From assembly GCF_028748185.1 (NCBI RefSeq), contig NZ_CP118164.1:4241814-4305813 (forward strand): a stretch of 64,000 nt of DNA. Direction: 5' to 3'. Shown piece by piece: positions 1 through 64,000 of the stretch; positions within the stretch are counted from its first letter, which is position 1, and each line of letters opens with the position of its first letter. The stretch is from Bremerella sp. P1 (lineage in GTDB: Bacteria; Planctomycetota; Planctomycetia; Pirellulales; Pirellulaceae). The position numbers and the translations under genes are program-made. The notes beneath the pieces are model-generated. The model made no database searches. It had not been told where the DNA came from and saw only the letters and a program-made list of their open reading frames with translations.

Positions 1-478
1 TGATGCGTACGTTTTGGCGATGTCCGGAGGCGTCGACCAGCGATTGGTAGGCTGACTGGGCTTCTTCCGGTTGATGGACCGGGTTGAGTTTGATCTCGAC
101 CGAACTAGAGATCTCGCGGAGCTGCCGCTTCATGTGTTCGGGCAGGCTGTTCTCAAGCTTCGTAGCTGCCCGTCGAGCTGAAGAGTAGTAGGGAAGTCCG
201 GTACCGTCGCCCAGTTCATGACAAAGGACCATGACCGAGAGGGCTTCTTCCGAACTGAGATTCGTGGGAGCGAGGAAGTAGGTTTCCGGAATGTGGAAGC
301 GTTGCCCATTCGAATCGAAAGCGAGCGGCACGCCGGCCGCTCGCAGTGTTTCCAGGTCTCGAAAGATGGTACGACGACTCACGCCGCACGCATCGGCCAT
401 CGAGTTAACGTTTTGCGGCCTGCCACCCTGAAGCAGTTGCAGTAGTTTGAGCAGGCGTTGGATTTTGGCCAGATTCAT
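1..478 (-). CDS. YafY-like HTH/WYL-domain transcriptional regulator (partial, C-terminus beyond window edge)
   Basis: Reading leftwards from ATG at 478, the frame stays open to base 1, so the C-terminal part is missing. The first ~60 residues form a DeoR/HTH_11-type winged helix: an LLKLLQLLQGG helix, then MADACGVSRRTIFRDLETL as the recognition region. The following stretch (AAGVPLAFDSNGQRFHIPETYFL, then SSEEALSVMVL) matches the linker and start of the WYL sensor domain of YafY-type regulators. These are cytosolic DNA-binding proteins whose WYL domain usually senses a nucleic-acid or nucleotide ligand. The start is needed to keep the HTH whole, which makes the gene overlap the end of the upstream TolC-like gene by 74 bp in another frame. 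The target is unknown. Confidence 0.85.
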   Translation of the reverse strand, partial: MNLAKIQRLLKLLQLLQGGRPQNVNSMADACGVSRRTIFRDLETLRAAGVPLAFDSNGQRFHIPETYFLAPTNLSSEEALSVMVLCHELGDGTGLPYYSSARRAATKLENSLPEHMKRQLREISSSVEIKLNPVHQPEEAQSAYQSLVDASGHRQNVRI

Positions 479-2702
479 GAGAGACCGATTTCACGGCCCG
501 TCGCGACGTCGGCTTGGCAGCAGGCGTCGGTTGCGGGGCAGTTTTCGTTTGACGAACTTCCGAAACCAGTTCGTTCAGCCCCAGTTTATTCCAATCGAGT
601 TCGCTTTTCGATTGGGCTGGTTTGCTGGCGACCTTGGTTTGGGTTGGTGGCTCAAGGCTGACCGCGTCGAGCGAGGTTGGTATCTTGGCCGGAGTTGGCG
701 TTCCGATCACTTCACCTTCGGTTGGGGCATCCCCTTCGTAGATGATCGTGCCTTCTTCCACATGGCCGTGGCTGATGCCGCCTTGGGGCACGCTGCCTCG
801 GCTGATTACGCCAGGTCGGGTGTAGCCGTAGTCGACGTAGTGGCTGGCCGAGCGGCGTCGGGCATGACCCTTCGCATCGAAGTAAGCCTTTTCTGGCCAT
901 GGTCCTTCAGCAAGGAACACGCCGTTGTAGTCGAGCAAGCTACCCTTTCGCAGGTGGACGTCTTTGATCGCGATGTTGTACTCGATCAGGGCCTGGAAGT
1001 AGGCGATCTGAGCGTCGCTACGACGTCGCTGGGCGTCGAGCAAGAGGTCGAGCGTCACGGTGCCGGCATCGTAAGCGGCTTGCACCGAGTCGACTTCCTT
1101 GTCAGCCGCGATCAAGCGGTTCAGGTTCGTCTGCACCAGGCTGTAGTTCGAGTCGAGGTCGCGGATGGTGTCGGTCAACAGGTGGGAGACTTCCAGTTCC
1201 ATGTCTTCCATGACGGCCTTCTCGCGAGCGATCTGCAACTGAACGTTTCGCACGCCGGCCAGTTCCTGGCGGAAGCCGATCGGCATCGAGAATTCCAAGC
1301 CCAGTGTGTATTCCTGGTAGTTGCCTTCGGTCAGCACGTCCCAGGCTTTACTGTTGATCTCGTTGAAGTTCTTGCCGTCGCGGTTACCGCTGATGAGCTC
1401 GTCGCCCAAGCCAAGGAAGCGATACAGGGCAACTGCATCCAACTGTGGCAGAAGCTGGTTACGAGCGGTGATCATTTCGATCTCTCGCTGCTTGATACGC
1501 CATGCCTGACGACGCAGTTCTGGGCTACGCGAGAGGGCTTCGTCGTGAATCTCGAACCAGTCGAATGCAACCCAAGCATCGGTTGGTTCCGAAGTTGGAC
1601 GAATCAGGCGACCATCGGTTGCCGAGAGGCCCATGAAGTAGCGAAGGCTACCTTCAGCTTTATAAAGGTCACGCAGAGCACCTTCGGTACGGCTGCGGAA
1701 CTCGAAGTATTGTTGGCGTGCCTGGGCTTCCTTTTCGGCTTCACCCCCTTCGGCACCGTTGACCATCAACGCGTGAACACGACGCCAGGTGACCAGGGCA
1801 CTGTCGCGACCTGTCTTGGCGGCTTCCAGGTTGTGGTAGGCGAAGTAGAGCTGCCAGTACGATTCTTCTACGTCCGATACTAGGTTGCGGATATTGGTTT
1901 CAAAGTCGGAAAGGCTGACGTCTTCTCGAATACGGGCCAGCATCACGTTGACGCGGTTGACCTGAACGCCACTTCCACGAAGAAGCGGATGACGTGCTTC
2001 CATTTCCACATTGGCCAACCACGAGCTCGGATAGATCAGGCTGCCGCGGTTGTTGTAGTCATACGTATTGTTTTGACGCAGGAACCACTGAGTACCGGTT
2101 GCCGCTTTCTTGGTCAGCTCGACGTTGGCGGTTGCCAGGTTCTGGCCGAACTGAGAAAGGAAGAACGGGTTGCCGGTAGCAAAGTTCTGGGGACGATCGA
2201 TTCGATCCCAGTTAAAGCTGGCGTTCAGCTGAGCATCGAATTCGCTCAAGGCTCCTTCAACACCGAATTGAGGATCGGACGAAACGAGTGCCGGATCGTA
2301 GATCGTAGGCGTCGCATCGTTACGCGTGATCAGATTGGTCGGGATCGCTTGCGAGGTCAGCGTCGTGCCCGGAATGACCCGAAACACGGCATTGCCACCC
2401 GCGGTGCGAATCGCCTTACTGTTCTTCAGCGAGTTGGCTACCGCTTCCTCAAGGCTTAGATTCCAAATCCTCGACTCATCCATTTCAAATGGGTCGGAGA
2501 TTGTGAATGGAGCCTCGGTGTTATCTACCTCGTAGAGGCGGCAGTGATCGACATCGGGGTATTCGATGTCGGTTGCCTTATCGAGGTAGAGGCTCAAATC
2601 GCCCGACTCTTTGAAGTAAAACGGTTGAGTCGGTTGGCAACCGGTCAAAATCACGGTGCCAATGAGCACGAGCATCCAGGCTTGATGGAACTGGGTTTTC
2701 AT
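405..2702 (-). CDS. TolC-family outer membrane efflux lipoprotein with long C-terminal tail
   Basis: Predicted 765-residue outer-membrane channel of the TolC/OMF family, which pairs with RND or ABC pumps to export solutes. The start at 2702 gives a lipoprotein signal peptide with lipobox LTGC (lipidated Cys22); the frame runs further upstream but without protein-like sequence. The body carries paired long amphipathic helices, including the OMF hallmark segment GTVTLDLLLDAQRRRSDAQ near residue 570. It is longer than typical TolC (~450-490 aa) because of an extended N-terminal segment and about 160 C-terminal residues rich in Pro, Thr, Ala and Lys that look disordered. No periplasmic adaptor or pump gene is in view, so the partner is unknown. 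It is probably co-transcribed with the WYL regulator downstream. Confidence 0.88.
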   Translation of the reverse strand: MKTQFHQAWMLVLIGTVILTGCQPTQPFYFKESGDLSLYLDKATDIEYPDVDHCRLYEVDNTEAPFTISDPFEMDESRIWNLSLEEAVANSLKNSKAIRTAGGNAVFRVIPGTTLTSQAIPTNLITRNDATPTIYDPALVSSDPQFGVEGALSEFDAQLNASFNWDRIDRPQNFATGNPFFLSQFGQNLATANVELTKKAATGTQWFLRQNNTYDYNNRGSLIYPSSWLANVEMEARHPLLRGSGVQVNRVNVMLARIREDVSLSDFETNIRNLVSDVEESYWQLYFAYHNLEAAKTGRDSALVTWRRVHALMVNGAEGGEAEKEAQARQQYFEFRSRTEGALRDLYKAEGSLRYFMGLSATDGRLIRPTSEPTDAWVAFDWFEIHDEALSRSPELRRQAWRIKQREIEMITARNQLLPQLDAVALYRFLGLGDELISGNRDGKNFNEINSKAWDVLTEGNYQEYTLGLEFSMPIGFRQELAGVRNVQLQIAREKAVMEDMELEVSHLLTDTIRDLDSNYSLVQTNLNRLIAADKEVDSVQAAYDAGTVTLDLLLDAQRRRSDAQIAYFQALIEYNIAIKDVHLRKGSLLDYNGVFLAEGPWPEKAYFDAKGHARRRSASHYVDYGYTRPGVISRGSVPQGGISHGHVEEGTIIYEGDAPTEGEVIGTPTPAKIPTSLDAVSLEPPTQTKVASKPAQSKSELDWNKLGLNELVSEVRQTKTAPQPTPAAKPTSRRAVKSVSHESGQNPTPAQTTATASGWQAAKR

Positions 2703-2997
2703 GGGATACCGAGTCCTGATGCGTAGCGTGCACGTCCTTGTGCACGACACTTCGGAAGAAGTAAATCGCTGGTAGTTTGATGACCTGCCGACCTTCGTGG
2801 TCAGCATGATCAATTCGTTTGTCTCGGCCCCCCCGGGCCTGAGTCTGCTCGTCCCGGTACGCACGCGCACTAGAATGAGAAAACTCAGTACAAGGGTTAT
2901 CGTCGTCCTAACCGGCAAACTTTGAGAAAACTTCGCGACCCGCAAAGTTTTACTTCTTGAGGCTATCACTGATAGCAATTTTCAGGTGGCAAACGCG

Positions 2998-3282
2998 ATG
3001 GAAACTGCGGAACAATTGATGCAGCATGCAGGCGAATTGCTCGAGATTCTCGAGAAAGGACAGCCTTTTGCGCCCGATGACCTGACCGACCTGGTTCATC
3101 ACGTCGAGATGTTCTGTGATCACTATCCTGCTAGCGAAGAAGTGCCCCGCAAGGTGGCTCGTATGCTGACCGAACTGGTGCCAGCATTGGATGCAGTCAG
3201 CCAAAACTACGCAGAAGCGGACGCAAATCGCATTCAAGAGGCCGCTGGAGCACTGTTTGTTGTGATGCTGGAGAAGCTCTAG
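2998..3282 (+). CDS. Small helical hypothetical protein
   Basis: 94-residue acidic, probably all-helical cytosolic protein. A GTG 12 bases earlier is in frame, but ATG 2998 has an AGGTGG Shine-Dalgarno 9-10 bases upstream, so I prefer it. There are no signal peptide, membrane segment or cysteine-pair motifs. The pattern of short helices (METAEQLMQHAGELLEIL, then RKVARMLTELVPALDAV) is protein-like, and a terminator hairpin follows. I do not recognise the family. It is transcribed divergently from the TolC-like gene. Confidence 0.6.
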   Translation: METAEQLMQHAGELLEILEKGQPFAPDDLTDLVHHVEMFCDHYPASEEVPRKVARMLTELVPALDAVSQNYAEADANRIQEAAGALFVVMLEKL

Positions 3283-3290
3283 CGCCTAAC

Positions 3291-3330
3291 AAAAAGACTC
3301 GGCCAGTATGAAACGGTAACCGAGTCTTCT
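3291..3330 (-). terminator. Rho-independent terminator, probably bidirectional
   Basis: Perfect 9-bp stem AAGACTCGG (3294-3302) with CCGAGTCTT (3320-3328), followed by a run of T on the minus strand. It lies between the convergent 94-aa gene and the GH38-like gene and best fits termination of the latter. Confidence 0.8.
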
Positions 3331-3355
3331 ATTCATTCTCTTTATGTGTCTGAGG

Positions 3356-6169
3356 TCAGGCCCAAAGGATTTCCACGGGGTACCACTGTCCTGGGGCAAG
3401 TTGAAAGATAATGCGATCACCATCGACTTGGCATTTCGAGATACGATTGCCATGAAAGTCGCAGAGGTGGGCTTCAGCGACTTTACGAAAGCAGCGTAAA
3501 GCGCCTTTCGCATTGCGGCCTTCGGTTTCCAGGATCTTGGTTTTACAGCCAATTAACTCGCCGCTCTCGTCGGTCAGCGATTCCACGCTCGTCAGGATCA
3601 CGTTTTTGGCTTCCAGGTGAAACATCCAAGAGGAATTGCCTGGTGCTGGCATCGAAGCCGTTTCAAACACAGGCTCCGGCTGATACATGAAGTCGCGCGC
3701 CGCTGGCAACGAGTAGGGTAAGTCGAGCCCGATCCCGAGGTGGAACTTGCGCTGAGATTCTCCGTGCGGAATCAGAATGGTATCGAGCATGTGCCCGTGG
3801 TTGCGCAGATGGAAGGGAATGCCGGCCGTTAACAGCGTGGTCTTTCCGTGCGAAGCATTGATCTCCACATAATTGGAAGCTTCGATGCGTCGGCCGCTGC
3901 AGCGCGTGCGGACCCACTGCACATCATGATAGGTCAGAGCCGTTTCATCGCCCCAGGCCAAGCGGCAGCAGTAATGCGAGTCCCATGGGAGTGACTTCGG
4001 ATCGACCTGCGGTTCAATCTCGATATCGATTTCCAGCACGCGTGAGGCTCGCCACAAGCGGTAAGTCTGCTTGTAGGTGGCCATCACTTCGTTTTCTTCC
4101 CCAATAATATTGCCCTGGGTATAGATCTCACCCATGGCCGGAGAGCTTGTGGCTGGATCGATTTGGGTGACCCGCATTTGGCTGTAGATAGCTGTGGCAT
4201 CGGGACCGAGATACCGTTCGCCGGTTGCTTGCTTCTTGCCTGGCATTCGCAGTGATAGCTGCTGCGACAGGCGGTTGCCCCGTGTTTTGTAGTCGTAGAT
4301 CGACTTGATGCCGCCTGTTTCCGGGTGGATATGTACTTCCATGAACTCGTTACGCAGAACATGCCCATCGAGCAGGGCCTTTTGCTTGCCAGATCCGCCT
4401 TTGGCATCTCCTGTGATCCAGGCATATCCGCAACCCGGCACATCAATCGCGGCGAATTTTCGTTTGCTATCATGACCGCTGGCAATTACCGGTTCGCCGC
4501 TGGCGGGCAGATCGGCGAGTTCCGAGAGAAAGACGCCACGCGTGCTCACCGAGTTCAGCGTGTTAATGCTGAGGTAACTGTGTTGTGCCGTCTGCTCGGT
4601 TCGCGGAAGCGCGGCCGCGAGATCTCGACTTGCGGAAGCCACGAAGTTCTCGACGACTTCGGTTTGATCGTGGCCTGGATTGGCTGGGTCTTGAAGCGAA
4701 CGCTGCAGCGATTGATCTGAATCAGAAGCTTTTGAGCCAGACATCAATTCGGCAAACGCCCGAAGCTTCTCCGCTGCTTCCAACTGGGCATTGAATCGCT
4801 CGCGCTGGGCATGCTGCGAGACAGGCCCTTCCTGCCGGCGGACGATCGACTGCTTGAGCCAAGGTGTTCGATAGTCCTCCGGCTTGAAGTTCCCGTGGTA
4901 AGTCGCCGTGTCGGTCTCTTCGAAGTAGTGGTCGACGGTGACGAACTCGCCCAAGCTATTGCCGTAGCGGGCAATCGTCTTCAAGTCTTCGTACCAGGGA
5001 GAAGTCAACTGCGGCCAATGGGCGAATGCGAGCGTGGCGACGTGCTCACCATCCATCGCCTCGCCGAGCTTGGAGAAAAGAGACAGGAAGGTCTCTGGCT
5101 TGGTGGCATCAAGCGGAAACTTTGCCAGGGCATCAACCGTCGATCCATCGACTCCTTCCCAGCATGCTTTCCCTTGATTGCTGACCGGCAGCTTACCTTC
5201 ATCAAGGGTTGCATGGATTGCGCCGACGTACCCAAGGCCGCGAAGGATTTGCGGAAGAAAAGCCGTCATGCCAAATCGTCGACGACCAAATACCTTGGGC
5301 GAGGCACCGAATGCTTGTTGGTAGGCGTCGTGACCACGCTTGAAGTTTGCTAGCACGGACTCGGGATCGAGCAAATTCAGAGGGCCTTCGATCCACTCCC
5401 CTCCGACGATACCAAGCTGCTTGTCGGCAATCTTGCTAGCAATCGCTTCCTTAAGCTCAGCATGGTCGTCTGCGATCTTTTGGGCCAGAGCTCCTGACAT
5501 CCAAAGGTTGGTCGGTATTTGGCCTTGGACTTCCGCTAGCAGCGAACCGTTAAGCGTCGACTCGGCGACCAAGGTGAAGTCGAGCAGGCTTGCGTCGACT
5601 GAATAATATTGGTTCCGCTCTTCCATCAGGACGTCGAAACAGGCCTGGAGGCATTGAATCGCCTCCTCTTCGTTGCCTTCGGCGGCCGCTTTAGCGGCTT
5701 CAATCGTCTTATTCTCGAAGTAGATCTCGTCCAGGCTGCTCGAATAACGCATCTGTCGGGTCAAAAGCTCAACCTGCAAGTAGCAGTAGCCCAGGGCATA
5801 GAAGTCAGATGCCAGTTTGGTGGCCACTTCATGGACTTCGCCGATGCGGTCGAGCAGTCGGCCTGCGATCTCCTGGCGATCGGTCAAACCCTTGACGAGT
5901 ATCGCCCCAGATTCCTTGGCACGCTGTGAAAAGCCAGCTGGTAGATCTGCTTTGCAGATCGAAGGAATGAGCAGGGCCAGGCCTTCCAGGTTTTCCGGCG
6001 GAGAGTCCACCCGGTGCCACTGGGGGTTTTTCCCGGCCGAAGCTAAGAATGCGGGGTGCCACATGGCCGTCCAGTTCGCCAGGAGGCTTTGGGCTTCGTC
6101 CCCGGTGTGGTAGGTGGGAAAGTCTTCGAAGCTATGGCAAGGAAGCAGAATCGCAATTTCCTGAATCAT
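3356..6169 (-). CDS. Glycoside hydrolase family 38-like protein with degenerate catalytic site
   Basis: 937 residues from ATG 6169; the frame extends 18 codons upstream but the sequence becomes protein-like only here. The layout follows GH38 alpha-mannosidases: N-terminal alpha/beta barrel, central helical region near residues 300-560, and a C-terminal beta domain beginning LRNEFMEVHIHPETGGIKSI, the usual start of the GH38 C-domain. No signal peptide is seen, so it is probably cytosolic. Where GH38 enzymes have the nucleophile Asp in a D-x-F-G motif, this protein reads RRRFG (residues 296-300), with Arg297 at the Asp position. A canonical His-x-Asp zinc motif near the N-terminus is also not evident (CHSFED, residues 11-16). 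It may therefore be inactive, a lectin, or use other chemistry. It ends at the 3291-3330 terminator. Confidence 0.7.
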   Translation of the reverse strand: MIQEIAILLPCHSFEDFPTYHTGDEAQSLLANWTAMWHPAFLASAGKNPQWHRVDSPPENLEGLALLIPSICKADLPAGFSQRAKESGAILVKGLTDRQEIAGRLLDRIGEVHEVATKLASDFYALGYCYLQVELLTRQMRYSSSLDEIYFENKTIEAAKAAAEGNEEEAIQCLQACFDVLMEERNQYYSVDASLLDFTLVAESTLNGSLLAEVQGQIPTNLWMSGALAQKIADDHAELKEAIASKIADKQLGIVGGEWIEGPLNLLDPESVLANFKRGHDAYQQAFGASPKVFGRRRFGMTAFLPQILRGLGYVGAIHATLDEGKLPVSNQGKACWEGVDGSTVDALAKFPLDATKPETFLSLFSKLGEAMDGEHVATLAFAHWPQLTSPWYEDLKTIARYGNSLGEFVTVDHYFEETDTATYHGNFKPEDYRTPWLKQSIVRRQEGPVSQHAQRERFNAQLEAAEKLRAFAELMSGSKASDSDQSLQRSLQDPANPGHDQTEVVENFVASASRDLAAALPRTEQTAQHSYLSINTLNSVSTRGVFLSELADLPASGEPVIASGHDSKRKFAAIDVPGCGYAWITGDAKGGSGKQKALLDGHVLRNEFMEVHIHPETGGIKSIYDYKTRGNRLSQQLSLRMPGKKQATGERYLGPDATAIYSQMRVTQIDPATSSPAMGEIYTQGNIIGEENEVMATYKQTYRLWRASRVLEIDIEIEPQVDPKSLPWDSHYCCRLAWGDETALTYHDVQWVRTRCSGRRIEASNYVEINASHGKTTLLTAGIPFHLRNHGHMLDTILIPHGESQRKFHLGIGLDLPYSLPAARDFMYQPEPVFETASMPAPGNSSWMFHLEAKNVILTSVESLTDESGELIGCKTKILETEGRNAKGALRCFRKVAEAHLCDFHGNRISKCQVDGDRIIFQLAPGQWYPVEILWA

Positions 6170-6428
6170 TGTCCGTCGGCCTGAATGGAGGGGATGGGGC
6201 GATTGAACGCAAGTAATTACCAAATAATAAGTTATAGGGTATACTTAACCAGCGTCCGAAGGCCAGGGTGGACCTTATTATTGGGGGCCTGGCCACGTTT
6301 TGGGAGCAGGGAAGAGGGGGAGCAGCAAAATTTGGCACCGAACCAGATCCCCACAGCGGGGAGGTTAAGTGTGTCCTATCTTGTTGCAATATAGTGGTTT
6401 ACATAAAAGAGTGGAAATCGCAAATTCG

Positions 6429-6458
6429 TTGACATTCTGGAGAAGTTCACACTAGAAT
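6429..6458 (+). promoter_or_regulatory. Near-consensus sigma-70 promoter of the pilus-like operon
   Basis: TTGACA (6429-6434), an 18-base spacer, then TAGAAT (6453-6458). Transcription would begin near 6465, giving a leader of about 185 nt before the PilM-PilN start at 6651, whose Shine-Dalgarno is GAGGAAC. The whole gap 6170-6650 lies between divergent genes. Besides this promoter I see no ORF, hairpin or repeat in it; the promoter of the GH38-like gene should be in its left half but I could not pick it out. Confidence 0.65.
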
Positions 6459-6650
6459 GAGGATGTTGGCCAATCGATGCGGAAGATCTTCATCGCATTG
6501 GTAACACACCCTTCTCCTTTAGTTTGCTTGTCTTAAAACCTGCGATCTGCGGAGCGTGCTTCTACGTTGGATGAAATTGCCGGATAGTTTCTAGCTGTTT
6601 CTTGCCAACCTGGACCACATGCGACGTAGAGATTGCTGTGAGGAACAGAG

Positions 6651-8951
6651 ATGGCTGTTGGTAAAGCCGTTTGGGGCATCGACATCGGTCAAAGTGCGCT
6701 CAAGGCCCTCAAGTGCCGAATGCACGAAGACGGATTCTGGATGGTCGCCGAAGCGTTCGACTTCATCGAATACCCAAATCCTTTGAATCAGGCTGGGGCC
6801 GGTTCGGAAGGATTGATTAAGGATGCGTTACGCGAGTTCCTTTCGCGAAATGATATCCGCAACGATGCGATCAGTATTTCCGTTCCAGGTCAGGCTGGTC
6901 TTGCGCGTTTCTTTAAAGCGCCTCCGGTCGAAGCCAAACGCATCGCAGACATTGTTAAGTACGAAGCCAAGCAGCAAATCCCCTTCCCGTTGGAAGACGT
7001 GATCTGGGATTACCAGCCGATGCCTGGTTCGCACGAAGAAGAAGGCATCTCGCTCGAAACCGAGATCGGTATCTTCGCGATGAAGCGCGATCAGATCTTC
7101 CGATCGCTTCAGCCCTATCTCGATACGGGTATCGACGTTGATATTGTCCAGCTGACCCCGATCAGCTTGTACAACTTTGTCGCCAACGATCAGTTGACGA
7201 TTAATCCGCTCAAAGAAGAGTACGATCCGGCGAATCAGCCCAATTCGTACGTGATTGTCTCGATGGGTACCGAAACAACCGACTTGGTGATTACCAACGG
7301 TTTTCGTGTGTGGCAACGTAGTTTGCCCATCGGCGGTAACCACTTCACCAAGCAGTTGACCAAAGAACTCAAACTGACCTTCGCCAAGGCCGAGCATCTC
7401 AAACGCCACGCTTCCGAGGCCGAGAATGCCAAGCTCGTCTTCCAGGCGATGCGTCCGGTGTTCAACGATCTGGTTACCGAAATCCAACGTTCGATTGGGT
7501 TCTTCCAGACCTTGGATCGTAAGGCCAAGATTTCGCGGATCATTCCGATTGGTAACGGTATGAAGTTGCCTGGTTTGGTTCCTTACCTTGGCAAGAACCT
7601 GGGCTACGACGTTGTTGAACTGGACGGCTATCAAAAGCTGACCGGAACGGATGTGACTTCCGCTCCGAGCTTCCGCGAAAACATGTTGTCGTTCGCAACG
7701 TGCTACGGCTTGTGTCTGCAAGGACTGAAGAAGTCGGCTCTGCGGACCAACCTCTTGCCGCAGGAAATCCTAATCGACCGAATTGTTCGGCAGAAGAAGC
7801 CGTGGGCGGTTGCCGCGGTGGCCAGTCTGCTGTTGGCATGTGCGTTGAACTTCGGCTTCCATTGGCAGGCCTACAATTCCGCTCACATTCCTGAATTTGA
7901 CGATGCACTTCGCAAGGTTGCTATCGTCGAATCGACCAGCCAGGGATACAAGTCGACTGATTCCCAGTTGATGACCGAAAAAGAAAACCTGGAGATGATC
8001 GGGCGTTACGTCGTCGGTAATGAAGAGAACCGTCGGCTGTGGCCTGAACTGATGAAAGCCATTACGGCGTCGTTGCCTACCGATCCTGATCTGGCGCCTG
8101 GCCGAGTTTCGGAAAAGCCGATTGATCAGCGGCCTGACCTGCAGATCGAAGCGATCGAGTCGCAGTATTTCCCTGACCTCTCGATGTGGTATACCGATGC
8201 CGTCAAAACGAAATATGCGGTCACGCTTGAAAATCGAAAAGCCATTCTGCGTCGTCTAGAAGATGGTGAGGAAGCTTCGCCAGCGATCGATGAAGATCTT
8301 GCCGAAGAAGCCGCTACGGAAGCCGCAGCCGCCGCGGGTACTGCTCCTGTTGAGGATGCAGGCTCGACCGCCGGTACCGCAGCCGAAGAAGAGGCCGACG
8401 TCGACCTGATGGAAATCGAAGGCGAGGCCGATCCAGAAGACGAACTGGCTGGCCCAGAAGCCGAAGAAAGTGGTTGGGTCGTTCAGATTACTGGTTATCA
8501 CTTCCACAACAGCTCGGCCGCTCGTGAAAATATGGGTGCCCAGTACGTGCGTAATACCCTGATCGATCAACTCGACCGGGGAAGTGTGGAACTGATTAAC
8601 GAGAACAACGAGCCTGAGGTTGTTTCGATGAAAGAACTCGGCATTTCTCATCCCATCATTGCGATGGACGAGGTGCCAAGAACAGTTCAGATTCCGAATC
8701 CAAAATACGATCCACCGGCCCTAGGCAGTGGTATGGCGGACGAATATGGCGGTGCCTACGGGATGAATCCCGAAGAGGCGGTTGATCCCAGCAAGATCGA
8801 GCCAGCCATGATTCAAGCCAAAGTTTATCGATTCACGGTTCAATTCTGTTGGCGTGAGTCACCTCTCTCGAAGCGAGAGGAAGCACGCCGTGCTGCGGAA
8901 CTTGCCGAAGCGGAAGCGAATGCCGCGAATGCGGAAATGGAGAACTTCTAA
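6651..8951 (+). CDS. pilM: PilM-PilN fusion: type IV pilus/type II secretion-like assembly protein
   Basis: 766 residues. Residues 1-~355 are an actin-like ATPase of the PilM type: WGIDIGQSALKALKC gives the phosphate-1 signature, followed by the PilM/GspL-like IVKYEAKQQIPFPLED. PilM sits at the inner face of the cytoplasmic membrane and binds the short N-terminal INLLP motif of PilN. Here that motif is fused in cis: RTNLLPQEI lies at about residues 364-372, followed by a transmembrane helix (~384-403) and a periplasmic part, so the gene appears to encode PilM and PilN in one chain. An acidic Glu/Ala-rich linker lies near 545-605. It is first in an operon; the next gene starts 3 bases after its stop. 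Confidence 0.82.
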   Translation: MAVGKAVWGIDIGQSALKALKCRMHEDGFWMVAEAFDFIEYPNPLNQAGAGSEGLIKDALREFLSRNDIRNDAISISVPGQAGLARFFKAPPVEAKRIADIVKYEAKQQIPFPLEDVIWDYQPMPGSHEEEGISLETEIGIFAMKRDQIFRSLQPYLDTGIDVDIVQLTPISLYNFVANDQLTINPLKEEYDPANQPNSYVIVSMGTETTDLVITNGFRVWQRSLPIGGNHFTKQLTKELKLTFAKAEHLKRHASEAENAKLVFQAMRPVFNDLVTEIQRSIGFFQTLDRKAKISRIIPIGNGMKLPGLVPYLGKNLGYDVVELDGYQKLTGTDVTSAPSFRENMLSFATCYGLCLQGLKKSALRTNLLPQEILIDRIVRQKKPWAVAAVASLLLACALNFGFHWQAYNSAHIPEFDDALRKVAIVESTSQGYKSTDSQLMTEKENLEMIGRYVVGNEENRRLWPELMKAITASLPTDPDLAPGRVSEKPIDQRPDLQIEAIESQYFPDLSMWYTDAVKTKYAVTLENRKAILRRLEDGEEASPAIDEDLAEEAATEAAAAAGTAPVEDAGSTAGTAAEEEADVDLMEIEGEADPEDELAGPEAEESGWVVQITGYHFHNSSAARENMGAQYVRNTLIDQLDRGSVELINENNEPEVVSMKELGISHPIIAMDEVPRTVQIPNPKYDPPALGSGMADEYGGAYGMNPEEAVDPSKIEPAMIQAKVYRFTVQFCWRESPLSKREEARRAAELAEAEANAANAEMENF

Positions 8952-8954
8952 GCC

Positions 8955-10649
8955 ATGGATAAACTACGACCAGCTATCGCGTTTTTAAAGAAGTATTACT
9001 TCTGGGTTTTCGCTCTCGTGGTGCTACTGGTTGGCATCGGCGGATGGTACATGTCGACCTCCACGCTGGATCAAGAGTACCAGGCACGAAGCCAGGAAAT
9101 TGATACTCGCTTGAACTCAGCTCGGCAAATTGCCAGTACGGCGAATCATCCCAATACGCAGTACGAAGAAGAAATGCAGACTTGGTTGACGCAATATCGC
9201 GACGATATTGACCAGGCCTGGCAAAAGAAATGGGAAGCGCAGAAGAGCGTTCTGACTTGGCCTGCGGAATTGAATGTTGGCGGTTCGGATTTCACCGATA
9301 TCGTCAACGGTATTCTCTTGGGTCGTCCCATCGAAGCTCTCACGGAGGAAGACAAGCCAATGTCGACCAACAAGCGAGAGCTTTACCGTGACTACATTAA
9401 GGAAGAACTACCAAAACTCGCCGAAATCATCCACGCCCGCTGGTCTCCATCTGGCAATGGTACAGGCGGTGGCGGGCAATTCGGTATCGAGGCCTTTGAT
9501 GGCGGAGCAGGTTTTGAAGGTGGCGGAATTTCTGGCATGGCCGGACTTGGCGGTCGCAATCCTAACACCGTTGAGAAGCCACCGCTGGTGATGTGGAATC
9601 CATCCAACCAAGCCAATATTCAGTCCAAGAGTTTTGATTGGTCTGGTAGCAATGCCAGTCAGGGTATTGGAGGAATGGACGGACCAGGTGGTAGCGGTGG
9701 TGCTACCGGTGCTGGTGGCCGTAACGTGCCGACGACGAAGGAAGTTCTCTACGCTCAAGAAAACCTGTGGGTGCTGCGGAACATCATGAATGTCATCGCC
9801 AAGACCAACGGCGATATTAGCAGCCCTCACCAGGCCACTATCAAGGCAATCGACACGATCGAGTTCGGTCGTGAAGTTATGCCGATTCGCTCCAAGGTTG
9901 TCATTCCACGTTCTCCTCTGGCCGCAGGCACGGATGAGTTCGGAATGGAGAGTGGAATGATGGATGACCCCTATGGCGATCCCAGCATGATGGATGAAGG
10001 GATGGGCATGGGTATGGAAGGCATGGGTATGGGCCCCGATGGCATGCCGCTGGATGGCATGGAGATGGACCCAGGCGATCTTCGTTATGTCGATAAAGAC
10101 TACAAGAAGCTGATGGTCGAAGACTTGAAAGCCGCCACCACGGAGCCAACTTCCGAGAATTACTACCTTTCGGTCGCCAAGCGATTGCCGGTTCGTATGC
10201 GATTCATTATGGACCAGCGTGAAATCGACAAACTGCTGGTGGAATGCGGCAATGCCGATCTCATGATCGAAGTTCGCCAAGTCCGTATTAACCCACAGAC
10301 ATCTGGTGTCGGTGGCATGGATGGTGGCATGGGCGGTTCCGGAATGGGCGGTCCTGGCATGAGCGACTTCGGCATGTCCGGCATGTCCGGAATGGGTGGC
10401 ATCGGTGGCGGCATGGAAATGGGCGGTATGGAAATGGGCGGCATGGGCCGTGGCGGCCAAAGCGGCGATGGCGTTGATCAAGCCGAGAAGATCTTCGATG
10501 CTCCCGTCGAGATCTACGGCATCATTTACATTTACAATCCAGTGAATCGTGACCTGTTGTGGCCTGAAGGGTCGCGACCAGTTGACGACGAGTCGACGGC
10601 GGATGATACCGCGACGGAAACCGCAAGCGTGACTGCAACCACTCGGTAA
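8955..10649 (+). CDS. PilO-like inner-membrane pilus assembly protein with Gly/Met-rich segments
   Basis: 564 residues. A short cytosolic start is followed by one transmembrane helix (residues ~14-33) and a helical segment (LDQEYQARSQEIDTRLNSA) entering the periplasm, the topology of PilO/GspM. It lies directly after the PilM-PilN fusion (3-base gap), the PilO position in pilMNOPQ. Low-complexity Gly/Met-rich blocks occur near residues 170-255, 330-375 and 450-500, with repeated GMGM and GMEMGGM units. The segment between the last two blocks (about 380-450), with YYLSVAKRLPVRMRFIMDQ, looks folded. Sequence identity to PilO is not obvious by eye; the call rests on topology and gene order. Confidence 0.6.
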   Translation: MDKLRPAIAFLKKYYFWVFALVVLLVGIGGWYMSTSTLDQEYQARSQEIDTRLNSARQIASTANHPNTQYEEEMQTWLTQYRDDIDQAWQKKWEAQKSVLTWPAELNVGGSDFTDIVNGILLGRPIEALTEEDKPMSTNKRELYRDYIKEELPKLAEIIHARWSPSGNGTGGGGQFGIEAFDGGAGFEGGGISGMAGLGGRNPNTVEKPPLVMWNPSNQANIQSKSFDWSGSNASQGIGGMDGPGGSGGATGAGGRNVPTTKEVLYAQENLWVLRNIMNVIAKTNGDISSPHQATIKAIDTIEFGREVMPIRSKVVIPRSPLAAGTDEFGMESGMMDDPYGDPSMMDEGMGMGMEGMGMGPDGMPLDGMEMDPGDLRYVDKDYKKLMVEDLKAATTEPTSENYYLSVAKRLPVRMRFIMDQREIDKLLVECGNADLMIEVRQVRINPQTSGVGGMDGGMGGSGMGGPGMSDFGMSGMSGMGGIGGGMEMGGMEMGGMGRGGQSGDGVDQAEKIFDAPVEIYGIIYIYNPVNRDLLWPEGSRPVDDESTADDTATETASVTATTR

Positions 10650-10719
10650 GCAGGCATGCACCTAACCTCATCTCTTCTCACATTCGGATGGCTCGGAACA
10701 GAATAAGGATGACTCAATC

Positions 10720-12942
10720 ATGAAGAAGCTGGACTTACAAAGCGGTGGGCTCAAATCAAAATTGATCCTTCACGTTGAAAAGCTCGTCTTCGGATTGGCT
10801 ATTCTCCTAGTGGTATTGTTTGTCTACCTCGGGACGCAGCAGCCGTCGATCGATACGAAGCCGGACGATCTCGTCCGTGCATCGGATCAGGCTCGCACCA
10901 ATATCGAGAAACAAACATGGACTGAGGTTGAAGAAGAACGTTGGGTTCCGCCGGAATATCAAACGGCTGCCACACGAGCTGGTAAGCCGATTCCTTTGGC
11001 ACCGTACGAGACTCCTTCAAGCTTTCGCGTACGCCACAAGGAAAGTATCGAGAAGCGACCAGATCCTACCCTGTTGCCGCTGACCGACATCGAAGTTACC
11101 CCGGGATTCGCTCCATTTGCATTCCTCAGCCCACAGCAAGCCAGCCAAGGCGGCCTGGGCATGATGCGTGAAGGTGGTCCTGGCATGATGCCTACTGGAT
11201 CGGAATACGACATCTACTCCGGTGGCGGATATGGCAGCGAGATGGGGATGGTCGATGCGAACGCACCACCGACGTTAACCCCTGAGCAATTGTTGGAATT
11301 CGGCCAGGCACGTGGTGGTACCGGTAGCAAAATCGAAGGCAAGTACTTCGTGGCAATCACCGGGCTTGCTCCGCTGAAGAAGCAACTCGATATGTACGAA
11401 GCTGCCTTCAAAGATCGTGCAAACTACATGGAAGGCCGCGACTATCCTCGTTATGTTCACTTCGCCATTGAACGACGCGAACAAAATCCAGATGGTAGCT
11501 GGGGCGAGTGGCAGAAGTCGATCAATGTGACTCAAGAACGACTGATTGCCCGTCATCGCTGGGCGTTCATTCCCGATGAAGTTGCTCCTCCAGAGTATCT
11601 CGACCCGACCCTCAGTTTCCCAATGCCTCCGATTCTGCTTTTCAATCCTGGCGACTGGGGACGTCATTCGACGGTTCCCAAGTATGAGCCTCGGGAACCA
11701 GGATATAACGATGGCATGATGACCGAGGACATGGAAATGATGCTGCCGGAAGCTGGCGGCGACCTGCCTAGTGATCTGCCTGGGTTTATGGGCCCTGACG
11801 GCGGAATGGGCATGGGGATGGGCATGGGCAGCGAAGGTAGTGGCGGCTTCATGGGGCCATACGGCCGTCCTGGTCGCATGCCTGGCATGGCCGGTGTTGG
11901 CAGCAACATCACGACGCCTCCTGAGGGAATGATGCTGAAGCCAACCGGCAATCGTGCCGGAGGTGGTGGTATGGCCATGGGCGAAGGTGGTGGCTATGGC
12001 GGCGGATATGGTGGTACGTCCATGTTCGACGCTGAGAACAAGATGTTCCGCTTCTACGACACCTCGGTCGTGCCCAACAAGAGCTATCAGTACCGAGTGC
12101 AATTGTGGTTGGAAGATCCTAATAATCCTCAGAACTTCCAGGAAGCTCCACCAGCTCGTGCTCTGGAAGGAGGCGTGCTGACACGTCTGAAGCCAGAACG
12201 TGACAAGATCACCAAGTTCATGCAAACGCAGCAGGGCGGTGGCATGGTCAGTCCTCGTGGTCAGACCGGACAGACTACACCACAGTTCAAGTTCTGGCGA
12301 ACCACCGACTTCAGCGAGCCTAGTGCTACGGTTCGCGTGCCATCGAGTGCGGATGTGCTCGCAGGTGCCGTCGATGCTGGCCGAACGGTTTACAACCGTA
12401 ATAACCAGCGACAGATTCTGCGTACGGCCGAACCAAATGCTACGGTTCTGGCCATGAAGTGGGATCCGAAGACCGATGTAAAGGCCTTGGTTACCAAGGA
12501 ACTCAAGGAAGTCACTCGTGGTAGCATGGTTGAATACGAAGGTGACCTGTGGATCTTGGATCCTGCCACTTATCAGTTCCGCAAGCCGTATCCGTTGGAT
12601 GCGGATAAGAAGGATCAAGAGTACACGCTTAAGACCGGCTACACGCTTCTTGATATTCGAGGTGGCGAGGACACCATTGGTCGCTACACCGACGAGAACA
12701 ACAAGAGGCTGAAGGTTCCAGGCGAAATCCTGGTGCTGGATGATGCTGGAAATATCCACATCAAGTCGGAACTTGAGGAAGTCAAAGAGTTCGCCAAGTT
12801 CAATTTCTCGAAGCCGGAGGTCAAGATCCCCAGAGGTGGTCGAGGCGGTCCAGAAGATCCCTACGGGATGGAAAGTGGATCTGGCTACGATGAATATGGT
12901 GGCGAAGGTCGTGGCAGACGAGGCCGCGGTCGAGGCGAATAG
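10720..12942 (+). CDS. PilP-position inner-membrane protein of the pilus-like operon
   Basis: 740 residues; ATG 10720 has an AAGGA Shine-Dalgarno. One transmembrane helix (about 20-42, FGLAILLVVLFVYLG) anchors a large periplasmic part. Met/Gly-rich low-complexity stretches near residues 145-180 and 335-440 (runs of GMGMGMG) separate two folded-looking areas: one around 205-310, and one around 445-700 with FRFYDTSVVPNKSYQYRVQ, a fibronectin-like opening. The C-terminus is Gly/Arg-rich (EGRGRRGRGRGE). The order (after PilO-like, before secretin) is that of PilP, which couples the inner-membrane platform to the secretin, but there is no clear PilP sequence match. A UUCG-loop terminator follows. 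Confidence 0.55.
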   Translation: MKKLDLQSGGLKSKLILHVEKLVFGLAILLVVLFVYLGTQQPSIDTKPDDLVRASDQARTNIEKQTWTEVEEERWVPPEYQTAATRAGKPIPLAPYETPSSFRVRHKESIEKRPDPTLLPLTDIEVTPGFAPFAFLSPQQASQGGLGMMREGGPGMMPTGSEYDIYSGGGYGSEMGMVDANAPPTLTPEQLLEFGQARGGTGSKIEGKYFVAITGLAPLKKQLDMYEAAFKDRANYMEGRDYPRYVHFAIERREQNPDGSWGEWQKSINVTQERLIARHRWAFIPDEVAPPEYLDPTLSFPMPPILLFNPGDWGRHSTVPKYEPREPGYNDGMMTEDMEMMLPEAGGDLPSDLPGFMGPDGGMGMGMGMGSEGSGGFMGPYGRPGRMPGMAGVGSNITTPPEGMMLKPTGNRAGGGGMAMGEGGGYGGGYGGTSMFDAENKMFRFYDTSVVPNKSYQYRVQLWLEDPNNPQNFQEAPPARALEGGVLTRLKPERDKITKFMQTQQGGGMVSPRGQTGQTTPQFKFWRTTDFSEPSATVRVPSSADVLAGAVDAGRTVYNRNNQRQILRTAEPNATVLAMKWDPKTDVKALVTKELKEVTRGSMVEYEGDLWILDPATYQFRKPYPLDADKKDQEYTLKTGYTLLDIRGGEDTIGRYTDENNKRLKVPGEILVLDDAGNIHIKSELEEVKEFAKFNFSKPEVKIPRGGRGGPEDPYGMESGSGYDEYGGEGRGRRGRGRGE

Positions 12943-12969
12943 TCGCCGATTTTCAAGTAGATTCTCCCC

Positions 12970-12998
12970 AAGGCGTTCTTCGGAACGCCTTTTCTTTT
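12970..12998 (+). terminator. Rho-independent terminator with UUCG tetraloop
   Basis: Perfect 9-bp stem AAGGCGTTC (12970-12978) with GAACGCCTT (12983-12991), loop TTCG, followed by TTCTTTT. It ends the PilMN-O-P transcript before the secretin gene. Confidence 0.85.
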
Positions 12999-13317
12999 GC
13001 GCAGGCAAAAACATCTATTGAGCCATCTCTCAGATCTCAGTACTGTACTGCCCGGCGATTTTTGCGCAGTCAGCAAGGGGGCAACCACTTGCTAGCACCG
13101 CAACCGGTCAGATTTCCAGAAAAAGATATGTAAGTCACCAAAACGGTATTGACCCCGTTTTGGACAACCGGTAATTAACCGCCTCACCTAGAAATGCAAG
13201 GATGCAGATTCACCAGTGCGCGCGGCGCGTGGACAGGGCAAGCGGTCCCATTTGAGGACCTGCGGGCACTGTTCCTCGTCAGAAACGTGTCGCCGTGGGG
13301 GGAAGGATAGGAACACC
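12999..13317 (+). promoter_or_regulatory. Long leader/intergenic region upstream of the secretin, with inverted repeat
   Basis: About 320 bases with no ORF of merit. CCAAAACGG (13138-13146) pairs perfectly with CCGTTTTGG (13155-13163). The 7-mer AACCGGT occurs on each side of this hairpin (about 13102 and 13166). The hairpin has no T-run, so it looks more like an operator or RNA leader element than a terminator. A strong Shine-Dalgarno (GGAAGGATAGG) precedes the ATG at 13318. No clear promoter consensus was found. Confidence 0.4.
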
Positions 13318-16300
13318 ATGAATCATTCTCGGACGATCCCAAAACACACGGATCGCAGGCTGCCACAAGTTCAGACAAGGAGTGTCGCTTTGAATTTGGC
13401 CACGCGTGTGCTTACAGCCGGTCTCATTGCCGTGCTGTGCTTCAGCACTGGAAAAGGGGTCGTCGCAAATCCGTTGACCGAGATTGAGCTCGTCACGTCA
13501 ATGTCGGCGACCGGTCAACAACAAGGTTCGCTTTATGATCAGCAAAAGCAGGAAGGGGTCCTGAAGGCAGCTCGCGAAGCGATGCGTGCCGGCGACTACC
13601 AACGTGCTCAGACTCTGATCGAGCAAGCCAAGTCGTTCAATGTTCCTGCAGATCCGGCTTTCAGCAAGTTTCGTGATACGCCCGAAAAGGCCGCTCGCGA
13701 TTTGGCTGAAATGACGGCTGCTCGAGCCAACCCAGACTACGTCGGCCAAAAGCTGCTCGGCCAGGAACCTGGCATGGAGCAGAAGATGGCAGCCGAAGCC
13801 CTGGCCCGTGGCAAGGAAGCCTTGAACAGCGGCCAGACGATGTCTGCTCTGAATTACTACCAACAAGCCGCCAAAGCTGGACCGAACTTCCAGTCGGACG
13901 GCTACTCGGTCATGGCTTTCCGCCGAGACCTGGAACAAGCAGGCGTTCGTCCTTCGATGCTCGGTGGCGAAGTCGCTGCTGGCGGTCCTGCTGCTCAGAC
14001 CAGCCCAACCCGGCTTCCGACGGTTAACGAAACGCCGGATCCGGCAATGACCAGCAACCCATACGCAGCTGCAACGGCCACGCAAGGTAACGCCGAAACG
14101 GCTCGTCGCATGCTGCTTCAAGCTCGCCTGGAACTCGCACGCGGGAATGTGGCTCTCGCAGAAAAGCTTGTTCGCCAGGTCCAGGGTTTGGGGCTCGTTT
14201 ATCCATCCCACCAAGACTCGCCCGAGAATGTCGATTACCTGATTCGTACCGTCAATCAAATTTCCGCCTCGCCGGTTGGTCCTCAGTCAGCCTACAAGTT
14301 TGGTGAAGTCCTGCTTCAGCAAGCCGAAGGCCTGATGCTTTATGGACAATACGATCTGGCGGAACAGATGACTCGTCAGGTTCAATCGATGAACCTCGAC
14401 TTCCAACGTGCTCGCGTGACTCCAGACCGCTTGCTGACCGAAATCACGCGACGCAAAAGCGGCGAAGCTGGTGGTAATCAGGTTGCTCCGAACGTTCCTG
14501 ACAACGTCGCAGGCAACGCCCACGCCAAAGAACAAGCCATCCTGGTTCAGGCCAAGACAGCCCTGGATCGTGGTGACCTTGGCACGGCTGAAGCCTTCAC
14601 CAAACAGGCCAGCACACTTGGAAATCGCAATTACCAAGATGGCGACCTTCGCCCTGACATGTTGATGCTGGAGATCTCGCGTGCGAAAGCTTCCAGCCCA
14701 GTGCGTCAAGCCAGTGGATCGACAGGTCCCATGGGTGCAGGGTTCCCAGTCGCTCAAGGACTCTACAATCCTCAAAACGACGACACGCGTAATGTGCCCG
14801 CTTCGGCTCAGCAGGACGCAACCGGCCAGGCTGGCATGCGTTACCTGCAAGAGGGTGAACAGGCCCTTGCCGCCGGCGACAAGATGAAAGCTCGCAAGCT
14901 GTTTGAAGAAGCTTGGAAGTACGAGGGACAACTCGATCCAGGTGCACGTCAGCGTTTGCAAGACTTCCTGCAGTATCAAACCAATCCCGTCACCAGCGGA
15001 GTTGCTCAAACGAGCAACCCTTCGCCGTTGGCCGAAGTCGACGCACGACAGCAAGTCTTGCTGCGACAGATGATTGCCGAAGTTACTCGCGAACAATCGC
15101 AGGCTGACGCCATGCGAGAAGTTGATCCGAAGGCTGCTTTGGACAAGTTGAAGAAGGTTCGTGTCACGGTTGATGAGTCGTCGATCGACGCCATCGCCAA
15201 GAAGCAGCTTCTCTCGCGTGTCGATCGTAGCATCGAATCGCTTGAGACCTACATCGACATGAACAAGTCGCAGATCGAACTCGACGAACGCAACGCTGCG
15301 ATCAAGACCGAGATCAAAGAAGATCGCGATCTCAAGCTCGAAATCGACGGTAAGCTGGCCGACATGACCAACCAGTTCAACGAACTGATGGATCAACAAC
15401 GTTGGCAGGAAGCGGAAGTGATCGCTCGCCAGGCTCGCGAAATGGATCCGGAGAACCCGGTTGTCCAAACGTTGATCTGGAAGGCCAAGTTCGCTCGACG
15501 TACTTACCAGAACATGGCTCTGAAGGACGAAAAGGAATCGAACGTTTGGCAGGCACTGCACAACGTCGATACCTCCTCCATCCCGTTCGACGACAACAAC
15601 CCAATCCAATTCGCCAGTGCGAAGGAATGGGAAGACATGACCGAACGTCGCCGACGCTGGTTGGCTGAGAACTCGCAGATCTCGGAAGACGAAGTCGAGA
15701 TTCGCAAGGCACTCAAGACCAAGGTCGACGTCAAATTCAACAAGCAGTCGCTGCAAAGCGTCATGGAAACCCTGGGCAACATGGTTGGTATCAACGTCAT
15801 GTTGGATCCACGTGGCCTACAGGCCGAAGGGGTGACCTACGACACTGAGATCAGCATCAACATGCAACAAGCGGTTCGCTTGGACAGTGCTTTGAATCAC
15901 ATTCTGCAGCCACTTCGGCTCAGCTACGTGATTCGTGACGAAGCCCTGGTCATTACCAGCGAATCGTTCCGCAGCCGCAACGTTTACCAGAAGGTTTACA
16001 ATGTGGCTGACCTGGTGCTGCCGATTCCGAACTTTGTACCGAGCTACAACATGGGTCTTCCAGGTGCCATTAAGGCTGCCTACGAAAGCCAAGGTATCAC
16101 TGGTTCGCCAGCCGGCACGATGGGTGGCTCGAACCCGATGTCGTTGTTCGCTCAGAATCAGGACATCAACAGCTCCAGTGCTCTGGCACAGGTTCCTAAC
16201 GGTTTCATCCCAGGCTTGGGAAGTGGTGGTCCTCCTGTCTCCGGTCAGCCACAAGGCAATATGGGCTTCGGTCCTGGCGGTGGCATCGGTGGTCCAGGCG

Positions 16301-17469
16301 GCTTCGGTGGTGGTGTTCAGCCTGACTTTGATCAGCTGATCGAACTCATCACGACAACCGTCGAACCGGAATCGTGGGAAGAACTGGGTGGTCCAGGTTC
16401 GATTGCACCATTCAGCACCAACCTCAGCCTGGTGGTTAGCCAGACTCAGGAAGTGCACGATCGACTGGCTGACCTTCTGGCTCAGCTGCGACGTCTGCAA
16501 GACCTTCAGGTGACCATCGAAGTTCGCTTCATCACTTTGAACGACAACTTCTTTGAACGCGTCGGTGTCGACTTCGACTTCCAGATTCAGGACAACACGA
16601 CTGGATTAGGTCCGAACCGTGACAACTCGGGTAGCCCAAGTGTCACGATCGGTATCGACCAGTTGGGTAACCCGACGGGTGACTTGGATCTCCAGTTCAA
16701 TCAGGACTTGTTCGGCAATACGATTCCATCGATCGGTGGTCTGGTGACTCCAGCAACTGCCGGTGCCACGTTTGGTTTCGCCATGCTTTCGGATATCGAA
16801 GCCTTCTTCGTGATGCAGGCCGCTCAGGGTGACTTGCGATCGAACGTGATGCAGGCTCCGAAGGTGACCTTGTTCAACGGTCAAACGGCATTCGTCTCGG
16901 ATACCACTCAAACCCCGTTCGTCACGAGCGTGATTCCTGTGGTGGGTGACTTTGCCGCGGCTCAACAACCGGTCATCGTGGTTCTGAATGAAGGTACTTC
17001 GCTCAGCGTCCAAGCGGTTGTCTCACCAGATCGTCGGTTCGTCCGACTGACCCTGGTGCCGTTCTTCAGCCGAATTGGTAACGTCGAAGAATTCACCTTC
17101 GAGGGTACGACCAGCAGTCGAACGGACTCGACGGTTGAAGATCCGGATGCTGCTGATGGTGGTACGACCAACGATCAAGACGAGACGATTACCTCTGGTA
17201 CGACGATTCAGTTGCCGCAGTTCTCCTTCGTGACGGTGAGTACGACGGTGAGTGTGCCAGACGGTGGTACGGTGCTGCTTGGTGGTATTAAGCGTCTGAG
17301 CGAAGAACGTCGCGAACGTGGTGTTCCGGTCTTCAGCAAGCTGCCGTACATCAACCGATTGTTCCGAGACGTTGGTATCGGTCGTGAAACCCAAAGCCTC
17401 ATGATGATGGTGACTCCTCGAATCATCATCCAAGAGGAAGAAGAAGCTAAGCTCGGCTTCACCCAATAA
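13318..17469 (+). CDS. Giant type II/IV secretin (GspD/PilQ family) with N-terminal repeat region
   Basis: 1383 residues from ATG 13318; the frame is open further upstream but without protein-like sequence. A signal peptide (hydrophobic ~29-45) targets it to the outer membrane. Residues ~60-600 contain at least four related ~100-residue units of the form A-x-LARGN-x-x-LAEKLVRQ, resembling TPR/Sel1-like helical hairpins ending in a D-P/R-P segment. A secretin N-type domain follows near 800-900 (FNKQSLQSVMETLGNMVGIN). A module at 1002-1032 (PDFDQLIELITTTVEP onwards) precedes the secretin pore domain, which ends with VPVFSKLPYINRLFRD and a conserved VTPRIII tail. Such secretins form the gated outer-membrane channel for pili or secreted substrates. 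Usual secretins are ~600-750 aa. Confidence 0.92.
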   Translation: MNHSRTIPKHTDRRLPQVQTRSVALNLATRVLTAGLIAVLCFSTGKGVVANPLTEIELVTSMSATGQQQGSLYDQQKQEGVLKAAREAMRAGDYQRAQTLIEQAKSFNVPADPAFSKFRDTPEKAARDLAEMTAARANPDYVGQKLLGQEPGMEQKMAAEALARGKEALNSGQTMSALNYYQQAAKAGPNFQSDGYSVMAFRRDLEQAGVRPSMLGGEVAAGGPAAQTSPTRLPTVNETPDPAMTSNPYAAATATQGNAETARRMLLQARLELARGNVALAEKLVRQVQGLGLVYPSHQDSPENVDYLIRTVNQISASPVGPQSAYKFGEVLLQQAEGLMLYGQYDLAEQMTRQVQSMNLDFQRARVTPDRLLTEITRRKSGEAGGNQVAPNVPDNVAGNAHAKEQAILVQAKTALDRGDLGTAEAFTKQASTLGNRNYQDGDLRPDMLMLEISRAKASSPVRQASGSTGPMGAGFPVAQGLYNPQNDDTRNVPASAQQDATGQAGMRYLQEGEQALAAGDKMKARKLFEEAWKYEGQLDPGARQRLQDFLQYQTNPVTSGVAQTSNPSPLAEVDARQQVLLRQMIAEVTREQSQADAMREVDPKAALDKLKKVRVTVDESSIDAIAKKQLLSRVDRSIESLETYIDMNKSQIELDERNAAIKTEIKEDRDLKLEIDGKLADMTNQFNELMDQQRWQEAEVIARQAREMDPENPVVQTLIWKAKFARRTYQNMALKDEKESNVWQALHNVDTSSIPFDDNNPIQFASAKEWEDMTERRRRWLAENSQISEDEVEIRKALKTKVDVKFNKQSLQSVMETLGNMVGINVMLDPRGLQAEGVTYDTEISINMQQAVRLDSALNHILQPLRLSYVIRDEALVITSESFRSRNVYQKVYNVADLVLPIPNFVPSYNMGLPGAIKAAYESQGITGSPAGTMGGSNPMSLFAQNQDINSSSALAQVPNGFIPGLGSGGPPVSGQPQGNMGFGPGGGIGGPGGFGGGVQPDFDQLIELITTTVEPESWEELGGPGSIAPFSTNLSLVVSQTQEVHDRLADLLAQLRRLQDLQVTIEVRFITLNDNFFERVGVDFDFQIQDNTTGLGPNRDNSGSPSVTIGIDQLGNPTGDLDLQFNQDLFGNTIPSIGGLVTPATAGATFGFAMLSDIEAFFVMQAAQGDLRSNVMQAPKVTLFNGQTAFVSDTTQTPFVTSVIPVVGDFAAAQQPVIVVLNEGTSLSVQAVVSPDRRFVRLTLVPFFSRIGNVEEFTFEGTTSSRTDSTVEDPDAADGGTTNDQDETITSGTTIQLPQFSFVTVSTTVSVPDGGTVLLGGIKRLSEERRERGVPVFSKLPYINRLFRDVGIGRETQSLMMMVTPRIIIQEEEEAKLGFTQ

Positions 17470-17502
17470 CGCCGTACGCGGCAAATCGACTATGACCTCC
17501 TG

Positions 17503-17544
17503 CCGCCGTGAAACGTCTTCGGACTTTCACGGCGGTACTTTTTT
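17503..17544 (+). terminator. Rho-independent terminator of the secretin gene
   Basis: Perfect 11-bp stem CCGCCGTGAAA (17503-17513) with TTTCACGGCGG (17525-17535), then TACTTTTTT. It lies 34 bases beyond the secretin stop. Confidence 0.9.
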
Positions 17545-17659
17545 GCGCTATGCGAAGAATTTGGCGTACAATGGAAGCTTCGTCGAAGGGACTCGTTCGT
17601 AGTATTGTCCGCGATTGGTCTCTCTCCATTTGGCAATCGCATCTCAGAGGAAATTACTT

Positions 17660-18133
17660 GTGGCCAAGTTTGTGCTATTTCTCGGTGTGCTCTTCGGTGC
17701 AACGGCGGTTGTTGCCGGCGCCATGGAACATGTCGTTCGCGGGATGATCGTATCTGATGTGACGGGTGCCGATGCGAAGTTAACGGGAGAGGAACTTTCC
17801 GATCCTGCTCCCACCCCGGAAGTGGCCAAGAGACTTTCCCAGTACGAGACCGGCGTTAAGTACCACATGTATCACGGGCTGGCGCTGGTTGGGCTGGGCT
17901 TGGTCATGGCCTTTTCTGCTCGCGGTCAAGTCTTGGGAATCGTTTCGGCCTTATCGCTGGTGATCGGTGTAGCGTTGTTTAGCGGAACCCTTTATTTGAT
18001 TTCTGCCCTGGGAATGTCGCAGTTAACGATGATTGTCCCGATCGGTGGATCTATCATGATATTGGGATGGATCCTGTTTTTGATAACCGTTCTATTGTTC
18101 GAGCCGCTGGTAGATCGCGAAGACTTAGAATAA
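17660..18133 (+). CDS. DUF423-family small membrane protein
   Basis: 157 residues with four predicted membrane helices. The GTG at 17660 is preceded by AGAGG nine bases upstream, and translation from there begins MAKFVLFLGVLFGATAVVAGA, the usual start of DUF423 proteins; a TTG 15 codons earlier is less likely. Family landmarks include an early small-residue helix (GATAVVAGAMEHV), KYHMYHGLAL, and a helix with FSGTLYLISALG. The loop after helix 1 carries an insertion (about residues 25-50) compared with the ~120-residue family norm. Function of the family is unknown. The AI-2E-type permease follows after 28 bases, suggesting co-transcription. Confidence 0.85.
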   Translation: MAKFVLFLGVLFGATAVVAGAMEHVVRGMIVSDVTGADAKLTGEELSDPAPTPEVAKRLSQYETGVKYHMYHGLALVGLGLVMAFSARGQVLGIVSALSLVIGVALFSGTLYLISALGMSQLTMIVPIGGSIMILGWILFLITVLLFEPLVDREDLE

Positions 18134-18161
18134 ACCCTGCTAACAAAAACCGAAGGTCTCC

Positions 18162-19394
18162 ATGTCTCGTTTTGCTGCGATTGAAATTGAAATGCGCCGG
18201 CAGACGATCTGTCAGGCGATTGCTGTCGGCATTCTAGCCCTGTGGGTTCTTTATTGGTTGCAAGCGGTATTGATTCCATTTGTGCTGGCGATTTTTATCG
18301 TCAGTGGTTTGACGCCGGTCTTGTCGAACATTCAGAACCGGCTTTCGACGACCCGACTGGTCGCCGTACTGATCGCTTCGATCATTGGCTTTGCACTGGT
18401 GTTCGTTCTTTGGAGCATCATTTGGATATCCGTTGCCCAATTGAAACAAGATGGCGGCAAATATGTCCAAGGTGCGAAGGCATGGATGGACGCGGTACCT
18501 GAGTGGATGAAACGCCCGGAAGTTGCCTTTCAAGGTTTGCTGATGTCCGGGTCAGCTTCAGATGTCGCCAGTGCGGAAAACACGCCTGATGTCGAAGGTG
18601 CAGCCCAACCGATGGCTGGATCATTAGATGAACAGGTTGCGCAACAAAACGCGACATCCAGTCAGGGAGATAACTCAAATGACATGATATCGGAGTTCAT
18701 CCACGACACCGTCAGATTTGCTTTGGGTAAGCTGACCGAGTCGATGGGTTACGTCATTCAAACAAGTACGATGGTCGTCATCTTTCTCTTCTTCTTACTG
18801 CTGGGAAGTTCACAGGCCACGCTGCCGGAGAACACCTGGCAAGAGATCGACACCAAGATTCGAGAGTACATTCTTACGAAGTCCCTGATCTCCTTCTTCA
18901 CCGGCATCGCGTTTGGCTTTGTGTTGTGGCTGTTTGATATTCCACTGGCTGCCGTGTTTGCTCTGCTGGCCTTTCTGTTTAATTTCATTCCCAACATCGG
19001 ACCCATCCTGGCGTGTCTGTTGCCGCTGCCGCTGATCCTTCTAGACCCCGAAATGACCTGGTGGGAAATGACGCTGGTCATCAGCCTTTCGTCCGCGGTG
19101 CAGATTGTCAGTGGTAACGTGATCGAGCCACGGATGATGGGCGATTCGTTCGACGTTCATCCAATCGCGATTCTATTAGCGTTGATGTTCTGGTCGCTGA
19201 TCTGGGGCATGATTGGAATGTTCCTGGCCGTCCCCATCACGGCAATCATGAAGATCTTGTTCGCCAAATTCGAGATGACCCGGCCGTTGGCAGATCTGTT
19301 GGCTGGGAGAATCGATAGGTTGAACTTCAAGAATTTCAATTTCGGGTCGGCGCCTTCCGAAGGCTCGCCTGACGTGAAGAGTGCAGAAGCTTAG
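18162..19394 (+). CDS. AI-2E family transporter / permease
   Basis: 410-residue inner-membrane protein with the hydrophobic profile of the AI-2E (PerM/TqsA) family: three N-terminal helices, a variable hydrophilic region (about 115-185, Gln/Ser/Asp-rich here), then about five helices. Family motifs near the C-terminal half include FNFIPNIGPILACLLPLPL, the typical PnxGP-type turn, and a segment with GNVIEPRMMGDSFDVHPI. Family members export signals such as autoinducer-2 or act as Na+/H+ antiporters; the substrate here cannot be told. It starts at ATG 18162, just after the DUF423 gene. Confidence 0.9.
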   Translation: MSRFAAIEIEMRRQTICQAIAVGILALWVLYWLQAVLIPFVLAIFIVSGLTPVLSNIQNRLSTTRLVAVLIASIIGFALVFVLWSIIWISVAQLKQDGGKYVQGAKAWMDAVPEWMKRPEVAFQGLLMSGSASDVASAENTPDVEGAAQPMAGSLDEQVAQQNATSSQGDNSNDMISEFIHDTVRFALGKLTESMGYVIQTSTMVVIFLFFLLLGSSQATLPENTWQEIDTKIREYILTKSLISFFTGIAFGFVLWLFDIPLAAVFALLAFLFNFIPNIGPILACLLPLPLILLDPEMTWWEMTLVISLSSAVQIVSGNVIEPRMMGDSFDVHPIAILLALMFWSLIWGMIGMFLAVPITAIMKILFAKFEMTRPLADLLAGRIDRLNFKNFNFGSAPSEGSPDVKSAEA

Positions 19395-19442
19395 CGAACC
19401 TTGCTAATTAATCGCTTGGCGTCTCAAGAGTGAGAGCGACGA

Positions 19443-19473
19443 CAAATCGCGGACGAGTTTCCGCCGCGATTTG
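19443..19473. terminator. Stem-loop between convergent genes (weak terminator candidate)
   Basis: Perfect 10-bp stem CAAATCGCGG (19443-19452) with CCGCGATTTG (19464-19473), lying between the convergent permease and zinc-ribbon genes. There is no T-run on either side, so it is at best a weak terminator or an RNA-stabilising hairpin. Confidence 0.45.
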
Positions 19474-19515
19474 GGGCGTGCAGAGCGTTCTCAGCGCGAA
19501 TCGTCCGAGGTTGGA

Positions 19516-19707
19516 CTAGTTGTCTCCCTCGAGGCGATAGGCGATTTCGTCATCGTCTTCCAACGGACAGTGACAATTCTCGCAGACGAGTCCGCTCGCA
19601 CTATCTTTCTTGCCGTGAACGACGTTTTCACATTCCAAGCACCGATACATCAGCGCGAAGGAAATCGTGTCAGTGTCGATCAAAATGTTGTGAGATTTTA
19701 CGATCAT
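19516..19707 (-). CDS. Zinc-ribbon miniprotein
   Basis: 63 residues. Two CxxC knuckles, CLEC near residue 23 and CENC near residue 42, could hold one zinc ion; an acidic tail follows. GAGG lies 8 bases upstream of ATG 19707, which supports expression. Similar mini zinc ribbons often bind nucleic acid or partner proteins, but I cannot name a role. The AI-2E-type permease converges on it from the left. Confidence 0.65.
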   Translation of the reverse strand: MIVKSHNILIDTDTISFALMYRCLECENVVHGKKDSASGLVCENCHCPLEDDDEIAYRLEGDN

Positions 19708-20123
19708 TTCGGAAGCCTCATTTCGTTACTGGCAGGCGAAGGGGCCTCTACTCCCGTGCGTTATGCCCAGAAGTGGATTCGTTTCGGGAACCGCAATCTT
19801 GGGGTGGAGTGTAAGTTACGCGATAAAAGCAAAAACTAACAGGAACGCTACCGGAACGCTACCGGAACGCATCGGCGGAAATCCATGCGTAATGGTGGAA
19901 TGCGATCCTCACAGGGGGTGGTTATGGGGTGCACAGTATTGATACCTGTTTATCAACCCAGTCCTTTTCCCTACTGTTTGTCTCGTAATCCTCGAGTGGA
20001 CGACTACAGACCTAATCGTACAACGAGTTGAGATGGTTCAAAATTGCAATGTGATGCATTGCATGCCACCCGAGTAAGAACGCGAAAAGGGCGATGATTC
20101 AAGGCAAGAAGTTTTTGTCTGCT
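19708..20123. other. Intergenic region with a tandem repeat and a small palindrome
   Basis: 416 bases between two minus-strand genes, no convincing ORF. It holds a GGAACGCTACC tandem repeat (listed separately) and a short palindrome TTGATA (19939-19944) / TATCAA (19951-19956), a possible operator. No promoter consensus was recognised. Confidence 0.4.
19842..19874. repeat. 11-bp tandem repeat, about 2.8 copies
   Basis: The unit GGAACGCTACC occurs at 19842-19852 and 19853-19863, with a third, imperfect copy at 19864-19874. It is non-coding and upstream of the zinc-ribbon miniprotein gene. Confidence 0.8.
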
Positions 20124-21266
20124 TTAGTGACGCAGTGATTCCCAGGCATGAATCAGCAAGTCGGCGGCCTGGTCGATTTCTTCTTCAGAGGTATACCAAC
20201 CAACACTAAGGCGGACTGTGCCACGCTTGTCCGTTTCCGCAACTCCCATTGCAGCCAACACGGGTGAACTATTCCCCCCGCCAACAGTATCGCTACAGGA
20301 CGTTGCCGCACAGATTTCAGGAACGCGCCTTAGTAACTCTTGCCCCGATACGTTGGGAAAGTTAACGCACAACGTGTTGGGGATTCGCTCGACCTGCGAG
20401 CCATGAATGACAATCGGTTCGGGAATTGATTCCATCAATCGATGTCCGAACCGTCGCACAAGTTGCGTCAGCTTCTCTGCGGCGTCGTCAATACTGCGTC
20501 CGACAAGATTGGCCGCCTTGCCCATACCCACCCAAGCAGTGATATTCTCAGCTCCGGCTCGCAGTGAGTGCTCGGCACCCCCGCCGTGGATGATTGGTTG
20601 AAGCGAGGTCCCTTCTTGGACGTAGAGAGCTGCCGCTCCTTTCGGTCCGTAAAACTTGTGGGCTGATATACTCAGCAAATCGATGCCCAACTGTTTCGGG
20701 CTGACGTGTATCTTACCGGCTGCCTGACACGCGTCGCTGTGCAACAGCGTACCATGTTCCTGGCAGATTTTCGCGAGCTTGTCGATTGGCTGAATGACGC
20801 CTGTCTCGTCATTGGCCAGCATGATGGAAACCAAGCTTGTGTCAGGCCGAATCATCTCGGCTAGAGAATCGGCTGATACGATTCCATGCCGATCGACGGG
20901 AACCACCGAGACTTCGCAACCCATGTTTTGGCAGTGATTTGCTGTCTGGGCAACGGCGGCGTGCTCGACGGCGGAAACAATGATGTGACATGGTTTCCGG
21001 TCAGCCAGGTAGGGATACACGACCCCCTTGATGGCTAGATTGCAGCTTTCGGTTCCCGAGGCGCAGAAGATGATTTCGTCGGAAGTCGCGCCGAGCAGGT
21101 GTGCGACTTGACCGCGGGCATCTTCGAGTGCTTCATCGATGGCACGACTACGCGCGTACATCCCGTCGGGACAGGCAAAGTACTCTGCCATAAAGGGGAG
21201 CATTGCCTCTTGAACGCTTGGTGCGATGGGCGTTGTCGCGTTGTAATCGAGGAAGATCGACTTCAT
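20124..21266 (-). CDS. Cysteine desulfurase (NifS/IscS family, class V aminotransferase)
   Basis: 380 residues. A PLP enzyme that removes sulfur from cysteine as an enzyme-bound persulfide for Fe-S cluster or thio-cofactor assembly in the cytosol. The N-terminus IFLDYNATTPIAP is diagnostic. The PLP lysine is Lys204 in SAHKFYGPKG, and the persulfide cysteine is most likely Cys324 in ATSCSDTVGGGN. The ~4-residue loop difference from the common SGSACSSG motif suggests a NifS-like rather than a classical IscS subtype. Its ATG overlaps the upstream gene's TGA (TGATG), so the two are translationally coupled. No iscU, nifU or sufE homologue is nearby. Confidence 0.92.
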   Translation of the reverse strand: MKSIFLDYNATTPIAPSVQEAMLPFMAEYFACPDGMYARSRAIDEALEDARGQVAHLLGATSDEIIFCASGTESCNLAIKGVVYPYLADRKPCHIIVSAVEHAAVAQTANHCQNMGCEVSVVPVDRHGIVSADSLAEMIRPDTSLVSIMLANDETGVIQPIDKLAKICQEHGTLLHSDACQAAGKIHVSPKQLGIDLLSISAHKFYGPKGAAALYVQEGTSLQPIIHGGGAEHSLRAGAENITAWVGMGKAANLVGRSIDDAAEKLTQLVRRFGHRLMESIPEPIVIHGSQVERIPNTLCVNFPNVSGQELLRRVPEICAATSCSDTVGGGNSSPVLAAMGVAETDKRGTVRLSVGWYTSEEEIDQAADLLIHAWESLRH

Positions 21267-21589
21267 CAGACCTTGGGTAGAGCTCCCTTAAATCCGAAAT
21301 CAGCGTAGGCCTTAGGAAGAACGATGGCCGTAATTTTGAGGTAACTGATGGCCGTGTAAGGAATGATCGCTTGTCGGGCCCCGATCGCGTCCGGGGTCTG
21401 GCGCTGGACAACGACCATATTGTCGTCCAGGGCGAAACCAATGAAGGGGATCGATTCATTGAGTTCCGTCATGATCACCCCCTTTTGGGGCATGTCTTTT
21501 GGCCAGCGTTCAAACAGGTCTAGCCACTTATTCTTTTCAGGGTTCACAGGCCGTTCCAAGCTAGAAGTTTCACTCACACGCCACGTCAT
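21266..21589 (-). CDS. Small conserved-looking hypothetical protein coupled to the cysteine desulfurase
   Basis: 107 residues from ATG 21589, no signal peptide or membrane helix. The core reads MTELNESIPFIGFALDDNM, then RQTPDAIGARQAIIPYTAI, resembling a compact beta fold. Two starts are possible. ATG 21589 has no clear Shine-Dalgarno but adds a protein-like stretch (LDLFERWPKDMPQKGVI). The internal ATG 21472 (68 residues) has an ideal AGGGGGTGAT site. I keep the longer form because the extra residues read as folded protein. The stop overlaps the desulfurase ATG by one base. I do not recognise the family. Confidence 0.6.
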   Translation of the reverse strand: MTWRVSETSSLERPVNPEKNKWLDLFERWPKDMPQKGVIMTELNESIPFIGFALDDNMVVVQRQTPDAIGARQAIIPYTAISYLKITAIVLPKAYADFGFKGALPKV

Positions 21590-21724
21590 ATCAGAGTGTC
21601 GGAACAGAAAACGTTAGCTTTCCAATAAACTTCCCCTAGGTTGCGAATTCAAAAAGCTTGTTGAATTCAGCAAAATCGTTATCACAGAACGGTTTGCGGC
21701 ATCTTCACCTGACCGACAAAGTAC

Positions 21725-21753
21725 TCGACATTTGGCCAGGAATGGGTGATACT
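21725..21753 (+). promoter_or_regulatory. Candidate sigma-70 promoter of the DUF1559 gene
   Basis: TCGACA (21725-21730), 17-base spacer, GATACT (21748-21753), 67 bases before the ATG at 21821. One mismatch from consensus at -35 and two at -10. Confidence 0.45.
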
Positions 21754-21820
21754 TAAGGCGGCCTAGCTCTTCCAAAAACACGCTCGTCAGTGACTTATCA
21801 CCCATTAAGGATTTCCGGAC

Positions 21821-22858
21821 ATGATCAACCGCCGACACGGCTTCACGCTGGTTGAATTGCTAGTCGTGATCGCCATTATTGGAATTTTGGCAGGCTTGCT
21901 ACTTCCAGCCGTCAATATGGCCCGTGAAGCGGCCCGTCGCGCCGACTGCACGAATAACATGAAGCAGATCGGTCTGGCGGTGGTCAAAAAGGCGACATCC
22001 CATCCACGTGCCGAGATGCCACCTCACATGTCCTGGTCTCGCGGAGTCGCCACAAGTGCACGGGGTGGCTATTCCACCGGCGAAATTGTTGGCTGGCCTG
22101 TCACGATGCTATCCGAATTGGGGCGTGGTGATTTATCCGACGCATACACGTCTGGTCTTACAACCGGGACAGCATATAACCCAGCCGAACTGACGGGGCA
22201 GGTTGTCGACACCTTCATCTGTCCGAGTGATCCGATAGATCCCTCCGAGGCAAACCCAATGAGCTACTATCCAAACGGTGGCTATTGGAATGTTGCAACT
22301 TCTGGTGAGACGCTTGACCTTGATGCGAACGGCTGCTGGAGTGATCAGTCCAATTTGAATGGTCAGGGAGAGGTTCGTGTGAAGTACGGCTCGATGAAGG
22401 ACGGATTGACCAATACGTTGCTGATGACCGAGCGTATTCGCGTGCCCGTGTTCGGTACCGCAGGATCTTCCTGGCACGTTGTTGCTGTTGATGGCAGTGG
22501 CAATCTGGAGGAAGTGGAATCTTCCATGCTCTGGAATGACGGTTTTGTAACAACGCCACAACCAATCTCGCTTGCAGGCGTAAACACGCCCATCACCTAC
22601 GATTATGGCGGGTCAGGGCCGACAGAGGCTGCTTATCTTCCTTCGAGCAACCATTCCGGTACCGTCGTGACATCCTTCGCGGATGGTTCGGTTAAAGCGA
22701 TCTCGACGGAGATTGAAGCCAACGTCTATGCCCGCCTGATGACGAGCGAAGGTCGCAAGGCTCGCTTGCGAGGTACCGGGACACCCTACTTTGATAATGC
22801 GAATTTAACGTCGGGGAACTGGCAACAGGTACCCATTTCTGATTCAGACATCCCCTAA
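21821..22858 (+). CDS. DUF1559-domain pseudopilin-like protein
   Basis: 345 residues. The N-terminus [20 protein letters not shown] is a type IV prepilin/pseudopilin leader: prepilin peptidase would cut before Phe and methylate it, and the hydrophobic helix would pack in a pilus-like fibre. The rest is the DUF1559 (SBP_bac_10) domain abundant in Planctomycetes, with [21 protein letters not shown] after the helix and the H-X9-DG motif ([12 protein letters not shown]) near residue 280. It could be a substrate of a pilus or type II-like machine such as that encoded at 6.6-17.5 kb. A strong terminator follows. Confidence 0.92.
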
Positions 22859-22908
22859 AAGAGTTCGATTCTCGAAATCCGAATCCTGGGGAATTGGTAT
22901 CATTCAAG

Positions 22909-22945
22909 GACATCCTTTCAATTGCGAAAGGATGTCTCTTTTTAT
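22909..22945 (+). terminator. Rho-independent terminator of the DUF1559 gene
   Basis: Perfect 11-bp stem GACATCCTTTC (22909-22919) with GAAAGGATGTC (22926-22936), 6-base loop, then TCTTTTTATTT. The ATG at 22932 lies inside the right arm, which argues against its use as the tadA start. Confidence 0.9.
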
Positions 22946-22964
22946 TTCTAGAGAAAGAAGTCGC

Positions 22965-23465
22965 GTGACGGACCCTGACATTCTTGGGCAATTCGAATTA
23001 CCTCAACTGCACCAGATGTATATGCAGATGGCGCTGCAACAGGCCGAGCAGGCAGCTCGTAGTGACGAAGTGCCTGTCGGTGCCGTGATTGTGCGAGAGG
23101 GAAGCATCATTGCCGCCGCGCACAATCAAAGAGAGATGCTCCGGGATCCGACGGCTCATGCGGAAATGATTGCCATCACCCAGGCCGCCGAAGCCGTAGG
23201 AGGCTGGCGTCTGGAAGATTGCATCTTGTACGTTACCCTCGAACCGTGTCCGATGTGTGCCGGAGCGATCCTGCAAGCTCGAATCCCAGTGGTGGTCTAT
23301 GGAGCACTCGATCCAAAGGCAGGGGCAGTTTCATCCCTCTACGAGATGCTGAATGACACCCGGCTGAATCATCGATGCGAAGTCGTTTCTGGGGTGTTGC
23401 AAGAACGTTGCGGCCAGATTCTGACAGACTTCTTTCGGCAGCGTCGGGCCGAGGGAAAGAAGTAA
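22965..23465 (+). CDS. tadA: tRNA-specific adenosine deaminase TadA
   Basis: 166 residues from GTG 22965. Deaminates adenosine 34 to inosine in the tRNA-Arg(ACG) anticodon. The cytidine/deoxycytidylate-deaminase zinc motif is complete: HAEM supplies the zinc-binding His and catalytic Glu, and PCPMCAGA the two zinc cysteines. TadA hallmarks [10 protein letters not shown] and [12 protein letters not shown] are present. An ATG at 22932 is in frame, but it falls in the terminator stem of the upstream gene; GTG 22965 has GAGAAAGAAG just upstream. The gene converges with the FHA gene with a 3-base gap. Confidence 0.93.
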
Positions 23466-23468
23466 TCT

Positions 23469-24971
23469 CTAGTCCGATTCCGAGCTCTCGTATTCATCCA
23501 ACACCGACGGCTTCGATGGCAGATAGCCGAGCCGATTCAGACGCGTAATGAAGTCGGTTTCGCAAAGCAGTCGCCACCGTTTAGGGTCTGGATGTTGGAT
23601 GAGAATGGCTTCCGCGTCAGGCATGAGATCGGAAATCCGATCGGGATGATCACAAAGCCATTTGATCCAATCGCCGGCACTGCCGAAGTTGGGCGACTTG
23701 GTGTCGATCTCCTGCTGGTATTTGGCGACCGCTTCCGGGTAGGCGGAGATCACTTCCTCATGCCCTTCGTGAGGGAAGATGAAAGCAAACGCATCTTTGC
23801 CCCAACCTTCGTGCAGTTCGTCGATGACCTTCTCGATGTCCTCAATGTGAAAAACTTTCGCGTCCGAGCCTTCGCAGCTAAAGGTTTGCTCCGAGTGGGC
23901 TTCCCACTCCTCGGTATCGACCTTGGAGGTATTTACGATCGCTCCCACATCGCGATGGCGGGCAAGCCGGCGGAGAAATTCGATCGGCATCGGCTCGATG
24001 CCCACGGCATCGACCAGGTGGTAGTTCTCGCCGATTTCCTTCGCGAAAAATGTCGCAAACTTACGTCGTACCAGATCTTCAAATACCCAGGTTCTTAGAG
24101 GAGCATCCGGGGCTTCCTCGCCGCCGTCGATGGTGACATGAAACTCCGTTTTTCCGGCAATGAATGTATCGCCCGTATAGATCGTGGCATAGGGAACGCT
24201 GACGTCATTCAGCCTGGTTCCGTTTTGGCTTTGAAGATCTCGCAGTCGGCAACGCTTTTCTTCACAGTCGAGGCCAAAGTGGACGCCTGAAATTGAAGCG
24301 TCACCAACGACCGTGACATCGGCCATCTGGTTGCGCCCAATGATGACGGTTTGCCCGGGAATCAGCCAGACTTGGCGTTTGCCGCTCGAGTCTTCAAACG
24401 TGACGTTCAGACGATGGATGCGAACGGAGTCGCTTCGGGGTGCATCATCCGAGTCGTCTTCTGCCGCAGGTTCACTTTCTTCCTCAGCCGAAATCTGTTT
24501 GGCGAGTTCCTCGATTTCCGTTCCATACTCTTCGGTTGATTCCAGTGAAGCTGGATCCACCACCTGAGCAGCTGGGGCAAACGGCTCGTTTTCCGCGACC
24601 TTTTGAGCGTCTTTTTCGCGAAGTCGTTGAATTTCGGGATACATGAGGGGATCAACAACGGTGGTCGTGATCTGGCCTTCAAAGCGTACTTGAAACTCGG
24701 AATTGCCAGCGCGGATGGTATCGCGGTCGTGCAGCTCAACGAGGTTAATTCGAATTCCGTTGACGAACGTACCGTTGGTGCTGTTCAGATCACGAATTCG
24801 GCAGCGTGATTTGTCACAGAGTAGAGCAAAATGAAGCCCTGACATGGCTCGATCATCCGAAATGGATAAATCGGCATTGGCCTGGCGACCAACTCGAAAC
24901 ATCGAGCCTTGTTCGGCCGTGATCATTTCTCCCTGGGCGGGACCTTCCTGGACCGTCAAATAGGCACGCAT
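23469..24971 (-). CDS. Double-FHA-domain protein with unknown C-terminal domain
   Basis: 500 residues. Two FHA domains, which bind phosphothreonine peptides: the first at about 25-98 (FRVGRQ, SGLHF, STNGTFVNG) and the second at about 205-282 (IIGRNQ, SGVHF, SQNGTRLND). The linker (about 115-190) is acidic. The C-terminal 210 residues form a separate folded-looking domain with LVRRKFATFFAKEIGENYHL and GSAGDWIKWLCDHPD. Its length and position resemble DUF4123-like adaptors fused to FHA in other bacteria, but I cannot confirm this. It probably reads Ser/Thr kinase signalling, common in Planctomycetes; no kinase is adjacent. Confidence 0.85.
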   Translation of the reverse strand: MRAYLTVQEGPAQGEMITAEQGSMFRVGRQANADLSISDDRAMSGLHFALLCDKSRCRIRDLNSTNGTFVNGIRINLVELHDRDTIRAGNSEFQVRFEGQITTTVVDPLMYPEIQRLREKDAQKVAENEPFAPAAQVVDPASLESTEEYGTEIEELAKQISAEEESEPAAEDDSDDAPRSDSVRIHRLNVTFEDSSGKRQVWLIPGQTVIIGRNQMADVTVVGDASISGVHFGLDCEEKRCRLRDLQSQNGTRLNDVSVPYATIYTGDTFIAGKTEFHVTIDGGEEAPDAPLRTWVFEDLVRRKFATFFAKEIGENYHLVDAVGIEPMPIEFLRRLARHRDVGAIVNTSKVDTEEWEAHSEQTFSCEGSDAKVFHIEDIEKVIDELHEGWGKDAFAFIFPHEGHEEVISAYPEAVAKYQQEIDTKSPNFGSAGDWIKWLCDHPDRISDLMPDAEAILIQHPDPKRWRLLCETDFITRLNRLGYLPSKPSVLDEYESSESD

Positions 24972-25287
24972 GGCTTGTCAATCATTCCTGTGGTTACGCT
25001 ATCAGACTGGCGGCAACTTTCCATTCGGTGTGAAGAAAGCGACCTTCCAAGTTTTGCCCAAAGCTAGATGCGAAGTCGCTTCCCCCTAAATCGCATAAAC
25101 ACCTGCTCCTGAGTATACCGCTGTCGTCGGTGCGAATCACCCATTGGGACTGCGAAACTGAACTAAAAAGTGGTCAATTCATACTGCGCGCACCCATCCT
25201 CGCGCGTCATGAAAGAACTGGCGCCGTTACAGCAGAGCATTCCCACGTTTATGAGGAGAGAAGAATGTTTCGCTGCGTCAGAAACGA
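24972..25287. other. Intergenic region, nothing recognised
   Basis: 316 bases between the FHA gene start and the end of the oxidoreductase gene, both on the minus strand. No ORF with a plausible ribosome site, no terminator and no clear promoter seen. Confidence 0.4.
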
Positions 25288-26742
25288 CTATTTCGCAGCG
25301 GCAGACTTGGCGTCTTTGAGTTGCTGGAATTCCGGCAGCTTCTTGTAGAACGGATCGAGCGGGTAGCACCCTGAGATGATTCCATTTCGTGGTGCCGACG
25401 TACAATCACTAAACGTGCGACACACTTTTTTACGCGGCATTGTGCCTTCTTCAAGCGTGACTTGCGGCAACTCAGGCAGAGACAGGACCATGCGTCCTAA
25501 GCCAACACTATCGACCCAGCCGGCTCGCACGACGGCCTGAGCGACATGAGGAAGGTACTCTTGCAGATAGGTGTAACCAGTACCGACCATCAACATTTCG
25601 GGAACCGCTTTCTTCACGTCGCGAACCGCTTCGATCTGACGAACGACACCCACCAGTGGGTCTTCCGGTGGCGGGTAGCCATCGCTCGGAGGGAAGATTG
25701 CCGGGCGTTGAATGTGCGGGTTGTAATAGGGGCTTCCCGCGGAAAGATTTACCGAGAAGACACCCGACTCGTGGAGCAGCTTGATCAAGCGGATCGGCTC
25801 GCTCAAATCCATCTCTAAGGGATTCTCGGAGCTGACACCAAAGCCATACTTGTAGGGAAGCAGATCCTGGAAGTCGACCGGCTCGCCGGCCTCAAGCCCG
25901 GCATGGAAGGGAATCAAGTCGAACACGCTCAGCCGAACTCCGATCATCAGCCCTGGGCACTCTTGTTGAATACGGCGAATGATCGTCAGCAAAAGTCGCG
26001 TGCGGCCTTCGAAGTCGCCGCCAAACTCACCACTGCGGGACCTTGCACTGAGAAATTCATGGAGCAAGTAGCCGTGGCAACACTTCACATCCACAAAGTG
26101 AAAACCAAGTTGCTGGGCAATCTTGGCAGAAGTGACGTAGTTGTCGATCAACTCGTAGAGCTCGGCGTCGGTCCAGACGGCGCTGTCATCATCGGAATCA
26201 ATACCGACCCGAGCATCCAAAATCGGGTGATGATATGCGATGCGTGGTTCGGCCATCTGCTTCTGATTCGGACGGCTGTAGCGCCCCGAGTGGGTCAGCT
26301 GTAGGCCGATCATTAATTCGGAAGGGTCACCGATCTCATTCTTATGCGTGTTGACGAGCGAATCGTACAGCTTTTCCAAGCCGAAACGATTGGATTCGGT
26401 GCCCAACGTTTGGTTCGGGTTGGCACGTCCATCTTCCTGAACCGCAGCCGCTTCGCCGCCCCAGATCAGCTTGGCTCCACTTCGCCCAAAGTTTTCCCAG
26501 CGACGAATGGTGAACTCGGTCGGTGAGCCGTCGGTATTGGCGTCCCAGCCTTCCATGGGGTGGATGCACCAGCGGTTGCCAATCGTAAAGCCTTCGGCCT
26601 TAAGTGGAGCCGCCATGGGCGAACTCTGATCACGCGTCAGAATCGAATCATCACACGGCAAGCTAAGCCCCAACTGCTCCAGGCGATCGCGAAATGCTTC
26701 GACGGTTTTCAGCTGGGCAACTTTGATGAAACGATTACTCAT
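25288..26742 (-). CDS. NADH:flavin oxidoreductase, Old Yellow Enzyme family
   Basis: 484 residues, a TIM-barrel FMN enzyme of the OYE/2,4-dienoyl-CoA reductase group that reduces activated C=C bonds with NAD(P)H. Landmarks: QLTHSGRYSRP on the FMN-binding strand, and CCHGYLLHEFLSARSR then GEFGGDFEGRTRL, the classic active-site and dimer segment. The barrel closes with VGTGYTYLQEYLP and VGLGRMVLSLPEL. The C-terminus has three cysteines (CRTFSDC, then SGCYPLDP), reminiscent of the Fe-S region of long family members but not the usual CxxCxxxC. No signal peptide, so probably cytosolic. The PcrA helicase gene ends 9 bases upstream of its start. Confidence 0.88.
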   Translation of the reverse strand: MSNRFIKVAQLKTVEAFRDRLEQLGLSLPCDDSILTRDQSSPMAAPLKAEGFTIGNRWCIHPMEGWDANTDGSPTEFTIRRWENFGRSGAKLIWGGEAAAVQEDGRANPNQTLGTESNRFGLEKLYDSLVNTHKNEIGDPSELMIGLQLTHSGRYSRPNQKQMAEPRIAYHHPILDARVGIDSDDDSAVWTDAELYELIDNYVTSAKIAQQLGFHFVDVKCCHGYLLHEFLSARSRSGEFGGDFEGRTRLLLTIIRRIQQECPGLMIGVRLSVFDLIPFHAGLEAGEPVDFQDLLPYKYGFGVSSENPLEMDLSEPIRLIKLLHESGVFSVNLSAGSPYYNPHIQRPAIFPPSDGYPPPEDPLVGVVRQIEAVRDVKKAVPEMLMVGTGYTYLQEYLPHVAQAVVRAGWVDSVGLGRMVLSLPELPQVTLEEGTMPRKKVCRTFSDCTSAPRNGIISGCYPLDPFYKKLPEFQQLKDAKSAAAK

Positions 26743-26751
26743 GGATTCAGC

Positions 26752-29043
26752 TCAATGGGATGAGGCAGGTCGGAGTTCGGAGTAGGCGAGAACGAATTTC
26801 TTTTGTTCGCCGGTGACGAATTGAACGGTAGCCGTACGTTTGGCTCCTTCGCCACTCATAGCGATGATCTTGCCCAATCCGTAGGTCGGATGGATAACGG
26901 CCATGGATTGATGAAACTTGTCCGGATTCAATTTCGGTTTTGATGAACTCGGACCTTTCACCATGTCGGCCGCGGTCATGAGCATTTTAGTCTGGGGAGA
27001 AGGGGCATTGCTTGGCGTGTTGTCGGAAATATCGCCCGATTCGCCAATCTGGCTATAGTCGTCTGGGGGGATGTCATGGACATCGTCCCATTCTTGCGAT
27101 GTCGGCGCGTAACGTCCCAGGGCCGCCTGGAAGTCCATCTCCTCGCGTGGCAATTCGAATAGAAACTTGCTGGGGACGGTCATCATGCGTCGGCCGCGGA
27201 AATCTCGCTGGTTGGCCGTGCTCAGCTCCAGCTCTTGTTGGGCTCGCGTGATCCCGACGAACATCAATCGCCGCTCTTCCTCAAGCTGGGCATCGGAATC
27301 CTTGGAGCGTTCGTGAGGCAGTAAGCCTTCTTCGATGGCCACCATGAAGACGTGAGGAAACTCGAGCCCCTTGGCCGCGTGCAGTGTCATCAGGGTTACG
27401 CGGTCGAGGGCCGTATCGAATTCATCCGTCTCGTTAACCAACGCTTTGTCTTCCAAGTACTGTTCCAGCGTGCCATCCTCGGGGTGCTGGAAATCGAACT
27501 CCCGGGCTGACGAAAGCAGCTCGTCGATGTTTTCCAGGCGGGAAAGATCCTCTTCGTCATCCGAGTTCTCGTACTGGGCCCTGAGGCCAGTATCGCTCAG
27601 GATGGCACCAAGAATCTCTTCGACAGGCTCATTGATTTTCAGCGAGATCCGATCGAACGTCGCGACGAATTTGGCGACGGCCACGGCGGCTCGTTTGTTC
27701 AGCGAGTCGATCATGCCTGCCTCGCGGGCAGCGTCCATCATCGATATGCCATGGTCCAGTGCGTGGACCTGAAGCTTAAGAATCGTCGTCTTGCCAATGC
27801 CGCGGGTAGGCGTATTCACGATGCGAGTAAACGCCACATCATCCCGAGGATTGTTCATCAGCATGGCATAGGCCAGCACGTCCTTGATTTCTTTGCGCTG
27901 ATAGAACTCGACGCCGCTCACGATCATGTACGGAATGCCCTGTTGGCGAAGGGCTTCTTCGTAAGCACGGGAGAGTGCGTTGACTCGATAGAAGATCGCA
28001 AAGTCACGCGGGCGGCGTTTACCCTGTGCGACATAGGTCGCGATGCGTGTCGCGATCGCCTGCGCTTCCTCATGACTTGTTACGTACGTCAGCAAACGGA
28101 CTGGTTGGCCTGGCGGATGATCGGTAAAGAGCGACTTCTTCTTACGCCGCTTGTTATGACCAATGAGCTGATCGGCGACCGAAAGAATATTGGGCGTGCT
28201 GCGAAAGTTCTGTTCCAGACGAACGACTTTGACCTCGTCAAAGTCTTTTTCAAAGTCGAGGATGTTGTTCAGGTTTGCTCCACGCCAGCCATAAATCGAT
28301 TGGTCGGGATCCCCGGTAACTCCCAGGTTGGGGTATTGCTGCGAAAGGGAACGCACCAATAGGTACTGCACCAGGTTCGTGTCCTGGTACTCGTCGACCA
28401 GGATGTAGCGAAAGCGTTCATCCAGTGCGGCGCGTAGCTCTGGATTCTCCTGCAGCATCTGGGCGACCAGCATCAGCATGTCATCGAAGTCGACGGCATT
28501 GGCCGCACGAAGCTGACGTTGGTATTCCGGGTAAACGTCTTGCACGATGGAACTGATCGCGTTGGCCGAGTTCGCTTCGTACCGTTCCGGCAGAACCATA
28601 TTGTTCTTGGCCCAACTGATCGCCTTGGCGACCTTCTCAGGCGTAGCATGCGACATCGAAATCTCTTCGGCCTGAAGCGCACGCTTTAGAATCTGCAGCG
28701 AGTCGGACGTATCGTAGATCGTGTAGTTCGACTCGAGGCCCACCAGGTTGGAATAGGCTCTTAGTAGTCGCGCGCAAAAACGATGGAAAGTGCTAACCCA
28801 AACCGTACTTTCCGGAGCGAGTCGTTCGACTCGCGATCGCATCTCTTCGGCGGCTTTGTTGGTAAACGTGAGCGCGACGATCTGCGACGAATAGACTCCG
28901 CTGCGGAGCATGTTCGCAATGCGATGGGTGACAACTCGTGTCTTTCCACTTCCAGGGCCGGCCAGGACGAGAATCGGGCCCTCGACATGCGATACGGCTT
29001 CCCGCTGGCTGCTGGTCAGTCCCTCAAATAAATAATCGGTCAT
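26752..29043 (-). CDS. pcrA: ATP-dependent DNA helicase PcrA/UvrD
   Basis: 763-residue superfamily 1A helicase for nucleotide excision repair, mismatch repair and replication-fork clearance. Motifs in order: Q-motif LTSSQREAV, Walker A LAGPGSGKTRVVTHRI, Ia TFTNKAAEEMR, II DEYQDTN, III GDPDQSIYGWRGA, IV LEQNFRS, V VTLMTLHAAKGLEFPHVF and VI EERRLMFVGITRAQ. The C-terminal ~100 residues end in a Tudor-like segment (HPTYGLGKIIAMSGEGAKR), the RNA polymerase-binding module of PcrA. Length matches the family. Start ATG 29043 is in the usual place relative to the Q-motif. Confidence 0.96.
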   Translation of the reverse strand: MTDYLFEGLTSSQREAVSHVEGPILVLAGPGSGKTRVVTHRIANMLRSGVYSSQIVALTFTNKAAEEMRSRVERLAPESTVWVSTFHRFCARLLRAYSNLVGLESNYTIYDTSDSLQILKRALQAEEISMSHATPEKVAKAISWAKNNMVLPERYEANSANAISSIVQDVYPEYQRQLRAANAVDFDDMLMLVAQMLQENPELRAALDERFRYILVDEYQDTNLVQYLLVRSLSQQYPNLGVTGDPDQSIYGWRGANLNNILDFEKDFDEVKVVRLEQNFRSTPNILSVADQLIGHNKRRKKKSLFTDHPPGQPVRLLTYVTSHEEAQAIATRIATYVAQGKRRPRDFAIFYRVNALSRAYEEALRQQGIPYMIVSGVEFYQRKEIKDVLAYAMLMNNPRDDVAFTRIVNTPTRGIGKTTILKLQVHALDHGISMMDAAREAGMIDSLNKRAAVAVAKFVATFDRISLKINEPVEEILGAILSDTGLRAQYENSDDEEDLSRLENIDELLSSAREFDFQHPEDGTLEQYLEDKALVNETDEFDTALDRVTLMTLHAAKGLEFPHVFMVAIEEGLLPHERSKDSDAQLEEERRLMFVGITRAQQELELSTANQRDFRGRRMMTVPSKFLFELPREEMDFQAALGRYAPTSQEWDDVHDIPPDDYSQIGESGDISDNTPSNAPSPQTKMLMTAADMVKGPSSSKPKLNPDKFHQSMAVIHPTYGLGKIIAMSGEGAKRTATVQFVTGEQKKFVLAYSELRPASSH

Positions 29044-29296
29044 CCATCAACCTATCGAAAGAGTGCTAGCGTGTTTGGCAAGCCAGCTTCGCTAGCACCG
29101 CTTAGGTAGTTTCAGTAAATTTTTCCGAAACTGGTATTCAATTCTAAAGAAATGAGTATAGTAAACGCGATCGCGTCGCGAGACCCTTCGGCCAGGACAC
29201 ATGACCCCAGCCCGGTGTTGAGCGACCTCGACAAAGTGGTTCTAGGGATGAACCACGATCATTTTCACTTTTTCTTTTGCGATAGGGAGGGAACCC

Positions 29297-29581
29297 ATGC
29301 CACGAATTCCTCTGAATGCGGCTGACCAACAACACGATGACCTGTTGGCCAAGCTGGAAATGAGTACGGCGGAAATCGGTTTGACCGTCCGCACGACAAA
29401 TTGCCTTGAGGAAAAGGGCATCTTCACCGTTCGCGATCTGTTGAATTGCACACCAGCCGACTTGTTGAGCATTTCCAACTTCGGCGAAAAGACCCTCGAC
29501 GAGGTCTACTCGGCACTGGAAGGTGTTGGGTTCTATCGTCACACCCGCCAACTTGCTCGCGCCACGGCCGTCGCCGTTTAA
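29297..29581 (+). CDS. Free-standing RNA polymerase alpha C-terminal domain-like protein
   Basis: 94 residues, essentially one alpha-CTD (a helix-hairpin-helix-like fold) with no alpha N-terminal domain. Key DNA-contact positions of E. coli alpha-CTD are kept: Arg32 (=R265), Asn35 (=N268) and Cys36 (=C269) in GLTVRTTNCLEEKGI; Asn61 (=N294), Gly63 (=G296) and Lys65 (=K298) in SNFGEKTLDEV. S299 is a Thr. It could bind UP-element DNA or activators separately from polymerase. GGAGGG sits just upstream of the ATG. The gene is monocistronic, with a possible TATAGT -10 at 29157-29162, and converges with the PQQ-propeller gene. Confidence 0.88.
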   Translation: MPRIPLNAADQQHDDLLAKLEMSTAEIGLTVRTTNCLEEKGIFTVRDLLNCTPADLLSISNFGEKTLDEVYSALEGVGFYRHTRQLARATAVAV

Positions 29582-29632
29582 CGAGCCACGAACGCCACAG
29601 CAAACTCTTGGCGTCCCTGTACAATTGATTGG

Positions 29633-30895
29633 CTATGGGGACTTGCCAATCTGGAAACAGCGAATCGGACCTCCCCGTGTACCCGTTTCGCGTACAAGCA
29701 AATACCCACCGCTTAGCGCGGGCAACGCACGTACGATATCGTTGCTCGCGCGGAAGCGGCTGACTTCTGTGAATTTCTTTTCATCGGGAAGAAACAGGAT
29801 CGCGGTCCCTTCATTGGTCACAGCGATCAGCTTCTCGTCTGCATAGATCAGGTGCGCCGTTCCCGGCAGTTGTTCCGACCACATCACTTTGCCAGTGGCT
29901 AGTTCAATGCACCGAAGTTCCGGCGATCCCAAGTCTTCACGTCCGTGGATTCCGTACAAGTAATCTCCGACCAGGACGGGAGTGTTGTATTGGCTGGACA
30001 GCGTATCGTCATTCTCCCAAATCGGTTTGAACTGGGTCTTTTCGAGTTCCACCAACTTGGCCCCCACGCCGTAGCTGGCGGTGACAAATAGCTTGCTGCC
30101 AGAAACAACTGGTGTCGCGGCGTTTACCGTGGGGCCTCTCGCTCCGAAGGGAAATCCATATAGCACGCGTCCCGTGAACGGGTCGATCACAACCGTTTGC
30201 AGTCGCGTTATGAAGACAGCATACGGACGATCGGCAATGGTGGTCATGACCGGCGAAGAATAGCTGGCTGCATCGTCGAGCGACTTCCATTGGAACTGAC
30301 CATCTTCCAGGTTAACGGCCACGATCCCTGCTCCGTTACGTCCACCTACATTTACCAGAACGAACTTCTCGAAAACGATGGGAGTACTTCCGGCACCAAA
30401 ATATCCGTCAGGTGCGCCAAAGTTGCCGGCCAGGTCGACTTCCCAGCGCAGCTTTCCCGTCTGCCGATCAACGCTTCGTAAGATACCGGCAGCGCCGTAA
30501 ACAATCACGGAGTCCTTGGTCACGACGGGCACGCAGCGGGGGCCATCATCTGGGTTGATCGATGCCTGATACGAGGCCCGCATGTCGCGTGACCAGATCT
30601 TCTTGCCGGTCTTCAGTTCGACCGCTTCGAGAAGTTCGGAACTGCTCTCCCGATGGAACAAGTAGACGACACCGTCTGCGACCGCAGGGCCTGCATAGCC
30701 ACTGCCGAGGCCTTTTTTCCAAACTTCTTTGGGCCCTCGCTGGGGCCACTTATCAAGCAGTTTCTCATCTTCGGCGTGGCCATTTCTTTGTGGACCAAGT
30801 ATTTGAGGCCAATCGCCAGCCTGGGCTGACGGGGCGAAAGAAAGTAGGCCGAGGACCAGTCCAACGGTTTTCATGCAGAAACGGCGAGTAATCAT
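29633..30895 (-). CDS. Secreted PQQ-type beta-propeller protein
   Basis: 420 residues. The N-terminal signal peptide ends SFAPSAQA before GDWPQ, so it is exported. The body consists of WD/PQQ-like repeats in which ELKTGKKIWSRD, RQTGKLRWEVDL, NLEDGQFQWKSLD and ELATGKVMWSEQL mark successive blades. Such BamB-like propellers are very common in Planctomycetes, mostly without a bound quinone; typical PQQ-dehydrogenase active-site residues are not visible. A role as scaffold or carbohydrate/protein-binding protein is likely but unproven. It converges with the alpha-CTD gene. Confidence 0.87.
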   Translation of the reverse strand: MITRRFCMKTVGLVLGLLSFAPSAQAGDWPQILGPQRNGHAEDEKLLDKWPQRGPKEVWKKGLGSGYAGPAVADGVVYLFHRESSSELLEAVELKTGKKIWSRDMRASYQASINPDDGPRCVPVVTKDSVIVYGAAGILRSVDRQTGKLRWEVDLAGNFGAPDGYFGAGSTPIVFEKFVLVNVGGRNGAGIVAVNLEDGQFQWKSLDDAASYSSPVMTTIADRPYAVFITRLQTVVIDPFTGRVLYGFPFGARGPTVNAATPVVSGSKLFVTASYGVGAKLVELEKTQFKPIWENDDTLSSQYNTPVLVGDYLYGIHGREDLGSPELRCIELATGKVMWSEQLPGTAHLIYADEKLIAVTNEGTAILFLPDEKKFTEVSRFRASNDIVRALPALSGGYLLVRETGTRGGPIRCFQIGKSP

Positions 30896-31044
30896 CGGAG
30901 AAACCTGAGGGGAGTCGGTGCCGCGAAGTGGTGAATCCAGTTATATTTAGCATGGTATCGCGCAAGGGGACCAATCGCCAAACGGATGTTCCTTTTGCAG
31001 CATTCCTTGTAATTGTTGCTTCTTCGGAAATCTGAAGACCTCGT

Positions 31045-32358
31045 ATGCCTCGCTGGTTTCGCATCTGGGAGAAAAAACGCGGTTCACGCCGTACGGTTTC
31101 GCGTGTCGTGGCCAGCGTGGGCGAAACGTTTTTCTTCTCGGCGATTTTCTTTTTCGGTGTTATTTTTACGGCCATGACCGTGGCTTCGACCGTGCTGGAA
31201 ACTTGGCCGATTCGGACCATGTTTCCCGAAGTCGCCTATGTCGAAGGGGAATGCACCATCCAGGAAATACGCGTGGTTAAGCTCGGTACCGAGGATTATC
31301 CCCGCTATCAACCTGAAGCCCTGGTCGCGTTGGATCTTCCCCAACGACAACACCATCTTTGGACGCTACGGCGGTCACCTTTTTCTTACTCCACGGAAGA
31401 AGCGGCATGGGATCGGCTCAATGGGTACGAACCAGGCTGGATTTATCCGTGCTGGTACGATCCAGGCAGCCCGGGGCAAAGTGTCGTTTTAGAGCGAACT
31501 CCGGCTTGGGGGCTGTGGGTCATCTTTCTGGTGCTGATTTCATTCATCGTGATTGGTGGGATCGGCCTGATCTATACGTTGCTGCTGATGGGGACATCTG
31601 TCGAACGCAGGGCCGCGATCGCGAAAAAGGCGAAGACGTTGGAACTCCTGCGTGAGGCGATGCCGCCCACCACCTATCCATCGATTCCTAATGATGCGAA
31701 TCTCACCAACAGTCCTGGGGTGCGCCTGGCGTTTCGCTTGCCGATCGAGGTTTCGCCGGGCTGGTGGCTTTTGGCGACGCTCATCTTCAGTCTGCTTTGG
31801 AGCGGCATGGCAGGCGTATTCTTTATTGCCGCACTCGGGAATCACCTCGCGGGGAAGCCCGACTGGATGCTGACAATTATCTCGCTGCCAACCATTGGAA
31901 TTGCTTTGGCGGCTATTTCGCAGTTTCTACGCGAGGTCACGGCGCACACCCGCGTGGGGCCGACCGGCTTGGAAATCTCGAACCATCCCCTTTATCCTGG
32001 AAAGGAATACCGCGTATTTGTCACTCAGGCGGGTAAAATGAAGGTTCGACAACTGCAAATCTTGCTGATTTGCGAAGAGGCGGCCACCTTCCTGCAAGGT
32101 ACGGACGTTCGCAGCGAAACCAAACGAGTGGTGGAAGAAGAGGTTGCCGTTGCCAAGGGCTTCGAGATCAAGCCAGGGCTCCCGTTCGAGGCAGACTATC
32201 AGCTCAAAGTGCCTGAAGGTTGTATGCACAGCTTCAAGTCAGATCACAATGCGATCCACTGGAAACTGGTCGTGCAGATCAACGCCGATCACGGTACGCG
32301 ATTGAGTCGCAGCTTTCCCATTGTCGTTTATCCGGCGGAACTGGAGGTTGCCCGATGA
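31045..32358 (+). CDS. DUF3592-like membrane protein with arrestin-like C-terminal domain
   Basis: 437 residues. A cytosolic basic start (KKRGSRRTVSR) and TM1 (about 28-50) are followed by an extracytoplasmic domain with CTIQEIRV and WYDPGSPGQSVVLERTP, the DUF3592 pattern, and then TM2 (~155-178). Two more helices occur near 235-290. The C-terminal ~145 residues are soluble and beta-rich: LQILLICEEAATFLQGTDV, then CMHSFKSDHNAIHWKLVVQ, with the arrestin-like pattern of an HSF turn followed by a W-x-L/I-V-V strand. No enzymatic motif is seen. The stop overlaps the next ATG by 4 bases (ATGA), so the three following genes form a tight operon. It may be a membrane platform for the arrestin-like protein and ATPase. 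Confidence 0.7.
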   Translation: MPRWFRIWEKKRGSRRTVSRVVASVGETFFFSAIFFFGVIFTAMTVASTVLETWPIRTMFPEVAYVEGECTIQEIRVVKLGTEDYPRYQPEALVALDLPQRQHHLWTLRRSPFSYSTEEAAWDRLNGYEPGWIYPCWYDPGSPGQSVVLERTPAWGLWVIFLVLISFIVIGGIGLIYTLLLMGTSVERRAAIAKKAKTLELLREAMPPTTYPSIPNDANLTNSPGVRLAFRLPIEVSPGWWLLATLIFSLLWSGMAGVFFIAALGNHLAGKPDWMLTIISLPTIGIALAAISQFLREVTAHTRVGPTGLEISNHPLYPGKEYRVFVTQAGKMKVRQLQILLICEEAATFLQGTDVRSETKRVVEEEVAVAKGFEIKPGLPFEADYQLKVPEGCMHSFKSDHNAIHWKLVVQINADHGTRLSRSFPIVVYPAELEVAR

Positions 32359-32795
32359 ACGTCCAGCCAAAAATTGAAATCACGCTCGATCGTCCCAATC
32401 GAACCTATCTGCCTGACGATGAACTGATCGCCAGCTTCGAGATTAAAGGAACGCGTCCATCGGAAGTGCAGGCGATTGAAGCTTCCGTTTTGTGGTACAC
32501 CGAAGGGACCGGCGAAGAAGATCTGGCGACCCACGACTTTCGGCGTCTCTTACCGATTGATCGCAACGATGCCGATCTGACAAAACGTCGCAAGTTCCAA
32601 ACACGCTTGCCGCGTAGCCCATTGTCGTATCAAGGATTGATCGTCAAGATTCGCTGGGCGGTCCGTGTCCGAGTCTTCATGCAGCAGGGCAAGGAATACA
32701 TGGAAGAAGTTCCTTTCAACCTGGGTGAACTGGCACCAGCGGTACCAATTGCGACGAAGCGTTCGTCCAGGAAACGAGCCGATGATGCGGCGTAA
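32355..32795 (+). CDS. Arrestin-like soluble protein
   Basis: 146 residues from ATG 32355, which overlaps the upstream stop (ATGA); the longer open frame upstream is not protein-like. It is beta-rich: KIEITLDRPNRTYLPDDELI resembles the first strands of arrestin N domains (binding-type ligand, P-G/D-D-E-L turn), and RLPRSPLSYQGLIVKIRWAV matches the arrestin L-P-x-S-P-x-S-x-x-G turn plus W-x-V-R-V-R strand. There are no cysteines, signal peptide or membrane segment. Arrestin folds act as protein-protein adaptors. The stop lies 14 bases inside the next gene. Confidence 0.65.
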   Translation: MNVQPKIEITLDRPNRTYLPDDELIASFEIKGTRPSEVQAIEASVLWYTEGTGEEDLATHDFRRLLPIDRNDADLTKRRKFQTRLPRSPLSYQGLIVKIRWAVRVRVFMQQGKEYMEEVPFNLGELAPAVPIATKRSSRKRADDAA

Positions 32796-33399
32796 TCCTT
32801 TTTCGACGCGGTTTGTTCGTCCCGGAGAGATTCCCTTTGTCTTTCCGGCTGGCTATTCCTTGGAAGCGATTGTCACCTCTATGCAGCAGCCTGCTGCCCA
32901 AGCCGCGATCGTTGGGCCGCATGGAAGTGGCAAGTCGACCTTGCTCGAATCACTCTGCCAGCAATGGGCAAAACTCGGCATCAACGAGCAACGTGTCCGG
33001 CTGACAGCATCGCGAAAACGTGAGGCGCTTCCGCTTGCTGGCCTCGATGCAGATTCTCTGCTGGTGATCGATGGTTTCGAGCAACTGTCGTATTGGAAGC
33101 AGCGGTGGGTTCGCTGGCGCTGCCAGCACAAGAGCGCTCGGCTGTTGGTTACCACACATGGCGATTGTGGATTGCCAGTCATTCTGAGGACGCAGCCTGA
33201 TTGGTCGTTGGCGTTTGAGCTGTCTTCGATGCTTCTTGCCTGCGACGCAACACCTTACGAAGCGGACCTTCGAGCCGTTTGGAATGAAGATCCTGGCGAT
33301 ATTCGTGCGTACTTCTTCCGGTTATACCACTGGTGCGAATTGCACGGGATTTACCTGTCGCAGGGGCAATATGCGGGGCGACAAGGGCTGCCTGTCTGA
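32782..33399 (+). CDS. Small P-loop NTPase of the arrestin-like operon
   Basis: 205 residues; ATG at 32782 or 32785, overlapping the preceding stop by about 14 bases. Walker A is GPHGSGKSTLLESL (about residues 38-51) and Walker B-like SLLVIDGFEQL (about 92-102). A conserved N-terminal stretch RNPFSTRFVRPGEIPF precedes the P-loop. A cysteine-containing region and LVTTHGDCGLPVI follow, where ABC-type ATPases have the H-loop, but no ABC signature LSGGQ is present. No membrane helix. It is probably a cytosolic ATPase serving the membrane/arrestin-like pair. The longer upstream frame is a shadow. Confidence 0.72.
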   Translation: MMRRNPFSTRFVRPGEIPFVFPAGYSLEAIVTSMQQPAAQAAIVGPHGSGKSTLLESLCQQWAKLGINEQRVRLTASRKREALPLAGLDADSLLVIDGFEQLSYWKQRWVRWRCQHKSARLLVTTHGDCGLPVILRTQPDWSLAFELSSMLLACDATPYEADLRAVWNEDPGDIRAYFFRLYHWCELHGIYLSQGQYAGRQGLPV

Positions 33400-33633
33400 T
33401 TTTGACGGCCCGATCGGTAATCTTTTGCTGCTTGCTACCTATTCACTAAGTGGCATGCGTGTCGGCTAGGCGGTCCAAGTTGAGGAAATCCATGAGAATT
33501 TTCCTGTTCCGGCTCAAGCCTGTGATCTATTCTTCACCGTCCCTTTTATTCATGCGAGGCAACGGACGCCCGACTTTGGAGGATCGATGGATTGACGACC
33601 TGACGCGTTTTCAACCGGAAGGACCTTTCCCGG

Positions 33634-34749
33634 ATGACTGCTTCGCCGATCAAGACCGTTCTCACCCTCGTGGTGTGCAGCCTGACAGTTTTCAACAATC
33701 CCGGCTCGGCTCAGGCCTGCTGGCTGACTGATTGGATGTGGGGCAATAACGAAGCGGTTCCTGTTGCACCGCCGGTAATCACTACGAACTATCCCGCCTA
33801 TCCGGCAAACGCTTGCTATCCAACCGTTCAGGCAAACTATCAGCCTTCGGTGGTTGGCTCGTGCGCTGCACCATCGCCGGTTACGACGGTCGGATACGCG
33901 CCTCAGATGAATTACAACTCGCAGTATCAGCGGGTCCCTGTTACGGTCTACCGTCCGGTTCCCGTTTATCAGCCAAACGCCGCAGGCGTGCCGGTCGTTG
34001 GCTATCAGGGCTGCACGACCTCGCGTTACCAAGTTCAGCGTGTTCCCGCATTTGGCGCCGCACCGGCTCCTTCGAGTTGTGGCTGTGCTTCGGCAGGCTA
34101 TAGTGCTCCGATCGCTCCTGCGACCGGTGGAGCGATCACATCGCCTCCGTCGGGGCAGTGGGTTCCTCGTGTTGAGCAGCAACCGATGCAATACTCGCAG
34201 CCTCAACCACAGCCGCAAATTCAGGTAGCTCCTCCAGCAGCGTCAGGCGGTTCGATTTACACGCCACAGCCTGGTCCGTCGGCCACGCCGCAGTACCAAC
34301 TGGCTCCTCCGCCAACGCAAGGTGGTCAGCCTGCTGATACCCGTCCAACACTTCGTCCAGAAATTGAAGGCCCTGCCCTTAATGGTGCGACCATCGAAAG
34401 CTCGACCAGTGCTGCTCCGCCGCTGAATCGATACATTCCGCAACCAGTCACCAGCCAGCGTCCGGCTCCAACGACCGTCACGCCGTCTTCGACCGCTCCG
34501 GCTCCGTCGGGTCAGTGGAAAGTTACCCCGGTGACTCCAATTCCAGATCCTCAGTTCTCCAACTCGGGTTCGACCAGCGAAGCACCGCGTTTGCTGGATC
34601 CCCGCGATAAGACTGCCGGACTGGATCAGCGATCCCTGGTTATTCCGGTTGGCTACGAGATGGCACAGGAACCACCGCGTCGCTCGTTCACGCCACCAAC
34701 GGCTTCCATTCAAGCCGACAACGACGGTTGGTACTCGCTGAAAAAATAA
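33634..34749 (+). CDS. Exported Pro/Gln/Tyr-rich protein, possible cell-envelope component
   Basis: 371 residues. A signal peptide (hydrophobic ~8-20; SAQA before CWLTDWMW) exports it. The mature chain is low-complexity, rich in Pro, Gln, Ser, Thr and Tyr: VTVYRPVPVYQPN, PQPQPQIQVAPP, STAPAPSGQWKV. A few Cys pairs (ASCGCA-type) occur in the first half. Such sequences suit an extended, possibly cross-linked wall or surface protein, as reported for other proline-rich planctomycete proteins. No enzyme motif. The upstream 234 bases hold no recognised promoter. A terminator follows. Confidence 0.75.
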   Translation: MTASPIKTVLTLVVCSLTVFNNPGSAQACWLTDWMWGNNEAVPVAPPVITTNYPAYPANACYPTVQANYQPSVVGSCAAPSPVTTVGYAPQMNYNSQYQRVPVTVYRPVPVYQPNAAGVPVVGYQGCTTSRYQVQRVPAFGAAPAPSSCGCASAGYSAPIAPATGGAITSPPSGQWVPRVEQQPMQYSQPQPQPQIQVAPPAASGGSIYTPQPGPSATPQYQLAPPPTQGGQPADTRPTLRPEIEGPALNGATIESSTSAAPPLNRYIPQPVTSQRPAPTTVTPSSTAPAPSGQWKVTPVTPIPDPQFSNSGSTSEAPRLLDPRDKTAGLDQRSLVIPVGYEMAQEPPRRSFTPPTASIQADNDGWYSLKK

Positions 34750-34774
34750 TGCGAGATCCGAACAATCGAATCGT

Positions 34775-34806
34775 GAAAGGGGCTCCTGAATCAGGGCCCC
34801 TTTTTC
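34775..34806 (+). terminator. Rho-independent terminator of the Pro-rich gene
   Basis: Stem AAAGGGGC (34776-34783) with GCCCCTTT (34796-34803), followed by TT and a C; on the plus strand a run of five T follows the G/C arm. Confidence 0.85.
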
Positions 34807-34893
34807 ATGCGCTCGCTAGGGGGAGTTGATCGATCCAAATGGCAATCGCTACGCTGAAGGAGGACACACGATAACCATTCAGCGAACGACGCC

Positions 34894-36627
34894 ATGAATA
34901 ACGCTCAAATCGCTGCCAAGTTTGAAACGTTGGCAGATCTTCTCGAATTCCAGGGAGCCAATAGCTTTCGCATCCGTGCCTATCGCAATGCGGCCCGCAC
35001 GATTGAAAGCCTATCGCAGCAAATCAGCGATATTCTGGACGACTCTTCCCTGAAACTGACCGACCTCGAGGGCATCGGCAAGGATTTGGCGCAAAAGTGC
35101 CAGGTGTTAGTCGAGACAGGAAAATTGCCGCAACTGGAAGAACTTCAAAAGAAGATCCCTCCATCGGTGCTGGCCATGCTGCGCATCCCTGGACTGGGAC
35201 CGAAGAAAGCCGCGGTGATCTACAAGGAGTTGGGAATCTCGACCCTAGATGATTTGAAGCAAGCTTGCCAGGATGAAAAAATTCGTGCTCTCAAAGGCTT
35301 CGGTGCGAAGACCGAGCAGACGATCTTAAGTGGCATCGATCTTGCTGCGACTGCCGAGCAGCGTATCTACTGGGCCAAGGCCGACAAGCTGGTGCAGCGT
35401 CTCCGAGAGCATTTCGAGGGGGTGAAGGGGGTTGAGAAACTCAGTTTTGCTGGCAGCTATCGACGTGGTAAGGAAACCGTCGGCGATATCGATATGTTGA
35501 CCGTGGCCGAGTCTTCTACCGTAGCGATGGATCGCCTGGCCGAGTTTCCTGAAATGGAGGAAGTGATTGTCCGGGGCGATACCAAGATGTCGATTCGCCT
35601 GGAAAGCAACATGCAGATCGATCTGCGGGTGGTGCCTGCTAAGAGCTACGGTGCCGCGATGCAGTACTTCACGGGATCGAAGGAACACAACGTCAAAGTT
35701 CGCGGGATTGCCAAGCAAAGGGGCCTGAAGATTAATGAGTACGGCGTGTTTCGCGTCGATGACGATGGCAGCGAGACCTATGTCGCTGGGGAAACGGAAG
35801 AGGATGTGTATGCCGCGTTGGATCTGCCTTGTTTCCCACCAGAACTGCGAGAGAATCGCGATGAGTTCAAACTCGCCGAGACAGGCTTGCCAAAGCTGAT
35901 CACCGTCGAAGATATCGTCGGAGATATGCACATGCATACCAATGCGACCGATGGCTTGAACACCCTAGAAGAGATGATCGAGGCAGCGATTGCGAAGGGG
36001 TATCAGTACATAGCGATCACCGATCACTCCAAGCGAGTCAGTATGGCCAATGGCCTGAATGCGGAGCGACTGCTGGATCAATGGAAGACGATCGACAAAC
36101 TGCGGAAGAAGTACGACGGCAAGATTCAGATTCTCAAGGGTCTCGAATGCGATATTCTTGAGCAGGGTGGAATGGATCTGCCGGACGATGTGCTCGAACA
36201 AGGCGATTGGATCATTGCCAGCGTGCACTACGGTCAGAATCAGTCTAAGCAGCAAATCACAGATCGCATTGTGGGAGCACTGGAAAACCCCAATGTCTGC
36301 ATCATCGCTCATCCGACAGGACGCCTGATCAACCGACGCGAACCGTACGAAGTCGATTTGGATACGGTGTTTCAGTGTGCTAAAGACAACAAGAAGTTCG
36401 TTGAACTTAACGCCAACCCAGCTCGGCTCGACTTGAACGATGTTTATTGCCACGCCGCGAAAGAGCAGGGCATTCCCATCGGCATCAACAGCGACGGGCA
36501 CAAGATCGAAGGCCTCGACGTCATGCGTTACGGCATCAAGCAGGCACGCAGGGCTGGCTTGACCAAAGAGGATGTCGTCAACACACGACCTTGGGACGAC
36601 ATCCTGAAATTGCTTGGGCGAGCTTAG
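34894..36627 (+). CDS. polX: Family X DNA polymerase/3'-5' exonuclease (PolX with PHP domain)
   Basis: 577 residues; length and order match bacterial PolX. An N-terminal 8-kDa-like domain with helix-hairpin-helix ([28 protein letters not shown]) is followed by the nucleotidyltransferase core. The catalytic motif is [16 protein letters not shown] (residues 187-202, Asp198 and Asp200 binding Mg), with a third Asp in MQIDLRVV. The C-terminal PHP domain (from ~345) has [18 protein letters not shown] and IAHPTGR with the expected metal-binding His. The enzyme fills gaps in base excision repair; PHP supplies 3'-5' exonuclease. The stop interlocks with the convergent isomerase gene in TTAG/CTAA. Confidence 0.97.
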
Positions 36628-37532
36628 GCCATCGCTTCGCGAAGTGTCTCGATGAACTTGGGGCACTCTTCGCGAGGATTCTCGTTTTCTTCGTATTCCA
36701 AAACGACGAAGCCACGGTAGTTAGCTTCGCCCAGAATATCGAAGATGCGTTTGAAGTCGGTGGGGACTTTCTTCTTGTCAGGCCCCGAGACGACCACTTT
36801 GATTTGAGCATTGAGCGCGTAGGGAGCGATCTGGGCCAGCTCTCCGTAGATGTCGTCGCTGTGGAAATTCCCTGAGTCGAGGTTCACGCCGAACCAATCG
36901 CTTTCGACGTCGTGCACTAGCTTGAGCAAGCCTTCGGCGGTGGATGTTGGACCGCCGTGATTTTCCAGGGCCAGAAATACACCGTGCTCGCCAGCGTATT
37001 GGCACACTTCGTTTAAACCATCGACCATCAGGCGATGTGTTTCTTCGGTCGAGATGCCCTTCTTTTGATGTCCGGCAAATACGCGAATGACCGGAGCCCC
37101 GAGCTTGGCTGCGTTTTCGATCCAAGTCTTGGTGAGCTGAATCTGTTGGTCGCGCTGCTCACCAGGCGGATGTCCAAAGTCGTTGCCGATCGCTGTGCCG
37201 GAGACGCTGAGTCCTTGGCGAAACGCGTGCGACTTCAGGTCGTAGAGGTAACTCGCATCCAAGTCTTTGGGGAAGTAGTACGACGTCAGCTCGGTTCCAT
37301 CCAACTGCATCTTGGCACAGTCATCGATGAAGGTCTTCAGCGTAACACCGGAGTTGGCGTCCTGCAGTAGTTTGCGATAACTGTAGGCAGCCAGGCTAAG
37401 TTTGAACTTGGGAGCACTGCGATCCGCGATCGGCTTTGCGGCATGCGAAGTTTCCGCCACGATGCCAGCTGCGGCGAGGCCAGCGGTCCCCATCATCCAG
37501 TTTCGACGAGTGAACTTTGGCGATGACTGCAT
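36624..37532 (-). CDS. Sugar phosphate isomerase/epimerase-like TIM-barrel protein with Tat-type signal
   Basis: 302 residues. A Tat-like signal (TRRNWMMGTAGLAAAGIVA; RR followed by N/W rather than F) suggests export in folded form. The body is the AP endonuclease 2/xylose isomerase-like barrel: LAAYSYRKLLQDA, a TSYYFPKDLDAS strand, VIRVFAGHQKK, VFLALENHGGPTST with Glu-Asn, NLDSGNFHSDDIY (metal Asp/His) and FVVLEYEENENP at the end. The substrate is unknown; planctomycetes have many paralogues. No gene overlaps its start; the HTTM gene lies 42 bases upstream on the same strand. Confidence 0.9.
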   Translation of the reverse strand: MQSSPKFTRRNWMMGTAGLAAAGIVAETSHAAKPIADRSAPKFKLSLAAYSYRKLLQDANSGVTLKTFIDDCAKMQLDGTELTSYYFPKDLDASYLYDLKSHAFRQGLSVSGTAIGNDFGHPPGEQRDQQIQLTKTWIENAAKLGAPVIRVFAGHQKKGISTEETHRLMVDGLNEVCQYAGEHGVFLALENHGGPTSTAEGLLKLVHDVESDWFGVNLDSGNFHSDDIYGELAQIAPYALNAQIKVVVSGPDKKKVPTDFKRIFDILGEANYRGFVVLEYEENENPREECPKFIETLREAMA

Positions 37533-37574
37533 CAGCAGGGCTCCTATCAGGCAGGTTCGTGGAGGGAAGGGAGG

Positions 37575-38609
37575 CTACGCCCCGGCCTTAACCGGTTCTG
37601 CGGCGGTGGTCTTTGATTCTTCAGATTGGGCTGAATTCTCAGAAGTGACTTCCAAGGCTTCCCAGGGGGCGAAAGCCAGGCTCAGTCCGATCATCAAGAT
37701 AGCAAATTCCCAGTGCCCAGTAACGAGCCCCAGACCTACCCAGTGAAAAACAGCCAGTGCGACCAGCAGGGGCCGCCAGATGCGGAACCAAATTAGGAGT
37801 CCGAAGGCCAACTCAAAAAAGACAACAAGGTGCGTCCAGGCGAATACAATCAAACGAGATCCTTCCGATCCGCCCAGGAACGTCAGATCGATCAGGCGGT
37901 TATCGGGTTGGGCTATCAGCCACCACATCGCTTCGCCGTTCCACCAAACCGGATTGCCAAGCTTTGCGAAGGCCATCATCCAGTAGAACGCGACCACGTG
38001 GACTTGGATTAACCGAGTCGCCAAATGCGCGGTGAACGAAGCAGGCACTTCTTGTGTGTCTCCTTTACGACTTCTCAGCCATGCATCGACCGAGAAGTAT
38101 GCCCCACACGGAGCCAGGCATAAGTAAATCATGACAGGGCAGAGCAGGGGCTCCAGGACTCCCATCAGCATCGGTGCTCGTTCGGCATACGAAAGCACAA
38201 ACAAGGTCGCGATGACCGAAGTGATTCTCGTTTGGAACCCGACCGCGAAAAGCAGGATCGAAATCAAGCCAGCGGCATGAATCAGATACAACTGGGTCGA
38301 GGTGTGGGCGAGATAAAAGATCGACCAATAGAAGACCCGAGCCTGTGGATCGGACGCACCTGTCAATCGATAGGTACGATCGACCGGAAGTACTCCACCA
38401 TCGGCAAACCAAATTGCCAATTCCGAGGTGAATGTCAGGGCATAAAGCAGCGCCACCACGCCAGCGACAATCCGGAGAATGCTAACCGTCTTGGGATTGT
38501 CCCGCTGGAACCAAAAGTGATTCCAACCGGAAGAGATGGCTTCGGTGAATTGATTGAAATAGGTACCAAGCACGCGCGGGATTCCTGTGTTACTCGACGG
38601 GGGCGACAT
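37575..38609 (-). CDS. HTTM-domain (vitamin K-dependent carboxylase-like) membrane protein
   Basis: 344 residues with about seven to eight membrane helices. The HTTM fold is seen in RIVAGVVALLYALTF, FADGGVLPVDRTY, LIHAAGLISILLFAVGFQTR and VHVVAFYWMMAFAKLGNPVWWNGEA, a pattern shared with the N-terminal half of gamma-glutamyl carboxylase. The C-terminal extracytoplasmic carboxylase domain is missing, so it is a stand-alone HTTM form of unknown reaction. The start overlaps the upstream 222-aa gene by 20 bases, so the two are coupled. Confidence 0.87.
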   Translation of the reverse strand: MSPPSSNTGIPRVLGTYFNQFTEAISSGWNHFWFQRDNPKTVSILRIVAGVVALLYALTFTSELAIWFADGGVLPVDRTYRLTGASDPQARVFYWSIFYLAHTSTQLYLIHAAGLISILLFAVGFQTRITSVIATLFVLSYAERAPMLMGVLEPLLCPVMIYLCLAPCGAYFSVDAWLRSRKGDTQEVPASFTAHLATRLIQVHVVAFYWMMAFAKLGNPVWWNGEAMWWLIAQPDNRLIDLTFLGGSEGSRLIVFAWTHLVVFFELAFGLLIWFRIWRPLLVALAVFHWVGLGLVTGHWEFAILMIGLSLAFAPWEALEVTSENSAQSEESKTTAAEPVKAGA

Positions 38610-39258
38610 GTTCGGTCGCCATTTCTTTAATGAGCTGGAACGATCCTTCCGGATCTACGAGTACGGTTGCTCGGTAGAGCTCGGTTTCGTAGGAAGGATC
38701 TCTTGGGTCGGCGGCAAACACCTGGCCGTCAATTTCCAGTTCCATGGGTTGCGGTCGTCGGCGAATGCAGCGGATCGATACTTTGTCGCTGCCAGTCGAG
38801 CGCAGGAAGTACTGACCGATCCCTTTGGTGATTTCTGCCGGTAGGGTGTCGTCGCTGATTTCAGCTTGCAAGGCGACAATCTTCGCGAGTCGCTGATAGC
38901 GATAGGGATCCCTTGGGCCTGACCCAAGCATTGGACCGGGAACCTCGTAGGTGTTGGTTTCACCTGACGGAGAATTCACTTCGACGCGAAAGAAATGCTC
39001 GTAGTCGGACGGGGTGCCGGTGTACATGCTGTAGGGTGAAGCCCGGACTTCCAGGTTCAAGGGTTCGGTATAGAGCTGAAACAGGTTCAGCAGCTTCTCG
39101 TGCAACATCGACGAGTAGCCACCTCCGAGTGAGCTTGACACGACAACCCAGAGACCAAACAAGTAGGCAAACAAGACCAGCGAAATCACGCTACGTGTGC
39201 CTGGACTGGCAATTTCCACGTCAGCCGGTTCGGTGGGAGGGGATTTTGACTTCGACAT
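38590..39258 (-). CDS. Membrane-anchored partner of the HTTM protein, unknown function
   Basis: 222 residues. One transmembrane helix near the N-terminus (about 24-43, LVLFAYLFGLWVVVSSS), then a ~170-residue probably extracytoplasmic beta-rich domain with YRYQRLAKIVALQAEI and SIRCIRRRPQPMELEIDG. No catalytic motif. Its 3' end overlaps the HTTM gene start by 20 bases; planctomycete HTTM genes commonly have such a small membrane neighbour, so the two may form a complex. That is inference. Confidence 0.75.
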   Translation of the reverse strand: MSKSKSPPTEPADVEIASPGTRSVISLVLFAYLFGLWVVVSSSLGGGYSSMLHEKLLNLFQLYTEPLNLEVRASPYSMYTGTPSDYEHFFRVEVNSPSGETNTYEVPGPMLGSGPRDPYRYQRLAKIVALQAEISDDTLPAEITKGIGQYFLRSTGSDKVSIRCIRRRPQPMELEIDGQVFAADPRDPSYETELYRATVLVDPEGSFQLIKEMATEHVAPVE

Positions 39259-39374
39259 ACAGAGACTCTTTAGCGAGACGTCAGGCAGGAATACCTATCG
39301 ATTGTAATTGCCGGTTCGGGGAACGACGAACGATCTGGGAAAATTGCTTGCTTGGAGAACCTGGCAATTCAAAT

Positions 39375-39415
39375 AAAAAGGCCCGGCCTTCTTGCGACAG
39401 AAGACCGGGCCTTTT
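39375..39415 (-). terminator. Rho-independent terminator of the first CCAPEP gene
   Basis: Long stem AAAAGGCCCGG..CTTCT with AGAAG..CCGGGCCTTTT (39376-39415, one bulge), followed on the minus strand by TTTTTATTT. It lies about 105 bases beyond the stop at 39521 and before the 222-aa gene; it may act in both directions. Confidence 0.85.
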
Positions 39416-39520
39416 AGTGGATTGTCTGAGGGAAGCGGGCAACAGGGCGAATCCCGCACTCCTTCAGGACCTTCTCTTGGTGACCGCAGGCCTGGTCACG
39501 CTAAGAGAAGAGAAGCCAAA

Positions 39521-40027
39521 TTAGGCTTCTTCAGCTGCTGCTGGAGGAGCTGGTGGTGCTTCTTCCGATGGGGAAGCTTCGGTCGGAGCGGCAGGAGCAG
39601 CTTCGACTTCAGGAGCAGCACAAGTTGGCTCAGGAGCACAGCAGGTTGGCTCTGGAGCGCAGCAAGTTGGCTCAGGAGCACAGCAGGTTGGCTCTGGAGC
39701 ACAGCAAGTTGGCTCTGGAGCACAGCAGCTACGGCGAGCCTTCAAGCGAGCGAACAGACCACCGCAATGCTTCTTGCGACCGCAGCAAGCAGGTTCAGGA
39801 GCACAGCAGGTAGGTTCAGGAGCACAGCAAGCTGGTTCCGGAGCACAGCAGGAAGGCTCTGGGGCACAGCAGGAAGCCTTGTGACGAGCGAACAGACCGC
39901 CACAGTGCTTACCACCAAAACAACCATGGCAACCGAAGGCAGCGTCAACTTGACGTTCGCCACCGATCAGGGCCATACCAACGACCGCGAAAAAGATCGC
40001 GATACCGAGAGTGAAAACACGATTCAT
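39521..40027 (-). CDS. Exported Cys/Pro-rich CCAPEP-repeat protein 1
   Basis: 168 residues from ATG 40027, which has GGAGGA upstream. Signal peptide ~1-26, mature protein very rich in Cys and Pro. Two blocks of a seven-residue repeat, CCAPEP followed by S, A or T, number four and five copies and are separated by [20 protein letters not shown] similar segment ([11 protein letters not shown]) precedes the first block, so a [GGLFAR-K + CCAPEP array] unit seems duplicated. The tail is Ala/Pro/Glu-rich. Fully oxidised, such a chain would be a rigid disulfide rod or metal binder; a cell-envelope role is inferred. Paralogues lie at 49871 and 58179. Confidence 0.85.
39612..39874. repeat. 21-bp in-frame tandem repeats coding CCAPEP arrays
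   Basis: Two arrays of a ~21-bp unit (plus-strand sense AGCACAGCAGGTTGGCTCTG-like) at about 39612-39728 and 39783-39874, encoding CCAPEP(S/A/T). Copies differ at third positions. Copy number is likely to vary by slippage. Confidence 0.75.
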
Positions 40028-40392
40028 TTGAGAATCCTCCAAACTTCACTTACCGAAGTGTAAGGGAGTAAAACACGAAGACGCCGTCCGACGTGATCCC
40101 CCGACCACGACGGCACAACGTCGGAGGACAATACCCGGCGACTTGTTAGGATCACCGGAAATCCCGCGAATCGACTCAGCTACCCTGTTGTGAAACTGTG
40201 GCGATTACGCGGAATTTATGCGTTACATAGCATAGGCCGTAAAATTACCAAGCCTGAGAGCCAAGTCAAGCAGTGCGACGGGAGTTTAGAGTATTTAGAG
40301 AAGATTTTCTAAATGCGTTGTAGATAGCTCAGTGAGCTGTGCTTGACCACATTATCATCACGGATATCCGTGTTCATGGGAATATACCCACG
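40028..40392. other. AT-rich upstream region of CCAPEP gene 1
   Basis: About 365 bases without an ORF. A 7-bp palindrome ATTTAGA (40293-40299) / TCTAAAT (40308-40314) could be an operator. A weak TTGGTA/TATGTA promoter-like pair on the minus strand is possible near 40215-40250. Nothing else recognised. Confidence 0.35.
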
Positions 40393-40440
40393 AAAAAAGC
40401 CTCGCATTAATGGAATGGAATCCATCACTACGAGGCTTAA
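40393..40440 (-). terminator. Rho-independent terminator of the lipoprotein gene
   Basis: AAGCCTCG (40397-40404) pairs with CGAGGCTT (40431-40438), with an inner ATGGA/TCCAT stem, and six T follow on the minus strand. It lies ~30 bases beyond the stop at 40469. Confidence 0.85.
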
Positions 40441-40468
40441 TGTTCGGATCTATGCCTGTATGGCCGGT

Positions 40469-41098
40469 TTAGCGGTTTAGACTCGACGAATGAGATGCCG
40501 GCATTACCTGTGGGCTTCCACCGACGGCGTTGCCACGTCGGGTCAATTCGAGCTCAGCACGCTGCTGTTGAGCCAGCATGTCCAGCGGATCTTCAAAATT
40601 CATAACCAGGGGAGCTTCGCCAGAAAATAATTCGGTAGCCATCCCTGCAACCGCCCATCCGGAGGGTTCTTTGCGGAGGATCCAGACGATCTCGTAGGTC
40701 TGGCGACGTCCGGCATCATCGACGTCGGTCCAATTGGACTCAACGTGGCAAATGTCATGGGTTTCGGTGGTGTAGATTGTTTGGCCCACGACGAACTTCG
40801 CGGTCTCGCTACCAGGGGGTCGGACGACCATATCGTGCTTGGCCGTTTCCGTACGTGCTTTGGAAGTTAGAAGCCGGCTTGTGGTGGCTGCATCGCCCTG
40901 ACGCAGAGACACGAGAAACAATTCGATGACCGCCTTGGGATCCTGGGCAGCCTTCTGGACTTCGTCCTGGACAGCCTCAACAACGATTTCCTCGTTGTCT
41001 GGATCATTCTGAGCAGTGCTAGTTGGGTTATCGGACTGATTGCAACCGAAGAAGACGATCGCGATCAGCAACAGCCACGCGTGCTTGCTTCCCTGCAT
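40469..41098 (-). CDS. Lipoprotein of unknown function
   Basis: 209 residues. Lipoprotein signal with lipobox FFGC (lipid-modified Cys19); the residues that follow (NQSDNPTSTAQND) are polar. The folded part has KAVIELFLVSLRQGDAATTSRLL, an SnoaL/DUF4878-like helix arrangement for NTF2-type small domains, then CHVESNWTDVDDAGRRQTYEIVWILRKEPSG. The C-terminus is Ser/Asn-rich. NTF2-like lipoproteins often bind small ligands. Function cannot be told. Transcription would run from the weak promoter at 41172-41200. Confidence 0.75.
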   Translation of the reverse strand: MQGSKHAWLLLIAIVFFGCNQSDNPTSTAQNDPDNEEIVVEAVQDEVQKAAQDPKAVIELFLVSLRQGDAATTSRLLTSKARTETAKHDMVVRPPGSETAKFVVGQTIYTTETHDICHVESNWTDVDDAGRRQTYEIVWILRKEPSGWAVAGMATELFSGEAPLVMNFEDPLDMLAQQQRAELELTRRGNAVGGSPQVMPASHSSSLNR

Positions 41099-41171
41099 GA
41101 CGCAATTTCCTTACGAGTAATACGTACCGAGCGATCCATTTGCCGCCCGGGCCAATCGAAGATTAGCAGGA

Positions 41172-41200
41172 AATCTCGCAAAACGTGCCGATAGTGTCAA
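41172..41200 (-). promoter_or_regulatory. Candidate promoter of the lipoprotein gene
   Basis: On the minus strand TTGACA (41195-41200), 17-base spacer, GAGATT (41172-41177). The -35 is perfect but the -10 matches only three of six positions. Confidence 0.35.
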
Positions 41201-41220
41201 CGTCGATTTCGGGCCAATGT

Positions 41221-42720
41221 TTAGCCAGCACCCAAGCCGCGATCAAAGGCATCTTGCTCGCGAAGGTAAATGGCCAGGGTCGACTCGAACGTTTGACTGG
41301 AAATCTTGTAGCTCGGTTCCTGGTCGGTGTAGTTGTTACAGTGCGCAACTAACAGGCGATACAGGAACTTGAATAAATGGCGAGGAACGCGAAGCTGGCG
41401 AAAGGCTTCAAAGATGCGCTGCTTGGAAATGCTCTCATCGAACAAGTCCTGCACCGACGGAGCCTCGCCGTTGGAAACCGCTTGGATCCGGGCACTCGCC
41501 ACGTCGTATAAAGCCTCGCTGGTCCATTGCAGAGAAGGAATCATGTTCTGCTTATCCAAGCGAGCCCGTTGGTAAAACTCTTTGTTTTCCCGCTCGATGA
41601 ATTGCTGAAGTTCGATCGGCAGAAGCAGCTTTACGCCAAAGCCGGACTGCTTGAGGAACTTGTTATCGAGCATCGGCCACAAGAGAAGCTTCATCAACTC
41701 TGGCGAGCCGTTAATCAGGTGCGGTTCGTCAACGCGGTCGACGATCACGATGATGCCGGTGACGTCGAGCGATCGCAGGATGCCTGAGAACTTGTTCAGC
41801 ATCGCGTAACGGTCATCCGTCCGAGGATGCATAGGCAGCGGCTGAGACGATAGATCGCTTATGGGGAATGTCATCAGCGTGCGAGCGAGCGGAATCCGCT
41901 CATGATTGCTGACCTTCACGTTGCGATAGATCCGGTGGGCTTTCCAGGTTGCCCGCAACGCCTTAATCATCCACGGCATCCAGCCGGCGATGAAGGTAAT
42001 CAGATAGACCCACCAAGGGAAATAGGGTGACTTTGTACTGATCATCAACGAGGTGAAAACCGCAATCACGCCAATCGTAACGGCGATTCCCAGCGAAAAC
42101 GCAGCCCACGACTGGAGTGACCAAAAGCCTAGTTTCTTCCGCAGGGCAGACCAGCGTGTCTTGAACGTTTCGGTCGTGGATTCGTCGTAGCAGGCAGCCA
42201 ATAGCAACAGGTCGCGGGCCTGGTTTTGGTCGAGCTTGGCGACACTTGCATCGTTGATATCACAGCCCGGCGTGGCCATGCTGTTGCGCGTGCCCAGGAT
42301 TCGATCGATCAGGCTGGTCACGCCGATCATCAAGATGGCGTCCATGTGATCCCACAGCATCCATCGCTTGAGTGTTCGGTCCGGCCGGCGGCTTCGACCG
42401 ATCTGATGTTCGCGGAAGCGATCGAGGTAAGGATTGAAGTCGTCGTATTCAATCACATAGATCTGCTGCGTGGGATTCTCGCGATTGTAGCGGGCAATAT
42501 GATCGACGATCTGCAGCCGCATGGCCGTCTTACCGGCACCCTTTTCGCCAAACACGATCGACGTCGAGGGGTCCTGGGGATCGCCATACACCTTCTGCCA
42601 GGAAGGGTGATAGGTGGTATCGATGCAGCCACTTTTGAAAACGGTATCGGTTTGGGCGTCTTCGACGGCGAAGGGATTCGACTGAATACCGTAGTGTTCC
42701 AGGAACTGATGGATCTTCAT
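41221..42720 (-). CDS. Membrane-embedded P-loop ATPase (KAP/AAA-like)
   Basis: 499 residues. Walker A is GEKGAGKTA (about 58-66), Walker B-like IIVIVDRVDEP near 330. Between them lie two transmembrane helices (about 203-223 and 231-251), the split-by-membrane plan of KAP-family NTPases. The start FLEHYGIQSNPFAVEDAQTD resembles AAA proteins that open with YGLxxNPF. The C-terminus LFKFLYRLLVAHCNNYTDQE is helical. KAP NTPases anchor signalling or defence complexes at the inner membrane; here the role is unknown. No partner gene overlaps it. Confidence 0.75.
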   Translation of the reverse strand: MKIHQFLEHYGIQSNPFAVEDAQTDTVFKSGCIDTTYHPSWQKVYGDPQDPSTSIVFGEKGAGKTAMRLQIVDHIARYNRENPTQQIYVIEYDDFNPYLDRFREHQIGRSRRPDRTLKRWMLWDHMDAILMIGVTSLIDRILGTRNSMATPGCDINDASVAKLDQNQARDLLLLAACYDESTTETFKTRWSALRKKLGFWSLQSWAAFSLGIAVTIGVIAVFTSLMISTKSPYFPWWVYLITFIAGWMPWMIKALRATWKAHRIYRNVKVSNHERIPLARTLMTFPISDLSSQPLPMHPRTDDRYAMLNKFSGILRSLDVTGIIVIVDRVDEPHLINGSPELMKLLLWPMLDNKFLKQSGFGVKLLLPIELQQFIERENKEFYQRARLDKQNMIPSLQWTSEALYDVASARIQAVSNGEAPSVQDLFDESISKQRIFEAFRQLRVPRHLFKFLYRLLVAHCNNYTDQEPSYKISSQTFESTLAIYLREQDAFDRGLGAG

Positions 42721-42892
42721 GGATGTCTGCGTCGGGGAGAAGTAATCGACAAATTCGTTAACACCGACGAAATCCCAACAATCGGTCGGGTTTCCGCCTT
42801 GTACTTCAACACTAATATAGCCCTGGCTCCGGCTTGGGACGATTGGGGCCAGGAATTACCGAAGCGTCGCGCACGAGAATTGTGAACACGGC

Positions 42893-42930
42893 ATGAAAAA
42901 AGGAGGCGAACGGATCGAATCGCCTCCTTT
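42893..42930 (-). terminator. Rho-independent terminator of the small secreted protein gene
   Basis: Perfect 11-bp stem AAAGGAGGCGA (42899-42909) with TCGCCTCCTTT (42920-42930), preceded by A-run (T-run on the minus strand). It lies 29 bases beyond the stop at 42959. Confidence 0.9.
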
Positions 42931-42958
42931 AATACAGCTTCTAGGGTATCGAGCAGGT

Positions 42959-43504
42959 TTATTTAACCTTCAGGCTCTTTACCATTGCGTCGAACTTTTC
43001 CTTGTTCTCATCGATGGTCTTGGATGGACCGTAGAACTTCAGGAAGTAGTTGCCGAGCTTCTCGGTCGTGATGATGGCCGCCAGCATGGTGTAGCCTTCT
43101 TTGACTTCAGCCGGAGCGAACGGGCCACGCTGATCTTTGAAGTCGCCTACCAGCTCAACCAGGTGAACTTTCTGCTCGGCGATGGTCTCTTCTTTGACGA
43201 CGGCATCTTTGGTCATCTTGACGAATTGACCCTTCCAGCGATCGATGTTGGCTTCGATGCTACCGCCGGCTCCCATCAGGGTAACGCGACCGTCAGTTCC
43301 ATCTCCCTTGACGGCAGGGACTTCCATTTCGACGTCGATAATTCCAACGCGGGGTTTCACGGACTTCCAGCCTTCTGGCTTGGTCATCTCGAGGTGGCCG
43401 TCACCAAAAGCAATTTGTTCGGCTGGCTTCTTAGCTTCATCTGCCATTGCCGTAACCGCGGTCAACAGAATCAGAACCAGACAAACCGGCGAAATACGTT
43501 TCAT
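42959..43504 (-). CDS. Small secreted protein, unknown function
   Basis: 181 residues from ATG 43504 (a GTG one codon earlier is less likely). Signal peptide ends near TAMA before DEAKK. The mature domain is beta-rich with GHLEMTKPEGWKSVKP at the front, a pattern seen in PsbP-like/DUF1795-like exported proteins, and a C-terminal helix KEKFDAMVKSLKVK. Other strands include GGSIEANIDRWKGQF and VHLVELVGDFKDQ. No catalytic residues are evident. Its own terminator makes it monocistronic. Confidence 0.8.
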   Translation of the reverse strand: MKRISPVCLVLILLTAVTAMADEAKKPAEQIAFGDGHLEMTKPEGWKSVKPRVGIIDVEMEVPAVKGDGTDGRVTLMGAGGSIEANIDRWKGQFVKMTKDAVVKEETIAEQKVHLVELVGDFKDQRGPFAPAEVKEGYTMLAAIITTEKLGNYFLKFYGPSKTIDENKEKFDAMVKSLKVK

Positions 43505-43771
43505 CACGCTATAGCTCCAAAAATGGGGGCGAATTTCGATGCGAGGGTACGTGTAATGATATCCCTAAAGTTGAGTCAATTCATCCATCTTGCCCGTGTG
43601 AAAGGACAAGACTGGTGAATTTTACGTCGATTCTTGGGCTGTGGTTCGGCAATACCGCGTCATGCCACGATCCTGGCGAGTTGGCTTACCGCAAAAGTGA
43701 CTTGCGTTATCATAAACGGAATAGGTGGTACGGTCGTAACAGGCTGTCTTGAAAAGGTGCGAGAAACTCAC

Positions 43772-44320
43772 ATGGCAAAGTCGCAGAAGTCGGACAGTTC
43801 CGACGATTCCCAGCAGGAAGAAGGATCGGGACCGCTCGAGATCGTCATCTCCGGCGAGTTTGGCGAGTCGTGTACGGAAATCTACGAGAAAATCCTGGAA
43901 GTTCCCCTGGAGGGAGAGTGCACCCTCTATTTCGACTCCCCAGGCGGTAGTTCCTACGCGGCGATTGGTTTGGTGAGTCTTCTCCGAATTCGGAAGATTC
44001 AAGCGACCGGCATTGTCATTGGCGAATGCTCGTCAGCGGCCATCTGGCCGTTTGCCGCTTGCAAGAAACGCTACGTGACGCCCTGGAGTGTTCTCTTGTT
44101 CCATCCCATGCGATGGCAGAGTGACGAGAATATCCCGGTCACCGAGGCTGCGGAGTGGGTTCGCCATTACCATCACTTGAATTCAGAAATGGACTCGCTG
44201 CTGGCAAGTCTATTCAAGACAAAGACCGAGTTGGTCGCCCAGTGGACGCACCCAGGCCGGTTCGTAACCGGGACGGAACTCGCCGAAACGGGGCTAGCCG
44301 AGCTAATCGAGCTTTTCTGA
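43772..44320 (+). CDS. ClpP/crotonase-fold serine peptidase-like protein
   Basis: 182 residues from ATG 43772; the upstream open frame is not protein-like. The fold is ClpP/SppA-like: CTLYFDSPGGSSYAAIGLV is the SPGG oxyanion strand, GECSSAAIWPFAA carries the nucleophile (Ser88, aligning with E. coli Ser97), and LLFHPMRW gives His111 (=His122). Where ClpP has the catalytic Asp171 in RDRF, this protein reads PGRF, so the third residue appears missing. The N-terminal ~20 residues are acidic and disordered. A processive ClpP role is doubtful; a dyad peptidase or inactive ring subunit is possible. No clpX or clpA nearby. Confidence 0.78.
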   Translation: MAKSQKSDSSDDSQQEEGSGPLEIVISGEFGESCTEIYEKILEVPLEGECTLYFDSPGGSSYAAIGLVSLLRIRKIQATGIVIGECSSAAIWPFAACKKRYVTPWSVLLFHPMRWQSDENIPVTEAAEWVRHYHHLNSEMDSLLASLFKTKTELVAQWTHPGRFVTGTELAETGLAELIELF

Positions 44321-44386
44321 TCACCGCGACCGCAGGTAGGATACGGCTTGCCAATCGATAGCGCCAGATCCCCGGAAGCGTCCCTC

Positions 44387-45706
44387 ATGCACCGATTCTA
44401 TTCCCCCTACATTTTGCTACTTGCGGTTGTCGCGCTCGGTGGATGCGGACAAGGTTCGTCCGCTGACCCGTATGGGGAAGGGGCGACGCCGGCTGATTTC
44501 AGTCAGTTGAAACTTTCGCAGACGGTAAACGATCCTCGTGTTAAGAACGAATTGGATCGCCTTGAGGCGGAGAATTCGCTTCCCACGCAAATCGCCGACT
44601 CGTATCGCAGTCAAACCGATCCGACCACCGAGGATCCGATCTTCAATTTCCTGCGTGGTACCGACGCGAGAACGGTGGAAGATGCCCTGACCGATAGCGG
44701 CCATTGGTGGAACCCGAAGTCGCCTGGGCGAGACCTGCTGGTTTCCGCGCAAGGTCAGGACTTTCTCGCCGCGTGGGATGCGCAGCGAAAAGCAGGACGC
44801 AATGTTCTGCTTCAACCAAAAGCACGCTTTCCGGTCGATCTGGAGTCAGGCATCCTGGCCGATCCCAGCTGGACATCCACCATCCACTGCCTGGCACGTG
44901 CCGAGCTGTTGGAAGCGGCCAATCAAGCAAGCCAGAATAACATGAGCGAAGCGATGACTGCGGCGGCCTATGCTCTGGCCTACGCGGATCAATTGAACCA
45001 GGTACCGACCTTGCCGGCACGTAATAGCGCTGCCGCGATTCGGGAAGAAACACTGGTTACCTTGCGGTCTCTCTTACGTCATCCACAGTTTTCTGCCGGG
45101 CAGCTGCGAACGTTGGAAACGGTACTCAAGCAGACGATGCAGCGATGGCCGAGCGATACCGAACTGTGGAAAGCAGACCGGGCCACTGGGTTGCATTTTC
45201 TGGAAATGATTCGGGCGGGGCTTCTAGCGTCACTGCTAACACGAGAAGAGTATGATGCGATGATGGCCAGTGGCGAGTTCGCGAAGCTTGCCAGCTCAAT
45301 TTCCCGCAACTTGACGACCGATCAAGCATTCTACCTGGACGCGATGAAAGACATCGTCGCGGCTGCCGACAAGCCGTACTACCAGCGCGTGGCCGGACTG
45401 GCCGCTATTTCTGATGCATTGAATCTGGCTCAGACGACCGACAAGTATCCGACGGTTTCCGGTGACTTTTTGCTCAGCGGCATGCACGCACAGCAGGCCA
45501 GTCTGTCGAAAGATAAATCGCGAATGACGATCTGGTTGGCCGCCGTGCAAGCGGCCAATGGGCACCCACCTGAGCCGATGCCCATCATCGACTTCTCTGG
45601 CCGGCCTGCCGAAATCAGAGACGAGCCAGGCCAAATCGTTGCCAGCTTCGAGGGAATCCCAGGGGACATACCGAACCTGGTCATTCCCAAGTTCGAGACG
45701 AACTAG
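44387..45706 (+). CDS. Lipoprotein with helical-repeat body, unknown function
   Basis: 439 residues from ATG 44387 (a TTG 13 codons earlier is in frame). Lipobox LGGC with Cys20 lipidated. The mature chain is mostly helical: ELLEAANQASQNNMSEAMTA and TLKTVLKQTMQRWP-like helices resemble repeats. The C-terminus ends in a Pro-rich tail. No enzyme motif is recognised. Its stop interlocks with that of the convergent cytochrome gene (CTAG). Confidence 0.8.
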   Translation: MHRFYSPYILLLAVVALGGCGQGSSADPYGEGATPADFSQLKLSQTVNDPRVKNELDRLEAENSLPTQIADSYRSQTDPTTEDPIFNFLRGTDARTVEDALTDSGHWWNPKSPGRDLLVSAQGQDFLAAWDAQRKAGRNVLLQPKARFPVDLESGILADPSWTSTIHCLARAELLEAANQASQNNMSEAMTAAAYALAYADQLNQVPTLPARNSAAAIREETLVTLRSLLRHPQFSAGQLRTLETVLKQTMQRWPSDTELWKADRATGLHFLEMIRAGLLASLLTREEYDAMMASGEFAKLASSISRNLTTDQAFYLDAMKDIVAAADKPYYQRVAGLAAISDALNLAQTTDKYPTVSGDFLLSGMHAQQASLSKDKSRMTIWLAAVQAANGHPPEPMPIIDFSGRPAEIRDEPGQIVASFEGIPGDIPNLVIPKFETN

Positions 45707-46671
45707 CGGTAACTTTCGTGGCACAGCGTACACGACTGACCAACTTCGCCGGCTGCGGCACGGGCAGCATCGGCGTTGTTTTCCTTCACCGCTTTCACGA
45801 CTTTTAACGCCGCATCCTGCATTTGTTGGCAGTAGGTGACGTAGTCATCGTCGTCGTAGTACTCGAAGCCTTCTTTCTGCATCGCATGACCGATCGCCGC
45901 GATGATTTCAGCTTCGTGCAGAACGTCTTCCAGATTGTCGTTAAACTCCGACGCACTCGCCGTGTTGGGTTTGAGACGCTTTTGGTAGGCGATTTCAAGA
46001 CGCTGCATCAGAGGCGGACGATCGGCAATGGCATCCCAGGTGGCCTTCGGATCGGCTTCACGGACATCAAGCGATCCACCACGAACGAGTTGTTCGAGGT
46101 CCTCGGCTCGTAGTTTGGCTTCTTTGAACGAGTTATCGGTACCCACTTTGGAATTGAAGCCAGCGCGGGCAAAGCCATCGCGTGCAGTCAGGGCAAATTC
46201 CTTCCAGCGAACGTCACCGTCATGTTCGGCGATGATCTCAAAGAGCATGGCCAGCTCGGTAAAGTCCCGTCGAGCTTCTTCAAATCCACCCCCGTTAAAC
46301 TTCCGAACGTTCTGCACGGTTTCTATCAACTGGTTGTTCAGACGCTTCACCTCGTCTTGAATGGTGGATGGCGAGATGATGTCGGCCCATTCGCCGGCGT
46401 TCCCACCACCCGTCGCGCCTGGCGATTGCATGCCGCCGCTGCCAGGAGAACCAGGTGCCATGGCCGGGGCCTGGCGGTTCTCACTGAGGATCTCAGGACG
46501 TTCTCCCTGCAGAGCTTCCGCAAAGACATCTTTGAAGAAGATGATGCTGGTCGTTGTATTATTGAATTCCGGAGCCTTGGCGCGGCGTTCTGTTTGCTGG
46601 GCATGCAGCGATGAGTTGCTTGCGAGCGTAGCAATGATTCCGACGGCAAGGGCGAGACCGAATTGACGCAT
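45703..46671 (-). CDS. Secreted c-type cytochrome with C-terminal heme motif (cytochrome c'-like)
   Basis: 322 residues from ATG 46671, preceded by AGGAGG. Signal peptide ends HAQ before QTERR. The only heme-attachment motif is CTLCH at the extreme C-terminus (SCTLCHESYR), as in class II cytochromes c' where the CxxCH lies in the last helix. The domain before it is all-helical (about residues 110-300) with MQRLEIAYQKRLK and ALKVVKAVKENNADAARAA. Here the helical region is longer than a typical ~130-aa cytochrome c'. The segment 45-85 is Gly/Pro-rich. Confidence 0.85.
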   Translation of the reverse strand: MRQFGLALAVGIIATLASNSSLHAQQTERRAKAPEFNNTTTSIIFFKDVFAEALQGERPEILSENRQAPAMAPGSPGSGGMQSPGATGGGNAGEWADIISPSTIQDEVKRLNNQLIETVQNVRKFNGGGFEEARRDFTELAMLFEIIAEHDGDVRWKEFALTARDGFARAGFNSKVGTDNSFKEAKLRAEDLEQLVRGGSLDVREADPKATWDAIADRPPLMQRLEIAYQKRLKPNTASASEFNDNLEDVLHEAEIIAAIGHAMQKEGFEYYDDDDYVTYCQQMQDAALKVVKAVKENNADAARAAAGEVGQSCTLCHESYR

Positions 46672-46781
46672 AGATGTTGCCTCCTGGGGACGAGCGTTCA
46701 CAATTAGTATAACCCTGAACTCGATTTAGGGACAGAATTTCGATTTCCAGAGTCTGCTACCCCCGAAAACCAGGACAAGTC

Positions 46782-47882
46782 GTGACGCCTGAAGAGGAAA
46801 GACTGGCCAGCCGCCGCAGTTTTTTGCGGGGAAAAGTCCGTTCTGAAGAAGAAACCAGCTCAGAAGAAGCCACTGAGACGGGGGGGCTTTCTGCCTCTTC
46901 AACGGCCCCTGGGGTCTACCTGATTGAGCTGTCCCGGAAAGCGATGGCCTGCCAGTTTGAGGTCTATTTGAATGCCCTTGGCCCTGGCACGGAAACCGAA
47001 GCCGGCGTCGCGGCGTTGGACCTTGTGACTGAGCTCGAGCAGCAGCTTTCTGCTTATCGCTACGACAGCGAGATCTGCATGTTGGGAGCGACTGCCTATC
47101 TGCGACCCCAGGTTGTCGAACCACGGCTATTTGAGCTATTAAAACTCGCGGTCCAACTCCATCGAGACACGCATGGTGCGTTTGATATTACCGCGGGGCC
47201 AATGATCAAGGCGTGGGGCTTCTTCGATCGAGAAGGAAAGGTGCCTGACGAGACCGACTTAGCTGAGGCGATGAACCTGGTTGGTAGCAATCAGCTAACG
47301 CTCGATGAAGAGCAGCGAACCATCTTCTTCGCGAAAGAAGGAGTCGAACTTAACCTGGGAAGTATCGGAAAGGGTTACGCCCTGGATCGCTGCAAAGAGT
47401 TACTCATCGAAGCTGGCGTAGAAGACTTCTTAGTCCATGGTGGCACCAGCAGCGTGCTGGCCCAGGGAGTACGTCGCGATGGCACCGATCGCGATGGCTG
47501 GGAGGTCGGTGTTCCTCATCCACTGCGACCGGATCGCAGGATTGGGACGGTCCATCTAAACGGTGAGGCACTCGGGACATCCGGTGCCGCGTTTCAGGCG
47601 TTCTTCCATGAAGGGAAGAAGTACGGACATGTGTTGGATCCCCGTTCAGGCCAGCCAGCGACTTCTGTGCTGTCAGCAACGGTCATTGCCCCGACAGCTG
47701 CCTTGGCCGATGCATTAGCGACGGCTTGTTATGTCATGGGGCCGGAAGAGACGGAAGCACTACTTCCCAAGTATCCGGATGTGTCCGTCTTGCTCGTACA
47801 AGAAGGCCGACGCCGTGGCAGTGTCGAGACGATCATGCTGGGCGGGATGGACCAGCGACTGGTTCTCGCTCCGACGTCCTAG
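46782..47882 (+). CDS. apbE: FAD:protein FMN transferase (ApbE)
   Basis: 366 residues from GTG 46782. ApbE covalently attaches FMN to Thr/Ser of flavoproteins such as RnfG/NqrC. Landmarks: AFDITAGPMIKAWGF, LNLGSIGKGYALD (the conserved GKGYA loop), FLVHGGTSSVLAQG and ALGTSGAAFQAF. The N-terminus (RLASRRSFLRGKV) begins like a Tat signal but has no hydrophobic segment, so export is unlikely. It is followed at 10 bases by the stop of the convergent DUF1598-type gene. No Rnf or Nqr genes are in view. Confidence 0.93.
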   Translation: MTPEEERLASRRSFLRGKVRSEEETSSEEATETGGLSASSTAPGVYLIELSRKAMACQFEVYLNALGPGTETEAGVAALDLVTELEQQLSAYRYDSEICMLGATAYLRPQVVEPRLFELLKLAVQLHRDTHGAFDITAGPMIKAWGFFDREGKVPDETDLAEAMNLVGSNQLTLDEEQRTIFFAKEGVELNLGSIGKGYALDRCKELLIEAGVEDFLVHGGTSSVLAQGVRRDGTDRDGWEVGVPHPLRPDRRIGTVHLNGEALGTSGAAFQAFFHEGKKYGHVLDPRSGQPATSVLSATVIAPTAALADALATACYVMGPEETEALLPKYPDVSVLLVQEGRRRGSVETIMLGGMDQRLVLAPTS

Positions 47883-47892
47883 TGACTCGGAG

Positions 47893-49644
47893 CTAATCCC
47901 ACCACCAGCTATGATGCTTGAGGGTCTCGGGAGAATTGCTCGCAGCACGGTCGGCAGTCATCAGCCCGTACTCGTCGACGGAGATTTTGTCTTCGGTGAG
48001 CATAGACGAAGGATCGAAGTTAACACCGCCACTGACGCCGGCGATAATGTGCTTCTTGTCGATGACTCGCATGTTCATGATCGTATCGACAACCGTCGGG
48101 GCCGAACCGGTAGTGACCTGGTAACCCCCTTTGGGGCCAAAGTGGGTCATGTTCCAATCGACTTGGTCGGCCAATCGCTCGTTTTCGATCAGCGAACAAA
48201 CCATCGCGAGATCAAAGATGTTCTTGAGCTCGGCGTAGATCGGATACTTCACGGCGAGCGCGGCGTAGTGCGTCGAAAAGTTACGCGCGAACGTGGCATT
48301 CAGGGCCGTGCTGGTGTTGGTGTGAATCCGTTGGCCTTGAGCGTCGAGATGCTCGTTCTCGCTCAATACCTTCACGCCAGGACCTTGCAGAGCGAATGCA
48401 TCTCGCTTCTCGGTGACGCTGATGTTGCGGTAATCAAGCGTGAACCACCATCGCAAGACATCCATCGGCGGAGCGCTTCCGCCTGGGGGAATCGTGACCA
48501 TCTCGAGATAGCTGGGAACACCGGCGGTTCCGTCTTCCAGTCCCATGCCGATCCGTTTCATGTGATAGTCGGCTTCGACGATGATCTGTCCGACTCGCGT
48601 GTCGGGGCTCACGCCGTGCACGGTAATGTCCTGTTTACCGACGGCCGTTCGCAGGCCTTCCAGCCATTGATCTCGTTGCCGAGGATAAAGCGGTTTGCCA
48701 GACGTCGCGTTGAGGTACTCTTGGGCACTCTTCAAGCCGTTTTGCGTTGGTGTGATCGCACATCCAAACTTGCCATGCTCCTGCATCGCATTGCGGAGCA
48801 AAACCACCATGTCATCAAGCTGCAGGACCGGCCGCCCCGTCGCAACATTCACATGGCGACCTTCGGCGTTGGCGTGCCAGGGGCCTGCGGGACCAGCAAT
48901 CACGATTTCGCCCGTTTCCGGGTAGACGAACAAATACTTGACGTCGTAGATTCCAGCCATGTTAAGCATAGTATCTGTGGGGTCGCGGCCGAGTGTCGAA
49001 CGAAGTTGAGCTTCCTTTTCCAGCCGCGTTAGCGATACCTTCCGCAGTACTGACTGCGTGGAAACGTCTTGATTCATCGTGACGATCTTCGACGAATGAT
49101 GAATCTCGGAGAGAAGCGAATCGTTGGAAAGCTTCGTGACTCGCTGCAAGGTACCTTCCGAGTCGACGTAGACGCCGGTCGGGAAGGGGGCGATCGAGCC
49201 GGGGCCACCCAGTTCTTCCCAGCTTTCAGGCTCAACAGTTGTTGTGATCAGATCGATTAATTGATCGAAGTCAGGCGTGACACCGCCACCGCGGGCCACA
49301 GGGGCTTTGCTGCGACTGGCCGATGCTTCCGCAAGAACATCCGAACGATTCACGTCGCTTTCGATGTAAGAGGCCGTTTCGACGGCAGCATGAATCAGGC
49401 CGGCCTTCATCTGCATGCGAGCAATCGACGAGTGGGCCTCGTCACGCATTGCCGGATCTTCAACGTTGGCAATTTCCTCAAAGGCCCGCGTGAATTCCCC
49501 CACGCGGCTAAAAGATTGGACCTTGCCCAATGCCGTCTTGGATTTGGAGTCTTCCTCACCAAACGCCGTCTGGCTGAAGGAAGCATGTATCGACAGAGCA
49601 AGAATCAGACTTGCCACCATCCCCGCCCGGATAAGTTTGAGCAC
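47893..49644 (-). CDS. DUF1598-type planctomycete exported protein with secretin-like module
   Basis: 583 residues from GTG 49644 with GGAGAAC upstream. Signal peptide ~1-29 (FSQTAFGE). A helical front (30-110, FTRAFEEIANVEDPAM) resembles TPR-type repeats. Residues ~122-153 (PDFDQLIDLITTTVEP onwards, ending GGPGSIAPF) are almost identical to residues 1002-1032 of the secretin, while the DNA differs at many third positions. The remainder, with RQRDQWLEGLRTAVGKQDI and DYHMKRIGMGLEDGTAGVPSY, looks like the DUF1598 family known from Rhodopirellula and relatives. Function is unknown; envelope association is likely from the signal peptide. Confidence 0.75.
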   Translation of the reverse strand: MLKLIRAGMVASLILALSIHASFSQTAFGEEDSKSKTALGKVQSFSRVGEFTRAFEEIANVEDPAMRDEAHSSIARMQMKAGLIHAAVETASYIESDVNRSDVLAEASASRSKAPVARGGGVTPDFDQLIDLITTTVEPESWEELGGPGSIAPFPTGVYVDSEGTLQRVTKLSNDSLLSEIHHSSKIVTMNQDVSTQSVLRKVSLTRLEKEAQLRSTLGRDPTDTMLNMAGIYDVKYLFVYPETGEIVIAGPAGPWHANAEGRHVNVATGRPVLQLDDMVVLLRNAMQEHGKFGCAITPTQNGLKSAQEYLNATSGKPLYPRQRDQWLEGLRTAVGKQDITVHGVSPDTRVGQIIVEADYHMKRIGMGLEDGTAGVPSYLEMVTIPPGGSAPPMDVLRWWFTLDYRNISVTEKRDAFALQGPGVKVLSENEHLDAQGQRIHTNTSTALNATFARNFSTHYAALAVKYPIYAELKNIFDLAMVCSLIENERLADQVDWNMTHFGPKGGYQVTTGSAPTVVDTIMNMRVIDKKHIIAGVSGGVNFDPSSMLTEDKISVDEYGLMTADRAASNSPETLKHHSWWWD

Positions 49645-49784
49645 GGGAAAGTTCTCCAGATTAGTGACTTCTCTATGTTCCGAAAGAGATCGTTAGAATC
49701 TCTTCTTTTGGGGGTTTCGTCAAGCAAATAACCTGCTTAGAAGTCTATTTCTGGCCATTTAGGTGGTTTTCATTCACCCAAGAA

Positions 49785-49826
49785 ATAAAAACAGCCAGAG
49801 CGTCCCGCAGAACAATCTCTGGCCGT
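49785..49826 (-). terminator. Rho-independent terminator of CCAPEP gene 2
   Basis: GCCAGAG (49794-49800) pairs with CTCTGGC (49817-49823), with A-rich flanks giving a T-run on the minus strand. It lies ~45 bases past the stop at 49871. Confidence 0.75.
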
Positions 49827-49870
49827 TTTCTTATTTCAGTCGAAGCGACCAAGCGTCGCTTCCTGAGCGA

Positions 49871-50374
49871 CTAGCCGCAGCAGGTCGGTTCAGGAGCACA
49901 GCAAGTCGGTTCTGGTGCACAGCACGATGGCTCTGGTGCACAGCACTTTGGCTTGCAGCAGCTACGCAGCTTGTGCTTCAGGTGCGAGAACAGGCCGCAC
50001 TTCTTGGCACAAGGATCGCAGCAGGATGGCTCTGGAGCACAGCAGGTTGGCTCTGGAGCGCAGCAAGTGGGTTCCGGAGCACAGCAGGTTGGCTCTGGAG
50101 CGCAGCAAGTTGGCTCTGGAGCACAGCACGAAGGCTTGCAGCAGCTACGAAGCTTGTGCTTCAGCTTCGAGAACAGGCTGCACTTGTGACCGCAAGGATC
50201 ACAGCAGGATGGCTCTGGAGCACAGCAGGTCGGCTCGGGAGCACAACAGGAAGGTTCAGGTGCACAGCCACAACCGTGCGAATGGAAGCCGAACATACCG
50301 GCTTGGGCGGTGGAGGCAGCGGCGAAGATCATACCGACAACCAACAACGCAGGGAAAGCAAAACGGGCATTCAT
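49871..50374 (-). CDS. Exported Cys/Pro-rich CCAPEP-repeat protein 2
   Basis: 167 residues from ATG 50374. Signal peptide ends STAQA before GMFGF. The mature chain has three CCAPEP arrays (three, five and three copies), divided by [20 protein letters not shown] and [20 protein letters not shown], clear copies of each other and related to the [11 protein letters not shown] spacer of paralogue 1. Each module is thus a basic, helix-prone spacer followed by a Cys-Pro rod. Roughly a quarter of residues are Cys. Likely an envelope structural or metal-binding protein; no enzymatic motif. Confidence 0.85.
49873..50274. repeat. 21-bp in-frame tandem repeats coding CCAPEP arrays
   Basis: Three arrays of the same ~21-bp type as in the 39.6 kb gene, separated by two near-identical ~100-bp spacer segments. 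The nested repetition suggests duplication of a whole array-plus-spacer unit. Confidence 0.75.
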
Positions 50375-50765
50375 CGAGAGGACTCCAACTTGACTCATTT
50401 ACCACCAGAAAAAACAAACTCTTGCGGGCTAATCCCGAGATCGCACCGGGAAAACAAAACCCAGTGCTAGCGACCATCCACGCAAGTAACTTTCCTTGGT
50501 TAGGAACTATCAATCGCTATCGACACCCTAAAACGGAACCCTCTAGCAAAATGCCTAAATTGTGTAGTCGTACTAAATTCTCAGGTCAGGTCGTAACGAA
50601 TGGTATGGCTGTGCTATCACTTTTGCCTCGTGACCCCGTAATTTGGCCACTCTGTCACTCCCAAACGCCGGTTCGAAACCCACGGTTTGTTAGAGGCAGT
50701 TCCATTTGTCTCGCTAATTCAAAGTGAATACGCATCCGCTTTCACCGTTCGTAGGGGCAATTGAT
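50375..50765. other. Intergenic region between divergent genes, nothing recognised
   Basis: 391 bases between CCAPEP gene 2 (minus) and the HPt gene (plus). No ORF of merit, hairpin or clear promoter; promoters of both genes should lie here. AGGGG precedes the ATG at 50766. Confidence 0.35.
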
Positions 50766-51095
50766 ATGACAGTGGCGAACCAACAGCAGCTGATCTATTC
50801 AGAGTTTGGCAATGATGAAGATCTGGGCGAACTCGTGGAAATGTTCGTCGACGAGATTCCCAACCGTGTTCAAAGCATGCTGGACGCTGCCGAGACGTCC
50901 AATTGGGAAGAACTCGGTCGCGTCGCCCACCAGATGAAGGGGGCTGCCGGTAGCTACGGCTTTGGCGAGGTAACGGCGATTGCTGCCGTTCTGGAAAATG
51001 CCTGCCGCGAAAGTGCCCCGGCCGAATCGATTCAACGCGGTCTGCAAGACCTGGTCAGCATGTGTCTTCGCATGCGTGCTGGTACGCCTGACTAG
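50766..51095 (+). CDS. Stand-alone histidine phosphotransfer (HPt) protein
   Basis: 109 residues from ATG 50766, with AGGGG about 9 bases upstream; a GTG 14 codons earlier lacks a site. HPt four-helix bundle with the phospho-acceptor His55 in AHQMKGAAGSYGF, the standard A-H-x-L-K-G-(A/S)-(A/S)-x-x-x-G pattern. It relays phosphate between receiver domains in multistep phosphorelays. No hybrid kinase or receiver is adjacent, so its partners are elsewhere. The LarA-like gene follows 82 bases on. Confidence 0.87.
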   Translation: MTVANQQQLIYSEFGNDEDLGELVEMFVDEIPNRVQSMLDAAETSNWEELGRVAHQMKGAAGSYGFGEVTAIAAVLENACRESAPAESIQRGLQDLVSMCLRMRAGTPD

Positions 51096-51177
51096 ACGGC
51101 GTCCCGTTGACCATGCGGCAAGCGAAGTCCTATGATTCGGGGACTGAATTCAAGTTTCCCGAATCATTAGGGTATCA

Positions 51178-52410
51178 ATGCCCCTCTCGACTCCGTTTGG
51201 CGACAACGCAACTTCGCAGTGCGAAATAGCTGCTCAGCATCTCCTGGCAAATCTTCAATCCGATGCTCTGCCGGCGTCTGATCTTGCTGAGACCGTCGCT
51301 GGTGCGCTGAGCCATCCCGAAGGCTTTCCGGACCTGGCCGATGCTTCTGTTCCAGGCGACATCATCCTGTTTGCCTTTGGCAAAGAGGTGACCGACGTCG
51401 AAGAGGTTGCCCGCGGCGTGATTCACTATGCCCAACAAGCAAACCTGGCGGATCGCCAGTTTCAGTTTCTCTTGCCGTCCGACGCGCCGGCACCTGTGGT
51501 CGAGTCGTTGAAGCAGGTGGTTGCTCCCCTGGGCGATTCGGTCGAAGTGTTGGTGCATCAGCCGCACGACCAGAAGGCCAATTCGTTTCTCACCTCAACC
51601 CAAGAGAATCGAGCCATCATCCTGAATCGCCATTTGTGCGATGCCGACGTGGTTGTTCCGGTTGGTGTGGCTCGCAGGGAAGGGGGCTTCAACACGTTTG
51701 GAGCGTTCTCGTCGCTCTACCCAGCGTACTCCGATATCGATTCGCAGAAACGCTGGAATTCGCCGTTGTTCGTCACACGGCCCCAACGTCGCAAACGCCG
51801 CACGGCCGAGATCGAAGAGATTCGCCAGCTTTTGGGGATCGCCGTCAATTGTCTTCTACTGCCTGCTCGAGGTGGCGGCTACTCGCACGCTATATATGGC
51901 GAGGCATCGCAAGTTCAGGCATTAGCCGGCCAGCAACTGGCTGAGCATTGGCAGCCGAGCGTTTCGAATTTGGCCGGAGCCGTGATTGCCTTGGTGACCG
52001 GTGGTCAGCTTGGCCAGACGTGGGAAAACGCGGCCAAGGCGCTTGCGAATGTGGAAGATCTTGTTCGGCCAGGCGGTGCCATCATCCTGGCAACCGAGAT
52101 TCGCCAGCGACCTGGCCTGGCGATGGCGCAAATGGCCGAGTCGCTGGAATTCACCGACTTTGAGTCGCTCATGCGAAAGTCTCGCAGCGAAGATGCAGCT
52201 ATCGCCCTGCAATTCGCGAAGACGTTATCGCAGTGCAAAATCTACTTCCGCAGTGCCTTGTCTGAGGACATTCTCGATCAACTTGATCTGATTCCGGTTG
52301 AGTCAGACGAGGAGTGTCGGAAGATCTGCGAACACTATCAAGACGTGGTGGTCGTGCACGATGCCCAATCCATGTCGCTTCGCCTGGCCGAGTCTGGCCT
52401 GCCATCGTAA
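51178..52410 (+). CDS. LarA/DUF2088-like protein lacking the pincer residues
   Basis: 410 residues. The N-terminal half resembles the DUF2088 domain of nickel-dependent lactate racemase LarA (long alpha/beta fold with VVVPVGVARREGGFNTFGA), and PGGAIILATEIRQRPG resembles its second half. LarA attaches its nickel-pincer cofactor to a Lys and coordinates Ni with His in a GFSGGRKS-type motif; neither is visible. It therefore may lack that cofactor or be a distant relative. No larB, larC or larE gene is near. YgfZ follows 20 bases downstream, so co-transcription is likely. Confidence 0.6.
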   Translation: MPLSTPFGDNATSQCEIAAQHLLANLQSDALPASDLAETVAGALSHPEGFPDLADASVPGDIILFAFGKEVTDVEEVARGVIHYAQQANLADRQFQFLLPSDAPAPVVESLKQVVAPLGDSVEVLVHQPHDQKANSFLTSTQENRAIILNRHLCDADVVVPVGVARREGGFNTFGAFSSLYPAYSDIDSQKRWNSPLFVTRPQRRKRRTAEIEEIRQLLGIAVNCLLLPARGGGYSHAIYGEASQVQALAGQQLAEHWQPSVSNLAGAVIALVTGGQLGQTWENAAKALANVEDLVRPGGAIILATEIRQRPGLAMAQMAESLEFTDFESLMRKSRSEDAAIALQFAKTLSQCKIYFRSALSEDILDQLDLIPVESDEECRKICEHYQDVVVVHDAQSMSLRLAESGLPS

Positions 52411-52430
52411 CTTCGTAAAGTCGAGAGAGA

Positions 52431-53327
52431 ATGAACGACACCATCTCTTGGGTTCCATCTCCGCTGGAATCGCAGATTCAAGTCAGTGGCCCCAGTCACG
52501 TACGGTTCTTGCAAGGTCTGTGCTCGAACGATGTCGTTCAACTGGAAGTCGGCTCGAGTTGCGAAGCGTATCTTCCCTCGGTGCAAGGGAAGACCCTTGC
52601 CCATGGCTTTCTTAAGAAGTACGACGATCGAATCGTATTTGTCGGGCTTGGTCAGCAGATCGAGTCTCTGCTTCCGCACTTGCAGAAGTACGCGATGATC
52701 GAAGACGTGGAAGTTACCGACCAAAGCCAGTCGAAGCATGCCGTTTTTGTTTGGGGCGAAAGTGTCTCAGCGTGGCTAAAAGAAAAGCTTGGCGTGAGCG
52801 AACTGCCTGAATTGCTTCAGCATCAAACGCTGGACTATGAAGGATCGTCGATTGATATCTTCCGGACGCCTGTCTTGCAGGAAGAATGTTACGAACTATC
52901 CGGCCCGGGTATTGAAGGCCTGGTACAAGGCATCGAGCCGCGAATAGAAGCGTTTCAGCAGCGCCGAATTGCCAGCCGTTTTCCTATCCATGGGATCGAT
53001 ATCGGTGGGGAGAACCTCGCTCAGGAGGTCAATCGTGACAACCAGGCAATCAGCTTCAAGAAGGGGTGTTATCTAGGGCAGGAGACCGTCGCACGAATCG
53101 ATGCGATGGGGCACGTCAACAAGAAGCTGGTCCCAGTGCGATGGTTGAGCGATCGCATTCCCGAACTGCCTGCGACGCTTGTTGTCGATGGCAAGGAAGT
53201 TGGACGGCTCACCTCACTTGCCAGTGTCGAAGGTGCGCACGTGGGCCTGGCCATGATCCGACGTGGATTGAATGCCGCAGGCACACAAATTGAAACAGAA
53301 TTGGGTTCGCTGGAAGTCGTCGACTAA
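52431..53327 (+). CDS. ygfZ: YgfZ/GcvT-like folate-binding protein
   Basis: 298 residues, related to the T-protein of glycine cleavage but of the YgfZ type, which uses tetrahydrofolate to aid repair or assembly of Fe-S enzymes. The diagnostic motif KGCYLGQETVARID is present with Cys213. The front has VRFLQGLCSNDVV, the folate-site strand (family: LQGQxTxD). Ends with the GcvT C-terminal barrel. The stop overlaps the convergent HD-GYP gene by 4 bases in CTAA. Confidence 0.88.
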   Translation: MNDTISWVPSPLESQIQVSGPSHVRFLQGLCSNDVVQLEVGSSCEAYLPSVQGKTLAHGFLKKYDDRIVFVGLGQQIESLLPHLQKYAMIEDVEVTDQSQSKHAVFVWGESVSAWLKEKLGVSELPELLQHQTLDYEGSSIDIFRTPVLQEECYELSGPGIEGLVQGIEPRIEAFQQRRIASRFPIHGIDIGGENLAQEVNRDNQAISFKKGCYLGQETVARIDAMGHVNKKLVPVRWLSDRIPELPATLVVDGKEVGRLTSLASVEGAHVGLAMIRRGLNAAGTQIETELGSLEVVD

Positions 53328-55012
53328 TCGTCTTGGAGCGACTTGATCCAGTTGCTGACGTCAAAGCCCACGCCAGCGCGTTCTTCGCTCATGATTTTGC
53401 GAATGTCGTCACGTGCCGCGAAAAAGGCCTCGATGACTTCCGGATCCCATTGGGTGCCGGAGCCTTCACGGAAGATCTGATTGACGCGATCCTCAGGCAT
53501 GCCTTTGCGGTAGGGGCGGTCGCTGGACATGGCATCGTAGGCGTCGGCAACGGCGGTAATTCGCGCCAGTTTGGGAATCGTTTCCCCTGCCAGCTTGTGA
53601 GGATAACCTTTGCCGTCCCATTGTTCGTGATGATGCAGAACCACCGGGAGAACGGCTTCCAATTGCTTCAGTCCCGACAAGATATTGCAGCCCAGTTCCG
53701 GGTGCAGCTTGATGTGTTCGTATTCTTCGTCTGTTAGGCGTCCTGGCTTACGGAGCACGCTATCGTCGATGCCAATCTTGCCGACGTCATGCAGCAGGCC
53801 GGCCATGTACATCAAGTTCAGCGTCTCTTTGTCCAGGCCCATCTCTTGGGCCAAACGAACGGCAAGACGAGCGACGCGATCGCTGTGACCGCAGGTGTAC
53901 GGGTCTTTTGCATCGATGGCCGAAGTGAGGGCGCGAACCACGCTGGTCACGAACTCGGACTGGCGACGATACAACTCGATGTTTCCGCTATGAATGCCGA
54001 GGATCGTGCCGACACTGCTAAGCAGGCTTGCTTCGACCGTTCCGAAGCCTTTGTCTTCGTTGTGATTGATGGCAAACAGCCAACCGAAGATGTTGTCGCC
54101 TTCCACGAGCGGCACGGCGATGATTTGGCGAATCTCCGGGCAGGGCCAGTCTGGCCGCTCTGTGACGCGTTGATTCGCAACGAATGCCGATCGCTTTTCA
54201 TTCAGATTCAGCTTCTTGACCAGATGCGAAAGCGTCTGAGCATCGACGGGACATTCACCAACCGACAGAAGCTGGGATTCGTACTGAGCGCCCGCTGAAT
54301 CGTTCTGACCCGTGCGGCGTCCTGGCTGTTGATACAGAATCGACAGGCCGCGGCTGGGGATGACTTCCAGGAGCCAATTGAGGGCTAGGTCACCCAGTTG
54401 CGAGTCGCTGCTCGAGATGCGAAGGTTCTGCGTCAGACCGTAGAGGAGGCTGATTTCTTCGTAGGTCGACGACAAACTATCCGAGACCTTGTCGATCTCT
54501 TCGGTCAGTCTTTCAATTTCTGAGTCGGACGTGATCTTGCTGACCACGATCGCTGCCATTCGCTCGAGAGCCGGAATGGTCCACTCGGCTTGGGCTTGAT
54601 ACCAACGTTTCGATTCCTTCGGCGAGCAGCCAAGCACTTGGGAAAGCTTCCCAAAATCGGGTGTTGCCTTGCCCGAGATGGCCAGGCGAAATGGTGCGGT
54701 TGCGATGTAGGGGGTCACTCCATCACGCATGGGGATCGCCAACATGGCGCAGCCGGTTTCTTCGGCCACAATCGTAGCAACGCCTTCGCGATGGATTCCA
54801 GGGCAGAGCGAGGCCAGCAGGGGGTCGTCGCCGAGAATTTGGTCGTCAGAAGCCAACATCAACTCGCCGGAACTCGCGTCTCTCAAGCAAAACGAGGTAC
54901 CGAAGTAGTTTCGGAGTTCCGTGCTCATCTGCTTCAAACGGTGACGGACCGCAGGCACGAACGTACCTACCGTGTTACCGGCGAGTGAGAGAGCTGCGGG
55001 GGGAAACGACAT
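53324..55012 (-). CDS. GAF-HD-GYP cyclic-di-GMP phosphodiesterase-type protein
   Basis: 562 residues from ATG 55012; the frame extends 18 codons upstream. The N-terminal ~200 residues form a PocR/ligand-type sensor region (CLRDASSGELML, then CAMLAIPMRDG), followed by a coiled coil (EIERLTEEIDKVSD) and a GAF-like domain (215-360). The HD-GYP domain (~375-545) has CGHSDRVARLAVRLAQ, LLHDVGKIGI (His408, Asp409), HHHEQWDGKGYP (the GYP loop) and DAYDAMSSDRPYRKG, all metal ligands intact. It would cleave cyclic di-GMP in response to a signal sensed by the front. No signal peptide; cytosolic. Confidence 0.93.
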   Translation of the reverse strand: MSFPPAALSLAGNTVGTFVPAVRHRLKQMSTELRNYFGTSFCLRDASSGELMLASDDQILGDDPLLASLCPGIHREGVATIVAEETGCAMLAIPMRDGVTPYIATAPFRLAISGKATPDFGKLSQVLGCSPKESKRWYQAQAEWTIPALERMAAIVVSKITSDSEIERLTEEIDKVSDSLSSTYEEISLLYGLTQNLRISSSDSQLGDLALNWLLEVIPSRGLSILYQQPGRRTGQNDSAGAQYESQLLSVGECPVDAQTLSHLVKKLNLNEKRSAFVANQRVTERPDWPCPEIRQIIAVPLVEGDNIFGWLFAINHNEDKGFGTVEASLLSSVGTILGIHSGNIELYRRQSEFVTSVVRALTSAIDAKDPYTCGHSDRVARLAVRLAQEMGLDKETLNLMYMAGLLHDVGKIGIDDSVLRKPGRLTDEEYEHIKLHPELGCNILSGLKQLEAVLPVVLHHHEQWDGKGYPHKLAGETIPKLARITAVADAYDAMSSDRPYRKGMPEDRVNQIFREGSGTQWDPEVIEAFFAARDDIRKIMSEERAGVGFDVSNWIKSLQDD

Positions 55013-55383
55013 AGGGGGAATTCCTGAAAGCTTTTCGAGCGACAATCCTGAGGCGATGGAGATCACGCCTTTCCCAAACTTAGGTCATAACCCAAGTTCC
55101 GGCATGGTTTTGAACCCAAGTCGCGGTGATCTTGCACCCCGCAGCGTCGGTTTATACCGAGTAGATTCTTGCTTTACTTACTATGCCGATCACCGGACCC
55201 CATATCGGGGCTATCGGATTTGCCGGATATACTTAACATGCGGGTTGTAAGAGCAACTCGGCCCACTGCAGCACTGGGAGGCAATCCGCCACCCCGATTT
55301 GCTAGTGCAGTTAAACCATAGAAATTCAGTTAATGCCGTGCGCAGAGCACTGCACATTTAGCGCAAGTCGACGATAAGCAATT
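55013..55383. other. Intergenic region between divergent genes, nothing recognised
   Basis: 371 bases between HD-GYP (minus) and the RmlD-like gene (plus). No coding frame that reads as protein, and no strong hairpin or promoter consensus. Confidence 0.35.
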
Positions 55384-56400
55384 ATGTCCCTCGGGCTTCC
55401 CTTGTTAATTACTGGCGTACCAGGTGTGCCTGGTTACAACGCGCTGTACCACTTCCGCCACAAATTTCCTGATCAGGTCGTCGGAATCCGCCCCACCGAC
55501 AACTGGCGTCTTGAAGGTGAGCAGATCGTTCCATGTGACATGGAAGACATCGATTCCCTCAAACGCTTGTTCGACGAGCACCAATTCAAGTCGGTCCTGC
55601 ACTGTGCCGGCAGCTGTGCGCTCAAGTCATGCGAATTGGATCCGGCGATGGCTTGGCGGATCAATTTAGAAGGCACCCGGAACCTGCTCCACATTTTGGA
55701 GGGAACCGATACTCGCCTGATCCATCTCTCGATCGATCTCGTCTTCAGTGGCGAGTCTGGGGAAGGGAGTATGCTGGAAACCGACTCAACCGACCCGGTG
55801 ACAGTTTATGGAAAGACGATGGCGGCGGCCGAAAGCCTGGTATCGCTAATCCGGCCAGACGCGACGATCTTGAGAATTTCGTTGCCCATGGGAGTCAGTT
55901 TCAATGGCCATGCCGGGGCAATCGATTGGATCCAGTCTCGATTCAAAAAGAACCGTCCGGCGACCCTCTATTTTGATGAGGTTCGCACGCCGACGTACAC
56001 CGACTGCATGAACCTGGCGTTCGAGGAGATTCTCTCGCGAGAAATGCCGGGCATCTATCACGCCGGCGGACCGATTCGGTTGAGTCTCTATGAGATCGCC
56101 CAAATTGTGAATCGCGTTGGCGGCTACGACCCGGAGCTTCTGATGGGCTGCATGCGCATCGAGGCCGGTCCGATTCCGCCTCGCGCAGGCAACGTCTCGA
56201 TGAACTCGGAGAAGCTGACCGACCATCTTGGTTTCGGACCGTTTCATGGCTGGCCGTTTGACGAGCGTTACCTTCCCACGCACCGCGATTGGCACTACGA
56301 ACGACCCGCGGATGAGACGGGAGATCCCGAGCTTCTCAAGCGGATACTTTATTGCAATCCGCTTCGCGACGAGGGGATCATTCGACCCCCGTTTCCATAA
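55384..56400 (+). CDS. RmlD-like NAD(P)-dependent sugar-nucleotide reductase/epimerase (SDR)
   Basis: 338 residues of the extended short-chain dehydrogenase fold. The dinucleotide loop reads ITGVPGVPGYNAL (GxPGxxG rather than GxxGxxG). Asp in CDMEDIDSLKRLF, CAGSCALKSCE (NAG-like strand) and catalytic VYGKTMAAAE (YxxxK) follow. The C-terminal half with SLPMGVSFNG and TPTYTDCMNLA resembles RmlD, which reduces dTDP-4-keto-rhamnose. The substrate may be a nucleotide sugar for surface glycans. Converges with the aminopeptidase gene 6 bases away. Confidence 0.82.
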   Translation: MSLGLPLLITGVPGVPGYNALYHFRHKFPDQVVGIRPTDNWRLEGEQIVPCDMEDIDSLKRLFDEHQFKSVLHCAGSCALKSCELDPAMAWRINLEGTRNLLHILEGTDTRLIHLSIDLVFSGESGEGSMLETDSTDPVTVYGKTMAAAESLVSLIRPDATILRISLPMGVSFNGHAGAIDWIQSRFKKNRPATLYFDEVRTPTYTDCMNLAFEEILSREMPGIYHAGGPIRLSLYEIAQIVNRVGGYDPELLMGCMRIEAGPIPPRAGNVSMNSEKLTDHLGFGPFHGWPFDERYLPTHRDWHYERPADETGDPELLKRILYCNPLRDEGIIRPPFP

Positions 56401-56406
56401 CGCCGA

Positions 56407-57534
56407 CTACGTCAACGGTTGAGGGAATTCCGGATTCAGGAATCGCCCATTCTCGCTGATCAGTTCGCCGTCGACGAAGATCTGTCCTCCTTGGCGAAGG
56501 TCGCAGACCATGTCCCAGTGCAGGCCGGATTCGTTGGTTCCGCCTGATTCGGGATACGAAGCACCGACGGCCGCATGGAAGGTGCCACCGATCTTTTCGT
56601 CGAAGAGCGTGTTCTTGGAATACTCTTGGATGGCGTAGTTCGTACCAATGGCGATCTCGCCGAGCACGCGAGCTCCGGCATCTTGATCGAGCATCGCAAT
56701 CAGGAAGTCTTCCCCCTTGGAGGCTTTCGCATCGACGACGCGTCCGTCTTTGAACGTTAACTCGATGCCGTCCGACTCACGTCCGCCATGCACGGCCGGG
56801 AAGCTGTACTTCACGATCCCTTGCGTTGCCGTTTCGATTGGACCGGTGAAGACTTCGCCGTCGGGGAAGTTCTCATGACCATCGCAATTGATCCACTTGC
56901 GTCCTTCAACGCCCAGCGTCAGGTCCGTCCCCTGCGGAGTGACAAAACGGATCTCCTTTTTGGTCATCAGGAAGTCGGCCAGCTTTTGTTGCTGAACGCT
57001 TAGCTTCTTCCAAAGAGCAACAGGATCTTCTTCATTCAGAAAGCCACCGCGGAAGACGAAGTCCTCGTATTCCGACAACGACATTTCCGCATCTTGAGCG
57101 GAAGAATCACAGGGAAACTGCGTGCCAACCCAGTTCAACGATCCGTCTGCGGCGCGACCGAGAAACTTCTTGAAGTACGTCTTGCGGGCCTGGCTTTGCA
57201 GGGCACTCTTTTGTGGCGAGATCGATGAAAGGGCTTTCGTGTTCTTCTGTCCCCACAGCCCAATCGAGCAATCGATGGTATCCACGGCGTGCAGCAGCAA
57301 TGGGTTCTCGTAGGAAAGCTGTTCGTCGGAACCTTCTTCCAGCATGATCCGTTTGCACTCGTCCGGCACGATCGCGATTTCGGGATGCGCCCCGGCGCGG
57401 ACCACTTCTCGATAAATGGCAATCATCAAGGGTTCCGTTACGGTAGACCCGGTGATCCGTACGAGTTGACCTGCTTCGACCTTGGCTGAGTATTGGACGA
57501 TGACTTTCGCGAGCTTTTCCAAACGAGGGTCCAT
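56407..57534 (-). CDS. M29 family aminopeptidase (AmpS/PepS type)
   Basis: 375 residues, the usual length of thermophilic metalloaminopeptidase family M29. The start MDPRLEKLAKVIVQYSAKVEAGQ is the family opening. Metal ligand Glu residues occur in FPDGEVFTGPIE and EIAIGTNYAIQEYS, and the His/Asp pair in GGTNESGLHWDMVCDLR; GTFHAAVGASYPESGG lies between. It removes N-terminal amino acids in the cytosol. Start ATG 57534. Standard family member. Confidence 0.93.
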   Translation of the reverse strand: MDPRLEKLAKVIVQYSAKVEAGQLVRITGSTVTEPLMIAIYREVVRAGAHPEIAIVPDECKRIMLEEGSDEQLSYENPLLLHAVDTIDCSIGLWGQKNTKALSSISPQKSALQSQARKTYFKKFLGRAADGSLNWVGTQFPCDSSAQDAEMSLSEYEDFVFRGGFLNEEDPVALWKKLSVQQQKLADFLMTKKEIRFVTPQGTDLTLGVEGRKWINCDGHENFPDGEVFTGPIETATQGIVKYSFPAVHGGRESDGIELTFKDGRVVDAKASKGEDFLIAMLDQDAGARVLGEIAIGTNYAIQEYSKNTLFDEKIGGTFHAAVGASYPESGGTNESGLHWDMVCDLRQGGQIFVDGELISENGRFLNPEFPQPLT

Positions 57535-57610
57535 TCAGACCGATCCTTTCGCGTTCGTTGCTTTTGGAAATGGGCGTGGGGCGACGCCTAGAGGATGAAC
57601 TAGTTTCGCA

Positions 57611-58024
57611 TCAAGAGCGGGCAACCAACAGTGCCAGCAAAATCCACGGAGAAATGGCAATCGCTATTGCGGCCAACTGGAGTGATTTAGGGGCTCGCCG
57701 CTTGCGTTGCGACTGGACGATGGGGGTTAATATGCCACCAACGCTTCCGCTGACGATCGCGGAAAAGAGAAGCAGATCGGCAAAGCCTGTCCACGTATTG
57801 CTTGTATTCTCTTCTGGCTGCAAAAAGGCTGCTGAGCCTCGCAGAATCAAGAATACAATCACCATGACCAAGGTCGCAAAAATACACAAACTCCAAAAGA
57901 CCGTTAGCGATTCAATCGCTTGGGGTTCGCTTGGAGGTTGATGGACCTCGGGACGCGACAACTTCTTGGAGCTTCGCCGCTTCTTCGACACGATGGGGCC
58001 TATGCTTGCTGATGGTGGTGTCAA
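57611..58024 (-). CDS. Small two-helix membrane protein, start uncertain
   Basis: About 137 residues from TTG 58024 (with GAAGGT close upstream). The open frame begins at GTG 58111, but that codon is inside the terminator of the upstream CCAPEP-related gene, so a later start is likelier; TTG 58048 is another option. Two membrane helices (SLCIFATLVMVIVFLIL and LLLFSAIVSGSVGGIL) plus a third hydrophobic stretch at the end (IAIAISPWILLALLVA). The start is basic (KKRRSSKKLSR). Function unknown. Confidence 0.55.
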   Translation of the reverse strand: MTPPSASIGPIVSKKRRSSKKLSRPEVHQPPSEPQAIESLTVFWSLCIFATLVMVIVFLILRGSAAFLQPEENTSNTWTGFADLLLFSAIVSGSVGGILTPIVQSQRKRRAPKSLQLAAIAIAISPWILLALLVARS

Positions 58025-58094
58025 TCGACCTTCAGTATGAGGGGGCAAAATCGATTGGTCAACGATCTTCTCTAGGCAAACATTCGGGCAATCG

Positions 58095-58130
58095 CAAAAG
58101 AAACAGGACACCTCATTTAAGGTGCCCTGT
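58095..58130 (-). terminator. Rho-independent terminator of CCAPEP-related gene 3
   Basis: ACAGGACACCT (58103-58113) pairs with AGGTGCCCTGT (58120-58130) with one mismatch; TTTCTTTT follows on the minus strand. It lies 50 bases beyond the stop at 58179. Confidence 0.8.
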
Positions 58131-58178
58131 TCGCATGTGTCGGATTGTCCACACGGTGACGTGTGTCATTGGATTGGC

Positions 58179-58604
58179 TTACAAGCCGTAGTAGTGAACG
58201 TCGACATGACCACATTGCTTGAAGACCATTTTGATCTTGAAGCCGCAGCACCATTCGTATTCGACAATGCCACGATGGAACAAACCGCAACGGCTGTCGA
58301 TCGTGGGGACGCCGGTGCAGCAGCTCGGCAGGCAGACCGGAACGTCAACAAAGCAGTTGCATCGCGGATCGACGACTTGCAGGACAGCCTCGACTGGGGG
58401 GCAGCAGCTGCAGGGACAGGCCTTCTTCACGAACAGCTTGTGCGTTTTGTAGTGAAAGCACGGTTCGTAGCAGCAAGGAGTCGGTGGTTCTGGAGCACAG
58501 CAGCCTGGTTCCAGATTCTTGTTCGCGGCGGTCGCTTGGCCTGCGGATACGAGCATGACAGCCGCAACTAGCAGAAATGGGACGGTCTTGGTGAAGTAAG
58601 TCAT
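58179..58604 (-). CDS. Exported Cys-rich protein related to the CCAPEP family
   Basis: 141 residues from ATG 58604, with GGAGTC upstream; the 21 codons before it are not protein-like. Signal peptide ends QATA before ANKNL. The mature chain has one CCAPEP unit, then CCYEPCFHYKTHKLFVKKACPCSCCPP and many Cys pairs, and a beta-type end (GIVEYEWCCGFKIKMVFKQC). It shares the opening CCAPEP with the two repeat proteins but has a different, probably folded, body. Likely an envelope or metal-binding protein. Confidence 0.78.
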   Translation of the reverse strand: MTYFTKTVPFLLVAAVMLVSAGQATAANKNLEPGCCAPEPPTPCCYEPCFHYKTHKLFVKKACPCSCCPPVEAVLQVVDPRCNCFVDVPVCLPSCCTGVPTIDSRCGLFHRGIVEYEWCCGFKIKMVFKQCGHVDVHYYGL

Positions 58605-59009
58605 GGTGGTAGACTCCAATGTCCAAAGGGCAATTAGGCGAGAATCCCTCTCACACGGTGCCCGCAATTCCCAGCGAGCGCAAACACTTTATTCCAGCCT
58701 AACATCTCTCTGGTAATGAGCAACTGGGTAGTTTTTACCGCCTGAAAAGCTCTTCTGGGCCGGTTTACGGCTTGCTCTTAAGTTCGATGGAGAGCAATTT
58801 CGCTGGTTTCTTTTGCCTCTCAGGCAGTTTCGACCTACGTTTTCAATGGCGGTTGGTGAACCAGACCAGCTTCCTCTCGACTTTTCCAGGGAAACTCTCG
58901 CGTTTTCCTTTACGACTTATTCAATTTGGCCCCGTTTCCCACGGCGTCCAATCCGGACAGAGATTCATGGCCGAGTTCCCACCAAGTAATGGCGGAAGGC
59001 AGGGTTGAC
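58605..59009. other. Intergenic region before the GTPase operon, nothing recognised
   Basis: 405 bases between divergent genes. An open frame starts at TTG 58926 but its first ~28 codons do not read as protein. No clear promoter, hairpin or repeat found; the operon promoter should be here. Confidence 0.35.
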
Positions 59010-59897
59010 GTGAATGCTCACGCAATAGCATCAGAAATGAGCCCCGAATACGCGCCGCTCGATCAGGCACTCACTCAGCTGCGCCAGCACAACGGCGAAC
59101 TGGAGAAGTTCATTGATCATCTTCTTCAAGAGATTGCCAACCTCGGGCAAGAGGTCGAATCGCGCGCATCCGAGTTGATGAAAGCTCGACGAGAAATCGA
59201 TCATACTTCGGAAGTATCCGTACAAGCTGCGCAGGAAAACCTGCGACTTTCGCAACAAGTTGTCGAGCGCGAAGAAGCGTTGAAGAAGGCCAACGCGGAA
59301 ATCGAACAGCTTCGTCAGCAACTTTCCGAATCAGCACAAAATCCCCCTAGCGACCCCGCGAGCCAGCAACGTATCGCCGAATTGGAACAACAACTACAGA
59401 ACTCTCAGTCGCATAGCCAGCAGGATACGGATCTGCTGGAAGAGGTCGAACAACTGCGTCGTGACTTGGCAGCGACGAAGCTCGAACTGATGCGACGCGA
59501 CGAAGCGCACACAATCGTGCGGGAAGATTCCGATCACGATACGCTTCGCGAACGAAATCAGGCCCTCGAAGGCGAACTGCAGCAGGCCCGCGGCCGCGCA
59601 GTTCAACTGACCGAGGAGATCGATCAGCAACGCAAAGAGCTCAACCAGCAAAAGTCTGCCTGGTCGGAAGAACTGCAGGCCATGCGTTCTCTCTTGGAAC
59701 GTCGCACTGCGGCACCTACCGAAACTGCACAGCCACAATCGTTTGCCGACACTTCCGTCATAAGCGATACCGCAACCGTCTGTCGCGACGAGTTGGAGTA
59801 TCGAGCCAATAACAACAATACCGTTGTCGATTCCGTGATGGCGCAATTTGCCAAATTGCAACGAGACGTGAACAAACGCCGCGGACAGCGTCGTTAA
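59010..59897 (+). CDS. Coiled-coil protein of the GTPase-GAP1 operon
   Basis: About 295 residues from GTG 59010 (AAGGCAGGG just upstream); ATG 58989 and ATG 59037 are alternative starts. Residues ~15-240 are a nearly continuous coiled coil rich in Glu, Gln and Leu (QLRQHNGELEKFIDHLL, EIEQLRQQLSESA), with a break around 100-110 (NPPSDPAS). A C-terminal ~60-residue segment has DELEYRANNNNTVVDSVMAQ, then a basic tail (KLQRDVNKRRGQRR). No signal peptide. First gene of the operon; the FGE-like gene follows 42 bases later. It is likely a scaffold that oligomerises. Confidence 0.72.
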   Translation: MNAHAIASEMSPEYAPLDQALTQLRQHNGELEKFIDHLLQEIANLGQEVESRASELMKARREIDHTSEVSVQAAQENLRLSQQVVEREEALKKANAEIEQLRQQLSESAQNPPSDPASQQRIAELEQQLQNSQSHSQQDTDLLEEVEQLRRDLAATKLELMRRDEAHTIVREDSDHDTLRERNQALEGELQQARGRAVQLTEEIDQQRKELNQQKSAWSEELQAMRSLLERRTAAPTETAQPQSFADTSVISDTATVCRDELEYRANNNNTVVDSVMAQFAKLQRDVNKRRGQRR

Positions 59898-59939
59898 TTC
59901 GCACCCTTTTCCCAACGATTCCTACTCAGGACACATCTC

Positions 59940-61157
59940 ATGAATCGCTATGTAGTAGGAGGGGCCGGCGTAGCAAGCGTAGTCGTATTGATATCGCTAA
60001 CGTGGCTCTTCGGCAGCTTCTCTTGGGCTCTGGCTACAACCGTTCTCATTGCTGCCGTTGGCGGTGGTTTTTTCGCCTATCGACAATTCACTCAGAAGTT
60101 CGCCGCGCAGCCAAGTACCAACTCGTCGCAACCGGAAGATGCTGCACCTCGCCGAGCCGCTTCGCCCGTCGACACAAGTAATTCTAAAGACTCGCAGTCT
60201 CTTGCTCGAAAGATGTTGGATCAAGGGCGATACACTCTGCTATTACGCCCGCAAATTGCCGAAAGTATTCCGTCGAAACTGCTCAATCGTGCCCAAACGA
60301 TGCTCGATGACGAAATGACGCTCGTTCCCGGGGGTGAGACGATCGTCGGAAAAGGAGCCAACGATTCACCTGATTCGCCTGATCATCTTGACGGTCGTGT
60401 CGTCCAGGTCGAAGGATTCTATCTCGATCGATACCAGGTCACTAACGAACAATTTTATCGCTTCGTTCAAAACGGCGGTTACGAACAAATCTCGCTGTGG
60501 GACCCGGAAATCGTTCCGGCACTGCTCGACTTCGTCGATTCCACGGGCGAACCAGGGCCACTGTTTTGGAAAAACGGTAAGTATCTTTCAGGACAAGCTC
60601 AGCTTCCCGTTGTAGGTGTGTGCTGGTATGAAGCCGCCGCCTACGCCCGGTGGGTTGGCAAGCGTCTGCCGACCGATCCCGAGTGGGTTAAGTCCGGCAG
60701 TTGGCCGGTGCCACTTCCAGGGGCACGCCCGATCCAACGTAAATATCCTTGGGGCGAGGCATTTGACCTCAACAAGTGCAACCTCTGGGGTAGCGGTCAT
60801 GGGTCAACTGTACCGGTAGAAAAGTACGACGAAGGCATGAGTGTCGGTGGTGCCAATCAGCTGATTGGCAACGTTTGGGAATGGACCTCCAGCCGCTTCG
60901 GTGCCTGGCAATCTAGTTCTTCCCCTCTGGTGCTCGACGCATCGATGCGAAGTATTCGTGGCGGGGCTTTCGACACCTATTTCGAGACCCAGGCCACATG
61001 CGATTTCCAAAGCGGCGACAAAGCCGTCGCTCGGAAGCGAAACATCGGATTTCGCTGTGCAATTGGAATCTGTGATCTGATCCCTGACCAGTCGATGCAA
61101 GCCGAGGAACACCCGGCCCAGGTCGAAACTCAAGAACTTGCTGAGGTGGCCCAATGA
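59940..61157 (+). CDS. Membrane-anchored formylglycine-generating-enzyme (SUMF1)-fold protein
   Basis: 405 residues. Two membrane helices at the start (about 9-29 and 30-50), a Ser/Pro linker, then the FGE-sulfatase fold (about 120-385): MTLVPGGETIVGKG, VTNEQFYRFVQ, LPVVGVCWYEAAAYARWVGKRLPT, YPWG, GNVWEWTSSR, SIRGGAFD and GFRCAIG, the whole family signature. In true FGEs two cysteines lie just before the final strand; here only one (ATCDF) is seen, so formylglycine activity is unlikely. Such folds also serve as ligand-binding or effector domains. Its stop overlaps the GTPase start (ATGA). Confidence 0.82.
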   Translation: MNRYVVGGAGVASVVVLISLTWLFGSFSWALATTVLIAAVGGGFFAYRQFTQKFAAQPSTNSSQPEDAAPRRAASPVDTSNSKDSQSLARKMLDQGRYTLLLRPQIAESIPSKLLNRAQTMLDDEMTLVPGGETIVGKGANDSPDSPDHLDGRVVQVEGFYLDRYQVTNEQFYRFVQNGGYEQISLWDPEIVPALLDFVDSTGEPGPLFWKNGKYLSGQAQLPVVGVCWYEAAAYARWVGKRLPTDPEWVKSGSWPVPLPGARPIQRKYPWGEAFDLNKCNLWGSGHGSTVPVEKYDEGMSVGGANQLIGNVWEWTSSRFGAWQSSSSPLVLDASMRSIRGGAFDTYFETQATCDFQSGDKAVARKRNIGFRCAIGICDLIPDQSMQAEEHPAQVETQELAEVAQ

Positions 61158-62059
61158 CCAAGCGTGTCCTCGTAGCCATGGATTCGTATCGACTCGCGGA
61201 ATGCGCTGTGCCGTTGGCATGTTACATCTGCGGTAGCGATAACAACTACAACACGGAACTTTGCCGCCATTGCGCCGCGCCGCTCGCTTTGTCGCATCAG
61301 GCACGCACCCAAGGGGTTCGTCCGCAGATGGTTGCCGTCTTGGGCACCGCGGCGGCCGGTAAGACCGTGTACCTGGGGATGCTGCTGGACATGCTGACTC
61401 GGCAAAACAGCCGCGTCCAAGTGCTGGCCCGTGGGGCATTCTCCATCACGCTACAACAACGCACGATGATGGCGTTGTCGAATTGCCGTTTCCCAGAGAA
61501 AACCCCCAACGAACCCGATCGTTGGAACTGGGTTCACTGCCAGGCCAAGATCAATTCCAAGAAGAACCCGATGGAGCTGATCATGCCGGATATGGCTGGG
61601 GAAGCGATCTTGGAAGAGATCGACCATCCCAATGCCTATCCGGCCATTCATTCCTTCCTGGAAAAGTGCTCAGGTGTCATTCTGCTCGCCGATACCGATC
61701 GAATTGAACGCGGCGGGGCCGAACAGAACTACTTCCTGATGAAGCTGATCACCTATCTCAGTGAGCAAGATAGCCGCAAGACGCGTGGCAAAACGACGCG
61801 GCCGGTGGCGATCGTGTTTTCCAAAGCAGATCGCTGTGAACCATGCTTCGATAATCCCGAGTTGTATGCCCGTGAGAAAACGCCGAATCTGTGGCAACAG
61901 GTTCAACAGCGTTTTACTAACTATGGTTTCTTCGCTTCAGGTGTCGCCGGCTCGGTTGGCTTCCGCGAAGAACTGGGTGAAGGAACATCCGCCGTACCGC
62001 TGCGGATTGAGCCGCGCGGCATTGTAGAACCGTTTGAATGGCTCGTACGCAAAGTATAG
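61154..62059 (+). CDS. Zinc-ribbon P-loop GTPase-like protein
   Basis: 301 residues. An N-terminal zinc ribbon, Cys23-x2-Cys26 and Cys37-x2-Cys40, precedes a TRAFAC-like GTPase: Walker A GTAAAGKT (64-71), G3 DMAGEAI near 152 and G4-like FSKADRC near 223 (family NKxD, here SKAD). No membrane helices. Such GTPases with a zinc ribbon and a GAP1-type neighbour are described in reports on bacterial GTPase-centred systems. ATGA overlap with the FGE-like gene and 13 bases to the GAP1-like gene argue for one complex. Confidence 0.78.
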   Translation: MTKRVLVAMDSYRLAECAVPLACYICGSDNNYNTELCRHCAAPLALSHQARTQGVRPQMVAVLGTAAAGKTVYLGMLLDMLTRQNSRVQVLARGAFSITLQQRTMMALSNCRFPEKTPNEPDRWNWVHCQAKINSKKNPMELIMPDMAGEAILEEIDHPNAYPAIHSFLEKCSGVILLADTDRIERGGAEQNYFLMKLITYLSEQDSRKTRGKTTRPVAIVFSKADRCEPCFDNPELYAREKTPNLWQQVQQRFTNYGFFASGVAGSVGFREELGEGTSAVPLRIEPRGIVEPFEWLVRKV

Positions 62060-62072
62060 TTGGTCGCAACCT

Positions 62073-63323
62073 ATGGCTCCGCACTCTTCCAGTAATCTTC
62101 AAGTCGCTCCTTCTCAATCGAATCTTTCCGGAACCGTTGCCGTTGAACAGGCCATCTTTACGTCGGCACGTACGTCGTCCAAAGATGGCTATCAATTGGT
62201 CGCGTGGAGCCCCGGTATCAGTAGCGACGATGCCCGTCAGCTGGCGGTGTGGGGACCGGCACACGATTCGATGATCGTGGACGATCCGACGGACGTAAGT
62301 CTCAATTTTCATCCGCTGGGGGATCACAAGTTCTGCGTATCGAGGACGGTGCTCGGCGCGGCTGAGTACAGCGGAAGAGGTGGCCGACAAGTTTATACGC
62401 ACTGCTTTGTGCTCGACGCTGCTTCGTTCAAGAGGTTCAATAACGATCCATTTCGCGTCCTGTCGGCGGCACTGTCGATTCACGATTTGCGACCGGGCGC
62501 GACGCTTCCTACCGATCTTCCTACGATGAAGATGTTGCCGTCAGGAGGTCCTGTCGATGCGGGGTTGATTCGATTCTTCGATTCGCCCGTCCAGCAACAA
62601 TCGCTGGTGGCTTGGACGCACTATGCGATGACGTCGAAGAAGCTGCTCTTTACTGGAGGCTATAACGATCGCTTCTTGAGCGTCTTTTTCAACCTGCTGC
62701 CGGTCTCCATTCGACCCCACTTTACGTTCTCGACACGGCTACGCTATTCACAACGCCGAGACTTCCGCTTGGTTGGCCTGGCCAATGATGTACAAGAGCA
62801 AAAGAAAGCTGCCCGTCAGGAAGGCTTCCATGTATTTCACTTTGATTCACCGGCTCGAACGCCAGAGGCGTCGCGTCATCCTTGGGCCACATGGCTTCAA
62901 GTAGCGCTCTGCCATCGCGAGCCTGACGAAGCGGCTCGAATGATCAGCGAAGTTCCCCTGACAACGCGGTTGGAAGATCTTTCCGCCGTGGGTAACCGAT
63001 TACGAGTGGCGATGTCCGGCAAAAAACGGAACAAGGAGGCGGCTACTGCCCCAGCCGCTTCCACGCCACTGGTAGTCCCGGAAGAGAACACCGATCGGGC
63101 CGAGCTGTTCGAACTGGTCGAGCGTGCTTTGGATGGCGATGTGACCGCGCTCGAGCGGCTCAATGCAACGTGGTGCGCTCAGCCTGATCAACAGCTCCAG
63201 GCACTGCGTCAGGAGTGCGCTCGCCACTTCCTGAGTCTGGCGAAAGAAAAGAATTGCGAGCCAGGATCGAAAGGGGCGACCGCGGTCGAGATCCTGAGCC
63301 TGATCTTGCGAGTGAGTCCCTAG
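62073..63323 (+). CDS. GAP1-like (GTPase-associated protein 1) protein
   Basis: 416 residues from ATG 62073; the upstream frame overlaps the GTPase and is not protein-like. The N-terminal ~190 residues resemble the GAP1 N-terminal domain: VEQAIFTSARTSSKDGYQLV, then AWSPGISSDDARQLAVWGP and THCFVLDAASFKRFNNDPF. A central part (230-290) contains LLFTGGYNDRFLSVFFNLLP and FTFSTRLRYSQRRDFRLVGL. The end is helical. GAP1 proteins occur next to GTPases and were proposed to act as adaptors or regulators in GTPase-centred conflict systems (Aravind and co-workers). The family match is by eye. FliM gene converges 2 bases on. Confidence 0.6.
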   Translation: MAPHSSSNLQVAPSQSNLSGTVAVEQAIFTSARTSSKDGYQLVAWSPGISSDDARQLAVWGPAHDSMIVDDPTDVSLNFHPLGDHKFCVSRTVLGAAEYSGRGGRQVYTHCFVLDAASFKRFNNDPFRVLSAALSIHDLRPGATLPTDLPTMKMLPSGGPVDAGLIRFFDSPVQQQSLVAWTHYAMTSKKLLFTGGYNDRFLSVFFNLLPVSIRPHFTFSTRLRYSQRRDFRLVGLANDVQEQKKAARQEGFHVFHFDSPARTPEASRHPWATWLQVALCHREPDEAARMISEVPLTTRLEDLSAVGNRLRVAMSGKKRNKEAATAPAASTPLVVPEENTDRAELFELVERALDGDVTALERLNATWCAQPDQQLQALRQECARHFLSLAKEKNCEPGSKGATAVEILSLILRVSP

Positions 63324-63325
63324 GA

Positions 63326-64000
63326 CTACGTGCCAGGCGGTTTGCGTTCGTAGCTACGTTCGATTTGAATCGCTTTCCGACCTTTGAATGCCCCAGCGAA
63401 TGCTTGAAAAGTGGGGGTTCCGTTCACATTGACTCGCAAGGGCGTACGCGCGTCTTTCTCGGTCGTTATCACGTCCCCGACCCGCAGGTCGAGCAGTTCT
63501 TCCATCGAGATCTTGGTTTCGGCCAGGATCACGTCGAGTTCCACTTGGGCCTTATCGAGGTGTACGCCCAGGGCGGCCTTCGATTCTGGCGTGGCCTCAC
63601 TGCTGCCGTAGGCGAACCACGTGTTGGCTGTCAGCTTATTGCTGATGCGTTCAATGGAGTTGAACGGGATACACAAGTTGATCATACCGCGGACATCGCC
63701 GATGGCCAGCTCGAAGCTGACCAGCACCACGACTTCATTCGGCGGCACAATTTGAACCAGCTGGGGATTGCTCTCGACGCGAACGACGCGGAGGTCCAAC
63801 GGAAGCACGTTGTCCCAGGCATCCTTCAGCTCGATCAGAAACAGGTCCGAGATGCGTGAGACCAGGGTAAGTTCAATTTCGGTAAGAGGTCGTCGCGAAG
63901 CAGGCGTACTTTCTTTACCGCCCCCGAGCAAACGATCGATGATCGGATACAGAATGGATGGGTTGATGTCGAGGATCAGGTTCCCTTCCAGCGGCTCGGC
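63326..64000 (-). CDS. fliM: Flagellar motor switch protein FliM (partial, N-terminus beyond window edge)
   Basis: The reading frame runs open to base 64000, so the N-terminal CheY-binding part is missing; about 224 residues are seen. Beyond the apparent TTG at 63931, PSILYPIIDRLLGGG continues in frame, a FliM hallmark. It then reads PLTEIELTLVSRI and, after a long stretch, the C-terminal SpoA-like domain (ISMEELLDLRVGDVITT, then VNVNGTPTFQAFAGAFKGRKAIQI). FliM links CheY-P to rotor switching at the C-ring. The fragment ends 2 bases from the GAP1-like gene. Confidence 0.93.
   Translation of the reverse strand, partial: AEPLEGNLILDINPSILYPIIDRLLGGGKESTPASRRPLTEIELTLVSRISDLFLIELKDAWDNVLPLDLRVVRVESNPQLVQIVPPNEVVVLVSFELAIGDVRGMINLCIPFNSIERISNKLTANTWFAYGSSEATPESKAALGVHLDKAQVELDVILAETKISMEELLDLRVGDVITTEKDARTPLRVNVNGTPTFQAFAGAFKGRKAIQIERSYERKPPGT

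Follow-up and report, generated by a model that had tools for sequence, protein, structure and literature searches.

A four-gene operon, real and conserved in planctomycetes, occupies positions 59010-63323 of the forward strand in the DNA examined here (the window: 64,000 nt of Bremerella sp. P1, assembly GCF_028748185.1, contig NZ_CP118164.1, positions 4,241,814-4,305,813, forward strand), and two of its products, an FGE-fold protein and a zinc-ribbon GTPase, are an obligate pair. We tentatively read the operon, at a little under even chances, as encoding a broadly vertically inherited, membrane-tethered GTPase switch whose GAP1 would be a longin-type arginine-finger GAP. The tight packing reported in the initial annotation (coiled coil, FGE-fold protein, GTPase and GAP1 in this order, with gaps of 42, -4 and 13 bases) was confirmed for all four plus-strand frames, and Pfam, hydropathy and alignments bear out its domain calls, including that of a non-catalytic, membrane-anchored FGE fold. 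Its linking of GTPase-GAP1 pairs to Aravind and co-workers was also right, and homologues show both the GAP1 and GTPase profile matches and the association of the genes. The obligate FGE-GTPase pairing, the detachable C-terminal domain of GAP1 and a longin-type reading of this protein are absent from that annotation (Table 1).

Table 1. Coordinates, within the window, of the operon genes, their main features and the divergent neighbour.
Feature	Position	Strand	Basis
Small Cys-rich, secreted-looking protein	58179..58604	-	Divergent neighbour in 21/32 order regions, 2 cut off
Gene 1, coiled-coil scaffold, 295 aa	59010..59897	+	Open frame; sub-threshold coiled-coil-type Pfam matches; homologues in the same place in many relatives
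Gene 1 C-terminal tail DSVMAQFxxLQRDxxxRR	59829..59894	+	Found at the C-terminus of coiled coils throughout Pirellulales
Gene 2, FGE-fold protein, 405 aa	59940..61157	+	PF03781 (5.7e-40); hydropathy scan; ortholog alignment
FGE domain, residues 124-374	60309..61061	+	Pfam; first catalytic cysteine not kept
Gene 3, Ras-like GTPase of the DO-GTPase family, N-terminal zinc ribbon, 301 aa	61154..62059	+	PF19975/PF19993; predicted structure
Zinc ribbon C23xxC26...C37xxC40	61220..61273	+	Four cysteines invariant in 79/79 aligned GTPases
Walker A / P-loop G64-x4-GKT	61343..61366	+	Sequence and GTPase alignment
Switch II DMAGE with Walker B region glutamate E150	61589..61603	+	D146 and G149 invariant in GTPase alignment
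Gene 4, GAP1, 416 aa (GAP1-N2, GAP1-M, separate C-terminal domain)	62073..63323	+	PF20013, weak PF20014; model; fold matches
GAP1-N2 domain, residues 22-136, b-b-a-b-b-b-a, longin-like	62136..62480	+	DSSP of model; Foldseek
R102 codon AGA in EYSGRGG loop, proposed arginine finger	62376..62378	+	Conservation across GAP1s
C-terminal helical domain (gapC), residues 336-416	63078..63320	+	Standalone gene in other genomes

What can be discerned from the distribution of these genes? The FGE protein and the GTPase occur in exactly the same 54 genomes out of 117 in the order, and they are adjacent in 52, the GTPases of the other two lying at most 412 bases from a contig end. The FGE gene stands immediately 5' of the GTPase gene in 32/32 regions of the order and in 78 of 80 loci on genome contigs (the remaining two have less than 300 bases upstream of the GTPase; the two sets overlap in some contigs), an arrangement far beyond chance. 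With start codons picked by script, a 4-base overlap of the two genes recurs in 18 of the 32 regions. Our search of the order found one copy of the pair per genome, and the same operon core across families. The inheritance of the operon broadly follows that of RpoB (Mantel r of its proteins against RpoB 0.78-0.83 in the 22 genomes with all five proteins), and dN/dS values of 0.02-0.14 against three close relatives indicate strong purifying selection. Once RpoB was controlled for, the GTPase-GAP1 distances gave a partial r of 0.05, with 781 of 2000 permutations as high, and thus no indication of co-evolution between the two; the other five protein pairs, in contrast, were correlated beyond RpoB. 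The GTPase-FGE partial correlation of 0.64 in a 27-genome set was probably inflated by one family (f7), and 0.36 is the fairer value.

Gene 1 could also begin at an in-frame ATG at 58989, and promoter and terminator scans found no sigma-70-like promoter site and no terminators beyond the chance level. Neighbouring genes encode, by Pfam, an M29 peptidase and RmlD. The divergent Cys-rich protein is a frequent neighbour, but it turns up in 86 of the 117 genomes, more than have the operon and many of them lacking it, and the idea of a dedicated partner was rejected for that reason. A flagellar link through fliM was likewise discarded, FliM being found in nine of the 38 regions searched, all from the window's family.

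The GTPase matches the DO-GTPase1 (4.2e-14) and DO-GTPase2 (7.3e-14) profiles of Pfam, which are matched in 79/79 related GTPases. Among these, the position of E150 holds E in 69, D in seven and A or S in three. Its predicted structure (pLDDT 89.9) finds structural matches in Ras, Rab, Arf and MglA.

Its partner combines a strong FGE-sulfatase match with EgtB-type matches, and the Pfam scan found no domain other than FGE. Is it then a working enzyme, of the sulfatase-maturing or EgtB-like kind, and the operon metabolic? Besides these matches, such a reading can draw on the cysteine that 26 of 29 orthologs carry at the second active-site position. When aligned to a solved FGE chain, however, gene 2 places E350 opposite the first and C354 opposite the second of two positions that we take to be the catalytic cysteines, and almost every ortholog has E or D at the first. 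The catalytic pair is thus incomplete, sulfatase maturation was rejected on the absence of the first cysteine, and the obligate pairing is with a GTPase; the protein is very probably not an enzyme, and we regard the metabolic reading as very improbable. It is also no variable or hypervariable effector: orthologs show a mean column identity of 40% over 29 members, and dN/dS against three close relatives is 0.06-0.08. A hydropathy scan found the N-terminal residues 3-33 to be a single long hydrophobic stretch that might form one or two transmembrane helices, and the protein is probably cytoplasmic. The scan found no N-terminal hydrophobic segment in another eight FGEs, of which five carry the title Isosphaeraceae, Singulisphaera or Phycisphaerae/-ales.

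Gene 4 matches GAP1-N2 (PF20013) at 9.8e-17 and GAP1-M (PF20014) at 6e-4, the latter below its cut-off; in 80 scanned proteins, which include five standalone C-terminal domains, GAP1-N2 was found in 75 and GAP1-M in 38. A search of the GAP1 profile against PDB sequences returned only noise and matched no solved structure. In its model (pLDDT 89.4), however, the N domain looks longin-like, topology and best fold matches agreeing with modest support: of the 21 highest-ranking Foldseek rows, which name the entry and not always the subunit, 13 are FLCN-FNIP2, Lst4 or GATOR1 entries or a Loki roadblock-longin domain. Scores are modest as well, with one match at E <0.001 and a TM-score of about 0.2 over the whole chain and 0.38-0.46 for the longin part only. 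GAP1 has the look of a remote bacterial cousin of the Rag-GTPase GAPs that serve human nutrient sensing.

The loop that carries R102 follows the GTPase. E98 and R102 are both kept in 70/70 GTPase-linked GAP1s, and the motif [DE]xxxR is present in 70/70 GAP1s with a GTPase and 0/7 without. R102 alone, among 40 conserved columns, is missing from every one of the five clear GTPase-less GAP1s (in two through an alignment gap), while P62, H64, T109, R214 and R229 are retained in 5/5; the residues that eroded along with it fall mostly within two hairpins, 30-39 and 98-102. Other arginines occur within or close to the loop in five of the seven GTPase-less GAP1s, and one such arginine aligns with the R102 column, so that what is lost is the motif in its register rather than each arginine. 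As three of the five clear cases belong to one family (f17), the independent losses are perhaps only three. The genomes with a GTPase-less GAP1 have lost the FGE protein too. Across 294 genomes of the phylum, however, 26 of 26 GAP1-N2 matches over cut-off carry the loop arginine (two were read by eye only), and one of these stems from the same Bremerella genome, in a system without an FGE match in the eight proteins scanned. The arginine therefore goes with the GTPase, not with the FGE protein.

The C-terminal domain of GAP1 is a separate, detachable module; five standalone copies that were scanned have no Pfam match above cut-off, nor has the window's copy, and 35 relatives have no such domain. 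The N domain was undetected in seven of the 54 FGE-GTPase genomes, so that a GAP is not always needed. The Pfam matches of gene 1, all below cut-off, are only of coiled-coil type. Its tail motif recurs in a shorter form in the coiled coils of Phycisphaerae and is changed in loci without the GTPase; the idea that it is a dock for the FGE-GTPase pair is weakened, because it is still recognisable in several of these.

From these observations we propose a cytoplasmic switch, tethered at the inner membrane, in which the zinc-ribbon DO-GTPase would be the switch proper. The FGE protein would be its obligate partner, held by the N-terminal hydrophobic anchor in most Pirellulales examined, with the FGE domain on the cytoplasmic side, probably as a peptide- or protein-binding platform. 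The longin-like N domain of GAP1 would dock onto the GTPase, and R102, in the b4-b5 loop, would enter its active site, as the catalytic arginine of the longin loop is proposed to do in FLCN (Arg164) and NPRL2 (Arg78) and is seen to do in SMCR8 (Arg147). In many Pirellulales, coiled coil and GAP1 C-terminal domain would make up a scaffold kernel that either gained the FGE-GTPase switch and the longin GAP or lost them. The physical contacts, the GAP activity and the membrane role are what we infer, and the output, envelope or cell-organisation signalling, is a guess.

GAP1 could, however, serve the GTPase as a longin-like docking partner or as an effector rather than as a GAP, with R102 touching a partner without catalysis, a reading we rate as possible at about one chance in three. 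R102 may dock, by analogy with the type VI secretion repressor TagF, which is a Foldseek match of GAP1 (357 columns, probability 0.95) and has a D-x-x-G-R loop in 28 of 30 planctomycete copies. According to the available part of PMC5995506, S/D/R and G/K residues in that loop region are required for partner binding and repression, and the TagF segments matching GAP1 mediate binding of Fha. The known partner of TagF is Fha and not a GTPase, and as a sequence homologue it was rejected (hhalign probability <1, local and global). Longin domains are found also in GEFs and trafficking proteins, as the part of PMC3521125 at hand states; the GTPase is kept without the GAP1 N domain in some genomes, and the divergence of the two is uncorrelated beyond RpoB. 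Yet the structures that resemble GAP1 best come from entries of GAP complexes, in which the longin-loop arginine is catalytic, as proposed or seen, and the all-or-none split of [DE]xxxR with the GTPase also argues against mere docking.

A third reading follows Kaur et al. (2020; eLife, PMC7159879): an anti-invader conflict system, in which the threshold is set by the GTPase, GAP1 links sensing to effector action, and invader molecules are gripped by the FGE domain as the effector. In the portion of that paper available to us, DO-GTPase/GAP1 systems are named, having been proposed from gene neighbourhoods with no biochemical activity given to the third component, and FGE ("FGS") domains are mentioned for some planctomycete GAP1-N2 systems; the kind of system is therefore already known. 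The shared protein families and these FGS domains favour a conflict system, as does the patchy presence, in 54 of the order's 117 genomes with several families intermingled. Against it stand the constant, conserved FGE protein, the correlation with RpoB, the single copy per genome, the lack of a PADLOC match for genes 2-4, and a GTPase with no match among phage and only six, all weak, among plasmid sequences. We thus hold a conflict system to be unlikely; the operon resembles a resident molecular switch more than a rapidly evolving weapon of defence. Where the initial annotation left "signalling or defence", single copy, vertical inheritance, purifying selection, the PADLOC result and FGE conservation narrow the choice towards signalling.

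How much of this is new? With the GAP1-N2-type systems the operon shares a zinc-ribbon DO-GTPase with the Walker B glutamate (here DMAGE), GAP1-N2 with a weak GAP1-M downstream, a membrane component and, in planctomycetes, FGS. Those systems have a fibronectin III component, for which scans of the four proteins and five neighbours gave no match here, and a mobile neighbourhood with a highly variable effector, whereas the FGE protein is constant and the operon broadly vertical. They also have a GAP1-C domain, to which the C-terminal domain of the window's GAP1 may or may not be related. The operon further differs in its coiled coil and detachable GAP1 C-terminal domain, and its GAP1 has 416 aa as opposed to 803 aa in the GYF-type system of the same genome. 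The suggestion of an undescribed variant therefore held only in part: FGS domains in planctomycete GAP1-N2 systems had been stated, while new are the obligate FGE-GTPase pair, the conserved, non-catalytic, probably cytoplasmic FGE protein, the detachable GAP1 C-terminal domain, the longin-like topology of the GAP1 model and the loop motif.

Among more distant systems, FLCN-FNIP2, Lst4, GATOR1 NPRL2/3 and SMCR8-C9orf72 have, as GAP1 probably has, a longin-like domain and a Ras-superfamily GTPase partner, and a conserved longin-loop arginine to which R102 may correspond; these longin-DENN GAPs are eukaryotic multi-subunit complexes, whereas GAP1 is a single bacterial protein without a sequence match, the likeness being that of a fold model. 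MglA-MglB, too, pairs a bacterial Ras-like switch with a longin/roadblock-type GAP, but its GTPase belongs to another family and has neither zinc ribbon nor FGE partner. Longin domains have been derived from MglB-like GAPs, longin and roadblock being circular permutations (Zhang et al., 2012; PMC3521125, in the part available). Group 1 Rup GTPases, by description alone, are also prokaryotic Ras-like GTPases with neighbours that include a cytoplasmic coiled-coil and a membrane protein; an unknown GAP was proposed for them, and the word "planctomycete" is absent from the available text (PMC4316618).

With slightly less confidence than for the operon, we extend this reading to GAP1 as the constant component of DO-GTPase systems across bacteria, where it may be a longin-type arginine-finger GAP akin to FLCN, NPRL2 and SMCR8, and possibly TagF, with a dead FGE-fold protein as the partner of the planctomycete switch. 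The longin resemblance and an arginine motif that vanishes with the GTPase yield a single-residue prediction for GAP1, and the natural losses in Pirellulales, in which FGE protein and GTPase always go together and the scaffold is often kept, reveal which parts are the switch. If true, the longin arginine-finger GAPs known from eukaryotes would have a bacterial counterpart, which bears on the origin of such GTPase regulators.

The four tightly packed genes of the initial annotation are borne out as open frames, with intergenic gaps of 42, -4 and 13 bases, and the anticipated profile matches of the GTPase and GAP1 proteins are present. Among the operon genes, PADLOC matched gene 1 alone, as coiled-coil noise.

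Genes of the operon and its flanks (window positions)
Feature	Position	Strand	Evidence
Coiled-coil gene (gene 1)	59010-59897	+	Open frame, GTG start; in-frame ATG at 58989 possible
FGE protein gene	59940-61157	+	Open frame; Pfam FGE-sulfatase 5.7e-40
GTPase gene	61154-62059	+	Open frame; Pfam DO-GTPase1 4.2e-14, DO-GTPase2 7.3e-14
GAP1 gene	62073-63323	+	Open frame; Pfam GAP1-N2 9.8e-17, GAP1-M 6e-4 (sub-threshold)
Small membrane protein	57611-58111	-	Sub-threshold DUF1129 match
Small Cys-rich, secreted-looking protein	58179-58604	-	No Pfam match
fliM	63326-64000	-	Convergent with operon

The gene order recurs in other Planctomycetota, as seen in two locus sets with some contigs in common: 32 regions of the order Pirellulales, and the best 80 of 109 relatives from a wider contig scan. 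The FGE gene lies directly upstream of the GTPase gene in all 32 regions and in 78 of these best 80 loci (75 assigned automatically, and L127, L128 and L130 read individually, over-long frames having hidden the FGE); L097 and L147, the remaining two, have less than 300 bases upstream of the GTPase. Next comes mostly the GAP1 N domain (27/32 regions; 71 of the best 80 loci) or a standalone C-domain (5/32; 2/80), with neither in 0/32 and 5/80, and 2/80 cut off. The search for a coiled coil succeeded in 28/32 regions and in 50 of the best 80 loci (13 cut off), where it was mostly not found in Isosphaeraceae; some misses are long-frame artefacts. At five loci (L143, L146, L148, L149, L157; four titled Phycisphaerae/Phycisphaerales) a divergent coiled-coil gene of ~1250-1380 residues adjoins the operon. 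As to the flanks, FliM was detected beside the operon in 9 of 38 regions searched, all of the window's family. Of the order's 117 genomes, 86 have the Cys-rich protein, its gene often divergent from the coiled-coil gene, loci lacking FGE and GTPase included, and relatives of the small membrane protein adjoin it in several loci.

A search with the GTPase gave strong matches in 54 of the 117 genomes, one per genome (a weak 55th, in G005, at 9.2e-7, was excluded), and an FGE ortholog, at our own threshold of E below 1e-80, in exactly those 54. The two share a contig in 52; in the others, G008 and G072, the GTPase starts at most 412 bases from the contig start. The GAP1 profile matches 80/117 genomes. 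Among the 54 with FGE and GTPase, 47 have the N domain (by model coverage), five, all of family f7, the C-domain only, and two (G022, G043) neither; the 63 without the pair comprise seven with the N domain, 21 with the C-domain only and 35 with nothing. Across the phylum, 13/294 genomes match the GTPase profile, four with E below 1e-90. The best 80 of 109 relatives, which include Blastopirellula marina, Singulisphaera acidiphila, other Isosphaeraceae and Phycisphaerae, are labelled Planctomycetota except L079 and L093; the latter, titled Nealsonbacteria (54% identity over 301 residues), is probably misassigned.

The last ~80 residues of GAP1 recur as a gene of their own, mostly of 117-146 residues, with no Pfam match in the five copies scanned. 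In family f7 (L068-L072) this gene lies 3' of the GTPase; in f13 and f19 (L209, L210, L212-L214, L231-L234) it comes directly after the coiled coil, without FGE, GTPase or GAP1-N. Where f7 genomes lack the pair (L221-L230), a profile recognises the coiled coil upstream in three only. Standalone copies are seen in most of L068-L072, L147, L154, L209-L214 and L221-L235 (not L211), often after a coiled-coil gene. Within genus g24, G036 has all parts, and G019, G045 and G065 only coiled coil and C-domain; within g23, G035 has all parts, and G018 a coiled coil and whole GAP1 without FGE or GTPase (L074). FGE and GTPase are thus gained or lost jointly, the scaffold often being retained. The kernel of coiled coil and C-domain is not universal: at 35 loci, some at contig ends, a GAP1 N domain is present and no C-domain was detected. 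They include those of Isosphaeraceae and Phycisphaerae as well as quite a few from Pirellulales.

What can be said of the constant partner? Conservation is good across the 29 FGE orthologs aligned and extends to the RGGAFDTYF..QAT stretch, which lies close to where the active site is usually found. In an alignment to a solved FGE chain, E350 and C354 stand opposite the first and second active-site cysteines. Nearly all orthologs have E or D in place of the first, and 26/29 have C at the second; thus, the cysteine pair is missing, with one half often kept. A hydropathy scan found one or two hydrophobic segments in 22/29 orthologs and none in 7/29, nor in eight further FGEs, five of them titled Isosphaeraceae, Singulisphaera or Phycisphaerae/-ales. 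As some orthologs have no such segment and the GTPase partner is cytoplasmic, we infer that the FGE domain is located in the cytoplasm.

In GAP1, the loop arginine motif tracks the presence of the GTPase. Among 77 aligned proteins (75 from the GAP1 alignment, five standalone C-domains left out, plus L236 and L237), R102, E98 and the motif [DE]xxxR are kept in 70/70 GTPase-linked copies, and the motif is in 0/7 GTPase-less ones. There, the R102 column reads W, gap, H, D, gap (L074-L078) and R, K in the very divergent L236 and L237. Since L074 and L237 alone have no other loop arginine, the loss is one of motif and register. In L074-L078, P62, H64, T109, R214 and R229 are retained in 5/5 and E98 in 3/5; erosion also affects S100, S31, Y99, T30, G39 and P146, which, P146 excepted, fall within two hairpins expected to lie side by side. 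The 294 phylum genomes gave 27 GAP1-N2 matches, and the 26 over cut-off (four of the operon's clade, 22 others; L245 and L261 read by eye) all carry the arginine, 24 in the form GR and two in the form QR. Profile comparison of this clade with 17 canonical GAP1s (probability 96.5, E 9.4e-10) aligns the arginines of both. The window's genome holds a second, canonical DO-GTPase2/GAP1-N2 system (L268, G000:C1:1724000-1743000, genes 8155-17583); it includes a GYF_2+DUF4190 protein and a gene of the MotA/ExbB family and is similar to the GYF type of Kaur et al. (PMC7159879). As its GAP1 has the arginine and no FGE is among the eight proteins scanned, the arginine tracks the GTPase rather than the FGE.

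In Foldseek, the AlphaFold2 model of the GTPase (pLDDT 89.9) matches Ras, Rab, Arf and MglA. For the GAP1 model (pLDDT 89.4), the FLCN-FNIP2-Rag-Ragulator complex heads the list with one of its chains (E 3.5e-4). Next come the active FLCN GAP complex (2.4e-3), TagF (4.0e-3), a second FLCN-FNIP2 chain and a roadblock-longin domain of Lokiarchaeal origin (probability 0.99), followed by Lst4 longin and GATOR1 chains; complexes are listed by entry title, not always by subunit, and the longin subunit is assumed. The modelled element order of GAP1-N2, b-b-a-b-b-b-a, fits the longin topology. With TM-scores that are low for the full chain and lie at 0.38-0.46 across longin domains, a longin-type fold of the N domain is probable rather than proven. 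The longin Arg147 of SMCR8 is reported in place as catalytic finger (PMC8213707), and FLCN Arg164 and NPRL2 Arg78 in analogous loops (PMC7464330). A bacterial relative is not unexpected, as Zhang et al. (2012; PMC3521125) trace the longin domains of eukaryotes back to MglB-like GAPs of prokaryotes. The accessible text of Kaur et al. (PMC7159879) nowhere mentions longin, DENN, roadblock or TagF, and a literature search, most subscription journals and supplements lying outside its scope, turned up no account of GAP1 acting as a longin or arginine-finger protein; among the papers it found, one concerns yeast Gap1 and another refers to DO-GTPase once in passing.

The most likely mechanism, held tentatively at somewhat short of an even chance, is that the GTPase would act as a switch tethered at the membrane, with GAP1, in direct contact, as its longin-type GAP and R102 as arginine finger. 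R102 may also dock rather than catalyse. TagF, which shares the fold match but no detectable sequence homology with GAP1, has in 28 of 30 planctomycete copies compared (of 41 matched; L269-L298) a D-x-x-G-R loop closely similar to the one that holds the arginine in GAP1-N2. According to PMC5995506, TagF binds Fha and represses only with its G8/K9 and S79/D81/R85 intact, residues described as a single loop surface; this makes the two-hairpin surface of GAP1, by analogy, a plausible docking face and leaves room for a docking role of R102. Counting against the arginine-finger mechanism is the lack of co-variation between GTPase and GAP1 beyond that with RpoB. Over 22 genomes with all five proteins, distances correlate with those of RpoB (GTPase 0.83, FGE 0.78, GAP1 0.83, coiled coil 0.79). 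Given RpoB, partial correlations remain for FGE-coiled coil (0.50; 0/2000 permutations as high), GTPase-coiled coil (0.39; 3/2000), FGE-GAP1 (0.37; 8/2000), GTPase-FGE (0.36; 16/2000) and GAP1-coiled coil (0.35; 1/2000); GTPase-GAP1, the pair proposed to be in direct contact, is the only one without extra correlation (0.05; 781/2000).

Of the signalling or defence role first proposed, a fast-evolving defence system finds no support: comparison of the window with three close relatives gives a dN/dS of 0.02-0.03 for the GTPase, 0.06-0.08 for FGE, 0.08-0.10 for GAP1 and 0.13-0.14 for the coiled coil, and the operon is under purifying selection, with no arms race. The suggested link to published GTPase-GAP1 systems holds. 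Kaur et al. (2020; PMC7159879) define systems centred on GTPases, in which DO-GTPases occur with GAP1 of N1 and N2 types, and describe FGS domain effectors in some planctomycete systems, so the kind of system, presented initially as perhaps undescribed, is already known. The operon is a variant of it in which the FGE partner is constant and the C-domain detachable.
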